In this document: piece by piece, positions 1 through 64,000 of the stretch
Layout: each line of letters begins with the position of its first letter
Numbering within the stretch: the first letter of the stretch is position 1
Assembly (NCBI GenBank): GCA_037043015.1
Contig: CM073322.1
Span: 19,417,601-19,481,600, forward strand
Origin: Bryum argenteum
Lineage: Eukaryota; Streptophyta; Bryopsida; Bryales; Bryaceae
DNA length: 64,000 nucleotides
Reading direction: 5' to 3'
The notes under the pieces: generated by a model
What the model saw: the letters and a program-made list of their open reading frames with translations, nothing else
The model's database searches: none
What the model was told of the DNA's origin: nothing
Program-made: the position numbers and the translations under genes

Positions 1-1944
1 ATGTGCAGAATAATCTCATACTACAAGTCTTTCATGATTATTTGCGAGAGTTTAATTTCCAAGTGAAAGGGAAATTACACTTTCAGCTTTGCAACTTTGT
101 TGTTACATTAGTTGTATATTGAAATATTGTTATAAATTCATGCCTTTAGAAATCAAAAACTCTGGCTCGCATGTCAATGTGACTTCTGCAACTCATGAAA
201 CATGCAAACAACCACAAGAACGTGTTACTTTCTTGCAACATTCTACTAAACAAACAAACAAACAAACCACAAACAAACAATCTGTAGCATGCTTATCATT
301 AAAGAGATGGGCAGTATATTAAGGACAATATTCCAAGTACAATTACGAAACTTTCGATTTATCGCAAAGTGTCATTTTGAAGGCATATGCTCCTGAAATG
401 ACTCCAATGTGCCATTCCGGAGCACCTATTGCTTCTCTGTCTCACCTATTGCTTCTCTGTCTCACCTATAATTGCTCAAAATCACTATCAACACAATATC
501 ATCCTCAGTCTCTTTTTGTTAGCAAAATTTTACCCAACCTAAAAGTGCCATCTTTGCAGAAATATTGCCATGATTTTATTTAACCAAGGTCAGATTTGAT
601 CACCTGCAGCAACTCCTAAAAAACAGGTGGATGCTCACACGTGCAACAGTTACTTGCTTGCATACATGTCTCTTTTTTCCGTTGATTGATGCATATTAAG
701 GTTGTTGTTTCAAGAAAATATGTTTCTGTCGGTGAATCATATGTTCGATTCGTTTCGATCGTTGCTTGAATGTCTCTTCTGTTGTCAATTCCGACCGTGG
801 GTTATTGATTACATCGAAACCCGAAATTACAGCCACTCAATGAGACAACCAGAAAATCAAGACAGTGGACAGTCAAGCTGATCCATGTAAATCGATCATG
901 CAAGGATCCCATGAGATCTGTGATTCTAGCTTTTTGCAATTCGCATGAATGTGAACTGGTTTCTTGTTGGAACATATTGCCATTGATACAAACAATCATG
1001 CTTTTCAAAGAGCCCGTACGTAGCTAGAAAGAGAAAAAGCGAAAAAAAAAACAACATGATCCTGCTCGATCAATGAAATCATTCAAATATTATTAAAAGT
1101 CGCACCTTTGGACCCGTTCCTTTGCTCATCAGTCCAGACAACACAACATTTTTTTTTCTCGATCAGGAATGTTCCAGATCCGCAAAGTAGCACAATCGAT
1201 CGATCATTCAGGAACTGCAGAGTCAATGCAAGGGTCCCACGGTAACTACTACGTCATAAAAGAACGATGAGTATACAAAAGCAACCTCGATCAACTTCCA
1301 AAGACAAAATCTATAATTATTAAAGCTTCGTAGAAAGTCAATGACCACGTCGTCCTTGTAAACAAAAAGGGAACGCAACGGTGCACATGCCGGGGATGGA
1401 TCTTCGATCAGGAAGCCTAGCTAATCATCGTGCAAGGCAAGAAATGTTTTTGCGCTTAAACATGTGTCATAATTGTATGCGAATCACGTGGCCCACTGTT
1501 TCATGATCATCACAAAAGGAAACACACTCTGCACATGAATCATCATAATGTATACGCTTGTGATCGAGAGGGGGTGTAGAAGATTGCACCACATATATGT
1601 ATATGACTATGATCAGCATAGTTTACTAATTAGTGTAATCGATCGATCCGCAACTACTGTAATGGCATAACGTAACTAAAGCAGTGGTCGAGGATCGACG
1701 TACCTCCCAGATCGATCGACATGAAAAGCTCCATCGATCGATCTCTGTCTGTCCACTGTTGTTGGCAAGATAGCGCCCACATTTCATAGTCCTTGTATGA
1801 TTGATCGAGGGAAATCTGTGGAGATTCGAAAGATCGAGGAGTGGAGAGAATGATCAGAAAGGTCCAAGAGGCAGCTAACTTTCCTTTTACTTTCACCGAA
1901 AGACGAAAGTCTGCGGCTTCAATTCCTCCGGAAGTGGAATCGAT
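1..1944. other. Gene-poor stretch rich in GATC/CGATCG
   Basis: I see no convincing gene here. CGATCG and GATCGATC words are unusually frequent between about 880 and 1,945. A minus-strand open frame (about 1,654-1,947) has no ATG at its upstream end and starts inside the neighbouring MITE, so I do not call it a gene. The stretch could be an intron or a promoter of a gene outside the window. Confidence 0.4.
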
Positions 1945-2176
1945 CACTACACTATACTAAATTTGATAATTAGTGTTAGATACACTAATTTACATAAACA
2001 TGTTATAAGTTTTTACTGTTGTTCAATAATTTTACCCACTATATTGGCCAAGATGGGGTCCTTATATAGTATTAGAATCAATGCTCTTGGTAAATTTTTT
2101 TAAACAAAAGTAAAAACTTATAGCATTTTCAAATCTTATAATAATCTAACACTAATTATCAAATTTAGTTGTAGTG
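1945..2176. mobile_element. Inverted-repeat MITE, copy 1 (CACTAC termini)
   Basis: The ends are inverted copies of each other over about 70 bp. The left arm runs from CACTACACTATACTAAATTT and the right arm ends in AAATTTAGTTGTAGTG; both contain GATAATTAGTGTTAGAT and TATAAGTTTTTACT. The 232-bp element has no coding capacity. The CACTAC start resembles CACTA-type ends, but the flanking three bases (gat, caa) do not match, so the superfamily is uncertain. A second copy lies at 43,278-43,510 with its centre inverted. Confidence 0.75.
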
Positions 2177-5029
2177 CAAAACCCATGTTTTAACACTAGC
2201 TAAATCCTCTTCTACCTTCCTCAGTCTCTCTCTTTCAACTTGCCAATGCAAAACTCCTTATAAAATTTGACAATTCTCCTTACCTTGGCAAGAAATGGGA
2301 GTAAAAGATTGGAATTCTATATCTCCTTAATCCTCCCTTTGACTTCCTTGTTCTAAAGATATGGAGAATTCACAATGAACCTAGAGGTTTGAGAGTTAAG
2401 AGGAGCAAGGTGAATCTCCTTCTAAACCGGCAAAAAAGCCCGTCTTATTTGGACCATTAGGCATAGAGCATTGACTAACTATGTGTAATTTGCAATGAGA
2501 AACGGTTCTTCACAGATTTTAGGAGTGCGCATATGTCACCCTTGTTTGGAAATGGTGTACTAACATTCTCTCTAGGCTTGCCCATATTGGTGGGACTCAC
2601 CATGAAATCAATCTTAACCTCGAATGTCATAAGGCCTCAAAACTGCCAAAAAGCCTAAAAACAGCCCTCACAGCCTCACTCATTGCAAGGTGCAAATTTT
2701 TAAGTTTTGAGAAACTTCTGAGTATGTAACCATATGATCTAGTACCTAATTTGTATGCATATGATATCTTTTAACTGTAATATCATAATATTCAAAGTTT
2801 GAAAAGAAAGTTTTTTTGCCCTAGTTGTAAAATGGGTCTAAAGTGTCTTGTCAGCCAAAAAAATCAATTTCAAGAGTAAATTTGAATTAAAGCTCTTCAA
2901 GTCCATCTTTTTAAGTGTGTTACAATAATGTCTATACAATTTTTACCCTTATTAGACCTATGTCACTTATAGAAATGCTTGATTATTCACATGGAGGTAT
3001 TTCAAATGCATATACAAAGGCGGGTCTTTGGCAATAAGAAAGGCATGTGAAAAATTCTTGGATTGAAAATCCAAACAAGAAGGCCTTGGGTACCTCTTGT
3101 ACATACATGTACAAAAAACAAAACTTGAAAAAAGTAAAAGCTCAATTTTTGGTGAGTTTTTGAAGTTACTGCGATCTGACTGATTGAGTGTAGAGATGTT
3201 GAGAATAAATGAGCATGCAGCGCAGTCTCGGCAATATTAGGCACATTTTGATTAGTGTTTTCAAACTTCAACCATGAATATCACCTTAAGTATGAGGAAG
3301 TTTGAAACTCAAATTGACTTTTCGGAAAGGTATGGAAAAGTTCTACTATTTGCAAAAAGTTTCAACTTCATACAATACATACTTACTAAGAGAGAGCGTG
3401 ACTAAAGTCAAATCGACCTTGTTTGGGCTCATTTCGACCTTAGGGGTGAATTTCTCAATCTCAATTGGAAGCAATGTATTTTTGCTTATAGGATCCCCAA
3501 TAAATTCAAGCATGTTAGTAGGATTTGGCTTCTTCTTAGAGGCTCTATTCTATGAACTCTTTAGCAAGAGCGGGATGACGATTACATTGTGACCCTGACA
3601 CTATGAGGTGGACTAAGGAGAAACTTAAACTCTTTCTTTGGATGGGGTTTGTTAATTATGGCAAGTTCGTGTGGTGCAAGACCCAAATAGCAATGCATTA
3701 AGAAGAGATAGATGGTGCGTCAATGGAGTACTGGCCACGTGGGTAGGAAGTTATGTTCCCAATGACGGAACATAGATTCTTGAGGTCCGTATTTTCTAGT
3801 CCCTTCCCATAGGGTTCTTTATACTTTGTTCCGATGTTCTCTAGCCGGAATATATGAACGGCAAAGGCCGGACATTATGGAGAGAGCTCTTGTATTTTAT
3901 CTTTGCACTAAAGGATTCCCTTTATTTGTGCCAATCTATTTTAATTTTATCATAGTTATAAATTTGATCAATTTTTTCCTTAGTGCGAGTCTCTGTCCTC
4001 ACAAAGCAGAGATTGTCATCACGCGAGTAGGCATTCATTCGCCAGCAGAATAGAAGCAAATGGGATCGGAGCACTTCTTACATGGAAGAAGATGCTCGAG
4101 GATTCCAATCGAAGGACCGAGGAATTTGACGAGAGAGGTCTACAATTACTTGACAAATTCCTGCACACGGAGCTAGGGATTCAAAGAATCAGTTCACAAT
4201 CATCTGCCCAGTAAATCTTGCGGTAAAAAAAACCTGAAGATCGACTTACAATATGTCAAAGGTTCACAATATTGTCGATCAGTCTCCTCCAGAACAAGTC
4301 TAGTGAAGTTGTTCCAGGACCGCTAAACTACTGCTCATACCAACCACCTAATGTAGTAAGTAATAATTCTTTACAATGCTAGGACACAGGATACATGATA
4401 CGACAATCCCAAGACTTTAGGATACGACAATCCCCAATCCCAAGACTCTGTGAATGAATGACTTTAATTTACATTACTTGAATGTTTTAGCCATACACAA
4501 GCTATAGATATATATACATAGCAATTCTGTGACTATAGGTATTCTAGCTTAGTGTTCCGCCTTCCGCCTGCCACGGTGATGCTGATGCGTCATGGCCTCT
4601 CAAAACCTAAACTCCAACTGAAAGTCCCCATGTTACGATTTCAACGGAACAAATATCATCAGACTTATAATAACGTTCAAACGCACCGACTATGAGCAAC
4701 TTCGAAGATCTCCCCGTCGGCGTCAAGACAAGCGCAAACCTGCCCTACAGTTTTCTCCGAAAAGCTTCTACGCCTGCAACCAACCCCGTGGAACAGGATG
4801 TGATAGAGTGGATGTGGTTTGACTTCCATAGCAAGTGATTATACTTTTCCCTCCTTTAGAACAGTCTATGTTGCAACATTTTTGTTTGAGTCAGCCTGCC
4901 AACCGCAACAGAAAAGCATTCAAAGCAGAATCTAGAGCTCAATATTCCAGAGCCAAGGGAGTAATTTCTAGAATTGCCAACTCAAATAATTGATCTGGGT
5001 CTGCACAACTTTCAATCCTTGCAATATCA
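2177..5029. other. No gene seen; holds a dispersed repeat
   Basis: This AT-rich stretch shows no exon I can support. About 2,610-3,420 is related to 41,930-42,540. Shared segments include the words around 'gtgcaaatttttaagtttt' and around 'cacatggaggtat', the latter inverted between the two places. Bases 4,380-4,450 hold a small local duplication of 'gatacgacaatccc'. Confidence 0.4.
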
Positions 5030-5040
5030 GACAGTCAACA

Positions 5041-5313
5041 GATAGATAGATAGAAACTCCGGTCCCTTTCTAAGGGGCCGGCGTGAGTCAAGTGTCCGTT
5101 CGTAATGCTAACATCCCGATGGCCACCAGACAAGGGGAAATTGAAACAATACTACTTCCCCCTCTCGAGGGTGGACACTATAACTACGCTAGTTTCTAGC
5201 TAGTTACTAGTGCCTTGAGGATACTTGACATAGTATCCCCCAAAGGGCTTTGAGGTACCCATACAACAAGGTCCAAGGACCCCCTACAATAGTTGGGTGG
5301 ACTATGGTGGTGA
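5041..5313 (-). mobile_element. 5'-truncated copy of the Dualen-like LINE family (or a SINE using its 3' end)
   Basis: The low-coordinate end is a GATA tail (GATAGATAGATAGA) followed by a stem-loop. The next ~150 bp match the 3' end of the full-length element at 15,195, including 'cgtaatg' and 'gatggccac'. The copy is flanked by an imperfect 11-bp duplication, GACAGTCAACA at 5,030-5,040 and GACAATCAACA at 5,314-5,324. At 273 bp it may be a severely truncated LINE. A SINE borrowing the LINE 3' end is possible, but I found no clear tRNA-like head. Confidence 0.7.
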
Positions 5314-5324
5314 GACAATCAACA

Positions 5325-6460
5325 ATCTGAATATGCAGCTAGCCTTTTGAAGGAATTGCAAAGTCTCAACGATCACGAATATGTATACACTAGTAGAGAG
5401 ATGCCAAAAAAATGACGACCATTGATAGTGTCATTACAGGCAGGGACTTCAGGGAGTCATTTTGGACAAGTTGTGTTTGAAATGACCTATCATACTTAAG
5501 GGACAAGTCTCTACGGACATGTTGTCAATACGGACGCATTTGTTACCAAGGTTATTAAGGAACCGTGAAAACTTACATATTTGTATTGTGTACATTGTTG
5601 TATCTTTATATATAGTTGGTTTTTCTTTGTTTTTTTGTAAATGTGCACTTGAATATATATTGTGTGGTTTCGTGTAGTGTCAAGTGCTTATGTGAACATG
5701 TTTGGATTGTGTACATTTGCACAAACTTCGGGAAGCTTCTGTAAACTTCGAACTAGTTTGCATATGTCACGAAACGTTTTCACATTGTTCATTGGAGAAT
5801 CCTTTTTAAGGCAACATATTTATTATAGAATAATTGCACGGTTGGCGTTTTCAATTAAAAAAAGATTTTTGAACCACAAAAATTACATGACTGCTTACTG
5901 TCGTTTTTTACCCACAATGCATGACAGAACTAACTACTCAGTACATGTCCAAATGATCAACTCAAAGAATATGAATAGAAACGCTGTCAACCTATTTTGG
6001 AAATGTCTATTCTTCAACCAAAGCATACCGTACTTTGGGGGCAGCTTCGGCAAAAAATAATTGCAAATTATAATATCGGATTTTTAAAGAAATTATGATA
6101 TCAATTTGCCGGAAACTATGAAATAAATTTAAATAAATGACGAAATATCTTGAATCTAACGCATGAACAGGGAAAAATATATATTAAAGGAATTGTCATA
6201 TCCCATGAAGTCCTCTACAGTACTCATTGTTCCTCATGAGCCCCTTGCATATTAAATAAGGTCACTTTCAAAAAAAGACGATGACATAACACACATGCAA
6301 TGAAACTTCCATCAATAGTGAATGAAAGTCGAACTTATACTTATTTATTTCCTCAAGAAGGTGAATCTTTAAAAATCCTTTTTTTAGTGCCGGACATTTA
6401 AATCTGAAATTATTTAATTATTCGACCAAGGGGTGACGAAGCTGCCCCTAAAGTACGGTA
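5325..6460. other. No gene seen
   Basis: The stretch is AT-rich intergenic sequence. The plus-strand open frame at about 5,662-6,060 has no recognisable domain and its composition matches the flanks, so it is probably a chance frame. The T of the TA at 6,459-6,460 marks the edge of the Stowaway-like element that follows. Confidence 0.4.
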
Positions 6461-6533
6461 GTCCCTCCTTTGGCATCACCAAAGGTGAACCGGTTTTCCT
6501 CCTCCACCAGCACTATGAAGTCCCGATTCTTAA

Positions 6534-6897
6534 CGACATTTTCAATGGTCATGTGAACAAAATCAAGAGTGATTGGTGAGTCATGAAATTTTTTAAGCAA
6601 GAATATAGTACCGATTGCAATTTGTGACAAATATAATAATTTATTTTGACGTTATTAGAAGCACAATTAAAACTGACACTTTGTGTCATTCCGGTCAAGT
6701 CATTACGGCCGTCACTTTTTTGCCATTTTCTATTAGTGTACAAATGTATACAATATAATTTCCATGATAAGGTTTGGTTGTCCAAGGTTGACATTGCTAA
6801 GATTCAAATTGCAATCAGTACTATATTCATGCTAAAAAAAAATTTCATGACTCACCAATCACTCTTGATTTTGTTCACATGACCATTGAAAATGTCG
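6534..6897. mobile_element. 364-bp MITE with TTAA target duplications
   Basis: The terminal inverted repeats are about 90-100 bp, beginning CGACATTTTCAATGGTCATG and ending with its exact complement. They also share 'tgagtcatgaaattttt' and 'caaattgcaatc'. TTAA flanks both ends (6,530-6,533 and 6,898-6,901). The TTAA preference suggests movement by a piggyBac-type transposase, although the termini do not start with CCC. It abuts the piggyBac element at 6,902, and the two share the TTAA between them. Confidence 0.8.
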
Positions 6898-7308
6898 TTA
6901 ACCCTTTATCGTCACCCCCAGCCAATTTGGCGTGGTTGGGAGCCTGCCGCGGTCATAGGGGGCGGAGCGGGCATGGGTTGCGGCTGTCGTCGGAAGAGAC
7001 CGGGTCGCATTTCTTGCCGCGTCGTCGACCTCCGCGATCGATTTCCATTTACTTGAGCAATTGCCCGGGCGGAATCGTGCGAGGACGTTGCAAGAGCGCT
7101 TGTGTGCAAGCCGGGCAAGGATGCCTACGAAAAACTCTAAAATTGTAGAAGCCAGGGTTTAGAGTTGACAACGGGTTTGACCAGTGAATATCGGGAGAAA
7201 AGCCGTTGCCTTCATCGTTCACATCGAACAGGTGAGTACCGTTGGTACCTTTGTTCAACGTCTTCTTCTTATTTGGGTCTATCTTTGAAGTTTAGCGGTT
7301 GGTGAAGA

Positions 7309-10300
7309 TGGGTGTGGAGAGGAAAATTGTCGCTTGAGGATTGAAAGGGAGATCGGGAGGTGGTTGCAAGAAGATTTAGGGTGTTTTCAAGACATAGTTG
7401 CAAATGAAGTGTGTTTGATGCTTGATGAGGCTTACCTTGCTTCTAAGCCAAGGCCCAAGAGTGTTGTCCGGCCTCCTATTCCTCTTGGTAGGAATTGGAG
7501 GTTTTTGTCGAGCATTTAGTAGCAAGCGCGTTAGGGTGGGTTAAGAGAAAACCCTTCCCTGATTTGTTGAATACCTTGTTGAAGGAAGAGTGGTGGCCTG
7601 ATCAGGAGGAATTGAAGCCTGTTGAAATAGTGGAAGTCATGGAAGGCAATTTGAGGTCTCCTACACGTTACGCGAGGTGGAGACACGGTGGAGGTGAACA
7701 ACACTCCTGTGAGGGTGGAAACTATGATTGAGATTGGATGCTCACGTCGCGTGAAACCAAGGCGAATTGCGTTTGGTCCGTGAATCGCTGGGAGGGGGGG
7801 GTGCTGCTGGCCGGCGCAAATGAAGCCGGCCAGGGCCGATCGCCGGCTTACCGACGACGGCTGGGCCTTGCGGCGGTGATCGGGGCGGCCAGGGCCGATC
7901 GCCCAGCCGGCCCCCGACAGAGCAGACCGCCGGAGGAGCGGCAATGATCGGGCGGCGGGGCCGATCGCCCACCGCCCGACAAATAAGAGCTGCGCGGCTT
8001 CGCCTCGAGCCGGGCTAATGCGGCTGGCGAGAGAGTCGCGATCGCCAATTCGGCGAAGGAGGGGTGGTGGCCGACTTGGTCGCGGGAGGAGGTCTGCTTC
8101 AGTAGGTGAGTTTCCTCAACTCTCCAATTTTTTGCAATTCACACGTCCAAATGAATTGATGGATAATTCTCATGGTCATGGTTTGATTGATCAGGAGGAT
8201 CTCCAAGCGACTTCCCGTGAGTTGGATGGTTTGCTAGATTTGGTGAATAGCGGCGTGGGGGGGGGATTTAGATTCACAAGGGTTAGCTGATTTTGAGAAT
8301 GGCTTGAGGATGTGTAGTAGAAATGTTAGATTGAGGTCTGATAGGGTATTGATTGCACCATCTAGTGACTATGAACTTGGATTTCGCGGGAAGATTGTGA
8401 TTGTGCCCAGGAATGAGATACCATTGCTTCACATTGATGATGAATCTCCATGTTCTAGTTTGCTTGAATTTTGGGGTATTGTAATGCATGATAGTTTTGA
8501 TGTGATTCATGGGATTCAATTGCTCACTGTCAATTTCTATGGGCCTTGGGGGACGTTTGTGGTTCCGGAACCTGTGTGTGTGATTGTTGAGGATGGTCAA
8601 CCAAGTAGTGTGCCATTTCTTCAAATTTGGGGTAGGAATGTGCTTGATTCTTTGGATGAGGAAGGAAGTTCTAGCGGAGTTAGTACAAGTGATGATGAAT
8701 ATTTCCCACATGGTAGTGAAAGTGATGATGAGATGGGGGAGAAGTTAGACTCTATGGTATTGACCCCAACTACAAAGAAGTGGTTGGTAAGTGGGGGTGA
8801 GATGCGGAATGAAATTGGTTTGGGCTACAATGATTATGCTCAAATTTGTAACATGCCTGAGAATGAGAGGTTTAGTGAGTCTATGTGGAATTCTACATTG
8901 TCACAATTGCCTAGTATGGAGTTCATTGGGGAGCATGAGGGATTTAGCCAGGCCACATTGGATTGCAGTGAACCTCTTGATTTCTTCTCATTGTTTTGGC
9001 CTACTTCAACTTTGTCAAAGATTTGTATGCAAACTAATTTGTATGCAACAAGTTTGGATGAGAATGGGGTAAGCAAGGGTGGCTTGAGGTGGACTCCTTT
9101 GTTCATGTCCGAATTACGGGCGTGGTTTGGGGTGCTCATGGTGATGGCGTTGAAGAAGGTCCCACAAACACGGTTTCATTGGTCTAATGACCAAGAGGTA
9201 TGGAGAACCCCTGCAATTGTGAAGTGCATGAGTCGTACTCGGTTTGAGGCTATTTTGAGATGTGTGCATTTGGTTGATAATGACACAATAGTGCACGATA
9301 AAACCGACCCGGGCTATAGCAAAATGGCTAAAACTCAGTGGCTAGTAGATGAATTCAATGTCTTGTGTGGTCAAATGTGGGATGCAGAGAAGAACTTGAC
9401 AGTAGATGAAATGATGGTACCATGTACGGGTAAGTATTCGCCTATAAGGCAATACATGAAGGCTAAGCCTACCCAAAATGGGTATCAAAATTTGGTGCTT
9501 AGCAAATAGTGTGTCTAAGTATGTTCAACACATGGAAGTTTATTGTGGTGCCTCCACTTCGAGAGGATGACAATCATGCCACGGGGTTCAAAATTGTGAA
9601 CCAATTGATGCGGGGCCACGAAGGTAAGGGTCACATTGTGACATGTGACAATTTTTTTACTAGCCCTAAGTTGTTTTGGTGTTTGCTACAAAAAGGGATC
9701 TATGCAACTGGTACATGTAGATCTAATCGTCTAGGCTGGCCTAGTGCACTCACTATAAACCCAAGAACCGGAAGTAGGGGTCAGTTGTGGTTTAGAATGC
9801 ATGCTAGTGGTAGGATGGCTGCTATTTGTTGGTTTGATAACAAACCCGTGTGCTTGTTGTCTACAGCATTCTCTCCATTAGATGCTAATGGCCAAGTCTA
9901 CATTTCTAGATGGCATAATGGAGAGTTTGTTTCGGTGCCTTGTAGTCCCATACTAATCCACTACTAGGAAACCATGCGGGGAGTTGATGTCCAAGATCAA
10001 CTACGAGGATACTACACCGTGCAACGCAAAGACCACAAGAGGTGGCACCGTATCCTATTTCACATCTTAGATACTTCTTTAGTGAATTCCTACATTATTT
10101 ACAAATCACATATGGCTAATGCAGGTAAGAAGTGTTTAACTCATGTGAAGTACAATTTGCTTGTTGCTAATGCGTTGATGGCACAATATACAGTGTGTGA
10201 GCTTCCACGGACTACGGTTGTTGATGCAGTGGTTCCACGCCCAACCAAATTGCATTACACAGATAAGTTGGTTGCAGAGAAGCGGAAGAGGAGGACATGC

Positions 10301-10399
10301 GTAGTGTGTGGCAAAGTAATGAATTTTTATTGTCCAACATGTAAAAAATCCATGTGTATGGGGAAGTGCTTCGTGGATTTTCATTCTAGACGCATTTGA
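7309..10399 (+). pseudogene. piggyBac transposase (DDE_Tnp_1_7 type), broken
   Basis: This frame encodes a piggyBac-type DDD transposase, which would excise and reinsert the element at TTAA sites in the nucleus. The catalytic aspartates lie in TVDEMMVPCTG (about 9,400), HIVTCDNFFTSP (about 9,640) and MRGVDVQDQL (about 9,974). A C-terminal cysteine-rich zinc-binding region (CVVCGK...CPTCKK, about 10,297-10,370) is typical of the family. An N-terminal domain at about 7,322-7,730 (RWLQEDL... to EEWWPD) has a counterpart in the second piggyBac element. Breaks: a frame change near 7,500, a shift in the G run at about 8,257-8,266, an extra base near 9,480, another shift near 9,550, and a TAG at about 9,965 just before MRGVDV. 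The ATG at 8,018 opens a central frame. GTGAGT and GTAAGT sites could mark introns, but these were not resolved. Confidence 0.88.
7800..7985. repeat. GC-rich subterminal repeats of piggyBac 1
   Basis: The core GGCCAGGGCCGATCGCC recurs about four times in imperfect form (for example near 7,840, 7,890 and 7,960). The repeats interrupt the coding-like N-terminal region. They may be transposase-binding or simply expanded sequence; the sequence alone does not show which. Confidence 0.6.
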
Positions 10400-10607
10400 T
10401 GTTGCTCTAATATTTATGCTTGGCTCATTTTCATATTTTTTTATAAACACTTATTTGTGTATGCATAGATGTATTATTTAGAATGGGGGGGAGTAGGGGT
10501 CCAATGCCACATGATGGGTGGTTTCTTAGGTTCGAATCCTAAGGTTGGAAAATTATCACACATTCAAGGCTTTCATGAGATGCCTTCTACTTCCGATGCC
10601 AATTGGA

Positions 10608-10800
10608 GGGCAGCTCTGGCCGGCCCATCTGCTGCCGATGCCTACCGGCTGCCGGCATACCGGCTGCCGATGGGGCAGCTCTGGCCGGCCCATCTGCTGC
10701 CGATGCCTACCGGCTGCCGGCATACCGGCTGCCGATGGGGCAGCTCTGGCCGGCCCCGCTGCTGCCGATGCCTACCGGCTGCCGGTGGGAAGCCCTGGCC
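10608..10800. repeat. 66-bp tandem repeat, about 3 units
   Basis: Units begin near 10,608, 10,674 and 10,740 with GGCAGCTCTGGCCGGCCC and contain repeated CTACCGGCTGCCG. The first two units are nearly identical and the third is partial and diverged. The array sits between the transposase frame and the right end of piggyBac 1. Confidence 0.8.
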
Positions 10801-11249
10801 GGGAGCTTCCGGCTCTCCGCAGGGGAGTGTGTGGCTGGAGGCCGGGCCTCCTCTGACATCCCCCCCCCCCAATCTCCGATGCCTCCAGTGCCTCCTCCCG
10901 AGATGCTCAAAATCGGTGGCGGCTTCACGAGCCGTGGCGCTCTCCCCACCCTCTTCCCAATTCTCACAAAAATCCTCATTTTCTCAACGGTGGCATTTCT
11001 CGGGATTTGACCCGATGTGTTTGATCTTTTTTGCGTTGAGTATATATCCAAGTTACCTCGACGTTCACCGTTTCGGATTTTGAAAATTGTGTAATTCACT
11101 ATGAGAAAATACACCCCAAAGGCATTAAGGTACCATTTTTTCCTCATTTGTGGAGAACAAGGGTGTCAATTAAGGGTTAAGAATCGGGACCTCATAGTGC
11201 TGGTGGAGGAGGAAAACCAATTCACCCTTGGTGATGCCAAAGGAGGGAC

Positions 11250-12659
11250 TATACATTTTTTTGCCATTTTTATTTATTTTTATTACCTCCAAATTCACAA
11301 ACTCATAAAGGCACCACTCATTGTTCAACGTTTCTCAAAAAAACATAGTAACTAACGTAGTGCATGTTATTCTATATCATTGTTTATAGACCTTTTCTAG
11401 AAAACAATTTACATGAAGATCAAAAAAGCCGAATGATTCTCTGATATTATGCTTGAGCGTATCAATTGATAACCTATATGGAAAAAATTTGACCAAGTTG
11501 TTTGGAATAACAATCTTCGAGCTTCTCTTCGCACCATGGAGACAAAACCTCATGAGTAGTGCCCAAAAAAAAAATGTGCACACACTTTGGGTGCTATGAT
11601 ATTGCGATTAAAAAACACCCAATAGTCAATCACTTAAAAATAAGCTTAAATATAAGACCTTACGGTGAAAAACTAAACTTTAAAAAATAAATAGATAAAA
11701 AAGTAAGTAAATAAATAATGACACCCATGGGAGTACATGAAGGTAGAAAATCGCACATTTCAAGTTTCAAGCTCTTGAAAAACACAAGGATTTTTATCAA
11801 TCGTTTCAAACAAAAATCAAAATATTAAATTAATGATTTTAAGTATTTTAGAGTAAAAAGTGGCTGACTTTCGACAAATGCAACATCAAACTTTTCATTA
11901 TTTTATTATTTTGTTTAGAACCAATGAATGTAAAAATCGATTGCAGTAATTCACTCTGGACCGGAGCACATAACAAAGCTCGGCGGGTGATGCTTTTTCA
12001 TAATAATTACATCGAGATCAGAGTATCGATGTTTAAAACGAGCATTTACTTCCTAATTATTGGAATCTGAATGTGCCACTTGGAATGAAGAGAAGTCTTT
12101 TCATGGTTGGACTTAATAAACCTTCACCGGAACTTCCTTTCCTAGTTCATACCTTCCGATGTTCTTGAAGGATTCATCATGTTGGAATCTTTATACTCCA
12201 TAAACCTAAAGGTCCTTAAAGGTCCTTCCACTCCTCAATGGGCAGCCCGAAATTGGATCTCAGCATCTTTTGGACTTGGGCAACATGAATAGTGCACTTT
12301 TTGAACTTGGGCAGCATGAATGAACCAATCAATGATGAGTTTGCAACTTCCTACAAGGTTTTGTACAATCCCAACCTACCTACCACAATCCTTTCAAAGC
12401 ACAAATCACTCATACAAATTGCGATTTGAATTGTAGGATTTCACTTTGTAGATGCATCACAAAAAGGTGACCAGAATGATATAAAAAAATAAGTGAAAAT
12501 TTGAGAATCAAAAGAGCTACAGGCAAGATTCTGTTGGAAAACAGCCCGAGGGGCTGACCTGCGCCTCTAAGGGTTAAGTGGAATCTCTCAACTCCATATT
12601 TTTTGTGGACCCAAGCATCACTCATTCGCCACTCAATGAAGTAGCAACTCCTATAAATT
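11250..12659. other. No gene seen; contains a dispersed repeat
   Basis: Bases about 11,290-11,900 are related in the same orientation to about 38,095-38,700. The shared run includes 'gaaaacaatttacatgaagatcaaaaaag' in diverged form and an encoded minus-strand peptide resemblance (RFCLHGAK versus RYCFHVAK). This is probably an old transposon copy of unknown class. No host exon is visible. Confidence 0.4.
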
Positions 12660-12670
12660 GCTATAGTGAA

Positions 12671-12767
12671 GATAAATAGATAGAAACTCCGGTCCTTTCT
12701 AAGGGGCCGGCGTGAATGAAGAGTCCATTTGTAATGCTAATATCCCGATGGCCACCCGACAAGGGGT
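12671..12767 (-). mobile_element. 97-bp 5'-truncated Dualen-like LINE tail
   Basis: The sequence GATAAATAGATAGAAACTCC is followed by a stem-loop (CCGGTCC ... GGGGCCGG). The following sequence closely matches the copy at 5,041. It is flanked by an 11-bp duplication, GCTATAGTGAA (12,660-12,670) and GCTGTAGTGAA (12,768-12,778). This is a dead-on-arrival insertion of only the last ~100 bases of the element. Confidence 0.75.
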
Positions 12768-13382
12768 GCTGTAGTGAACTAGCAATGTACTTGTCATCCC
12801 AACTGAAAAGATCTTTATGTGGTACTTTTATAAAATTTCCGCGTGTCTACCATATCCTCATATTATGTATACTGATTTTATATATTTCCTTTTTTTATTC
12901 TTTTTTCTCTTTTTTTTACATAATCCAAAAAACATAAAAGAAGGGACGTAGGTAGGTTGGTGAGTTGAGTTGGTAGGTTGGTACGTTGGTGGGTAGGAAG
13001 GATCGCCATACAGTATTTTATTATATACTAGTACGCTCCCCGTCGTCCCGGCGGGGAAAATCTTTACATGGTATCCCGTGTCTACCATTTCTCAAACCGT
13101 ATTATTATCCAACAGACATACCTACCTGTTATCCAACATACCAACCTACCTACCTTCGTTATTAGGACGATTTTAGATATCTAGCAATGTACCTCTCGTC
13201 CCGACGGGAAAGCTCTTTATATGGTACTTTTATAGAATTATCTCATATCTACCATTTCCTCATATTATGTTTATTATTTTTATATAGTAAGGTACCCGTC
13301 GTCCCAACGGAGAAGCACTTTATATGGTATTTCAAATAAGTATCTCGTGTATACCATTCCATAATAATTTTATATATGCCCT

Positions 13383-13404
13383 TGTGTGTGTGTGTGTGTG
13401 TGTT
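13383..13404. repeat. (TG)n microsatellite followed by poly-T
   Basis: A pure TG dinucleotide run is directly followed by a run of T. It lies inside the Helitron-like cluster. Confidence 0.9.
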
Positions 13405-13502
13405 TTTTTTTTTTTTTGATATAATTTAATTTAATTCATTTAAATTTAAATAATCTAGAAAACATAAAAGAAGATAGGTGGATAGGTTGGTTGGTAAGTT
13501 CG

Positions 13503-13655
13503 TAAGAAGGTAGGTTGGTACGTTGGGTAGGAAGGTTTGGTGAGTAGGAAGGTTTGGTGGGTAGGAAGGTTTGGTAGGTAGGAAGGTTTGGTGGGTAGGA
13601 AGGTTTGGTAGGTAGGAAGGTTTGGTGGGTAGGAAGGTTTGGTAGGTAGGAAGGA
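13503..13655. repeat. Minisatellite, TAGGAAGGTTTGGTGG-like units
   Basis: Roughly eight 16-base units alternate GGTGGGTAGGAAGGTTT and GGTAGGTAGGAAGGTTT. Related TAGGTTGGTA sequence also occurs at about 12,945-13,005 and 13,825-13,885. Each array leads into a conserved 'ggatcgccgaacagtatt' type segment. Confidence 0.85.
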
Positions 13656-13899
13656 TCGCCGAACAGTATTATGTTATAGAAGTAGACTAGTATGATACCC
13701 GTCGTCCCGACGGGTAAGGTCTTTACATGGTACTTTCAAAAAAGTATGCCGTGTCTACCATTTCCCCAAACGGTTTTTTTGCTCCCTTTTTCTCTCTCTT
13801 TATTCATATTTTTGTAATACATAAAAGAAGGTAGGTAGGTTGGTAAGTTCGTAGGTTGGTAAGTTGGTACATTGGTGGGTAGGAAGGATTGCCGAACAA

Positions 13900-15182
13900 T
13901 ATTTTATTATAGAAGTAGATAGATAGATTTAGACTTCTAACGCCCAAGGGGGGTTTTGAGCCTAAAAATTGTATTTTTAGGAAAAGTGTCGTAAATGAAA
14001 ATGAAGGCAAGCTATTTAGATCTTGGTCATATAATCTTGTAATATACTTGTTGTAGGTTGTGTAAATCAAATTTGGAGTCATAAAACTTTATTGGTTGCA
14101 AGGTCATAACATATTGGTACTGAATAAAGATCAGAGAATATTAGCATTTTCACTTTGAAGAGTTAATGCTATCAACAAACATATAACAATGAAAAGTTCA
14201 ATAGCTACGAAGTTGTCCAACCTCATCTCAACAATACTCTTGTACAAAAAAATATTCATAATGGCTCAAATAATAGCCTTGCAAGGATGAAAGTTGCCAA
14301 ATTATTTACAAAGGAAAAAGGGCCTAAATCTGCACCCTTGCACTATAATTCTTGTCTTCTTTTTAAAACACCTTTGATTGGGTCAAAGTCTTCACCACTT
14401 AAACTAGACTTCATTTGGAACCTATTCCAAAGAACAAAGTTCAAATCCAACGGTGGTGGATGAAGGAGATATAGCTTCTCAAAAATCATCCACTTTTTTA
14501 CTTATTTCAATGTAGAAACATCATTGAAGATCCAATACCAAAAGTAGTTGGACTAAAAATCTTCTAACTACAAAGTTGTTAGATTTCATCTAAAGATCAT
14601 GATCATTTAAAAATATTTCATAAAAAACTATTTTTGATTTTGTATAATAGACTTGCAATGGTAAATCATGCCCAATGTTAGAAAACCCAAAAACTAAAAC
14701 TACCTTCACTAAAATGCATGCCAATGTTTTATGTTTAATTTTTCAAGTCTCCAATTTATACCACACAACTAGACTCGATTTGGGACCCAACCCAAGTGAC
14801 TTTGTTTAAAACAAAGTCTAGATGAAGAAGTAATGGCTCATCAAAATTTCTACCTTTCATCCAAAATATTGTTTTTCGACATCTTGGGAAAGTTCAATTA
14901 GCGTGAGTTCAAAATGCTTAAGAATTGTTCAACCCCTAAAGGTCTGAGCGTGCTGTGGCGACCAGTACAATACAGTGTATTCTGGTTGTATTTGGAGTGA
15001 ATGCACACCTTTAATGGGTTTGAGTTCAAAGAAGAAGTTGACATTTGAATTAATGCGGTTCTAGTGAGCTATTACAATTCTAGTTTAGAGTTTCTTGTTG
15101 GTAGCAAATCCTAATTATACGACACGTACATACTATCCCCAAGGGACTTTTAAGGGTTAAAACTCAAGATTCTAACAAAGTG
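13900..15182. other. No gene seen; one possible piggyBac-type MITE
   Basis: The sequence is AT-rich. About 14,929-15,160 begins 'caacccctaaaggtc' and ends 'gacttttaagggttaa'. This resembles the CCCTTAAAAGTC ends of the MITE at 46,374, but the left TTAA is degenerate. No exon is visible. Confidence 0.35.
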
Positions 15183-15204
15183 TGTCACCAATCAGATAGA
15201 TAGA

Positions 15205-15240
15205 TAAGAACTCCAATCTTCAAATCAAAGATTGGCGTGA
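15205..15240 (-). other. 3'-terminal stem-loop of the LINE
   Basis: CCAATCTT (15,213-15,220) pairs with AAGATTGG (15,228-15,235) around a 7-base loop. It lies just inside the GATA tail. The same position in the 5,041 and 12,671 copies holds a different but still paired stem, so the structure appears conserved. Such 3' hairpins are recognised by the reverse transcriptase in several LINE groups; that role here is inferred. Confidence 0.7.
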
Positions 15241-15469
15241 ATACAGCGTCTATTCGTAATGTCTTTACCTCAATGGCCACAGGACAAAGAAGGTAATAGA
15301 ACATAACTACTCACCCCTTACGGGAATAGACACTAAACTATACGAAATTGAACTGAACTATAGTAACCGAGATAAAATTAAACTAAAGTAATAAAGACAG
15401 AGCTATTTGAGATGTGAGTGTTTTGGCAATGCAATAGGTGCTTTAAGTGGGATTTAGGTGGGTTTGTGG

Positions 15470-15560
15470 TCACCAAGCCGTGCAGTCCTAGGGTGGTTGA
15501 GGTGTGGGACGTTTGTAATTGTGCTGGTCCGAGTTCGAACCCCGACGGGCTCGTTTGAGC
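15470..15560 (+). other. tRNA-like (Pol III promoter-like) segment in the LINE 3' UTR
   Basis: On the plus strand, TAGGGTGGTTGAGG (near 15,489) resembles a tRNA A box. GTCCGAGTTCGAACCCCGAC (about 15,526-15,547) resembles a tRNA T arm with a B box. The spacing of ~40 bases is compatible with a tRNA-derived SINE head inserted antisense to the LINE. I could not define target-site duplications or a 3' tail, so it may also be a chance or ancestral part of the 3' UTR. Confidence 0.4.
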
Positions 15561-15793
15561 AGTACGCATGGCTTGGGGCTGTCTGTGAGTATATGGCAGG
15601 AAAATAATATCAACCACCCGGCCCCTACCCGAGAAGCTGAGACTGAAGCAGTGCGCTGCTAACAACAGTGGTTTGCACCACTACCCGCCCTTTTGTTTGT
15701 CATGGTGGCTCGAAATTGGTGAGGAGGGTTTGGTGGTTTTTTAGTTTTCGTTTATGTAGAAGAATTAATGCGGCGTGTCTTATAGCTATTGTG

Positions 15794-18700
15794 TTAATTG
15801 ATTTGAATGTGTCTTTGATTTGTTTTTTTGGTTAGTTTAAATGTGGTTTCTAATGAAGTCATGGAGGGCGTGTGGATTGTGCCTCTGGCGCCTGAGGTGA
15901 TGACTATGAGAGGGTTGACTTTCCACCCACGGGAAACTATTGAGTCTAGTAGTGGTTGATATTTGTTGAATTTATTTGTGATGGTTTCTTGCGGAAATCT
16001 ATCGTTACAATATGTGAATTCAACGTATTGGATGACAATGTTGTCGTTGGGATGTTGTGGGGGTGTGCCTTGGTGTGGGAGACCTATTACGCATAGTAAG
16101 TCAGGTCTAAATCGTGCATTGCAGTGACATCTACGTGTGTCGCAAGTGCAAGGAAGGAGCCAGCTTGGAACTGTGTTATTAGGAGGTGCGTTGAAGTGTT
16201 TTCCGGCATTTATGAGTGTGTAGTATCTAGATTTGGTGTTTGACAGGATGAGTTGTTTAATGGTTTTAACTGCCTGATTGTGTCTGGTAACTCTAAGTGC
16301 GTGTATATTTGGTTGGGGGCATTTGAGTAGGACGTGTAGCCACGTGTCTACGTCTGCGGAGTTGCAGATAGGGCATGTCTTTGATGGGAACCTTATATGT
16401 CCAAAGAATAGTTGTTTTCGTGCGTGTCCCATGTATTGTCCTGTTCGGAATTTTAGTATGCTAGTGATTTGAGAGTCTGTAATTGTTGGATTTTTCCAGA
16501 AGGCATTTGAAGATTTTGCATGTATATCCGGATTGGAGGTCCATTTGTTTATGTTAGGAAAGTCTTCTGCAAGTTTTTTAAGGTTGTTTTCACGGTCATA
16601 TTCGTCAAGGTATGTGTGGAGGTTTCTGACAGGACCTTTATCCGGTCTATGGTGTGGCCCCGGCCATATATCTTTTTGGTAATAGAAAGGGGTGATGTGT
16701 GCAAATTCGTGGTGTTTACGGGCGAATTTATAGTTTTTCTCGTTTCCTGCTTTCGCGAGTTTGTCTGCTTTTTCATTTCCAGAGATGTTAATGTGGGCTC
16801 GTACTTTGTGGAATGTGGTGGGTTGTGTGCGTATTTTTAGCATGTTGGTGATATCAATGAGGGTGTTTTGGTCAGGGTGGTTATTTTGTAGAGTAGGGTG
16901 TGTTAAATGTGTTTGTAGAACGTACAAACAGTTTATGCAATCAGTAAAAATATGTGCAGGTTCGTTTATGTATTTTGTTGTGAGGATTTTGAGTGTTTTG
17001 TATATGGCCATAAGTTCTGCTCGGAAGATTGTTTGGAGTCCCGGTAATCTTTTGGAGATTTGTATATCTGATTTGGTTGGGTTGTAAATTCCATAACCAG
17101 CTGTTTCAGGTAGCCAATGGCCAGAGGTTGTTTCTTGGGGGGGTATAAAAGAGCCGTCTGTGTAGTAGCTATATTGTGGTGGGAATTTGATGGGAAGATG
17201 TGTATTGTATTGTGGAAGTGGAGGTGTGTTTGAGGAATTAAATGTATAGATTGGAGGGTATAGTAGTTTTGTCCAGTTTTTGTTTTTGTTGACCGTAGTA
17301 TTTTCTGGGGTAGAGGGGATTTCTTGCAGCTGAAATTGTGTGATAGAGAGGTTTCTAAGTGTGGTTGTAAGGTTTTGTATATCTGCTGGGGTGGTGAGAT
17401 TATGTCGTTTATGGTGGATGCAGAGGATTTGGATCGTGTTTGGGTCGGTGCGGGGTTTAGAGTGATTAGCGGGTATTGTGGGTTCTTCGTATGTTATTGT
17501 GTTGACAAAATGTGCTAAAACATGCGTATCTGGGAACTCCGTGGAGTATGGGGTAGGATTGTGGAACCACTGTATGTCTGGTAGGACAACAATGGTTGTG
17601 GCATTTTGATTTTGTTGCGCGGCTAATCTGGCCCAGTGTATCGTTTGTTGAGCGGTTTCGTTGTTGTGGGGGTGGGCGTAACCAATGCCTTGCCATTTAT
17701 ATTGAAATGCAAGCCCACTGGAGCCAAATATTCTATCACGGGGGAATATAGAGTAATATTTTGTAATTTGAAGTGGGCAGGTTACTGGGGAAGAGAAGTA
17801 TGTGTGTGTAATTTGGAAAGTTGTGATAAGTGTGTCAATTATGGCAGTTGGGAGCGTGTGATGGTTTGTTGTTTTGGGATTACGTTTGGAGAGAGTGTGG
17901 TTGTAGCGTTTATATAAGAGAATTATTTCAGTTTCAAATGATTGGGTTGGGGGGGTTAGCCCGTGGTTGGTGTTAAGGCATGAGTGGTATTGCTTCCATA
18001 GCCATGTGAGTCTTGAGGTGGGGATGGTGAGGAGGAAATGACCGGTATTATCGAATAAATGTGATGTATGATTTAGGACTTGTATGGGAGGGGAATTTGT
18101 GAGGATATCTTTGTTTGGGTTGCAATCTTGGAGATGAATTTGTGTGAGAGGTATGTTTGTTGGAGGTGGGATGAAGCGGGTGTCTTTTAATTGCGGTGGT
18201 GTAAAAGAGGTGCTGATGATGTGTTTATATAGTTTGTGTTTTTGTTGTGTGTAGTAATCAAATAGAAGGTTAAGATTATGTCTTATGGCTGTCGGGTGGT
18301 TTGGGGGAAATAATTCTCTAGGAGAGAGCCAAGTGTGGTATGTGGGTTGGTTGTTTATTTCCCAATGACATATGTACATGTTAGAGGAGTGTCTTATTTT
18401 GTATTTGTCTGTTTTGGTAACTAGTTTGTGTGCAGAGATATGGTGTATGGGAAAGTTAATCGGGTCGTTGATGATTTGTTTGGGTGGCGGTATTGTTGGT
18501 GTCATTGGTGGGAGAGATGGGTGTGCTGGAGGTAAAGGGGTATGGGGAGATATTTCGTGATTATGTGTGATATATTTGTTGTATAGAAGATGGGATGGTG
18601 GGTGTGTGTTGCACGGATGTGAACATTCAAGAGTACAATTATTCTGGCAAAAGAGTTGTTGTGCTAGATTTAGGGCACTTCGTTCTAATTTTGTAGGGTT

Positions 18701-20691
18701 TTTATAATATGTTCTGAAGTCTATGGGTGACATGAGGGTGGTACCATTTGGAAGTGTGAGGTGCTTTATTTTGTATATTTTGTGCCGTAGCAATTTATGT
18801 AATAATTTGAGGGATAGTTTGGGATCGAGGTGAGGTAGAAGGTTTGATGCTTGGGACATCCATTGTGTTTCTAATTCAGTGGCTTCTAGTTGGAAGTTGT
18901 CTAGTGTGCTTTGTAGGTGGATTCCACCAGATTCTCTTAGTAAGAAGAGCGTTCTGGTGATTGGAGAGTGTATACAGTCGTGATATTTTATTCGGGGAAT
19001 GTCTTTGGATCCACCAAATTTGGCTAAAATGTGTTGGGTAAGGCCTTGATAGATTGGGCCAAGTTTGCTTTTATCATTTAGTGCATTTGTTAGTTGGTCT
19101 CCAATGCATCTAAGGTAAGCATTTTTAAGGGAAAATGCTTCAAGACCAAAGTCTTTGTGTGGTAATTGTGCTATAACATTTGCTGTACATTTTGGTAGAC
19201 CACATATCGTTTTCTGGATGCTGGATATTTTCTTATCTAGTTTTTTGATCATTGGCAGTGAGAAGGGTACTGCATAGAAGCTATATGCGACGCCTGCACG
19301 TATTACTGTATCCACCATGCTGATTTTTTGTTTCATTGTAGCGGGGCAGTTAACAAGTTTTTGGCATTGTTCAGTAAGTTTTTTGGTGGTTATGTGTGTT
19401 TGAAGTTTCCATTTTAGTGTTGGTACTACTTGGATGCCGAGATATGGGTAGGCTTCGTTTTGATGTAGTGTTGGTAATGACTCATTTTTATAGTTGATGT
19501 TTTGTGTTTGGAGGAGGTTTTTGAAGGCGGTAGGTGTGAGTTTGGATTTGTTTGGGCAACCTGTAACCGCGCATTTTTGTGTGCCAACTTCGAGTCCTGA
19601 CCAGTCACTGAATTTTTCAATTTTGTTCATTTGTGTTTGTAGTCCTTGGAGGTTAGCAGTAAGGGCGGCTAAATCGTCAGCGTATGCAGCGGAACTGATG
19701 GTTGTTTTTGATGTGCCAAATTTATATCCGTAATTTCCTCTTTGTAACCATCTAAGGAGAGGTTCTAAGAATATGATAAAGAGATATGGGCTTAGTGTGT
19801 CACCTTGGATGGTGCCTCTTTGGATTGGAATTGGTTTCGTTTGTCCAAAGTGTTCGCCGGTGTATATGGTGGTGGAGTGAGAGTAGATATTTCCAATTAG
19901 TGCAACAGCATCTTCTGGGTAGCCAAGGTCTTTCATTATTGCTAAAAGTCTTGCGTGGTCCAGGGAACCAAAGGCATTTTTGAAGTCGATGTACATAATG
20001 TAAATGTCTTGGTTTGTGAATCTGGCATCTTCAAGTGCAGCTGTGATAAGTTGGATTTGTCTTGATGTACTTCTTTCAGCGCGGAAGCCTTCTTGGGTGT
20101 CATGAAGTATTTGGTGATGTTCGCCATAGGCTGATAGAATAAATGTAAGGGTGCTGGTAAAAAGTTTATATATTGTGTTAGCTAAGGCAATGGGTCTGTG
20201 GTTCGGGAGAAGTGAGGGGTCGCCTTTTTTGTATAATAATATAGTAAGGCTTGTTTTCCATGATGCGGGTATTTGTTTTTGTTTATAGCAGTGGAAGAAG
20301 AAGAGGTATAGAAGTGTGTGAAATGATTCTGGCATATGTTTGAGGATAGAGTTGGGAATCTTATCTGGTCCGGGGGCTTTGTTTTGTGAAAGATTTTTTA
20401 GGCAGATGTCGTAAATTTCGCGATTGTAGTATGTATGTAAAGAGATTCCTGGGGTACCTCTCTTTTCAAGGGTAAAACCATCCAATTCATGCCATGGATA
20501 TTGGCGTACTGCACATGTACAGTTTTGAGAATGTTCCGGTTGATAGTAACATGTTGGAATGGTTGGGCGATTAGTGATGGATTGTTGTAAAAATATTTCC
20601 TGAGTTATATCTTCTGGGCTAGTAAGGATTTTGTTGTTGTGAGTGGTAATGCAGTTGAGTGGTGGAGTTTCTAGATTTTTGAAAACACGAT
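15794..20691 (-). CDS. ORF2 3' part: reverse transcriptase, RNase H, zinc finger, putative RLE
   Basis: This is the C-terminal half of the LINE polyprotein, which copies element RNA at a nicked target. Residues below are counted from 20,485. The reverse transcriptase has GFRAERST, DFKNAFGSLDH (~165), QGDTLSPYLF (~230) and the catalytic YADDL (~267). RNase H has YYTDGSF (~1,106), FRAELMAIY (~1,155), FTDCIN (~1,180) and GNEKADKLAKAG (~1,240). A zinc finger CPIC...H...C lies at ~1,372. After a Cys/His segment come RFRPDLL (~1,458), VEFTYCND (~1,487) and GWKVNPLIVITSGA (~1,520), in the order of a PD-(D/E)XK restriction-like endonuclease. The frame has no stop from the insertion junction at about 20,691 down to TAA at 15,794, so an upstream ATG is not needed: this is the downstream piece of a split ORF2. 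The second endonuclease is the least certain call. Confidence 0.88.
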
Positions 20692-23600
20692 TGTCGTGAG
20701 TTACCAGACCGAGAAGACCAAAAACAGCACAATTTTACTTATACAACCAAGCAAAATGGTTCGCCTTCCGGGTAACGTTCCACGGAGATTCTGTGAAGTG
20801 TGAAGACCAAATGAAATCCGGACCAACAACCTATGGACGCTACAACGACAGAAAACGTTCTAATCTACCGGATTAGGGAACTCGGGGAGGGGTTGGGGTC
20901 TGACTAGCTCCCAAACCCAAAACCCCAAGGAAACCAAACTTTGCGTCGATCCGGTGGTTTTCTAGATTGAACGGCCTCCCCCGGGGGAGGGGGACTTAGT
21001 ATCCTGTGGTGATTTAGTTTAACCTCCGTAAATCCTCGGAGGGTCTTTCCTATTTATTTGGAAGAGCGCGGAATGTCGCTCCCTACCGGTTGGTTAAGGT
21101 GTCCGGAGTTCCACCCTTAGTATCTCGACTACCCTTTCCTTCTCTCTCGGGGAGTTCCTTCCTTGCTACTCGCCACTATCCGGATTCTCACCCAAACAAG
21201 GTCACACAAAGAAGGCCCGGTTTCCTCCCTAACTGAGCCAACGAGGGGGTTGTTTACTCGTGACCCGGATCACAAGTGGGTGGTATCCCGCCACTTAATC
21301 CATTAGAGTTCCAATAACATAGAACCGGGTTCGTACCCTACTCCCGGGAGAGGCTTTCTCAACCGAACATCCCATTCGGGAGGTTGGCAATCAAAGCGTT
21401 TCTTGCTAACCCTAGTACCTCACCCAACCCGGTTAGTGTATCACCTTCCTAGGTGACGACTACTCCCGATATGCTCTAGTACTTCTCACACGGACCTCTC
21501 ACCGACTCACTCTCTCCTAGAGACCTCTCCCGGGTTCCGGGATTGCAACCACCGAATCTACGAGGGACTTCCCGTATCCACGACCCGGCTCGGACATCAA
21601 CTACGCACACACTATTACAAGATCACGACTTACACAATCACGAATTTTAGGTGCAAAGATCAACCTTTACTCACAGTGCGGAACACAGAGAAGACCCGAA
21701 GGACTCCGCAGAGTCTTGATAAAGAGAGGGTCCCGGTTTTCCGGAAACCCTATCAGATCCGGAATTCTCGGGCTTCCGAGATTCCCGGGTGAGTGGCCAA
21801 AAAGGCACCTACTAATCCTACCCATTCTAACCTAACTAACTACTGACTAGTGTCTTCTTCCGGCGGCGTGGGTCGGCTCGAGGGGTTTGACGGCGGCGTA
21901 TTCATCCCGAAGGGCCTCGCCAACTCGCGGGAGGAATCTCCCTCCCCGATCAACCGGGGTGGATGTAAAATCTCGGATTTTACTGCGTCCTCCGGCTCTT
22001 CCACCTGTCCCGGAGTGCCTTCAACTTCGATGGAGGGGGCACGGGGTGGACTTCCTCTTCTTCATGAGGAACCACGAGTTCCTCCAGCTGTACCTGAGGG
22101 CCCACGGGTTGGACCTCAACTTCCTCTTGAGGACCTCGGGCTCCTCCTGCCGCCCTTGTTCGCCCGGGATCTCCCACCTCGTTGACTTGGGCCTCCGGGT
22201 GAGGTATTACCTCTTCAACCTTGTTCGGGAGTCTTGCCCTTCTCCCGACATCGCCATCCGGGTGCTCATCCGGTTGTTGAGAGGGGTTCACCTCTCCTTC
22301 CACCACTGCTCCACCTCGGAGGGACCGGGTAATCCCGGGTTCTCCCGAGGTATCCGCTTCCCGAGGGGGAGTCGCGGCTCGTTCTCCCTCCCCGTTCCCG
22401 GAATGGCACCGCCGACCGGGATCCTTTGCTCCTTCGGCGGTCGGGGGCACTTCTTCTATTTCCATGGGCACCGCCCCTCCGTGGGCACCTCTGGGGTGCG
22501 ATTACCTCCTCTTCCGGAAGGGCTTCCCGAATCTCCACGTGGGGAGGGCCCCCAACGACCTTCCAAAGAGGTGCGGAACTCCTTGAGACATCGGGTTGAT
22601 GCCGTGGCGTGCCTCTGAGCGGCTCCGAGGATTGGGGTGATTCACCGATCCCAATCCGAGCATCATAGAAGGCCGCCTTCGTTTGGGCCTCTCGCATCCG
22701 GTTGCAAAGACCTTCAAGATGGAGTGCAAGACCGTCCGATCAATGTTCGCAACCTCCGGAGCGCGGCCTCCCCGCTCCTCCACAATCCTCCCGAGGGCTT
22801 CCACCTCCGGATGTGCCTCCGTGTCCGAGGGGTCCGGTCCACACCGGACTCCCACGGATGCCTTCTCCTTTGGCCGGGCCTTGACACTGACTCCACCTTC
22901 TCTCTTCTCGGCTTGGCGTTTCCCGCCGCATCTCCTCGGCCAACTCCGGGTACTGTTCCACGTTGGGGGTCCGAAAACCCGTCGAGTCGCGCCCGGGAGG
23001 TGAACAATTGTTCATTCTCCCGATCTACCTCTTCCATGGCCACCGGATGGGGTGGAGGATACCCTCGGCCGGGTATCCGGTAGTAGGGGCGGGGAGCACC
23101 GGGGTGGTGTTGCCCGTCCCGGGGTCACATGTCCTCGTGGGGGACTCGAGCCGCCACCGATCTTTGGAGTGGCCGGGCGGGGTCAATCCTCCGCTCCGTA
23201 ACTCTAGTCGGGGAGGTGTGGCCTTCTCCGGGTGTCCTCCTCCTCCGCAAGGAGCACCTCCTCTTCGTCTTGGGGCTCTCTCCCGGGATCGGCTCGGCTA
23301 TCGGGCGAGTCGGATCTTGCATTGGCGCAGGATCCGGACTTGGGGCACGCTCCTCCTCGACGGCCCTCGGCTGTGCCACCGGACTCGCTGACCTCTTCCT
23401 CTTCTTGGCCTTGCGCTTCAGGTTGGGCACTCTCCCTCCTGGGGGTCTCTGTCCGGGTGGAGGCACCTCTGCAATAGCCTCTGCCGCAGCCACCTCCTCG
23501 TTCGGGACCTCCTGTACCACCGGGGGTGGGATCCGGACGGGAGAACGTCTTCTCCCAAAGCCGGTCGTATCCTTCCTCCTCACCCCTCGGGATGGTCTTG

Positions 23601-25250
23601 CCTGTCGAGGTGGGGCTTCCTCTTCTTCCTCTTCCTCGTCATCCTCGCTCTGGCCCTCCTCCTCCGCGGATTGGTCTCCACCCGCCTCAGCTATCTCCTC
23701 AGCCCTTCGTTGCTGGGCTCTTGTCCTCCGGATGAGGGGGACGACCTCTTCTTCTTCCTCCTCTTCCTCCTCTGCATTTGGCATGAACAGGAAGGGCATG
23801 GTTTGAGAAGTCCGGGTAGGATTCACCCGGTTACTTCCTCCTTCCTGGGTGGCCACCCGGGGTGCTGTGCTGGGTCCGGCTTGGCTGGGTCCCACCGCTC
23901 GGGCCTGTCGAGTGGCTGGTTCCGGTGACCCCTCCAGGTCGGTAGCCTGGACTTGCTCCATCTCCTCCCCGGACTCGGAAGAGGTTGGCCCCTGCGGATC
24001 TCCGGATGGGAGGTCGTGTTTCTCGTGCCAATAAAATATCTCCCGGTCGGTGAGGATGCCGTGCCGTTGGTAGAGATGGAAGATGTAGGGGGCCAGTGGG
24101 CACCCCTTCTGATTCCCGATCTTCATCACCTCTCGCTGCACCACCTCGCTGATGATGTGGTGCCACCCGACCTGCATCCGCCCATCGTAATTTCCCAAGA
24201 TAGCCTTCATCAGCTTCACGGTGCAGGTGGTCGGCTTGTCCGGGCTGAGTATGGGGAGAAGAAACCGGAGGGGGCGCGTCACCCGGGGTCCTCAGATCCT
24301 CCGGTTTGAATCCGTCCTTCTCCGTGGGCCCCTGCGAAACCGATTCCTCAATCCGTTGTCGCCCTTCTTCTTGATGTAGCCGATTGGGGAGTCCGGAAAT
24401 TTGTAAGTCGCCCTCAATGGCGGGGTCCCCGATTGTCCGTCTTCCCCTCGTGTGCGTCCACGCGTACATCTCGGGAAGCGGTGGGTGATCGTTTCTCGAT
24501 GATGGTCTGTCCGCCAAGTCCCACGGCATCGTGATGTCCCCGCGCACCCCATCCGAAGGAGGTCATCCTCGCCTCCGCTTGTGCGGTGGAAGCTCGGTAC
24601 ACTGCGGCTTCACCGACTTGAGGGGATCGGCATCCCCGGTCGCCACGGACCACCTCCCTCCTCTTCTTCGGATCGCTCCCAGTATCATGTAGTCGCCGAA
24701 CTCTTCTCTCCCTGCTTTCCCGGACTGATTCCGGTAGAAACCCTACTTCCCGAAACCCTAATCTCTCCAAACTCTGCTTTTCCAACACTCTCGGATCGCT
24801 GAGCTCTCAAAATTGCTCTATCTCTCAAAACGCGCGGACTGGAATGGCTGAGAATGGAGGCGGCGGCTCCTAATAACAACAAACCGAACTCTCCTTCCGA
24901 GACATCATCACCCAGCCGAGACATACACCGAAGTACCCGGTCATCATTGAGCCGCCGGTGATTATGTCGGCGCCCATGAGTTTTCCCGGCCCTTTCTCCG
25001 GTCGACCGGCGGCTCGGGTCATCAACCCGAGGAGAACCGCCATCCGGGCATCTCAGGGTATCAGCCGGGTATCAACCCGGCTATCCAGTAAGCTCTAAAA
25101 TCCCATAAGGTTAGCCGGAAGAATCTTAACACAAAATTACTACCTACGAACCGGTTTAAACAGGCCGGTTTTTATTCCTATTTGCTAAATCAGCTATTTT
25201 ACTCCTAATTAATTGCTAAAAACAAAAATATTGGAGAACAGGGTTCGACA
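20692..25250 (-). mobile_element. 4.56-kb nested insertion, TG...CA ends, 5-bp duplication
   Basis: The insert starts TGTCGTGAG and ends GGTTCGACA, giving TGTCG...CGACA ends. It is flanked by ACGAT at 20,687-20,691 and 25,251-25,255. Those features are typical of LTR retrotransposons. By eye, however, I find no long terminal repeats: the first ~200 bases do not recur near the other end. The duplication could be read as 8 bp (ACGATTGT) with different ends, but those show no inverted repeat. The interior is GC-rich and encodes broken minus-strand frames. It may be a non-autonomous or degenerate LTR derivative. Confidence 0.7.
23125..24282 (-). CDS. Putative plant retroelement protein (PF20167/Transposase_32-like), 385-codon frame
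   Basis: The N-terminal ~95 residues (RPLRFLLPILSPDK... to ILTDREIFYWHEKHDL) resemble the 'putative plant transposon protein' domain found in non-autonomous plant LTR elements. The rest is low-complexity and charged: long Glu runs (~170 and ~215), Pro-rich segments and Lys/Arg-rich patches (KRKAKKRKR). Related coding appears upstream in other frames (GDITMPWDLADRP... near 24,520; MSRLGDDVSEG with an ATG at 24,924). A coiled-coil-like stretch (EEVDRENEQL) follows downstream near 23,035 in another frame. The open frame begins without an ATG. The gene therefore looks frameshifted, or spliced in a way I cannot resolve. Family assignment is by resemblance only. Confidence 0.45.
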   Translation of the reverse strand: MTRPLRFLLPILSPDKPTTCTVKLMKAILGNYDGRMQVGWHHIISEVVQREVMKIGNQKGCPLAPYIFHLYQRHGILTDREIFYWHEKHDLPSGDPQGPTSSESGEEMEQVQATDLEGSPEPATRQARAVGPSQAGPSTAPRVATQEGGSNRVNPTRTSQTMPFLFMPNAEEEEEEEEEVVPLIRRTRAQQRRAEEIAEAGGDQSAEEEGQSEDDEEEEEEEAPPRQARPSRGVRRKDTTGFGRRRSPVRIPPPVVQEVPNEEVAAAEAIAEVPPPGQRPPGGRVPNLKRKAKKRKRSASPVAQPRAVEEERAPSPDPAPMQDPTRPIAEPIPGESPKTKRRCSLRRRRTPGEGHTSPTRVTERRIDPARPLQRSVAARVPHEDM

Positions 25251-28200
25251 ACGATTGTTTATTTTCTTTGGGCTAATATTGTAAAGGTGTCTGTATTTGG
25301 TTATGGCCTTTTTGATGGATTGACGAGTGTATTTCGTGGTAATGGCACGTGCTTTTTTGTTTGCGGACTTAGCTAAATCGGCTAGTGTGTTTAGCCAGAC
25401 TTGCTTAGTATCATCTGTTTGTGGAGGTGGTGGTATGTTTGTGAGCGTATGTTGTTGTGTAACTTGTATTATTGGATGTGTTCTCCAATTTTCATTGTTG
25501 TTAGCAATGTAAATTGTTTTGCGGGTTAGATGGTAAGTAGAGAGGTGTTTTTTCCATTCTTTTTGTGATTTTCGTGGTAGGAAGCCACCTTGAAGGTTGG
25601 TGTTTGGGGTAAGGGTAGGAATGAGGGGGGCGGTACATGTGGTGAGTAATGTTTTTGTGATGTTGTTTATGAGGTGGTCTAATTGCGCACAAGCATTGGA
25701 CCATTCTGTGGAGGTGAGTTGATCATGTTGTAGAGTTGTTGAGAGGCTGTTGATGGAGAGTGCATTTTGTTCGAAAAATGTAGTGATGAATGTGTTGAAG
25801 TTAGCTTGTGGGATGGGGTTGAGAATTCGCGCGGGTTTTGCAGCGAATATTGGTGGAGATCGTGCTATAAGTAGTTGTTGGGGGATATGAAGTGTTACTG
25901 GAGAGTGATCTGAGTTTAGTTCTTGAGTGTGGTTGGTGGTAGATGTGAAAAGATGGTGATTCGGGGAGTTTATGTAGTAACCGTCAATAAGACTTGTTTC
26001 GGTATAGTTGTGTCCGCCTTGTCTGGAGAATGGGCTGTTTGTGGGAATATAGGTGAGATTGAGACTATCAGTGAATGCACGCCATTGGATGTCTTCTTCT
26101 TGTGGTGTTGTATTGGTGTGTGCATTTCGTTTACCAGTGAGGGCGACGTCTCTATTAAAATCGCCACAAAGGATTTGGATATGGTTTTGATGTGTTTGTA
26201 TGTGTGTAAAGATTGATTGTTGAATGAGAGGGATCAAACCTATGTCTGTTGTGTGAGATGGCATATATAAATTAATGAGTAACCATGGTGTGAGGGGTTT
26301 GTTTTCTATGTGAATAATTTGAAGGTAGGGTGAAATGTTTGCCGGGGTTGGAATTTCGGTAATGTTTCCCGGAGAGGCATAATTTTGATGTATGAGGGTG
26401 AGAAGGCCTCCTCTAGCGGGGGTGTATGGCATTCGTTGTTGCATGCATCGAGTTAGCGCATGTGTGTTATTGAAAATGAGTTTATATTGTGATAGCATGC
26501 GTTGAATGTATTTTGTGGATTTATTGGCGGTGAGTTTTGTTTCTTGAATAGCTATTATTGCAGGAAAGGTTTGTGTAAGATGGTGAAGATTTGGCAGGGC
26601 GGTGTTGAGTGAGGCCGCGTTCCAGGTAATGATTTGAGTAGTATATTGAGTGGTGATGTGTGGATGAGGTTGTATGGAGGGTGCGCGTGGTAGTGGCGGG
26701 GGGTGGGAATATTCAGGAAGTTTTTCAGTGCATCTTAGTGCTTCTATTAGTAGTGTTTCCGGGAGGTATGGAAAAGTGTCTTTTATTGTTTGTATGGTTG
26801 CGATGTTTGCATGTTCTAGGATGTGAGTATAAAGTTGTTTATGGATGGTTTGTGTGGGTTTGATAATGTTTTGTTGAGTATCTAGAAAGTGTATGTATGG
26901 GTGTGGAGTATTTAGGTGTCTTGATGGGATATTTGGTAGTCGAGAGAGTTTATTGAGGAGAGATGTTGTCCAGTGTGGAATAGGATTGGATGTTATATGT
27001 TGTTCGCACATGATAAGTTGCGGTCCGATAGTGGTAATGAGAGCATATAGTAGGTTAGGTGGGGGAAATTGAGGGTGGTCGTGTATGTATCGTGTGAGGC
27101 ATGGATATCTCTGTATACTGTTTTGGTGGTCTGAATGTGTGATTTGAATGGTGGACGAGAATATTGTTGCTAGATGTTTATACTCGGGGTGTAGTATTAT
27201 AGTACTTGGGATAAAATAAGTTTGGTTGTGTCTTCTATGTAAAGCGGGATGGGAGCGTAGGACATTTGGCATAGGGCCAGGATTTGATTCTATGTCTCCA
27301 CAACATAAGAGAAATAGGTAGTTTGGAACAAAATATCGGGTGAAAGTTATAATTTTTGGTTTGCGGTAGTGAAGTTTTGTGTAAATTATGAAGGTAGTGG
27401 TGACCGTGTTGAACAAGTTTGGAAGTGGACATACTAGTGGGGATATGCATCCTTGTGTGGATTTGTATGTGTAATAATGTGGCGTTTGTGTAAAAAGAGT
27501 TTGTGAGTAAGTATAGGAGCATGTAAATGTTAAGGTGGGTTGTGAGGATTGTTTATGCATTGAATTCCAAGGATGTTGTGGTATTTTATGTATGAGGGTG
27601 AAAGTTGTAAAAATGTTGTTGCGGTTCATGCCTATTGGAAGTTTGTGGGTTTTTGGGATTGTATGTTGCGTATCTCTTAAGAATGTGTCCAATGTTGAAG
27701 TGAGTTCCTTGTAATCTAATGAGCTTTTCCATGTGGTTTGTTTCAAATTAAGGTGTGTTGTTTGTAGTGGTGTGGTGATGTATAGAGATGCGATTTGTGT
27801 GCGTGCATTTATATATTGTTTGGTAGTGTAAAGTTGTGGTAGGGGAAAGTTGTGGAAGGTATAAGTGTGATGTTTTCTTTGTTTGTTGTGTGAAGAGTTT
27901 CGGATTTTGTTTTTAGGCCGGATGAGTACGTATTGGAAATATGGGTGAGTTGTGTTGTTGTAGGTTATATGTGTTGATATAAAATAAGTATGCATATGAG
28001 AAGAGTATGAAAGGTGGTGATAGAAGTTTGTTGGTGTATGTATATGTCGAATGAATAGACTAGGTGAATTTGGTGGGTATGAAAGGGAGGTTTGGAAGGG
28101 GGTTTTGAGTACTAAGAGTTTTGTAGGGAATATCGACAAGAGTATGTGTGTATGAATGTGAATTTTTGGACGGATGGTCTGCCGGTTTGGTAAAACCAGT

Positions 28201-28577
28201 GCGTAGCTTTGATGTGACGTATGTACTGTTTCTAGAAGGCATAGAAGTTGAATGAGGATTGATTTTGTGGTGTAGTATGTGTGGTAGAAAGATTTAGGTT
28301 TTTGTAGATTAGAGAAATTTGTGTTTGATGGGGACTGAGATGCTTGAGGAAGGCCATGCGTAGTTAAAGATAATGTGGTTTTTCCGTTAGATTTAAACAA
28401 TGTGGTACATACTAGTACTTTACTAATATAATAACATTCTATATTATAGTAGAAATAATACAAACATGTAAAAATTAAAAGTAAAGTAATATAAGGCACA
28501 ATACTATAAATAAAAGTAAAGAAATACAAGGCAAAATTTATAAATATGGAGCTATAGTGATATGGTGTACTAATCAT
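25209..28577 (-). CDS. ORF2 5' part: 2A-like leader and AP-type endonuclease
   Basis: This is the N-terminal part of the LINE polyprotein, starting at ATG 28,577. Residues ~8-60 are strongly hydrophobic and may be membrane-associated. A 2A-like motif ends NPGP at ~432-435. Residues ~645-895 form an endonuclease/exonuclease/phosphatase (AP-type) domain: TWNAASLN, QETKL, GDFNRD (~804), a LIDGYY segment and SDHSPV (~890). It would nick target DNA to prime reverse transcription. The region is very rich in Thr, His, Pro, Ile and Asn because the sense strand is G-poor. Its ATG overlaps the ORF1 stop by 8 bases. The last ~15 codons (to TAA at 25,209) come from the inserted element, so this is a truncated form of the original 2,739-aa ORF2. 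Confidence 0.88.
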   Translation of the reverse strand: MISTPYHYSSIFINFALYFFTFIYSIVPYITLLLIFTCLYYFYYNIECYYISKVLVCTTLFKSNGKTTLSLTTHGLPQASQSPSNTNFSNLQKPKSFYHTYYTTKSILIQLLCLLETVHTSHQSYALVLPNRQTIRPKIHIHTHILLSIFPTKLLVLKTPFQTSLSYPPNSPSLFIRHIHTPTNFYHHLSYSSHMHTYFISTHITYNNTTHPYFQYVLIRPKNKIRNSSHNKQRKHHTYTFHNFPLPQLYTTKQYINARTQIASLYITTPLQTTHLNLKQTTWKSSLDYKELTSTLDTFLRDTQHTIPKTHKLPIGMNRNNIFTTFTLIHKIPQHPWNSMHKQSSQPTLTFTCSYTYSQTLFTQTPHYYTYKSTQGCISPLVCPLPNLFNTVTTTFIIYTKLHYRKPKIITFTRYFVPNYLFLLCCGDIESNPGPMPNVLRSHPALHRRHNQTYFIPSTIILHPEYKHLATIFSSTIQITHSDHQNSIQRYPCLTRYIHDHPQFPPPNLLYALITTIGPQLIMCEQHITSNPIPHWTTSLLNKLSRLPNIPSRHLNTPHPYIHFLDTQQNIIKPTQTIHKQLYTHILEHANIATIQTIKDTFPYLPETLLIEALRCTEKLPEYSHPPPLPRAPSIQPHPHITTQYTTQIITWNAASLNTALPNLHHLTQTFPAIIAIQETKLTANKSTKYIQRMLSQYKLIFNNTHALTRCMQQRMPYTPARGGLLTLIHQNYASPGNITEIPTPANISPYLQIIHIENKPLTPWLLINLYMPSHTTDIGLIPLIQQSIFTHIQTHQNHIQILCGDFNRDVALTGKRNAHTNTTPQEEDIQWRAFTDSLNLTYIPTNSPFSRQGGHNYTETSLIDGYYINSPNHHLFTSTTNHTQELNSDHSPVTLHIPQQLLIARSPPIFAAKPARILNPIPQANFNTFITTFFEQNALSINSLSTTLQHDQLTSTEWSNACAQLDHLINNITKTLLTTCTAPLIPTLTPNTNLQGGFLPRKSQKEWKKHLSTYHLTRKTIYIANNNENWRTHPIIQVTQQHTLTNIPPPPQTDDTKQVWLNTLADLAKSANKKARAITTKYTRQSIKKAITKYRHLYNISPKKINNRCRTLFSNIFVFSN
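27273..27311 (-). other. 2A-like ribosome-skipping motif
   Basis: The encoded residues LLCCGDIESNPGP match the 2A consensus D(V/I)ExNPGP and are preceded by a hydrophobic run (NYLFLL) as in known 2A sequences. Skipping would occur between the Gly and the final Pro, and the next residue is Met. It would release a ~434-residue N-terminal product from the endonuclease-RT polyprotein. 2A-like sequences are known in some other non-LTR retrotransposons. Activity here is untested. Confidence 0.8.
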
Positions 28578-31500
28578 ATCTAGTAGTGGCGTCCGGTAGT
28601 GTGGGTGGTGCTAGTGGACCATCGGCGGGTCCATTGTTTAGTGCCGAGAAAATTCCACCCATTTGGTCACTGTAGGCTCGAGAGGCAGAGGCTAATAGCT
28701 GTAGCTGGTGGACTATGTGGTTGTGGTGGGAAGCAGCTTGGGCGGCAGAAGCGTCTAATTTTTGTGTTGTGAGGTTGGAGAGTTCGACGCCTACTGAGGA
28801 GATGTGAGTACAAAGCCGTTGTTCAACTGCTTGGAGGGTGGATTCGAGTTGGTGGAGAGACGGTGCTGGAGGAGTTTCATTCTTGTATGCGGTGATGGCT
28901 TCGGCGATGACTTCACGTGTCGGACGGTTGTCTTGATCTCTTGCTTTGGCGATTGGGTTGGTACCTGCAAGGCTTTTTGTGTGGGGTGCAAAATCGATGA
29001 GTTTCCCAAGGCATGGGACTCCCTTTCGGTTGCACCAATGCGTATAGACTGCAGCGTTGAGGCAGCGAACTGTGGCCACACCATCATGTCTTCCCATTGC
29101 ATCTCCTTCTGCACGGTTATATGTAACTCCAAGTACATTTTTTGGAGATAGCATTTTGTAAATAGCAGCAGTAATTTGATTTTGTGAGTACTCTACTGGC
29201 AGTCCTCTAATGATTATGGAGGTTGTAAGGGCTTCTGGCGTGTTAGGATTTGATAACCTATCAGAGGAGGAGGAAGAGACATGTAAGCGATGTCCGGAGA
29301 GGAGAAGAGGGGTGTTGAGAAGATACTGTTTTGTAGATTCTGACGCAATGGTGATCTCCGCTGATTCCAATTGTTTGGTGCGCTTAGTTACACCAATAAA
29401 TTCCAGGTTAGCACCAGCAAGGTAGCCTAAACGTGTTAGTTCTCCCAAAAGTTGGCGAGAGGTGAAATGAGAGAGATAGGGGCTTGTAAGTTCGAGGCGT
29501 CTATTGGCGGCCGTAGAAGGGAAGTCAAAGCCTTTTTCTACTTTTCCTATGGCATAGTTAGAATCCTGGAGTTGCATAGTAAAGATACGCGTACCTTTGA
29601 GTAGTGCAAGACCATCTATGTTGGGGTTGAGCAAATCTACCTTCAAAAAGCCTAACCAGTTTTTTGTGTGTGGATGAAGAATGGCACTGACTGGTTCTCT
29701 AAATCTGTTAGCAAGGGGGATGCCCATGGTTTCAAACCTAGCCATGGCAGCAGCTTGGACCTCAGATTTTTTCATGTTACTGTAGTTAGAATCAAATCTG
29801 ATTACAATTTGGTGAGTGTGTGCTAGACCAGTATGAGTATCTATTTCTATGCCAAAAGGGATTTGTGTAAGATGGTAGAATTGTCCTGGAATACCGTCTG
29901 GTCTAACTGTTGGAAATAGTTGTTGAGGTACATGAGGGAATGAGTGTCGATAGGCAAGATACTCTAGTACTTCTGATTGGGGCATTCCTAACTCTGATAA
30001 GTTGTTAGTGCTATATCTAGTGAACTCAAGGAGACCTTGTTCTTTGTTGAGGACCTCGTGCACAGAGTATGTGAGCCAAAGATGGTGTGTGAAGTCAGTG
30101 TAAGTGGGGGGGTTTACCAGAGAAATTGGTGTTGGAGCGTCAGTAGGTGGAGACTTATTTGGGAGGCGTTGGGTTGGGATGTCCAGCAAGGGTCGCTCTT
30201 GGATTGACGTGGCCGTTGTACCGCTCGACATGTTCCGCATGCGTGGTGGCGACGTTTGTTGCTGGCTTGGCGGTCGGTGGGGGGTGGCCAGGAGAGAGGC
30301 AGCGTGGGTGAGGGTCACCGGTACGCCATTTGCTGAGGAGGTCACGAGGCTCGGGTCTGCGAGCGTATGCGGGGGCGGTGTGTTGTACGAAGAGGGGGAT
30401 CCACCTTCACCTTGTGAGTCGTCGGTGTCACCAGCCGCGCGACGTCTCTCAGAGTGGGATTTTGAGGAGGCAGATCGATGCTTCCGTATCTCCATTGCTG
30501 GTGTGGCTGCGTCGCGATTGTTCGTGGCTGGTGCGTTGATCGTGCTGGTGGGAGTGGATTCGAGCGCCAGGGCGTTGAGCTTGATCGAGAGCTTCTTCTT
30601 CTTGGATCCGGAGGACCCTGCTTTGAGAAGGCGGCTAGAGAGTGAATGTTGAGAGTCGCTGGATGTGCTGACCTTACGCATGGTCGATTTAACTCGTGCC
30701 ATTCTTCCTGCAAGACAGGAGGTTACGTTATTGTGGCAGCATTGGTGGGAGGAAGAATGCAATAGTGCGTGAAGAGAGAAGAAAAATGTGTAGTACCTGA
30801 TGTGCAAAGGCGTGTGATTCACTGCAAAACAATACTGGACGTTAGTTGAAGGGAGGCGAAAAAATCTCAGCACTATATTCAAGAGACATTGTCGAATGCG
30901 ATACCTGAGCAGATGGTGCGGCGGTATGAGATTTGGAGGCAAAATAAGCTTGGTGTTTATATGGGTGTGCGAGACTTGCGTTAGTGCTGTGGTTGTCAAT
31001 GTTTCGGTGTGAGGTTGATGGGTGGTGGGTGGGTACAGGGGGAGGTTCTGACCGATTTGTGTCTGGCAGGAAGGAGTTAAGTGCGGCTGCATTATCTCGA
31101 ACGTGGGGTGATCTAGTATGGTGGACGCGGAGTGTGTTCTATTTTTGGTGAGATGCTGATTGAAGAGGTTTGAGGGTGTCGGGGCCAGAGAAATCAAGTA
31201 TGGGCGGCGCTTATGGAAGTACAGGGATGCTAAGGTAGGGCGAAGAGGTAGGTTTTGGTGGGAAATCGTGATAGGAGGTGAAGCAATAAATGACAAATAT
31301 GGTGGGTGTCGAAATTTATGAGGTATTTTGCGTGATTGGTTGCATCTTCGGAGTCGGGTGGAAGATATTGCATTTGCCAGCCAACGAAGTGGAGTTGCGC
31401 ATCTCGAGGTTTGGGGTCCTGTTCTTGTCGTTTGTAGGTGATGTTCGCGACGTGCGGAGATGTGGCGACAAGGTTCGTGAAGGATGGCAGAGTGGCGTGC

Positions 31501-31776
31501 AGATTCGTTTAGGGTTTGCGAAGGCGGAGAGCTGAGGTTGGTGGGGTGCTGCAGTGACGGGAGGGCCGGCGGTGCGAGTCGCCCTCGGTGAGAGTTCGTG
31601 AGGGCGTCTGTGATGAGCGATACCCATACCGGCGTCGCGACTCCGAGGGATGCCGCTGCTGCTAAGGTATGTGATGTTGTTGCGAGAATTTGCGGTGCAA
31701 GTATGTAAGGTTGAAAGGCGGCACTCGGTGTTTGCATTTCTTTTGCAATAGCAGTGATGGGTTTACGTTTCGGCAT
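28570..31776 (-). CDS. LINE ORF1 (RNA-binding-like), up to 1,068 aa
   Basis: ORF1 proteins of LINEs bind element RNA. The first ATG in this frame inside the element is at 31,776 (MPKRKPITAIAKEM). A second candidate is ATG 30,702 (MARVKSTMRK, 710 aa), which precedes a basic Ser/Lys-rich region and may be the real start, because the sequence between the two looks less protein-like. Residues ~854-925 from the first start (TSIIIRGLPVEYSQNQI ... GKLIDFAPH) resemble an RRM fold, although I see no canonical RNP1. The C-terminal ~80 residues (LESTLQAVEQRL ... LQLLASAS) look like a coiled coil. No CCHC knuckles are present. The frame ends at TAG 28,570, overlapping ORF2's ATG in ATGATTAG. Confidence 0.75.
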   Translation of the reverse strand: MPKRKPITAIAKEMQTPSAAFQPYILAPQILATTSHTLAAAASLGVATPVWVSLITDALTNSHRGRLAPPALPSLQHPTNLSSPPSQTLNESARHSAILHEPCRHISARREHHLQTTRTGPQTSRCATPLRWLANAISSTRLRRCNQSRKIPHKFRHPPYLSFIASPPITISHQNLPLRPTLASLYFHKRRPYLISLAPTPSNLFNQHLTKNRTHSASTILDHPTFEIMQPHLTPSCQTQIGQNLPLYPPTTHQPHTETLTTTALTQVSHTHINTKLILPPNLIPPHHLLRYRIRQCLLNIVLRFFRLPSTNVQYCFAVNHTPLHIRYYTFFFSLHALLHSSSHQCCHNNVTSCLAGRMARVKSTMRKVSTSSDSQHSLSSRLLKAGSSGSKKKKLSIKLNALALESTPTSTINAPATNNRDAATPAMEIRKHRSASSKSHSERRRAAGDTDDSQGEGGSPSSYNTPPPHTLADPSLVTSSANGVPVTLTHAASLLATPHRPPSQQQTSPPRMRNMSSGTTATSIQERPLLDIPTQRLPNKSPPTDAPTPISLVNPPTYTDFTHHLWLTYSVHEVLNKEQGLLEFTRYSTNNLSELGMPQSEVLEYLAYRHSFPHVPQQLFPTVRPDGIPGQFYHLTQIPFGIEIDTHTGLAHTHQIVIRFDSNYSNMKKSEVQAAAMARFETMGIPLANRFREPVSAILHPHTKNWLGFLKVDLLNPNIDGLALLKGTRIFTMQLQDSNYAIGKVEKGFDFPSTAANRRLELTSPYLSHFTSRQLLGELTRLGYLAGANLEFIGVTKRTKQLESAEITIASESTKQYLLNTPLLLSGHRLHVSSSSSDRLSNPNTPEALTTSIIIRGLPVEYSQNQITAAIYKMLSPKNVLGVTYNRAEGDAMGRHDGVATVRCLNAAVYTHWCNRKGVPCLGKLIDFAPHTKSLAGTNPIAKARDQDNRPTREVIAEAITAYKNETPPAPSLHQLESTLQAVEQRLCTHISSVGVELSNLTTQKLDASAAQAASHHNHIVHQLQLLASASRAYSDQMGGIFSALNNGPADGPLAPPTLPDATTRYD

Positions 31777-31928
31777 GTCACCACCATCAGTATCTTGGGC
31801 TGTGAGGGTGCGCGGGGAGCAAGGTGGGGTACATAGGCGCAACTTCAAGATGTGCGGATTGCATTGGTGTTCAAATCGACAGGGAGCATTTTTTAGTGCA
31901 GAAGAGCTTAGTTCGATGTCACCAATCA

Positions 31929-34382
31929 ATGTCTAGGAAGAACCGAAAGCTAATACAAATGCATGTTGTGATAATTTGATAATCTACAAATTTTTGAAAG
32001 TACATGAAAATAACCTATAAAATTTTCCTTATTTTCTGAATTTATACAAAGGGATTGTGATAACTTCCACAATTCCATAATCAAATAAACTACTAAATGA
32101 ACTTATCGATTACGCAAAAAAAAATCGATTTGACTTTGGAACTTCATGTTTTTTACTAATAAAAATTCTTTAAATATACCCAAGTATGACATGGGTAATG
32201 CCTAGGTATGAATTTAAGATTCTGAATGATAATGTAAAGTAAAGGATCTTAACTAGATGATAAAAAAAATAATAATAAAAAAATCGTGGACCCTAGCTTA
32301 GAGAGAACCAAATGGGGGACCATAAGAAACAGATTACGTATAGTGTCGGAGGGCGGGTGGCCAATAACGCATGACGACAATCGCCATGGCCGCATCAAAG
32401 CCGCTACTCTGCACTACACACTTGACGGCCCGCCGCCGGGTGGGTCGCCTCACCCTCGCCACTCCCCCCTCTCAGTTCGCTTTACCGGATCTCGATTGTA
32501 GTGTACATATGGTGCTTTATCTTTTTTGTCTCAGTATTGCCTTGCGCCTCGACTACATGTGCAATGTTGTCGTGGTGGCCTTCATTGCTAGTGCTCCCTA
32601 TACTCTACCTTGATTGTCTTTGCAGCCCCATTAATTGCCGCTCGCTCCTCTTCAGTCATCACCCTTCACAACACACACTCTGCTATTCCCCTTCACTTAT
32701 GCCTTGCACAATCTTCTACACCCCCCCCCCCACAAAAGTGCTCTCTCACAATCATACACTTTCATTCTCTTCATATCTCTTTTACTATGCCCTCAATGAA
32801 TTTTTTCCAAACATTTATAGAGTTGCAACCCCAATTCTATTAAAATGGCACTATACGATGAGTCATTTGTCACACCAAAACTTGCATTGGTATGCCTACA
32901 CAATGTAAAATCACTTTCTTAATATATATATATACATACACTAATACATACTCGTGTCCTCTGAACACCCAAAATAAAGAGTATTTGATTAATTTGAGAA
33001 TAAGGTCATTATTTGGTGCTCTTCAAAAACTACCCCCTATCCCATGTTCCCTTATTGATTGCCTCCTTGCTTTTAAGATTTATAGCACGTCCTCCATATG
33101 CTTCTTCTCGCTTTTTAAGTTTGTAGCATGTCCTAAGGTCCCTCGTTCCCTTGTTCTCAATTTCCAATCCTCTGTTTTGGTTCCTCATTTTCCGTTTCTT
33201 TGTTGATGGTACCTATCTCCAAACTCTTGTTCCTGGTTTCCATTTTTTGATTCTGGTTCCTGGTTCCCTCTCCTTCAACTTCCCATTCTTGGTTTCCATC
33301 ATTAGGTCCTAGTTCACATCATTTGTTTTTTGTTATCATTATTTATTCTTGGTTCCTATTCTCTATAATTTCCAGTTCCTATCTTCTGTTCCCCGTTCCT
33401 CGTTCTGCTATGATGTTCCGTTCATCTCCCATTTTTATGTTCCATATTCTTTGTCCCTTTGACTCCTTGTTATATTATTGGGATCTTATATACCCTTAAT
33501 AACAATCAAATACCACTTACAAAAACTCTTCAAATTCCTCCAACTTCGTATTATTTTGTATACGTACCTACGTTTTTACATGTTTTTACTATTTTCGATC
33601 TAACCTTTTAGATATTCGTATCCAGAGGACACAAGTAAGCATATGAATATACCTGTGTCCTCTACACACATTGAAAAAAATAGTATTTAATTGATTCGCT
33701 CGTCCCGATATGTGAGCTCTTTATTTGGTGCTCTTCACAAGCTACCTCATATCATCGATTCCCTTGTTGATGGTCATCCTCCTTTTTAAGATTTATAGCA
33801 TGTCTTTTGTTCCTTTCTTCCCTTCTTCTCGGTTCCCCATGCTTTGTCCGGTCCCGATTCCCATCCATTCTTCTGAGTTCCCCCTCCCACAACTTCCCTT
33901 CTTAGTCTCCATCATTTGTTCCCGGTTCTCATCATTTGTTCCTCATTCTCATCAATCGGTCCTGGTTCTCAACACTTGTTCGTGGTTCCCATTCTCGTTT
34001 CGTGCTTTTTATCCTTTAAGTATACACAAATAAGTTGAAATTTTCAGTTTTGAGGTTACAAGCTTCCAAAAACACATGGAAATTTAGGGGTTGATTGAAA
34101 TTGAGGGGTTGATTGTGTACGGATTTAGGGTAGCCTACAAAGCTGAAAGCTCAAAAATCTTCCGGAACGCTGGTACTCTGGTAGTACCCTGTCACACGCA
34201 CTTTTGGGTGCTATTAATGATGTGTCCATTTTGGGAAGGTAAGGTCGGTGAAGCGACTCGTTCTCCTTCAAGTGATGCCGCATCACTTGCCTCAGGTGTC
34301 AGGTGCGGAGAGCGTTAAGTTACAGGGGTAGAGATAGAGGGAATCTGCCAACTTGGTTTCGGTAGCAACATCTGCCTGCGCG
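31929..34382. other. No gene seen; T/C-rich and duplicated sequence
   Basis: Bases 32,280-32,520 are moderately GC-rich, without a convincing exon. From about 32,930 the plus strand is T/C-rich with many 'ggttcc' words and contains a diverged direct duplication (listed separately). Bases 34,200-34,380 immediately precede the bHLH gene and may hold its promoter and 5' UTR. An in-frame TAG near 34,328 bounds that ORF upstream. Confidence 0.4.
32930..33990 (+). repeat. Diverged direct duplication of ~270-350 bp
   Basis: About 32,950-33,200 resembles about 33,650-33,900. Both copies contain 'tgtcctct', 'ttatttggtgctcttca', 'cttttaagatttatagca' and a 'ttcttctcg' segment in the same order. The material between them is T/C-rich. 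I recognise no element class. Confidence 0.6.
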
Positions 34383-35047
34383 ATGGGCTTTGCTTGTACT
34401 CGTCACGCTTCTTCGTCGACTCTGGAGCTGAGACGCGCGTCTTCAGCCAAGCTTGACGAGCAGCTCGATGGCTTACAAGCGCTCTTACCTGATCATACAG
34501 CCGCGGTACGCACCATCAATCTTGCATGAGAATACTTCTAAAGGTGCTCACTTTGATCGAATCATTATCAGTCCCCCCATCCTGTCATTGCAGAGGAGAG
34601 AGCGAGCAACAGTTGTGTTAGACGCCTATCGTTACATTGCAACGTTACAAAGGCAAGTGGCGGACCTCACCGATTCAATGCCTTCCACTTCTTCCCACCT
34701 CTTAGACGACGACGAAGTCGAGCTTTACTGTACATGGAGGACCTCATCATCACGTCCTGTGGTGAGTAGCGAGTGCTCCTCGTTGTACGTGACGCTATTC
34801 ATTTTGGTAAGATTCTGCTGATACCAGTTTGTAGGTGGATGTGGCGAAACGGACTGATACGCTTTTGGAGGTTCGCATAGCGTGTGCCAATCGACCTGGG
34901 CTTTTGGTTGACATTATGGAGGCCATTGAATCGACAGGGCTTACTATCACACACACCCGGATTGCTTGCCACAACGATTGCGTGGTCGAGTATTTGAGCC
35001 TCGAGGTACTACACAGCGAAGTCATTGAACTTGTTCGATGCTTGTAA
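34383..35047 (+). CDS. Atypical bHLH-ACT transcription regulator, 167 aa
   Basis: This reconstructs as three exons, 34,383-34,505, 34,594-34,761 and 34,835-35,047, joined by GT-AG introns (GTACGC...TTGCAG and GTGAGT...TTTGTAG), all phase 0. Helix 1 (SAKLDEQLDGLQALLP) and helix 2 (RATVVLDAYRYIATLQRQVADL) form a helix-loop-helix. The preceding basic region is weak and lacks the usual His-Glu-Arg DNA contacts, so it may dimerise without binding E-boxes. The last exon encodes an ACT-like domain (LLEVRIACANRPGLLVDIME ...). Size and layout match the small plant proteins related to Arabidopsis At3g56220 and At2g40435. The ATG is the first in frame after a stop near 34,328. The protein is expected to be nuclear; its targets are unknown. 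Confidence 0.82.
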
Positions 35048-35970
35048 CAATACGATGCTCGCACTTGTTTCTGATCTTGTTGCAATCCGGCCGGGGCAGG
35101 TGAATGATGACACACGAGCTGACCCACAGAGAGTGAAGACGTTGGTTTTGAATGCTATTTGTTAAGGAATCGATCGGCTCTCGCTGCTCTCGACCACAGG
35201 CTTGGTGCAACCACGCAGCTAGCCATTCACGTACCGAGAGGTCACTCACTAGCAAGATTGTGAGTTCACGAGCGTGAGCCATTCTTGGATTCTGAACACG
35301 CAATTCTCGTGTGGACATGACGAATCCTCCATCTTTGTAACATTACTTTACCGGGGTCATCAGTTCAATGACTACTCAGTGATCAATATCTTATTGTTTC
35401 AATACTAGAATAGAGAAGAATCCTGTGACTCCGGGATTCTTCAGTAGCCGGTTTTTTAAAAATCAATTTCGTGGCCTTGCGTGCCAATAAGAAATGGCAC
35501 AAACAGTCTCATGTGGAAAGCGTGTGGAGGGCAAGTAGTGCATAAACGATCACGTTCTCGCAAACGGAATTGTCCTCAAAGACTAGAGATTGTTGCGAGC
35601 ACTGATTGATTGATTAAATATACATTCTTTACTGTCTACTTCGCAGGCTCTAGAACTGTAAAAGCGTCCGAGTAGTACCTACTAGAGCAATGCGGACGAG
35701 CCTCCTTCACTTTGGAAACATACCGGATTCTTTACTGTATTCTGACGACATGTAGCATTATTCGCTGCTGTTCCGTTAGTTTGTTGGATTCGGTATCTTT
35801 CGGAGGTGTGGTTGTTTATCGTTTAGCAATCGTGTCTGTAGTATCAATTGTCATATCTGCAATTAGCCGAGAGTTCGCATTTCAACTTTAGGTCTTTAGT
35901 ATAAAAAAACACTCTGAAGTTCTCTGGAGACCAGTGTAGAATGAATAGACTGTTGAATCAACGTGTATTA
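35048..35970. other. No gene seen; downstream flank of the bHLH gene
   Basis: The first part is likely the 3' UTR and downstream region of the bHLH-ACT gene. I see no exon or element, and no polyadenylation signal that I would defend. Confidence 0.4.
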
Positions 35971-35978
35971 TGGTTAGT

Positions 35979-36081
35979 TGAGTAGTTTTGTTCTTTTACC
36001 TCTTTCTCCTGTGGCCATCGCGGTGAAGACATTACGAACAGACGTTGTATTCACGCCAATCTTCGATTTGAAGATTGGAGT

Positions 36082-36172
<91 letters not shown>
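35979..36172 (+). mobile_element. 5'-truncated Dualen-like LINE copy ending in a microsatellite
   Basis: The first ~105 bases are close to the reverse complement of the full-length element's 3' end (GTGGCCATC..., ACATTACGAA, then the hairpin CCAATCTT...AAGATTGG at 36,056-36,078). The tail is (TA)n then (TG)n, rather than the TATC repeat. The copy is flanked by TGGTTAGT at 35,971-35,978 and 36,173-36,180. It belongs to the same subfamily as the full-length element, judged by the stem sequence. Confidence 0.8.
36086..36172. repeat. (TA)n(TG)n microsatellite
   Basis: About 66 bases of TA are followed by about 21 bases of TG, ending at the right target-site duplication of the LINE copy. It probably grew from the LINE tail. 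Confidence 0.9.
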
Positions 36173-36174
<2 letters not shown>

Positions 36175-36180
36175 GTTAGT

Positions 36181-38087
<1,907 letters not shown>

Positions 38088-38094
38088 GAAAATT

Positions 38095-38461
38095 CACAAA
38101 CTCATAACGGGACTGATCGAGTTCAATTTTTTCTTAAACCAAATATATCTAATGTGATGCTTCTTTTGAGGCCTCCTCTTAGAAAATAATATGCATGAAG
38201 GTCAAAAAAGTGGAATGAGTCTCCAAATTTTTGCATGAGTGTACCCAACTTGATTACCTACATGGAAAAAAATATGGAAAAAAATGTTTGGTATAATAAT
38301 ATTCAAGTTTCCCTTTGCAACATGGAAACAATATCTCACAAGCAATCTCACAAATGGTGCGGATTCAACGATTGAATTTTTATATGAAAGTATTGCTAGT
38401 AGGTGAGTTTGAGATTCTTCAATCCAAAGTACCATAAAAATAAAAATAATAAAAATAATAG

Positions 38462-38505
<44 letters not shown>

Positions 38506-38700
38506 TATTTTATTTTTTTATTTTATTTTTTTGACCATACCTCAATTCCAAAAAGGTGGTAGAAAATTACACTTTTTGGTTTTGGGAGTCCAAAGAACGT
38601 TTGGTGATTTTGAGGGGTTAAATAAATGCATTGAATTTACAAAAGCTAAACCTTGACTCTATATATCTCAAAATCCATACAGTGAATTTTGATTAAAGTT
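38095..38700. repeat. Dispersed repeat related to 11,290-11,900
   Basis: The two regions align in the same orientation over several hundred bases, with scattered identity such as 'gaaggtcaaaaaag', 'cctacatggaaaaaa' and 'caacatggaaacaa'. The (TA)n run at 38,466-38,502 interrupts it. The element class is unknown. Confidence 0.5.
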
Positions 38701-39051
38701 GGTGAGAAGACTAATTAGACGACTTCAAAAAGACTCCCACGTTTGAAATTTCCGAAATCGAATTGAAGAAATAATTGTTCACAGATTTCAGATATGGCCG
38801 TCCGGAGCGTCACTGTAGAACTTAATTTTTTTCGGAAGACCAAAACATTCTTGAACTCTGACGGGCAGGGCCATAAAACTCAATGATCACTTTCAGTCTC
38901 TGTCGGACGAGGACCGTACAGAAGTAAGAATCACTCCTTCATAGCTACGACCGGATAAGAGCCGGCGTATCAGGCGGGTATCACAGGTGTATCACCCATG
39001 TATCACCTGAGTCTAAGTATAGTATCACCCATGTATATAACCCGGGTATCT

Positions 39052-39255
39052 TCATAATTGCCGGATGATAGTACAAAGCAGAGGATTTTCGATGGGCTTC
39101 CCTGACACAGTATTCAAAATCCACTCCTGAAGGACAGTCTTCAGTAGAGTAGGATGCCGATCTTCTTCACCATCTTTGCTTCCAACAATAGTAATCGCCA
39201 GATCGGGATCAAACGTGATTTGGCGCTTCCGATTGCCAGATGCCCTTGCATAACC
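39052..39255 (-). CDS. Candidate orphan 3' exon (~67 codons)
   Basis: A minus-strand frame runs from about 39,255 to TGA at 39,052. It encodes GYARASGNRKRQITFDPDLA and then a soluble, protein-like sequence ending CTIIRQL. An AG dinucleotide just upstream (ATGAG|GAG|GT) could be a splice acceptor, and a stop lies just beyond. Further coding-like fragments (LDTVHLKFPGKTSIAD) occur upstream near 39,375 in another frame. I do not recognise the family. It lies only ~190 bp from the divergent ceramide synthase start, so a full gene would have to be very compact, or this is a gene fragment. Confidence 0.35.
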   Translation of the reverse strand, partial: GYARASGNRKRQITFDPDLAITIVGSKDGEEDRHPTLLKTVLQEWILNTVSGKPIENPLLCTIIRQL

Positions 39256-39442
39256 TCCTCATGTTAGGGTAACCCACATTCGGATTACTCGGTTTTTCAA
39301 ATTTCTGTGTGTTAGGAAGGATTCAAACTTGTCGTCAAATGTCAGCTATGGAAGTCTTGCCAGGGAATTTCAAGTGTACCGTGTCCAGTTTAGATGGTGT
39401 GTTTAGGCGGATGAGCGGAGCGATAATTGTTGCGTGAGGACG

Positions 39443-41706
39443 ATGGCGGGTGTGCAAGCATCGATGCTTCGGGGATTATGGAATTGGCCTCCGCTATGGG
39501 AAGAGGAGAGCCAGCAAAGCGTAGCCGACTTGGCGCTCGTGCCGATCTTCGCCATGATGTTTCCTATCGTGCGCTACTTCCTCGACAGGTTCATCTTCGA
39601 GGTATGCAAGCTTGTGAGCTTGTGAGTTCCTTCGCGAATTGGTAGATGATTTTATTTATTTTTATTTTTATCTTTCGGTTGGCAGAGAATGGGACGGAAG
39701 CACATCATCGGTCTTGTGGAGGCGGATGTGTCGACGTTGTCGGAGATGGAGCGAATGGAGAATGAGAAGAAGCTGATTAAATTCAAGGAATCGTGTTGGA
39801 AGGGCGTCTACTTCGCTACGGCAGAAATTTTGGCGTTGACTGTCACCTTCAATGAGCCCTGGTTCAGGGATACCAAGTGGTTCTATGTCGGCCCTGGCGA
39901 CCAAATTTGGCCTCATCTCACCGCAAAGTAAGCGGCCATATCGATCCCTTCTGTACGTTTGTTTCTACATTTTTGAACTTCACTGTTGATCTTGGAATCT
40001 TACCCTTACTCAAATGACCGATAGTGACCGCAAAGTGTCCTACAGTATGAATCATTTGAGCAATCTTCGAACTTAGCAAAATCATTATCTGTAGCTTCCG
40101 AGATGGACATCCATTCAGACTGGGAGCTTTTCTGTTTGAGAACCTCCGCTTAGTTGAATGAGGTCAACAGCCTTGGCGATTGATTGCTTGAATGAATAAC
40201 TAGAGTTGGCTAGAGGCAGCAGTGTATGCAGAAAATAACTACACAAGATATGATTATGTATATTTCTTCAGATTCTGCTGCCACTTGATTAAGGTAGAGC
40301 TGCAGTGAGGCACGGAGGTATACGAAGCATTTGGAAACTTCATTGAATATCCCGCAGGGAGGAAAGGAATTTTTGTCGTGTAATCTTGGCTTCAATGAGT
40401 ACCGCAACTGGTAATTTGTAATCTCCTGTTGTTCTTTAGATGCATGTAAGCACAAGTTCCTTGTTTGTTACTTTGCTGCTCATCCTTATTCGTCTGCTAC
40501 AGCTGAGTATGTAGGTCCTCTCTTCCTGCAGGTTGAAATTGAAGATGTTATACACATTTTCTGGTGGATTTTACACTTACAGCATATTTGCACTTTGCTT
40601 TTGGGAGACACGGCGAAAAGACTTCGGTGTGAGCATGGCTCATCACGTTGGAACACTCATGCTCATCATCATCTCATACGTTGCGAAGTACTTTCTCAAA
40701 CTCACCCTTATTCCAAGTTTCTGTAACTCTGGAATGTTCTTCATCTGATTCATGTGACTTAATAGGCGATTCTGGATTCTGTTGAGTGGAAAAGTGGAGT
40801 CTTTCCATGATACCGAACTCTTTTACCAGGTGCCTTTCACCAAGTGAATTCTTTCAAGGGAGATACTAAAGTATCTTCATGTAACATCAAAGTGGTGCTA
40901 TCCATGGTGAAAGCATTTTTCTACTTGCACCAACATCATTTGGTATCAGAACTTCTTCATCTTTTGACACGATCTTTGTATGTGGCAGCTTACAGCGGGC
41001 AGGGTCAGTAATACTAGCTCTGCATGATGCGAGTGATGTATTCTTAGAGATTGGCAAGCTGACGAAGTACAGCGGCGTGCAAGTCATCCCAGAAATTTCT
41101 TTTGGATTGTTCGCACTTTCCTGGTTTCTCTTGCGACTGCTCTACTTCCCGTTCGTTATCATCAAAAGCACCACGTATGTTTTGTCCCACTTCGAGTTTC
41201 AACTGGCTTAGTTCGAATCTTCTGCATGTAGCACATTTAGTATACCCCAGTAAAACCCTCATTCTCTTTGCGACAGTTCCAATTTGTGAGTTGCTGGTAA
41301 TCTCCACATGCAAGGGCTTTCTTATGGAAGGCTTGTGTTGTTGCTGCAGGTATGGTGTGCTGCAAGCACTGGACAAAAAGAAGCATCCAAATGGGCCTTG
41401 GCTGTATTACGCCTTGAATACGTTGCTGATTAGCTTGCTGGTGTTGCACGTCTACTGGTGGGTTCTTATCTGGAGAATGATAATGAAGCAGGTTGAGAAT
41501 TCGGGAAAGATCACTGAAGATGTTCGCTCTGGTACGCCCCTTCTCCCTGTGAAAGCGTGACAAGGAATTTGGTATGTTACTCAGAACTGTATTGCACATG
41601 ACTGACTACCTATGGTTTTATCGCACAACCTTATATTGAGAATTTTGGGCATGCAGATTCTGATGATGACTCAGATTCGGATGATGAAAAAGACAAAGCG
41701 GAGTGA
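39443..41706 (+). CDS. Ceramide synthase, LAG1/LOH type (TLC domain), 324 aa
   Basis: It acylates sphingoid bases with acyl-CoA to form ceramide in the ER membrane. Six exons reconstruct cleanly: 39,443-39,601, 39,686-39,927, 40,532-40,687, 40,989-41,174, 41,350-41,531 and 41,657-41,706. Every intron is GT-AG, and the total is 975 nt with the stop. The N-terminal exon encodes [12 protein letters not shown] and a first membrane segment. The middle has [12 protein letters not shown], typical of plant members. The Lag1/TLC core contains [11 protein letters not shown], with the conserved His pair, and [20 protein letters not shown]. Further membrane helices include [20 protein letters not shown]. 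The C-terminus is acidic ([11 protein letters not shown]), as in Arabidopsis LOH proteins. The length is slightly above the usual ~300 aa. The intron-3 acceptor was chosen at 40,988 because it keeps the frame into [13 protein letters not shown]. It appears intact. Confidence 0.93.
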
Positions 41707-43277
41707 TCATGGTACGCATTCACAAATGCTTGTGATACTAGAAAGCACCTGATTTTACCCTGCATCTTAGGAACTAGGGTGGATTACGAATGTTTCAGAG
41801 CTGGCCTTCATGGTCGTCTTGGGACTGGGTACGAACGCTTGTGCCCCAAGGATATGAGATGGATGGGAATTTGATCAAGTAGTTTATTGGACATAATGGA
41901 ATTCACCTGTACTTGTGATATATTAGAGGCCCGGTTGGAGGCTTCATCCTTAACCCTAAAAGGTGAGTAGCCTTAAAATAGCCAAAAACCCTCAAAAACT
42001 GCCCTTTATTTTATGCAGGATGCAAATTTTTGAATTTTGACATGTCTTATGAAGGATGTAACCGTAGGGTCTAGTGCTTAACTTGTATATGTACATGTAT
42101 ACCAACTCTTACATTTAAATTCCTCACCATTTGTGAGATCATAATGCTTCAAAATTCCTCATACTTGAGGACATTCATCATCAAATTTGAAAACACAATT
42201 TCAAATCTGCCCTAACTCCACTATTTCTCAAAATCTGCCCAAAATCCATTAAATCACAGTAAACTCAATATTTCACCAACAACACCATTTGAAATTTCAA
42301 ACAAATTACTCTTCACATACCATTTTTCATAGTCAAAGCTCAACCTTTGCAGTTGAATTTCAGCATACCTCCATGTGAGTAATCAAGCATATCTTCAATA
42401 TTTTACAATTTATGTAAGGGTAAATTAACGGTATGGTAAAACCCTACAACCTGCCAAAAGTTTCATCTCATGCAATCTAATAAGTGTAAGTCGGAGGTTG
42501 ACCAAAGTCAAATTGACCCGATTTGTGTCAATAGAAAAATAGTATATTGTTGTCCACTTTTTTTTGTGAAAGAATTCCTTGAAACATGTCAAACGTTGGA
42601 GAATGTGATTTTTACAACTCTATAAAATTCTATTTTCCACATACTTTTTGTTTTTGTTAAATGGGTTGGGTATCAGTTCACTTTGTAGTAGTTGTTGTGA
42701 GTTTTGTAACAGTCAATCGGACAAGTTATGTTCCGCTTTCAAGTGTCTATTGCAGTTCTTGTAAGTATTTGTTTCAATAGTTGTTTGTTTCGGTTTTAGG
42801 GTTCAGTCTTGTCACGCAATTTAGTAACAAATTTGTTTAGTTTTGTGTACATGTCGTTCAGTCTAAGAGAAACACACTTGAAAAGGTAGATTTGAACTCT
42901 TGTCTTAAGGTAACTGCTCATAGTAGAGTATAGATAGCATACTTAGTCTTCTTTTGTGTTGTGAAACCATAGTTGATGGCGGGCTTGGGGAATGTAATTG
43001 GCACTCTATTTGCTTGTTATGTAGTGTGATTTAGCTTATATTCTTGTGTAAATTGATTGATAATAATAATTTATTATCATTTAGATTTATGGATCGTATT
43101 GTGTGAGTGTGAGAATTGGGTTATGAGTGATTAATATGAATAAGAATAAAAATATAATTCTCTCTATTGTGACATTAATACAACCAAAGGCTCGACATCA
43201 TGATTGTCCAATGTTCGAACTTAGTTTGTAGAATCCATTTCTGTTCAAACTTAGTTTGTAGAATCCATTTTTGCAAG
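41707..43277. other. No gene seen; ceramide synthase 3' flank and dispersed repeat
   Basis: The first ~200 bases are probably 3' UTR. About 41,930-42,540 is related to 2,610-3,420, with some blocks inverted (for example 'tacctccatgtgagtaatcaagca'). A short direct duplication, 'aacttagtttgtagaatccattt', occurs near 43,220-43,270. Confidence 0.45.
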
Positions 43278-43510
43278 TATACTACATTGAATAGGTAGAG
43301 TAGTGTTAGATTTTTATTAGATTTGAAAATGCCGTAAGTTTTTACTTTTGATGAAAAAAATTACCAAGAGTATTGATTCCAATATTGTGGAAGGACCCTA
43401 TCTTGACGGATGTAGAGGGCAAAAATATTGACCAAGAGTAAAAACTTATAACATGTTCATATAAATTAGTGTATTTAACACTAATCTACTTATTTAGTGT
43501 ACTACAATGG
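43278..43510. mobile_element. Inverted-repeat MITE, copy 2
   Basis: It has the same family layout as 1,945-2,176: inverted arms holding 'agtgttaga' and 'gtaagtttttact', and a core with 'ccaagagtattgattccaat' that is inverted relative to copy 1. Its ends are more diverged (TACTACATTG and the complement of its right end). Confidence 0.7.
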
Positions 43511-44818
43511 CATAGTCGTAACTCATGTGAGCTTAACATAAAATGCAATGTATGTAAAGTGAATAATACATTGATTGCTACAAAATCTAATAAACATACT
43601 ACATAGCAGTACATACAATGTGATTGATTTAGCAAGGGCCTCTCAGATTTTGAGAAATGTGAGACAACAATTCCTGCCCTCGTTATAGGAGTTGCTAAAT
43701 ATAGCACCCCTTTGAATTCAGATCCATTTCTAAAGGACTCCCTAAATAATTTTGCTATACTATATCATTCAGCATACCATGTCAAAAATGTAGAAGTACT
43801 TGAAGTCCAATAAAGGGGCACAGGATCTCTACAAAAGTTACCCCTAGGGTTGGAGTGTCTCTCTAGGTGGCAAATCGTTAGTTCGTCGGAGAAGGAAAGT
43901 AACCTTCACCTGGGTTAATATAACAGAGTCTTGTTCTTTTAGCCAATACGTTGGAAATGCCCTTATATTACTAAATATGTTACTTACCTTTACAGAGCAA
44001 GAATAATCGGGAATTGGATTGGCTTACTCATGAGAAGAACCCACTATAGCTCCCCACACAAATATTGACACCGACGGGTGCAAACTCATACGATTCTTTG
44101 GAGAAGTATGGAACATATCTTTCTTGAAAGACGGACTTGACACTTGCAGAGAGAGCTTTTATGATCAAACAAGTCCTCATTTCCTCTCTTTGTTTTTTAG
44201 TATCCATTTGTAGGTGACAATGAGATGTTAAGCTTTGGAATTGTTTCGGAGCAATCAAAGAGCATTCTATCAGATTGTTATAATGAAGGAAATTAGTCGA
44301 TCTACAAGAAGCCATGCAAAAGACCAAAAGACAGGTGGATCATCAAAGCGAACTCATCGGCAATTCTAACTTGCAAACTTTTTCTCGAGATGGTTTTGAT
44401 TTTCAAATCCAATCGCCTCTTGATGCTTATTGGGGCTTGGTACATAATTACACCTCGACTCCAATTTCTAAAGTTTGGAGCAAGTGCCACGTGAGAAAGC
44501 TCAACATGAACTCATGAAGCTTCCGCAAGGACCTCCTCCTCATATTGTGGTCACAAAGAAAATGCTGATGTGGTGGGAAACAAACTTCGTTGCAAGCGAC
44601 TTCAAATTCTCTCACACTTCAGTACTCATCCTCTTTCCAAAGAACATAAGACTGTAGGTAATTAGTGGTACAAAAGTAGAACATCTTGCAAGTCTTCACA
44701 AAAATTCAGGAAAGAATTTAACCATTCTCAAGTCGCAAGCTCAATAATTTTGACTCTTCCATATGCTCTTACAGATGGATTGTGGCGTTAATTGTATACT
44801 CCAGTGACATGTTGTGAG
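43511..44818. other. No gene seen
   Basis: Open frames of 60-100 codons occur on both strands around 44,030-44,660, but none has a recognisable domain or consistent splice sites. They could be decayed gene remnants. Confidence 0.35.
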
Positions 44819-44855
44819 ATGTTGCTGCATAGTGACCTTTGCTATGCAGCAACAT
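44819..44855. other. Perfect 14-bp stem hairpin
   Basis: ATGTTGCTGCATAG and its exact complement flank a 9-base loop. A second small palindrome, 'acccccgtgagggggt', follows at about 44,890 between two copies of 'gccacatgga'. These may be ends of a small element; I assign no function. Confidence 0.5.
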
Positions 44856-45019
44856 TAATTAACTAATTTAGGGCCTTTCTTGCCACATGGACCCCCGTGA
44901 GGGGGTGCCACATGGATCCCATGAGTGCACTTCATATTAAAATTTTATTTTCTGTTTCCAGTCCCCAATCCTCTTGTACTTTCTCAGGGGAGGAAGCAGC
45001 TACAAATAATATGGGGTAA

Positions 45020-45235
45020 ATCTGCTCCCCCAAGACCCCCACCCCCAAGACCCCTCACTCAAGACCCCTCACCCAAGACCACCGTTCCCAAGACCCCGCC
45101 CCCAAGACCCCCCGTCCCCAAGACCCCTTTAGCTCGACCCCTCCAACTCGACCCCTCTTCTCCGCATTTTCAAGCGTGCTTTGCGGCCGGTATTCTAGGG
45201 CGTTACTCAGATTTTGGGAGATAGTATACTCCACC
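45020..45235 (+). repeat. CCCCAAGACCC minisatellite and flanking element sequence
   Basis: About ten imperfect copies of CCCAAGACCCC are followed by a segment (CCGCATTTTCAAGCGTGCTT ... TTTTGGGAGATAGTATACTCC). The same two parts appear inverted at about 57,410-57,560, so this is a dispersed element rather than a local array. Confidence 0.75.
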
Positions 45236-46014
45236 TTCTATTCTATCCTAGATGCGAGGCTTGGGAACTTGGATCTTGTGAGTTAGATAATAATTATGTC
45301 GACCTTCATTTTCCAAACGCTTGTAAATTAGGCACTTGCATCTGCAAACCTCATTTGCCCATAAACCATCCAAGTGAGATATAGAGACATTTACATGTGG
45401 AGTCAATTTGTACATGGGAACGAAAGAGGGCAAAATCCTTTCAATGTGGTTGGTTATGAAGCTTAAGCCTTTTGTAAATTGTACTATTTTCTCATACATG
45501 AGCTTTTAGTCCTCTAGGCAAATTAGGGGATGTAATTTTTTTTCTCTGTAATGAATTCAACTTTTATTTGCATCCAAAAACAAGTAAACTATAAATTATC
45601 CATGAAAACTTTTAGATTACCAAATCATTTAAATAGTAATGTTCATAGTAACCACTAAAGTTCCTTAAAAGCCAAACCGGCTTTTTGCAATTTTGAGCGA
45701 ACCCATTGAAGGGACACATTTTAGTAATCCTGGTTGTAATTTTGTATGAGTTTTGTAATACATATGAGTTGTATGTAGTAAAGTATATAAGGCCAAATTC
45801 CAGTTTTTGAGATTTTTTAAGGCATTTCTAGGTTGCCAACCAAAAATGGGTTACGTGGTTTTATTTTAGATTTTTTTGAGTTTATATTTGGAATATATTG
45901 TGACCATATCACTACTAAAATGACCAAAGTGAACCAAGTCATGAAGACAACCAATTTTAAAGGAGTAGCCTCCAAAAAAGAAAAAACCAATCTTCAAAGT
46001 TTTTAGTGAAATTC
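45236..46014. other. No gene seen
   Basis: The stretch is AT-rich intergenic sequence. The short minus-strand frame at about 45,248-45,499 shows nothing recognisable. Confidence 0.4.
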
Positions 46015-46192
46015 TAAGGGTCGCTTCACACTATGGACCATGTAGATTGACCATGGCTTTCTAAGATTTGTGATTGGAGAGTAAAAAACTCTTGGTCCCA
46101 TTTGGCTTCACACTACTTGAAAAAAAGGAGAATGATCATTACCTGTGAGGTCCCCAAAGTATGCTAAATTTTGCATAGTGGATAATCGGTTT

Positions 46193-46262
46193 TCATGGTC
46201 TCCTTGACTATAGTTGAGTTGAAGCAAACACCTCGACTCAACTACAATCAAGGAGACCATGA
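46193..46262. other. Near-perfect ~27-bp stem hairpin
   Basis: CATGGTCTCCTTGACTATAG and its near-exact complement (with a single A/T change) flank a ~16-base loop. Transcription would give a long foldback that could feed small-RNA pathways. It is inside a MITE, so I do not call it a microRNA gene. Confidence 0.5.
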
Positions 46263-46373
46263 GGCTCAGAAAACATTGATTGGAAAGTGTTCAATCAATC
46301 TAAAAAGAATGGAGGAAAAAGGGGAGGGTAAGAGAGAGAATAATGAGGATTTATATTAGAAACTTGAGCTTAA

Positions 46374-46597
46374 CCCTTAAAAGTCAGACCCAGCCCGAGG
46401 GGTTGGGTTTTTTTTGGAGAGAATCTTGCTCATAACTTACACTCCATTATACCAAATGGAATTTTTAGAGAGATCCTTAAAGAAATCTATACTTTCTTAG
46501 AATAGAGCTCAAGCAAATTAAAAATAGAATAATGCTAAAAATGGAGTTTAAAAGAGATTTTGGGTGTGGTACCAGGAAAGTATATGACGTTTAAGGG
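46374..46597. mobile_element. 224-bp piggyBac-type MITE
   Basis: TTAA flanks it at 46,370-46,373 and 46,598-46,601. The ends are CCCTTAAAAGTCA and, read inward from the right, CCCTTAAACGTCA. These match the start of the piggyBac 2 termini (CCCTTAAACG), so that family may have mobilised it. Confidence 0.8.
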
Positions 46598-47163
46598 TTA
46601 AACTTCTCCGGGTCCAAATCCACTTTACACTACAAGAGTGACCAAGCCAGTGAAAATGATTTATAGACCCATGACCATGAACATGATTTTTTCTTGGTCA
46701 TGGCTCTTGATCCATCGTGTAAAGGGACCGTAAGCTTTTCTTTCACATTTTGTTAAAATTGAGGTTTTGGAACTTTTCCAAATTTGGGGCGAGTTCACAC
46801 AAGGAGTGGAGGTTGTCTTTTGGGTTGAGGCCATTGAAATAGAGCTCCCTCATTGGTATAGGAGATAAGGCTAACCCCAAGGAGTTTAGATTGGGAGTGG
46901 GGGCCAATAAACATATAGCCACTTGAAACATATTCGTTTTACACCAAATTAGTTTTCTTATGAGCAAATAAATGCCACTAACATGGCCCCAAGCCTCTCA
47001 AAAAAAAGCTCCCAAATGGTGAGTTCCTTTCATCTTCTTGGAAGCCATGTCAAGAGGATAAATGCACTCAAGTCACTGGCACTTGAGGCCCATTTGTGTG
47101 CCACATGGAACAAATTGGCCTCCATTGTCAAATGGCCCTGGCTCTAGTGCAAACCCACCCTAA

Positions 47164-47667
47164 GGGACGATTTACATGGGGAGTCAAGACCAAAAAATAT
47201 CTAAGCCAATTCACTCACATTTTGAGCCCAATTGGCTCCATGGGCCACTTGGAAAACACATTAAACAAATTATAAATTGTGGGCCAATTCCCCCATGTGT
47301 AAAGCCCTTGGGGCCGATTTCTAGAAGGAGAAACAAGGCCATGGAACCAATTCGTATTATTAGCTACATTCTATGCTTTTTGATTTGTTCACATTAAAAT
47401 ATAGTAGTGATAAAACAATTTTTAATTGAAATCAAGAGATGGCCTCTAGGCCATGAAGTGGCCTTCCATTGTTGTATTTCCCAACTTTTGGAGCGCGGGC
47501 TGTGTCATACCTTGTCCCCCACCCATCATAATATAATTTCAGAAAATTGGCCTTGACTCCCCATGTAAAGCCCTTGGGGCCAATTTCAGGAATTGGACCA
47601 ATCACAAGAGAGGATTTGGGCATGAATTGGCCCCATCACTGGCTTGACCCCTCGTGTAAAGCGGCCC
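47164..47667. mobile_element. Harbinger/Tourist-like MITE, 504 bp
   Basis: TAA flanks it (47,161-47,163 and 47,668-47,670). The ends are GGGACGATTTACATGGGG and, read inward, GGGCCGCTTTACACGAGGGG. Inner copies of 'tgtaaagcccttggggcc' occur near 47,300 and 47,565, which suggests nested or rearranged relatives. Confidence 0.65.
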
Positions 47668-47670
47668 TAA

Positions 47671-48896
47671 GTGGTGAGCTCTTAACGCCATTTGCATTAA
47701 AACTTGGATTGAAACCGCATGCTGATTTACAGCCTCAACGTCAAACATCATGAACATATCACACAATTTAAATGAGCTATAAATGAGACAGCGTAGAACC
47801 CGGGTTGCAAATTTGCACGGGACCGTGAATTGGTTCAACTATTAATACATTCCTTGGTTCAAATTTGCACAGAACCCAAGCCTTGTGTCTGGCAATAGCA
47901 TGAAACCCTAAATATGGCACAGGAATATTCAAAGAATGAGCAGCACTTCTGTGAAGATTAGAAACGATGAAGCCAACTCAATTTTGTACTACTACGGCCC
48001 TAGCTTACATTCTCAAATTTAGAGCTTCGATCCAGATCCATTCATGTGCCGTGTTCATGAAAAGTCTGAAAATGGGGCAACAAATTAGGCTTCATTCCTC
48101 GGTATAGTAATGAGAATCATCATAGCAGCCTTTATAAGCGGATATGAAGCCAATCAGGTGCCCCCCCCCCCCATGAGATATTCCTTGGCGCTAAATTAAC
48201 CCGTTTAACAAATATTTGAATTCATTCAATGCTATTGTTGAGGGAGATTTTGGCTGACTGTGTTTTGCGACCCACAAGCTCCATGCGATGTGAGGCCACT
48301 AATCGTTGCTATGAAGTTGGAGATGTAAGGTAGAGGAACCCATAGTCGATAAGTTAAGGCGATTTGCATAGTAAAAGTTGTATTACTCATGGGGAGAAAT
48401 TTTTCTCATATAAGGAAATAAGGTTTAGGTAGAATGCACATTTTTCCAAAAAAAATTTCTCAAAATTGAAATTACTACAAATTAAAAAGGTGAACAATTG
48501 ATCCGGACTAGTTACCAATATGTAGCTTCACCTGTATCAATAACTATAAGACTAGTTCACAAACACAAATTCACTAATTCCCGTGATGGAAACTGATGTA
48601 ATGGAGCTAACCACATAACTAATAATTGATACTGTCGTTCAGTAGAGGCCGGTCATGCTTAAAGCCGAGCACAAGGCTAACAATAACCAAGCAGTCCAAA
48701 GTTGGAAAACCAACACACCATGGCACCTAATTTTGCTACTTAATTTAGTGCAGCCATTCTAAACTAGGAAGCCACCATGCACAATCACAAAAAGTTGCCA
48801 TGATTTTCACTATTTGCCGAAACCAAATGTCGACAATTGGTCAATCAGACCGCGGCAATTGGGGAGTCTACAACTTGGGCATGGGGACCATATCGA
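47671..48896. other. No gene seen
   Basis: The stretch is intergenic sequence with a poly-C run near 48,165. No exon or element boundary can be supported. Confidence 0.4.
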
Positions 48897-48900
48897 TTAA

Positions 48901-49483
48901 GGTAGGAGTGGTGAAAACCGTCTGACTTTCAGCTTTACATACTTGGAATAGTGGTGTAAAATATTAATTATTTTTTGATGGTCCGCAAAGCTAGTGCAAA
49001 TCCATCCCAGAATTTTTTTTTAAAAATGAGTAATCCTATAATTTTCTATGAATTTTTGAATCTGGAGTCTTAGGAGTCATGCAACCCGAACATAGAGTGT
49101 TGGCTTTTTTGCAAGGTTGTACTCCGGAAACTGTGGATCGAATGTCCCGAAAAAAATCAAAAAAGGTTCACTACTTGACATAGGAGTTGTCCAAAACCGT
49201 TCAGTATGCATGGTTGAGGTGAAAATAGTGGATGGTGACAAAATTCACATGTGCTGACACAATCGTGCATGGTGACATGAAACCGCCATTTCCACCCACA
49301 AAGATTCAATTAATCCACCAAATTCATGGCGTGAACCGACCTCAAATGTTCCCAAAACCGGCCAATTTACCATAAATTTTTTTAACTTTGGTTTTTTACG
49401 AATCACGTCGGACGGTTCTACAGACCCTACCCATAAACTTAGTGTGCGGTTTTAGGGGCTGGACGGTTTTCACCACTCCTACC
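48901..49483. mobile_element. 583-bp TTAA-flanked MITE
   Basis: The terminal inverted repeats match perfectly over 22 bp, beginning GGTAGGAGTGGTGAAAACCG. TTAA lies at 48,897-48,900 and 49,484-49,487. The TTAA duplication suggests a piggyBac-like mechanism, although the ends start GG rather than CCC. It has no coding capacity. Confidence 0.75.
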
Positions 49484-50126
49484 TTAATAGTATTGAGGTA
49501 GGCGAAGAAAGAAGAGTTGGAAAGGGATTTGGTTGGAAGCACAAGAGGTGTTAGGGCCGCTTCACACTATGGCCGAAGGTCAAGAGGCCATTGGTTTCAA
49601 CCAATGAAATTGCACGAAACCATAGTTTTGGCCTCTCGAGCCTTCACACTATAAGCCAAAGTCCAAAGGCCGTCGCAAGCAAAATTGCTTATATGGCAGC
49701 ACTTTTTGACTAAAGTGACGGCCTCTGGGCATTTGTTTAGGTCCTGCAAAATGCAAGACCCAAACAAATGCCTAGAGGCTGTCACATTTTATTTATTAAA
49801 AAATTCAGAAAGTGACAAAAATTGCAGCCCTTGTATTGTCCTCAAATCAATTTATTTAGTTGAATGAATTAGCTTCAAGGGCCACTAGGACTTTTTAAAC
49901 CATTTTGCTATAGTGCACACCACCTCACCGGCTCACTCCTCCTCAAGGCTATGCAGTAAACACATCTTCAAAGTCGGAACCCAAAAGCATCCCCGACATG
50001 GGGTGAGATTGATCATTTTTTGTTTTTATTTTTTAAACTTAGGATCACTTAATGTGCCAATCAATTGAGAGAAACTGACATACATACAGATGATTCATTC
50101 TTTGGAGGGGAACTTTATTCTTTGGA

Positions 50127-50290
50127 GGGCTTGGCCTTTGGAAACTTCACACTACGGCCGTCCAAGTTGAGAGGCCGTGAGAGTTCATGGCCAAAGCTTT
50201 GGATTTTGGGCTTGGCCTTTGGAGACTTCACACTACGGCCGTCCAAGTTGAGAGGCCGTGAGAGTTCATGGCCAAAGCTTTGGATTTGTA
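50127..50290 (+). repeat. 82-bp tandem duplication
   Basis: Two nearly identical units start GGGCTTGGCCTTTGGA at about 50,127 and 50,209. A third start of the same unit appears at about 55,819, immediately after the Gypsy element. The insertion therefore landed at a unit junction. Confidence 0.85.
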
Positions 50291-50520
50291 AGAGTCTAGC
50301 TGTCAAAACAAGCAAAAACTACAAAAGAAATATATTGATCCAAGACTTAGGTTTACAATGAATAAGAGTCCCTTATATACTAATCTCTTGGCTGAACTGC
50401 CGAGGCTATACTTTAGCTCTACTGCCGAGGCTATACTTTAGCTCTACTGCCGAAGTTCTATTTATAAAATTAATAGCGAGTGAACATCCGAGTTTATCAA
50501 CGAGGCCTTGGCCCATGACA
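50287..50520 (-). repeat. 3' LTR of the Gypsy element
   Basis: The 234-bp LTR contains internal copies of CCGAGGCTATACTTTAGCTC. It differs from the other LTR at only a handful of positions, mainly near 'agctgtcaaaac' and 'ggctgaactgcc'. Confidence 0.93.
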
Positions 50521-50545
50521 AATGCCTCCTCCTCCTCCTCCTCAT

Positions 50546-53500
50546 GTCTTTGATGAATTAACAAGTGTCATACAAGAGAATGTGCCCAAGGAATATCAAG
50601 ATGCAGACGCGCGCAACAAGCGCTCGTAATCGCTTCTAAGGCCATAACATTTTGTAATTGGCAAACAGGTTCCCCAAGAGGCTCCGCCATCCCGTCCACT
50701 TTACAAGTAGTTGCCAACCGCGCCACGACGTCGATGTTGCAACACTCTTTCAACAAAGATACTCGTCCTCGCTAGTGGATGCCTCGAAAGCGGGATTGCT
50801 CAAAACAACACCGGCTCATTATCACGAGGTAGTTGGGAAGGCAACGGATTCTCACCGCCTTCTTCACTAAACTCACATGAAAAAACAGGGATGAATACCG
50901 ACGGTGTATTCAAACGAACCGCATGTGTACCTCACGCACTCCAATACACGATAAGGAAGAGCAATCCAATCAAGCTTCTTGATCTGGCCGAGACGTGTTG
51001 ATGTTCTTCAACTTCAACCACACACGATCACCCGGACGAAAATCCTCGCCACCGAAAGTCGTGTATTTGATCGACGTTCTTGAGTCTCTTGCGCAATGGC
51101 CATTGCCGTTTTTGCCGATTCACTTGAATTACGCCATCTTCAACAAGCTTGCGTCCTTTTTTCCGCCGGTGACAACGAAGAACTCCGCCTCCTCGGGTAT
51201 AGTAATATTCATGACCGAATGATGATAACCGTGAGTCATAAAAATGCGGACATACCTATAGATCATGACACACGATTATTCAATGCCATCATCGCGATCG
51301 GCAATCGAAAAGCCCAATCTTCTTGCTCAAATGTCGTGAAAATACGAAGATATGTTTCAAGCTCTTGATTCGCCCTCTCTGTTGCACCATCTGTCTCGGA
51401 TTGAAAGTCGCCGACAACCGACGCGTAATCTTCATCAATCTGCATACTTACCCCAAAGCGGACTAACAAATTGACTACCACGATCCGACACAATTCTGCA
51501 GGCAATCCGTGATCTTGAAAAACTTGCTCTAAAAGTTTGTGAGCCACATCAAGTCACGAATTGTCTTCATAGGCACAACAATGATAGATTTGGACAAACG
51601 GTCTCTCACAACCATGATATTTGTACAATGAGTCGCTTGGTGCCAATCCGTAATAAAATCAATGGAGAGCTCGGTCAAATCCGTGCGGAATTGGCAAAGG
51701 TTTTAGCAACCCCTCGCTTCTCGCTCCCGCCAAATCTTCGATTTCCCACACACGCTTGCAATTCCGCATAAATCTCCGAACATCTTGTGTCAACCTGCGC
51801 CACGATATTCACGCGCAATCAAGTCACGCGTGCCTCACGACCTGGATGTCCTGCTGGTGGTGAATCATGAGTAGATTGGATCAAACGCGCGTCCAAGAGG
51901 TTCGTGCGCGAAATCCATATTCGTCCACGCCAACGCAATCAATCGATGACTGAATCTACTGAACACTCACTAATCGTGATAGGTAAGCCCCATTCTTTAG
52001 GTAGTCGGCGCCACCATCCATAACCGCCGCATCTTCCAATAACGATGATTTGTTTGCGCGGCAACATCCCATAATGCAATCATCTCTGCGTCAATAAATG
52101 GACATATGGGACGCGGGTCATTATCGACTCAGAAGCGGAGCCTCTTTCTCTCGATCGCATCACCATCTCTCGATCCATGCGGATTTAGCGACAACCTTCA
52201 AAGCGCCATCATCTCCGTCAAAAGTCGATGATATCGATTCACGATTCGATCATCATCTCGTGTTGAGAAAGATCCTGCTCCCCGACGAAAAGTGCATCCG
52301 ATTGAACTTGATCCTTGCCAGGCTTGTGCGCGATCTCAAAGTCAAAATCATTCAACTCGTAGGCCCAACGCATTTGCTCTCTCGCCAAATGTTGCTTCTT
52401 CCGAAAATAAGCCAAATTGCGATGATCTGAACTCACTTCAAAATGTTGGCCAACAAGTAATGTACGCCACTCGCGGATGCAATGTACAATCGCTAGCATT
52501 TCCTTGTCATGAATCGGATAATTGGACTCACGGATCGTTTTTTTCGAGAAATAAGCAACCGCATGCCAAAGTCCGTCCACCTTTTGCATTAAGGTGCCAC
52601 CAACAAAGATAACCAGAGGAATCACATTCAATAGTTGTTTCCAAACCTGGAGTCCATTTAACGAAAGCACCGCGCATGAATTAATGCCTCCTTCAATCGA
52701 TCAAAGACATGTTGACATTTCGATGTCCAATGGAAAGGTTGATCTTTCCGCGTTAGTCGAGTAAGAGGTTACGCAATGTTAGAATATCCATCTATGAATT
52801 GTCGATAATAATTGCGAAAAACCTAAAAATCCACGAACTCCTTTCACTTTTGTTGGCGGCTCCCATTGACGAATTGCCTCAAGTTTTGTTGGATCGACCG
52901 CAAACCCCAACCGTCTTCACCAAATATCCAAGATACTTAATAGTGCCCGCTTCAAACTCGCTCTTATCAAAATCAAGTTGAAGCCTGCGTTAGCAAACTT
53001 TACGGATGATCCTCGAATCGCATCACGATGTTCTTTTTGAGATCACTATAGATCACCACGTCATCAATATATGCGAAAGCAAGATATATCCAATTAATCG
53101 CGAAGTATCCAATTGATATATCGGCCGAAAAGTTGCAGCGCCTTGCGTCGGTCAAAACGGTGTGACCAACCACTCATATAAGCCAAAGCGTGTTTTGAAC
53201 GCCGTCTTCCACTCGTCACCTTCTTTCACACGTATCCGATAAACGCAGAGATTACATCAACCTTGGAGATATATTTGGTCGCAAAAGAATGGATCTTAAC
53301 GCCTCATCAATGCGCGAATCGGATAGTCATCCCTTCCGACTCATCTCGTTCAATCGCCGATAGTCAACACGTAATCGCAATCCTCCGCCAGGTTTCTTCA
53401 CAAATATGACCGGAGTCTGCTGCGGGTGAATTACTTACGCGAATAAATCCATTATCCAACAACTCCGTAAGGGTCTTGCGCAAAACTAATAATTGATCCT

Positions 53501-55577
53501 GGACATCCGATCTGTGGCGTGGCGGGGATGTCATCATTAGTCTTCCTTCAATAAGATTGATCTCGTGATCAACCCTTTCCTATGCGGGGGCGACTTTGCA
53601 TCTTGTCGATTAAAAGCGTCAATAATCGGCATGAGCTACGGGAGCATGTTGTGCGGGTCCCTATACACCTTCATTGTAGTGCCTTCGGATGTCAACCAAG
53701 TGGCACTAAAAACCTCTACTTGGTTCACCGCTTCTCCGCAAAGTTTGAATCACCGATGCACGTATCTCTTGCATTGGCTCCAACGTGTCGGTCGAGTCTT
53801 CACAATCATCTTGAAAGGTTTTCAACGCAAACCTCTTCTTTAGCAGGCCGAGCACTTGCATCATGTCGCTCCATCCAACCTTTTCCCAAGATTATATCAT
53901 CTATCCGTCCCGGAATAACATAGGCAACAATCCTCTCCTCCATACCATCAATATCGCCATAAAATTTGCAATTTGGCAAATCATAGGCCGCTTCTTCATT
54001 GTCGTAACTTGCTCCAAAGATCTAGGTTGAAATGTTGAATAGATGACGATCCAACCCTCTCCGTCGAACAAATTGCTCGCATACGCTTCTGAAAGCATTG
54101 GCATCCGAGAATCACACAAAGCACGAGCGGATATAGTTGAGTTTATTAAAACATCAACATACATACCACCCGTGTCTAAGTTCGTCTCCTAGATTCTTCA
54201 ACTTTGACAACTCCGCTCCACGCCTCCGATCGAGTCTTATGCGGAAGTCGCTCGTTTTTCCGACTCTACATCGTAGTCACAACTCTCCATCTCTTTGACC
54301 TCCTCTATCTTGACATTGTTCTTCTTTCTCACTCACGCGCACTATCGAAGTTTTGTCCGCGCTCTGTTTCTTCTTCTTCTTCATTGCCTTCACCTTGCTT
54401 GGATGAATAGTCATTTTGCACGCGGCCTCGCTTCAAACATAAAAAAAGCGATGTCCCTCTTGGCGACACCGTTGTTGTTCCTCCAAAGTCGATCGTCTCC
54501 TCCGCTTGCTTATTTGGATCGTAGGCATCCAATCCATCTCATCTCCATCCGACCATACGCGATTTGATGTCGCGATCGGAGCCGCACGACCCTTCCGATA
54601 TTGTAAGCAATCAAGTTGAGAGCCGACCGCCAACAAAGCTTGGACAAACATACCATAATCGATGTACGTCATAGGTCCAATCATCGCGTTGCATCTCTCG
54701 AGTTGAGAGCACCGCGAAGATATCCTATCTTCACCATATCCGGAACCATGGTAAGTTGACTCTCACCAAGCTCCTTCTCAAACTTGGGCAAGAATGTTGC
54801 GAATGACTCCCTCTACCCTTCTTCATTGCTTGAAGCCGATTCAATGCCAGTATTCTTTGCATTCGGTCGATGTAAACGTTTGTCAAGATGTTGAATAAAA
54901 GTCGTCGCATTGCAACCACGTTGATTTTGGTAGAAAGATACTACCATCATCATCGCTTCGCGTCCATCCTCGAAAACAAGTATGCGGCTTGATCTTGAGG
55001 TGTACCAAGATACTCCATCAATTCAAGCTTGTTATCCGCTTCGACCTTCCATATCGGGTAGCCCTTGCGACTCCCGTCAAACTTTGAAATATCGGCAATC
55101 GCTTGCGCAATGCGACGGCAGCTCCTCCATATTGTTCTTTGCATCGATTGCGGCATCATCTCGCGATGAAGACGGACCTCCTAAACTCGTGAATTGTCCG
55201 GCCCATTGAGCCACTGCGCGATCATTGTGCAACCAATCGCTGATAGCCAACTTCTCGACTGGCCGGAAGCTTTGTAGTTGTGTGCGCAACCTCACGATCT
55301 CCTCGTTGATAGTCTTCCGCCGTAATTTCTCCTTGCGCTGCTGCTGCTGCTGCAAGATCTCATCATCGATCATCCGGGCGTTCTCCATCTCAAAAAGCAA
55401 CACCTCTCAATCAACTCTTCAGCCGCAAAGCTTTCAAATGCGTCCCGCTTCGTGGCTATCTTCAATCACTACCACGAGGGTGGATAAGTTCCTCAATCTA
55501 ATCAATGTCCTACTTTTGTCGTTTGAAAAAACAAGGGAGGATGAAGCCCTTGAAAAATCAAGAGAAGCCTTGGATTA
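50546..55577 (-). pseudogene. Gypsy gag-pol, heavily frameshifted
   Basis: Fragments in three minus frames read in order. Gag-like: KFDGSRKGYPIWKVEADNKL near 55,090. A protease-like piece with ALCDS lies near 54,110, where the usual D-(T/S)-G is lost. The RT has the YIDDVVIYSD catalytic motif at 53,042-53,071. RNase H (SKKTIRESNYPIHDKEMLAI ...) is at 52,239-52,670. Integrase (QDHGLPAELC, TDGATERANQELE) is at 51,263-51,547. These enzymes would reverse-transcribe and integrate the element, but stops and frame changes occur every few hundred bases, so it cannot be autonomous. Confidence 0.85.
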
Positions 55578-55813
55578 TGTAAGAGTCTAGTCACAAAAAC
55601 AAGCAAAAACTACAAAAGAAATATATTGATCCAAGACTTAGGTTTACAATGAATAAGAGTCCCTTATATACTAATCTCTTGGTTTGAATCTGCCGAGGCT
55701 ATACTTTAGCTCTCTCGCCGAGGCTATACTTTAGCTCTACTGCCGAAGTTCTATTTATAAAATTAATAGCGAGTGAACATCCGAGTTTATCAACGAGGCC
55801 TTGGCCCATGACA
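55578..55813 (-). repeat. 5' LTR of the Gypsy element
   Basis: This is the 236-bp counterpart of the left LTR. On the minus strand it starts TGTCATGGGCC and would hold the promoter. I could not recognise a standard tRNA primer-binding site directly after it. Confidence 0.93.
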
Positions 55814-55981
55814 GGATTTTGGGCTTGGCCTTTGGAGGCTTCACACTATGCCCGGCCAAAGGCTCCAATTACAATATTTTATTGGATATTTTCAGTAAAC
55901 TTCTTTGGACTCTCAACAAAGTTTGGACTCTCAATTCCACGGCCTCTCGACTTGGACTGCCATATTGTGAAGCGGCCCTTA

Positions 55982-57409
55982 GAATCTATTAGAGCATGCC
56001 CAGGCCAGACCGCTCCCCTGCATGAAAATCTTGCTAGAAGTACGGAGCAGAAATTTGAAAATACAAGCATATTCTTGTACTCCACTAACCTAGAAGCTAT
56101 GCACAAAAAAACACTTTGTGCACTCTAATAAGTTTTGTCCTCTAGATCTACATATTTCATATTGCAAGACCCTCTTAGATTTGTCCTCTAGATACTTTCA
56201 TCTCCAATGAATCAAGGCTTTATGGCTTCAATGTCTCATATTTCATTCTCAAAATTGTTCTCTTTCAATGTCAAGGGTGAAAATCCTCAATTTATGAGGA
56301 TTGCAAGCCTGAGATTTTGTATCTAACTTGTCCATTAGTTCAGGTTTCATATTGCAAGACCCTCTTAAGAAAATACGGACATAGAAGCTTGATGGAGTGG
56401 TTGAGCATAAGATCCAAAACTAATCTCTATACAAAACTTTATGATACTTGTCGTCAAAGGGTACATGGACATGATGTTTGAAAAACCTTAAAAAACTTGA
56501 GATAATATATTACTCCGATTATCATATCAAGAAAGCCGAAATGGCGGTCTGAGATTTTTGCGGGGAAAAATTTCAGCCAACTTTGATCAATATAACCTCA
56601 AAATTGGAGAAAAAATTAACGGTTCAAATTTGACATGTGAATAAAGGGTCAAGTTAACTTCAAGATCCTACAGTTGGATCTTCTAATTAATGCTTAGATT
56701 GAGTTTCTTTGGGCCTGAAGTGAAAGTTTCTATTTGATAATTTAGACAATTTTGTATCAAGGGGTTAAGAGTTGATTGAGAGCCAACACCGAATTATGTG
56801 GAGGACGAAAATGTTGAGCACTGTGTTGGGAGTAGCAAAAGGGCATTATGAGTCACGTCTGAATAGCATGTGTGCAACCAATGCATGAGCACTTTTGCAA
56901 CAGAACTTACTGCTCCGCAAGGACAATAATAGAGCAAGCATTGCATGCTCTCCATCACTTCTCCCTTTACCACACATGTCGTTAAACCCTAAAACTAATC
57001 CAACAGATAGCTTAGCTTAGCTTAACCAGGGTTACGGCCCGAGGGAGTACAGTAGGAAGTTTCACCTCTTCCCCCAAATTGTGCATGTCTGTATTGAAGT
57101 ATTTTGATGCTTCTCAAAAGATGGTCTTTCAACTTCTACGCGTAAGAAGATTTTGTATAGAAAACTTGAGATATTCTCAACATTTCAGAGTTTTTTTGTT
57201 TTTTTTTTTTTTTTTTTCTTACTCTCAGAAATTGATGAAGAATATGCAATTGAGGAAGTATTACAATCTTATAATACCCATCTCAAGAAGTGAAACTTTC
57301 ATGAGAATATGTTACGAAATAGAGATACCTACCACGCCCCCACAACCTCTATGAATATTTGAGGATCTACATCAGATTTGAGGGTGCCATGTTTACAACT
57401 TTGGGAGTG
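55982..57409. other. No gene seen
   Basis: The stretch is AT-rich intergenic sequence. A short duplication, 'catattgcaagaccctctta', occurs near 56,160 and 56,345. No exon can be supported. Confidence 0.4.
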
Positions 57410-57560
57410 AATATCTCCTACACTATCTCCCAAAATCTCATTAACACTCTTGGAATGCGGGCCGCGAAACACGCTTGAAATGCGAAGAAGAGGGGGTATG
57501 GGAGGCGTCCAACCCGAGGGGTCTTGGTGGCGGGGGGTCTTGGGTGAGGGGTCTTAGGGT
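57410..57560 (-). repeat. Inverted copy of the 45.0-45.2 kb element
   Basis: It contains CACTATCTCCCAAAATCTCA, AAGCGTG-like words and the GGGGTCTTGGG minisatellite in reverse orientation compared with 45,020-45,235. The minisatellite is shorter here. Confidence 0.7.
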
Positions 57561-57574
57561 CCTACACTATAAGA

Positions 57575-57868
57575 GCCTTGCCAGACTACCGGCAGCTCGT
57601 TGACCGGTGGTGGCTAGGATTAGAGCCTAGCCCTGCTCGGCCACAGCAGCAATTGCCGGAGGAGGTACCACACTCCCACTCTCTGTCTCTTGGCCGATGA
57701 CGTGGACCGGAAATGTTGGATTTCCAGGCACTTCCGCCCGGTAGTTTTTGGATGCGAGCTGGCACGACAGGTCACGCTGCCTCTGCCAAAATTGCTTGTT
57801 GTGTGGTAGTGACGCTCTCCTCTCCGCCAATCGTTGCGTACTCACTGCCGGTAGTCTGGCAGCGGCCT
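57575..57868. mobile_element. Inverted-repeat element with GCCAGACTACCGGCAG ends
   Basis: GCCAGACTACCGGCAG (57,580-57,595) is mirrored by CTGCCGGTAGTCTGGC (57,845-57,860). The interior is GC-rich, with an unrecognised open frame. I could not settle the exact ends or the target duplication. Confidence 0.5.
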
Positions 57869-58473
57869 AAGGGACAAAACTGGTCTCGTTGAAACCATAT
57901 GGAAAAAATCTTCGATCTTCAAAAGTCTCATTTTTACAGCGTAAAAGCCATATTTGGGGCTTTTGGGGTTAATGGGTTGTTATTATTCTCACTTGAGTTG
58001 TGACTTGGAGGGGCTAGTGAGGTGCTAGGATAGAACGTTCGTAGTTGGTGGGAGGTCACATTGCTTAAGCAAATGGCAGGTGGATTACAATGTTCACTGC
58101 CATCTGCATGTGGGGGAGCTGCCCACGGTCCTCATTAGGGTGAGTGCTAAGCAATTTACCATGTGCTGCTCCCATGTACCTACCAGGTACATACTCTTCT
58201 TGCATAGGACAAATTTGTCCCAATATGACAACCACTTGCCCTACATGCACAAAGTACTATTATCTTGGAAAAGTTGAATGTAATTCAGTTTATTGCATGG
58301 AAGTTGCTCTAAATGTGTCCTTTTCTTACTTATTTGGAATTTTTATACTATCATTATTGGAGCATAAAATCGAGGACCACATGAGGTATTACTTTTAGTG
58401 ATTGAATATATTTCTTGTAGTTAAACTAAATGCCCCTTCCCACCTGGCCTTTGATAAGAGCATACATTAAAAC
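57869..58473. other. No gene seen
   Basis: The stretch is mixed-composition intergenic sequence up to the TTAA of piggyBac 2. Confidence 0.4.
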
Positions 58474-58477
58474 TTAA

Positions 58478-61400
58478 CCCTTAAACGCCCAAGCGTGCCC
58501 CTGGGGCACGTTCTGAAAGTTCGAGCTACTGTACCTCCGGCTTCGTCGGACGGAATCTTGCGCGACTGGGGTCAAACTGGTCGGGCGAGGACCCTCTCCG
58601 ACGTCCTCCAATCTGCGGTAACAATTCGGCTGTGTCGTGGTCACGATTTGTATACCGCTGGTTACGGCTGGTGAGAGAGTTCGTTTTGCTGCTGCCCGAT
58701 GCTGGCGAGCGTCGTTGGACTCTCGATTTCCTGGCTTGGTGCTCGCAAGCCGGGTGCCTTTTGTTCGATCATCTGTCAGAGCCGTTGTTTTATATTTAGC
58801 TGTTCCGTTTCTTGTGACTTTTGCTCGACCGTTGGGCAACGGACTCGAAAACGGCAGGATGGTTGCAGACTGGATTCGTGAACGACGGGATAGCTGCGGG
58901 GACGATTTCCGCAATGAATTGCAACGTTGGCTTGAACATGAGCAGAATCAACCACAATCAATAATCGATGAGTGTTTACGGTTCTTGGACGACAGTTATC
59001 TTCTCTCACGTCCGCTTCTACCTGGTGTTGTCTTGCCGCAAATTCCCGGTCCAAGAAACTTTCGATTTCTGTTTCGTAGAAATATCGCAGAGCTCCTGCG
59101 GTGGTCTGATCGACGCAGAGAAGGCGAAGGTGGTGGCTTTAGTAACGCTATCAACAAGTTTATTCGGGAATCCTGGTGGCCGGATGGAGAAGCAGAGGCG
59201 CTCCATGGCGATCTTCACGGTCGACAGAACTCCAGGTGAAAATGAAACCAGCGATTCTACTTTTCACGAATTAGGGTTTTTGAGCAATCCGGTTATTGGT
59301 GAGTCTGGTTGCTTGCATAGTGGGGTTTCAGTTGGACAGGGGAGGTCAGAGGATTTCGCGTACTCGCCAGAGTCAGCCATCATCGGCGATGGCGTCACGA
59401 TGGCCCCCCGGTCTTCGACTCGAACTCGCCGACAGCCTACTATCGGACAGGCAAGGCGACGTGCAAGCAGCGAAAGAATGGCACTTCCGGTAAGTCCCTT
59501 GTTCAAAGTCTAGTAGCCTGCTGAAAGTGGTACCACTTGCAATTTGTGCCACTCGCACTCGTTCTGTTTCCAACACTCTTACAAGTGAAGACAAGTGTCA
59601 TAAAATGATGAAATCATCACAACACAATCAAGGCTCTGAAGAAAGTGGTGCAGACACAAAAGGCCAAAGTTGACGCTGAACAAAGGATTGCTTGGTTCAT
59701 TGCCAACTCTTCCACGGAAGCAGACTCCTCGAGTATCCTTTCGGATGAATCGACAAAGAATAAAGCACGATGGAAAGCATTTTCTTGTCAATATTTGGAC
59801 TCTTTTTCATTTTGTCCGATGCACTGGTCTGCATGGACTTGGACTATGACGTATCTCACCGTGCTTTCATCGTGGACGCTAGTCACAAGCTGTTTATATT
59901 CCACAGGCTGCTCACATCCGGTGGCAAGAGATGGGGTGTGAGCAGCTCCTTCTTTACCAATCAATGTATCAATCGCTCGCTTTTGGTTTCAGAGTTTGAA
60001 TTTGACCGAGGTGGTTTGTTGTCTGTGCAGGCTCTGGAACAGCCCATGAGCAACCTCAACCAGAGCATAATCCTTCGTCCGGGTGAGTTACGGCCAGGGA
60101 CTGCCCGATTGGTGCGCCAACGGCTCGAGCTGGGTCACGATGGCCAGCTGACATTGGAACAGTCCGTGGAGGGGCTGCCTAGTTCACCAGTGCCTGACGC
60201 GGGTAACAGTTCTCGAGAACCTCAAGCTCCGGAGCCAACAGAGGCGTCGTATCACGCAAGCAAAAAACGACGCATCCCGCCATCAGCTGGTAACTCGTTG
60301 CCCCCACACTCACCACTTCCTTTTGATTTTATGGCAATGGATTCTCTTCTTGAGAATCCTCATGCCCGTGGTTGTGGGTTTGTGCAGGGTGAAGACGGAG
60401 CACATGTGGAGGAGCTTCTGGAGGCACTTAGGGACAATGACATTTGTCAATTAGATAGCCAAGCTACAAGTGAATTTGAGCTTGTTTGGGCTTCTAGTTT
60501 GCATAATCGAAATGTTACCTTGAGAAGTGAACTTCAAAAATCTTTGCACATGCCATTGTACAATCTTGGATGCCTTGGTAGGTGTGTAATTGTCCCAAAA
60601 TGTGAATTACTTGACTTGAACATCCCTTTAGATAGTGAAGCACGGTATTTAGACATGTTTTGGGGAACGGTTGTGAATGAATTCTATGACCCATTGATTG
60701 CCATTGATATGCTAGAAGTCTTATTGTTTGGACCATGGGGGAGATATAGTGTCCCGGAGGCCGTAGTAAAATTTGTGGATGAAAATGGTGAGTATGGTAT
60801 GGTAAGTGAAGTCCAACTTTGGGGTTCAAGACTTAGAACTCCAAGTCCATCCACAAACGACTCTTCGGATTATACATATTACCCCGGCAATCGGAATCCC
60901 AAGTTTCAAATGACATGGATAAATTAGAAAAGATGGAATTGACCCCAAATTCGAAGAAGTGGTTTATAAACAACTCTAATGCATCAAATGAAATAGGTTT
61001 AGGATGCAATTTGACATTTACTGAATTTTCTAGTTTACCGGTAAATGAACGCTTTGCACCCGGTATGTGGAATTCACCTTGCACTCAAATTCCCCCCGTT
61101 CATTGGTTAGGGGGCAAACAAGGTTTGGTTGAGCCTTTGACATTATGCCGAAATCCCCTTGACTTCTTTTTGTTGTTTTGGCCTAATGACGTGTTGGTGA
61201 GAATTGTTAGAATGTCTAATTTGTATGCCGCATCAAGCAATGAGGAAGGCAAGACACGTGGAGGAGCCCGTTGGGTCCCGTTGACGGTAAAGGAGCTACT
61301 AACCTTTTTTGGTATACTTATGTTAATGGCTACTAAAAAGTTACCTAATGTTCGATTACATTGGTCAAAATGTTTTGATGAGTTATTTCTAACCAATGCA

Positions 61401-63099
61401 ATTACAAAATGCATGTCAAGAAATAGGTTTGAAGACATATTGAGATGTTTGCACTTAGTTGATAATAGGAATGTTACCACGGATAAATCTAGTCCTAATT
61501 ACAATAAATTAGCAAAAACCGAGTGGTTAGTGAACAAACATAATGATTTATGTTCTTTGTATTATAACCCGGAACAAAATGTATGCGTTGACGAAATGAT
61601 GATAAAATACACGGGTAAGTATGCACCTATAAAACAATACATGAAAGCCAAACCCACACAATATGGTTTGAAAATTTGGTGTTTGGCTAATTGTGAATCA
61701 AAGTACGTGCAAAGAATCGATATCTATTGCGGGGCAAGCGATTCCCAAGAGGAGGGGAACGTCGGGGGGAGAGTTGTGCTAAACCTCATGTCCGGTTTGG
61801 AAGGTAAGGGGCACATTGTTACATGTGACAATTTTTTTACCTCACCGGCATTATTTTGGTCTTTGTTGGAACGTGGTATTTTTGCGACAGGCACTTGTAG
61901 GACAAACCGAATTGGGTGGCCTCAAGCGCTCACTAACTCACCCACGGGATCCCGGGGACAACTTTGGTACCGGGTGCACGCAAGCGAACGAATGTGCGCC
62001 GTGACTTGGTACGATAATAAACCCGTCTCTTTGCTTTCTACGGCGTGTAGTCCGGTTGATACCTCACGGTCTTTGTTTATAACCCGATGGCATGCCGGGG
62101 GTTATATTCAAATTCCGGCGTCCCCGGTTTTGTTGCATTACCAACAACACATGAGAGGTGTTGATGTGCATGACCAATTGCGGGGTTATTACTCATTGCA
62201 AAGAAGAGATCACAAATGGTGGCATAAGATCTTTTATCATATTTTAGATCAATCTTTTTTTGAATGCCTATATTTTATACAAAAGCCATGGTATTGAGGG
62301 GTACTACACCTATGTCTCATTTGCAATTCTATGTTGAAATAGCTAACGTTTTGACCGAGGTGCCCGTAGACAAACCCACATGCATGCCCGGGGCGGCGGT
62401 TCCAAATTCTAACAAATTACACTATACTATGGTTTGGAGTGGTCATGAAAACCGTATCCGACGTCGTTGTGTGGTTTGCAAGAAAGTCCGGCAATGGTAT
62501 TGCCTTACTTGCAATGTTTCTGTTTGTATGGGTGAGTACTTTGTAATTCACCATAGCAACTCATGACACATATATTATTTAGTTTTATTTTGCCAGCCCA
62601 CGAATGCTTTGTAATTCACCATGCCATTTATTCTAAGCATGTTTTTTACATTTCTCCTCAATAAAGCATAATTTATACCCATGTGTAATTTATTGTGATT
62701 TTATCACGTATTATTTCTTTGAATATGCCTAGTATACATTTGCCAAGTAAGTACTTGGGCACCCCAAGTAAGCACCATGTCTTTTATTCTAAGCATGTTG
62801 GGGGGAGAGTAAGAGAGGCACAGTCTGTGGGGCTGACCTTGGGGGAGGGGGCCTTGGGGGGGGGGGGGAGAGGGGGGGATCCATGAGGGGGGGGTGGTTA
62901 GCAGTTGTGAGGTGGCCCGTGCGATGAGCTGCCGGCACTCTTCCGGAACCCGCTGCGGCCAAGGACTGCACGGCTTCCCACACGATTGCCTGCGCGGTAT
63001 GCTTGGGCCCGACCCCACATCCTTACTCTGCCCGATACCTCCAAGATGCGCCCCAGATGCTCCGGGCTGCCCGATAATTGAGCCTTGGGCGTTTAAGGG
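58478..63099 (+). mobile_element. piggyBac element 2 (4,622 bp)
   Basis: TTAA lies at 58,474-58,477 and 63,100-63,103. The perfect 16-bp terminal inverted repeats are CCCTTAAACGCCCAAG. Next to the left repeat is a palindrome, CGTGCCCCTGGGGCACG. The interior encodes a decayed piggyBac transposase. The right subterminal region (about 62,820-63,060) is GC-rich, with long G runs. Its ends and protein differ from piggyBac 1, so it is a distinct family. Confidence 0.93.
58859..62566 (+). pseudogene. piggyBac transposase 2, broken
   Basis: This is the transposase for TTAA-directed cut-and-paste movement. A likely first exon starts at ATG 58,859 (MVADWIRERRD) and carries the N-terminal domain (RWLEHEQ ... 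RESWWPD). A GT-AG intron at 59,490-60,030 joins RMALP to ALEQPMSN in phase 0. The core runs to 62,297 with catalytic Asp motifs CVDEMMIKYTG (~61,587), HIVTCDNFFTSP (~61,815) and MRGVDVHDQL (~62,152). The C-terminal zinc-binding region (CVVCKK...CLTCN) lies at about 62,470-62,530. Breaks: a frame change near 59,200, an indel near 60,888 between YYPG and SESQVS, and two shifts between 62,260 and 62,335. It is related to piggyBac 1 but clearly diverged. Confidence 0.88.
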
Positions 63100-63103
63100 T
63101 TAA

Positions 63104-64000
63104 GACCTCCACAATTTTGAGGAAATTCCTTATTCTTAGGGAAGGCCTCATCAATGAGGCTTGGAAAAGTGTCTTGAAAAGTAGCCTCAATTACATAATG
63201 GCTCCTCAAAGGCCCCATTAACTAAGACCACTCTTAAGTCTTCAAAACTTGAAAATATTTCTAATTGTGGTGCTTTCTTAACACTTGCCTACTAATGCTC
63301 AACTATCTTTTGTCCTCCCAAATACTAGCTAATATTTTTTTTGTCCTCCAAGTTTTAGAGTGTGCCATGTGGGCATCCATGTAGGATTGGTAATTACTAA
63401 AGAATGTAGGTGTGGACACACACTCTTTTAAGGAGATAAGACCACCTTCTAACACCACCTCTAAGGCCAAGTGGGAACGTACCTTAAGATAATAAATATA
63501 TATATATAATATGATTATATCCAAATGTTTTTTGGATGGTGTATGATAAAGTATTCATATTTAGAGATGTTATCGTGGTATTCATCTAATGACCAGTGGA
63601 GGGTTTGGAGATTATAGAACCCCCTTTCTTCCATCTTAGTCGTTAGTCGTGCTTGGGAACCCGCTTAGTCGTTGATTGCTCTTGGGAATCTTTTAGGGGA
63701 GCCCTATTTACCTTCTTGTGCCTAGCTTAGTTGTTGGTCTATAGTGGGAACCCCTATTCACCTTTTGGTACCTTGCTTAGAGCATCTCCACTAGACGCCC
63801 TGGCACGCACTGGAAAGCCCATGTCAGGCTATTGTAGCTCCAAACGGTCCCCACCAACGGGATGATTGAGGCCAAATGGCCTTGAGGGCCTCCATACAAG
63901 TAGCGTGACACGCAAAACGAGCACTCCTCTCCACTGCCACTTTAAACTATTGTAGCTCTGAAGATTCTCTCCTAGTCAAACTTTATCCTCAACCATGGCT
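63104..64000. other. No gene seen; possible MITE start at the window edge
   Basis: About 63,620-63,790 holds loosely repeated 'cttagtcgttg...gggaaccc' units. TTAGAGCATCTCCACTAGACG near 63,778 resembles a common plant MITE terminus, but the other end is outside the window. Confidence 0.4.

Follow-up and report, generated by a model that had tools for sequence, protein, structure and literature searches.

We report that the second open reading frame (ORF2) of a dual-endonuclease LINE, found on the minus strand of the 64,000-nucleotide stretch of DNA analysed here (the window), very likely contains a working 2A (StopGo) recoding site at which ribosomes would skip. Skipping is taken as very likely because both the class of the residues upstream of the site and the H and Q variants of its relatives match StopGo sequences reported as active, the E14Q form partly so. 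By this route the LINE would give three products from two frames.

The 2A site and the architecture of the element

The site and the other features of the LINE are as follows:

27311-27273, minus: 2A/StopGo site LLCCG-DIESNPG^P, LLCCGDIESNPGP, 13 residues of the translated minus frame
27296-27273, minus: 2A core DIESNPGP, matching the core (D/G/C/N)(V/I)ExNPGP
15195..31916, minus: whole LINE, about 12.2 kb, enlarged by a 4.56-kb nested insertion; ends set by repeats shared within its own genome
31917-31928 and 15183-15194: 12-bp target-site duplication TGATTGGTGACA flanking the LINE
28570..31776, minus: ORF1; frame open 31932-28570, start codon putative
28570..28577, minus: 8-nt overlap ATGATTAG; ORF2 ATG 28577-28575, ORF1 stop TAG 28572-28570
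27276..28577, minus: ORF2 leader, 434 residues ending in NPG; open, weakly constrained
28497..28553, minus: hydrophobic segment at the leader N-terminus, leader residues 9-27
26631..27275, minus: conserved helical domain from the 2A Pro (PMPNVLRSHP...); AF2 mean pLDDT 77.3
26109..26630, minus: APE-type endonuclease, PF03372, 25.6 bits against a cut-off of 24.5; QETKL, GDFN and SDH present
20695..25250, strand not given: 4.56-kb nested insertion splitting ORF2
25251-25258 and 20687-20694: 8-bp duplication ACAATCGT of the nested insertion
19430..20221, minus: reverse transcriptase (RT), PF00078, with YADD
17570..17962, minus: PCIF1_WW domain (PF12237), resembling PCIF1, between RT and RNase H
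16745..17173, minus: RNase H, PF00075, E 8e-14
15797..16549, minus: C-terminal zinc-knuckle-like motif and R2-like restriction-like endonuclease (RLE), the latter recognized by fold

The claim of an earlier note, made from the letters of this DNA, that ORF2 carries the core D(V/I)ExNPGP directly followed by Met was borne out, the Met codon occupying 27272-27270 (minus). The ORF2 frame around the site is open from 28610 to 25209 (minus), far beyond chance length as judged by stop counts against shuffles, and the plus strand over 27273-27311 translates to RARI*FYVSTT*E.

The element combines APE, RLE and RNase H, as is characteristic of the Dualen group, and its description in the earlier note as a dual-endonuclease LINE stands, with the APE identified through Pfam and the R2-like RLE through its fold. 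R2 RTs outscore L1 RTs in a profile search, which is not a tree; the Dualen RT branches between RLE and APE elements. A cysteine protease is said to have been part of the element in the original description of Dualen, and no Pfam match to one was recovered in ORF1 or ORF2. Neither Pfam nor NCBIfam gave a match for ORF1, and the helical domain after the 2A had no PDB fold match at E<=0.001 and no NCBIfam match. PCIF1 is an m6Am methyltransferase; in the PCIF1-like domain no clear NPPF motif was seen by eye. PCIF1_WW also occurs in the metagenome relatives P0004, P0005, P0009, P0011, P0013 and P0017, among others.

The 3' end of the LINE is common to many genome copies and the 5' end to one other copy; the tail at 15195-15230 (minus), which adjoins the target duplication, is a short TATC-repeat-like stretch and not poly(A). 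An empty site for the nested insertion was seen in two other LINE copies. Because this insertion interrupts ORF2, the window copy cannot make the full enzyme. The insertion is G+C-rich (64% GC at 22001-24000), with no clear terminal inverted repeat by eye in 20695-25250.

Elsewhere in the window there are two DDE_Tnp_1_7 transposase genes, which we take to be piggyBac-type, at 8247-9967 (+), in two frames, and at 60837-62297 (+), in a single 486-residue frame covering nearly the whole model. Outside the window, COX1 exons lie at C4:5371557-5379459 on a large contig that also carries LINEs; they are pieces between intron-like gaps, split by four apparent introns, with one piece in an 882-residue open frame, and their best PDB match is 7jro, presumably the mung bean structure. 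These exons suggest that the host is a land plant, and the positions of their introns make a moss probable.

Conservation of the 2A core across the genome

The abundance of the 2A pattern in the genome is not a product of chance. The degenerate codon pattern of D(V/I)ExNPGP, GAYRTHGARNNNAAYCCNGGNCCN, occurs at 167 sites (89 forward and 78 reverse) in 258.8 Mb, against an expectation of about 0.4 estimated from equal base frequencies, and the reversed control pattern gave 0+0 sites in the same genome. The LINE domain that follows the window 2A was present in all 30 loci inspected (the first 30 among 100 of the 167 sites listed), although L038 has it solely in a second copy some 750 nt further along, which follows a degenerate 2A of its own.

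A motif-free survey, for which the genome was searched with only the 181 residues after the site, yielded 280 candidates and 150 scored matches; 137 of the latter start within 3 residues of the site, and the other 13, which begin later, were left out. The core is intact at 111 of these 137 sites by the expanded definition and at 109 by the strict D(V/I)ExNPGP, and in the part of the genome with a complete list of pattern sites (contigs C1-C5 up to 18.52 Mb), 67 of 85 survey sites have the exact core. Among the 26 altered sites, 19 have one codon changed, 4 have two changes and 3 are unreadable as 2A; the single-codon losses include NPGL, NPSP, NPRP, NPCP, NLGP and E to K or Q. Core variants with E to Q and D to N are present in the genome.

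Open frames of at least 1,400 residues account for 21 matches, of which 20 cover the site (three of them within one shared 2,489-residue frame) and 18 are intact, the altered ones being DIKSNPGP at C4:7242392 and DIEPNTGP at C5:2174294. An open frame at the match is no proof of an in-frame leader, as is seen in L051 (C3:14418780), which is frameshifted upstream. In a separate DNA-based set of 40 matches, two of which do not cover the site, the 2A is intact in 32 of 38, these being partly the same copies as in the protein survey. Loci L009-L038 were chosen by the 2A pattern; L013, L016, L017, L019 and L034 are also DNA-based matches and were counted as such, and the other pattern-chosen loci were left out of the DNA-based intact count and of the core pN/pS. 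The earlier note had proposed that a genuine site would keep NPGP across genomic copies and that random loss of NPGP in otherwise intact copies would speak against it: the former is what these surveys found, and in the frames of at least 1,400 residues the latter was not seen.

Selective constraint sets in at the 2A site

In the 21 copies of the DNA-based set that are less than 95% alike, the eight core codons show a pS of 0.65 and a pN of 0.031 (ratio 0.047), whereas pN/pS in the same copies is 0.71 at codons -38 to -19 and 0.16 at codons 1-20 after the core. Of all windows along the 98-codon stretch, those with the lowest pN fall on the core and on the residues directly after it, and at least three codons are used at each of the eight core positions (35 representatives, pattern-chosen loci included). 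The 2A is conserved at the level of the peptide and not of the codon; purifying selection has kept it in diverged copies, and it is conserved in metagenome relatives too.

Constraint sets in at the 2A. Over the 41 of 64 copy pairs that were free of saturation, the median w is 0.52 in the leader (range 0.33-1.17) versus 0.13 after the 2A (range 0.08-1.72), and the leader value is the higher in 40 of the 41; with the pattern-chosen loci removed, 16 pairs are left and the leader is higher in 15. All copies in these pairs have an intact 2A and were picked for long open leaders, which biases openness and not obviously the contrast in w. The pair L017-L023, with 300 leader codons and no gaps, gives 0.66 in the leader versus 0.08 after the 2A. 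The pair L002-L003 is reversed (1.72 downstream, 0.75 in the leader), and in L009-L077 the downstream part is not constrained (0.75, versus 0.84 in the leader). The closest copies of the window element, L002-L007, likewise show little contrast, their post-2A part being not clearly more constrained than the leader: relative to the window, L003 has 10 synonymous differences and 21 changed residues in the leader and 13 and 29 after the 2A, and L005 has 27 and 46 in the leader and 22 and 36 after it. We read the low-contrast copies L002-L007 and the pair L002-L003 as decaying copies.

The leader and the start of ORF2

Upstream of the core, the leader frame in the window runs for 438 codons without a stop; shuffling its bases gives about 22 stops, and 20 and 15 occur in the other two frames. 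The copies in this openness analysis, too, were selected for an intact 2A and long open leaders, and they include pattern-chosen loci. From this openness and the contrast in w, the leader therefore appears to be translated but weakly constrained. Counted from the ATG at 28577 through the Gly of NPG, it has 434 residues, in agreement with the N-terminal product of about that size given in the earlier note; the corresponding leaders of the L034 and L026 families have 232 and 692 residues. The note's further attribution of membrane-like segments holds for the hydrophobic N-terminus, which is present in all three own-genome families tested, pattern-chosen loci among them (shuffle p 0.008, 0.016, 0.010); a well-conserved membrane protein is not supported by the median w. 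Among metagenome leaders, whose annotated starts may be wrong, a hydrophobic start reached p<0.05 in 5 of 17 and was not significant in 12. The leader is most likely a fast-evolving, weakly constrained, largely disposable and membrane-leaning segment.

In three of the four families with a readable ORF1 end, the ORF2 ATG precedes the ORF1 stop by 5 nt, the overlap reading ATGATTAG in the window and in L034 and ATGAATAA in L026. In the fourth, L017, the ORF2 Met follows the ORF1 stop by 41 nt and there is no overlap.

Relatives in the protein database

Alignments of 36 related proteins cover the site in 25 cases and fall short of it in 11; NPGP is present in 24 of the 25, the lone exception (P0054) having NPDP. 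Position 14 (p14) of the 24 is E in 16 (DIE), H in three (DIH) and Q in five (DIQ); P0061 and P0064, found later, also have NPGP in the DIH form. The motif was absent from 78 of 80 other proteins among the 120 of 312 matches listed, many of which may start downstream. A named green-algal protein, P0097 of Haematococcus lacustris, carries the 2A AWLLLACGDVEANPGP before a Josephin match, which is weak and below cut-off, an APE and an RT. In the five relatives scanned, Josephin was above cut-off in P0090 and P0099, weak in P0082 and P0097 and absent from P0077. A clean swap of the protease for the 2A was considered and is not supported, because of P0097, which has both the 2A and the weak Josephin match. 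The related metagenome RT protein P0017 also carries PF00145 and PF00628, which we take to be a C-5 DNA methylase and a PHD finger.

The residues before the window 2A are L-rich, with CG before the D at p12 and with S at p15, which suggests, by eye against the class description in the excerpted text of PMC12846837, that they fit a StopGo class assayed as active. In that text the L-rich motifs 2 and 6 end in (A/S/C)G before the D and have S at p15, and motif 6 was assayed and found active in rabbit reticulocyte lysate. In assays reported or quoted there, H at p14 retained >95% activity in rabbit reticulocyte lysate and E14Q 26-56% (PMC12846837, as excerpted).

These comparisons bear on two explanations that dispense with skipping. 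The Met after NPGP could be the true start of ORF2, used by internal or leaky initiation, with the 2A-like peptide a by-product upstream of an old start. An ATG does follow NPGP in 35 of 35 own-genome representatives, a set partly chosen by the 2A pattern, and a metagenome gene caller placed the start of P0029 at that Met. However, protein-level selection on the eight residues that precede the Met is stronger than on codons further upstream, the leader frame stays open much longer than chance would allow, and distant relatives that keep NPGP have L, P, I, K, V or N in place of the Met, as L021 has Ile. We consider such a start very improbable and, given these relatives, reject it as the main mechanism. 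Equally hard to credit is that the octapeptide owes its conservation to a structural role, or to protease cleavage, at the boundary of the enzyme. It does sit where protein constraint begins, but the changes seen in relatives obey the StopGo rules, namely V or I at p13, a variable p15, E to H or Q and D to N (PMC12846837, in excerpt), and no cysteine protease was detected here by Pfam, though relatives carry Josephin-type ones. Each of the two explanations fits worse than ribosome skipping.

ORF2s with two 2A sites

Some copies have more than one 2A. In L076, a single open frame of at least 1,200 codons holds two intact 2As, spaced by 512 residues and preceded by a relic, DIETNLGP, and L032 and L074 have two per frame, 288 and 242 residues apart; in L075 and L077, stop codons separate the two. 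In L076 and L032 a copy of the same domain follows each 2A, the first copy ending in fragments and repeats, and it looks as if the leader captured an in-frame piece of another element. In L074 the resemblance to the post-2A domain is confined to the first residues that follow the first 2A. The metagenome relatives P0034 and P0041 also have two 2As each, 159 and 140 residues apart.

Proposed mechanism

We propose that ribosomes would finish ORF1 and then, in most families, probably restart at the overlapping ORF2 ATG. The leader, with its hydrophobic start and weakly constrained body, would be made first, and the nascent chain would be released at ...CGDIESNPG without a stop codon. Translation would resume at the Pro to give a separate enzyme chain comprising the helical domain, APE, RT, the PCIF1-like domain, RNase H and RLE, of about 2,305 residues by coordinate arithmetic with the insertion discounted. 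The 2A would thereby give the enzyme a fixed N-terminus regardless of the upstream sequence, and would detach it from a leader with a possible pull towards membranes. Because each 2A would cut the upstream part off the enzyme, the leader could vary or capture pieces, hence the ORF2s with two 2As.

Counted against the 2A reading are the 26 of 137 altered sites, the low contrast in L002-L007, the start of L017 and the 12 of 17 metagenome leaders without a significant hydrophobic start. Against it also counts a report that 2A was inhibited in certain artificial polyproteins by signal sequences at the N-terminus (PMC2978324, in excerpt). A variant of the 2A reading, with odds that overlap its own, is that the site skips only part of the time by design and that the remaining fused protein works as a membrane-bound form, an idea put forward for the sea-urchin NLR signal-2A proteins (PMC4981915, in excerpt). 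The hydrophobic leader N-termini in three own-genome families favor this variant, but the leader body is weakly constrained and ranges from 232 to 692 residues, and because of this variability a conserved function of the leader-enzyme fusion is doubtful; we regard deliberately partial skipping as unlikely. Turning back to skipping that separates leader and enzyme, we would give about even chances to the broader proposal that in plant and green-algal dual-endonuclease LINEs the 2A is an N-terminal insulator behind a leader that is started by reinitiation and freely grows, shrinks and captures pieces.

Relationship to known systems and implications

2As are best known from animal viruses and from animal or trypanosome retrotransposons. 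Heras 2006 reportedly described a functional 2A in the trypanosome L1Tc non-LTR retrotransposons, and Odon 2013, by its title, is said to concern a virus-like 2A that recodes the translation of APE-type LINEs. Rao 2025 (Cell Rep) is reportedly, again by title, a systematic study of eukaryotic and viral 2As, and may already list elements such as those described here. The LINE shares with L1Tc a functional-type 2A in frame with non-LTR retrotransposon proteins, but belongs to another host group and has its 2A deep in ORF2, where the fast-evolving leader gives way to the dual-endonuclease enzyme. With the Odon 2013 elements it has in common the recoding of LINE translation by a virus-like 2A; unlike these, as far as the title tells, it combines APE with RLE, its host is a probable plant and some of its ORF2s have two 2As. 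In the literature searched, the scope of which excluded Rao 2025 and Odon 2013, we found neither a plant or green-algal dual-endonuclease LINE with a 2A deep in ORF2 nor two 2As in one ORF2.

In sea-urchin NLR proteins with 2A-like signals, too, the released product carries both a targeting-like segment at its N-terminus and a 2A, but in those proteins the short 2A peptide is itself the signal, whereas here a leader of 232-692 residues lies between (PMC4981915, as excerpted). Dualen/RandI elements unite APE, RLE, RT and RNase H in one element, as does the present LINE, which differs in having a 2A and in that a cysteine protease was not detected (PMC4640811, in excerpt). As in the coupled stop-start of SART1, the ORF2 start overlaps the ORF1 stop; the junction is UAAUG in SART1 versus an 8-nt ATG...TAG/TAA overlap here, where the coupling is putative (PMC5972666, in excerpt).

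A 2026 study of nearly 10,000 viral StopGo sequences, in its excerpted text, gave no evidence of natural use by plant viruses (PMC12846837). The 167 exact patterns, associated with a single kind of LINE in all 30 loci inspected, provide a natural plant 2A set for assay, including the E-to-Q and D-to-N variants of the genome and the E-to-H and E-to-Q variants of the metagenome relatives. They also suggest, in a form open to test, why a retrotransposon would carry a 2A, namely to keep a constant enzyme N-terminus behind a weakly constrained leader. The insulator reading, if true, would mean that StopGo has been in natural use in land plants since ancient times and in many copies.
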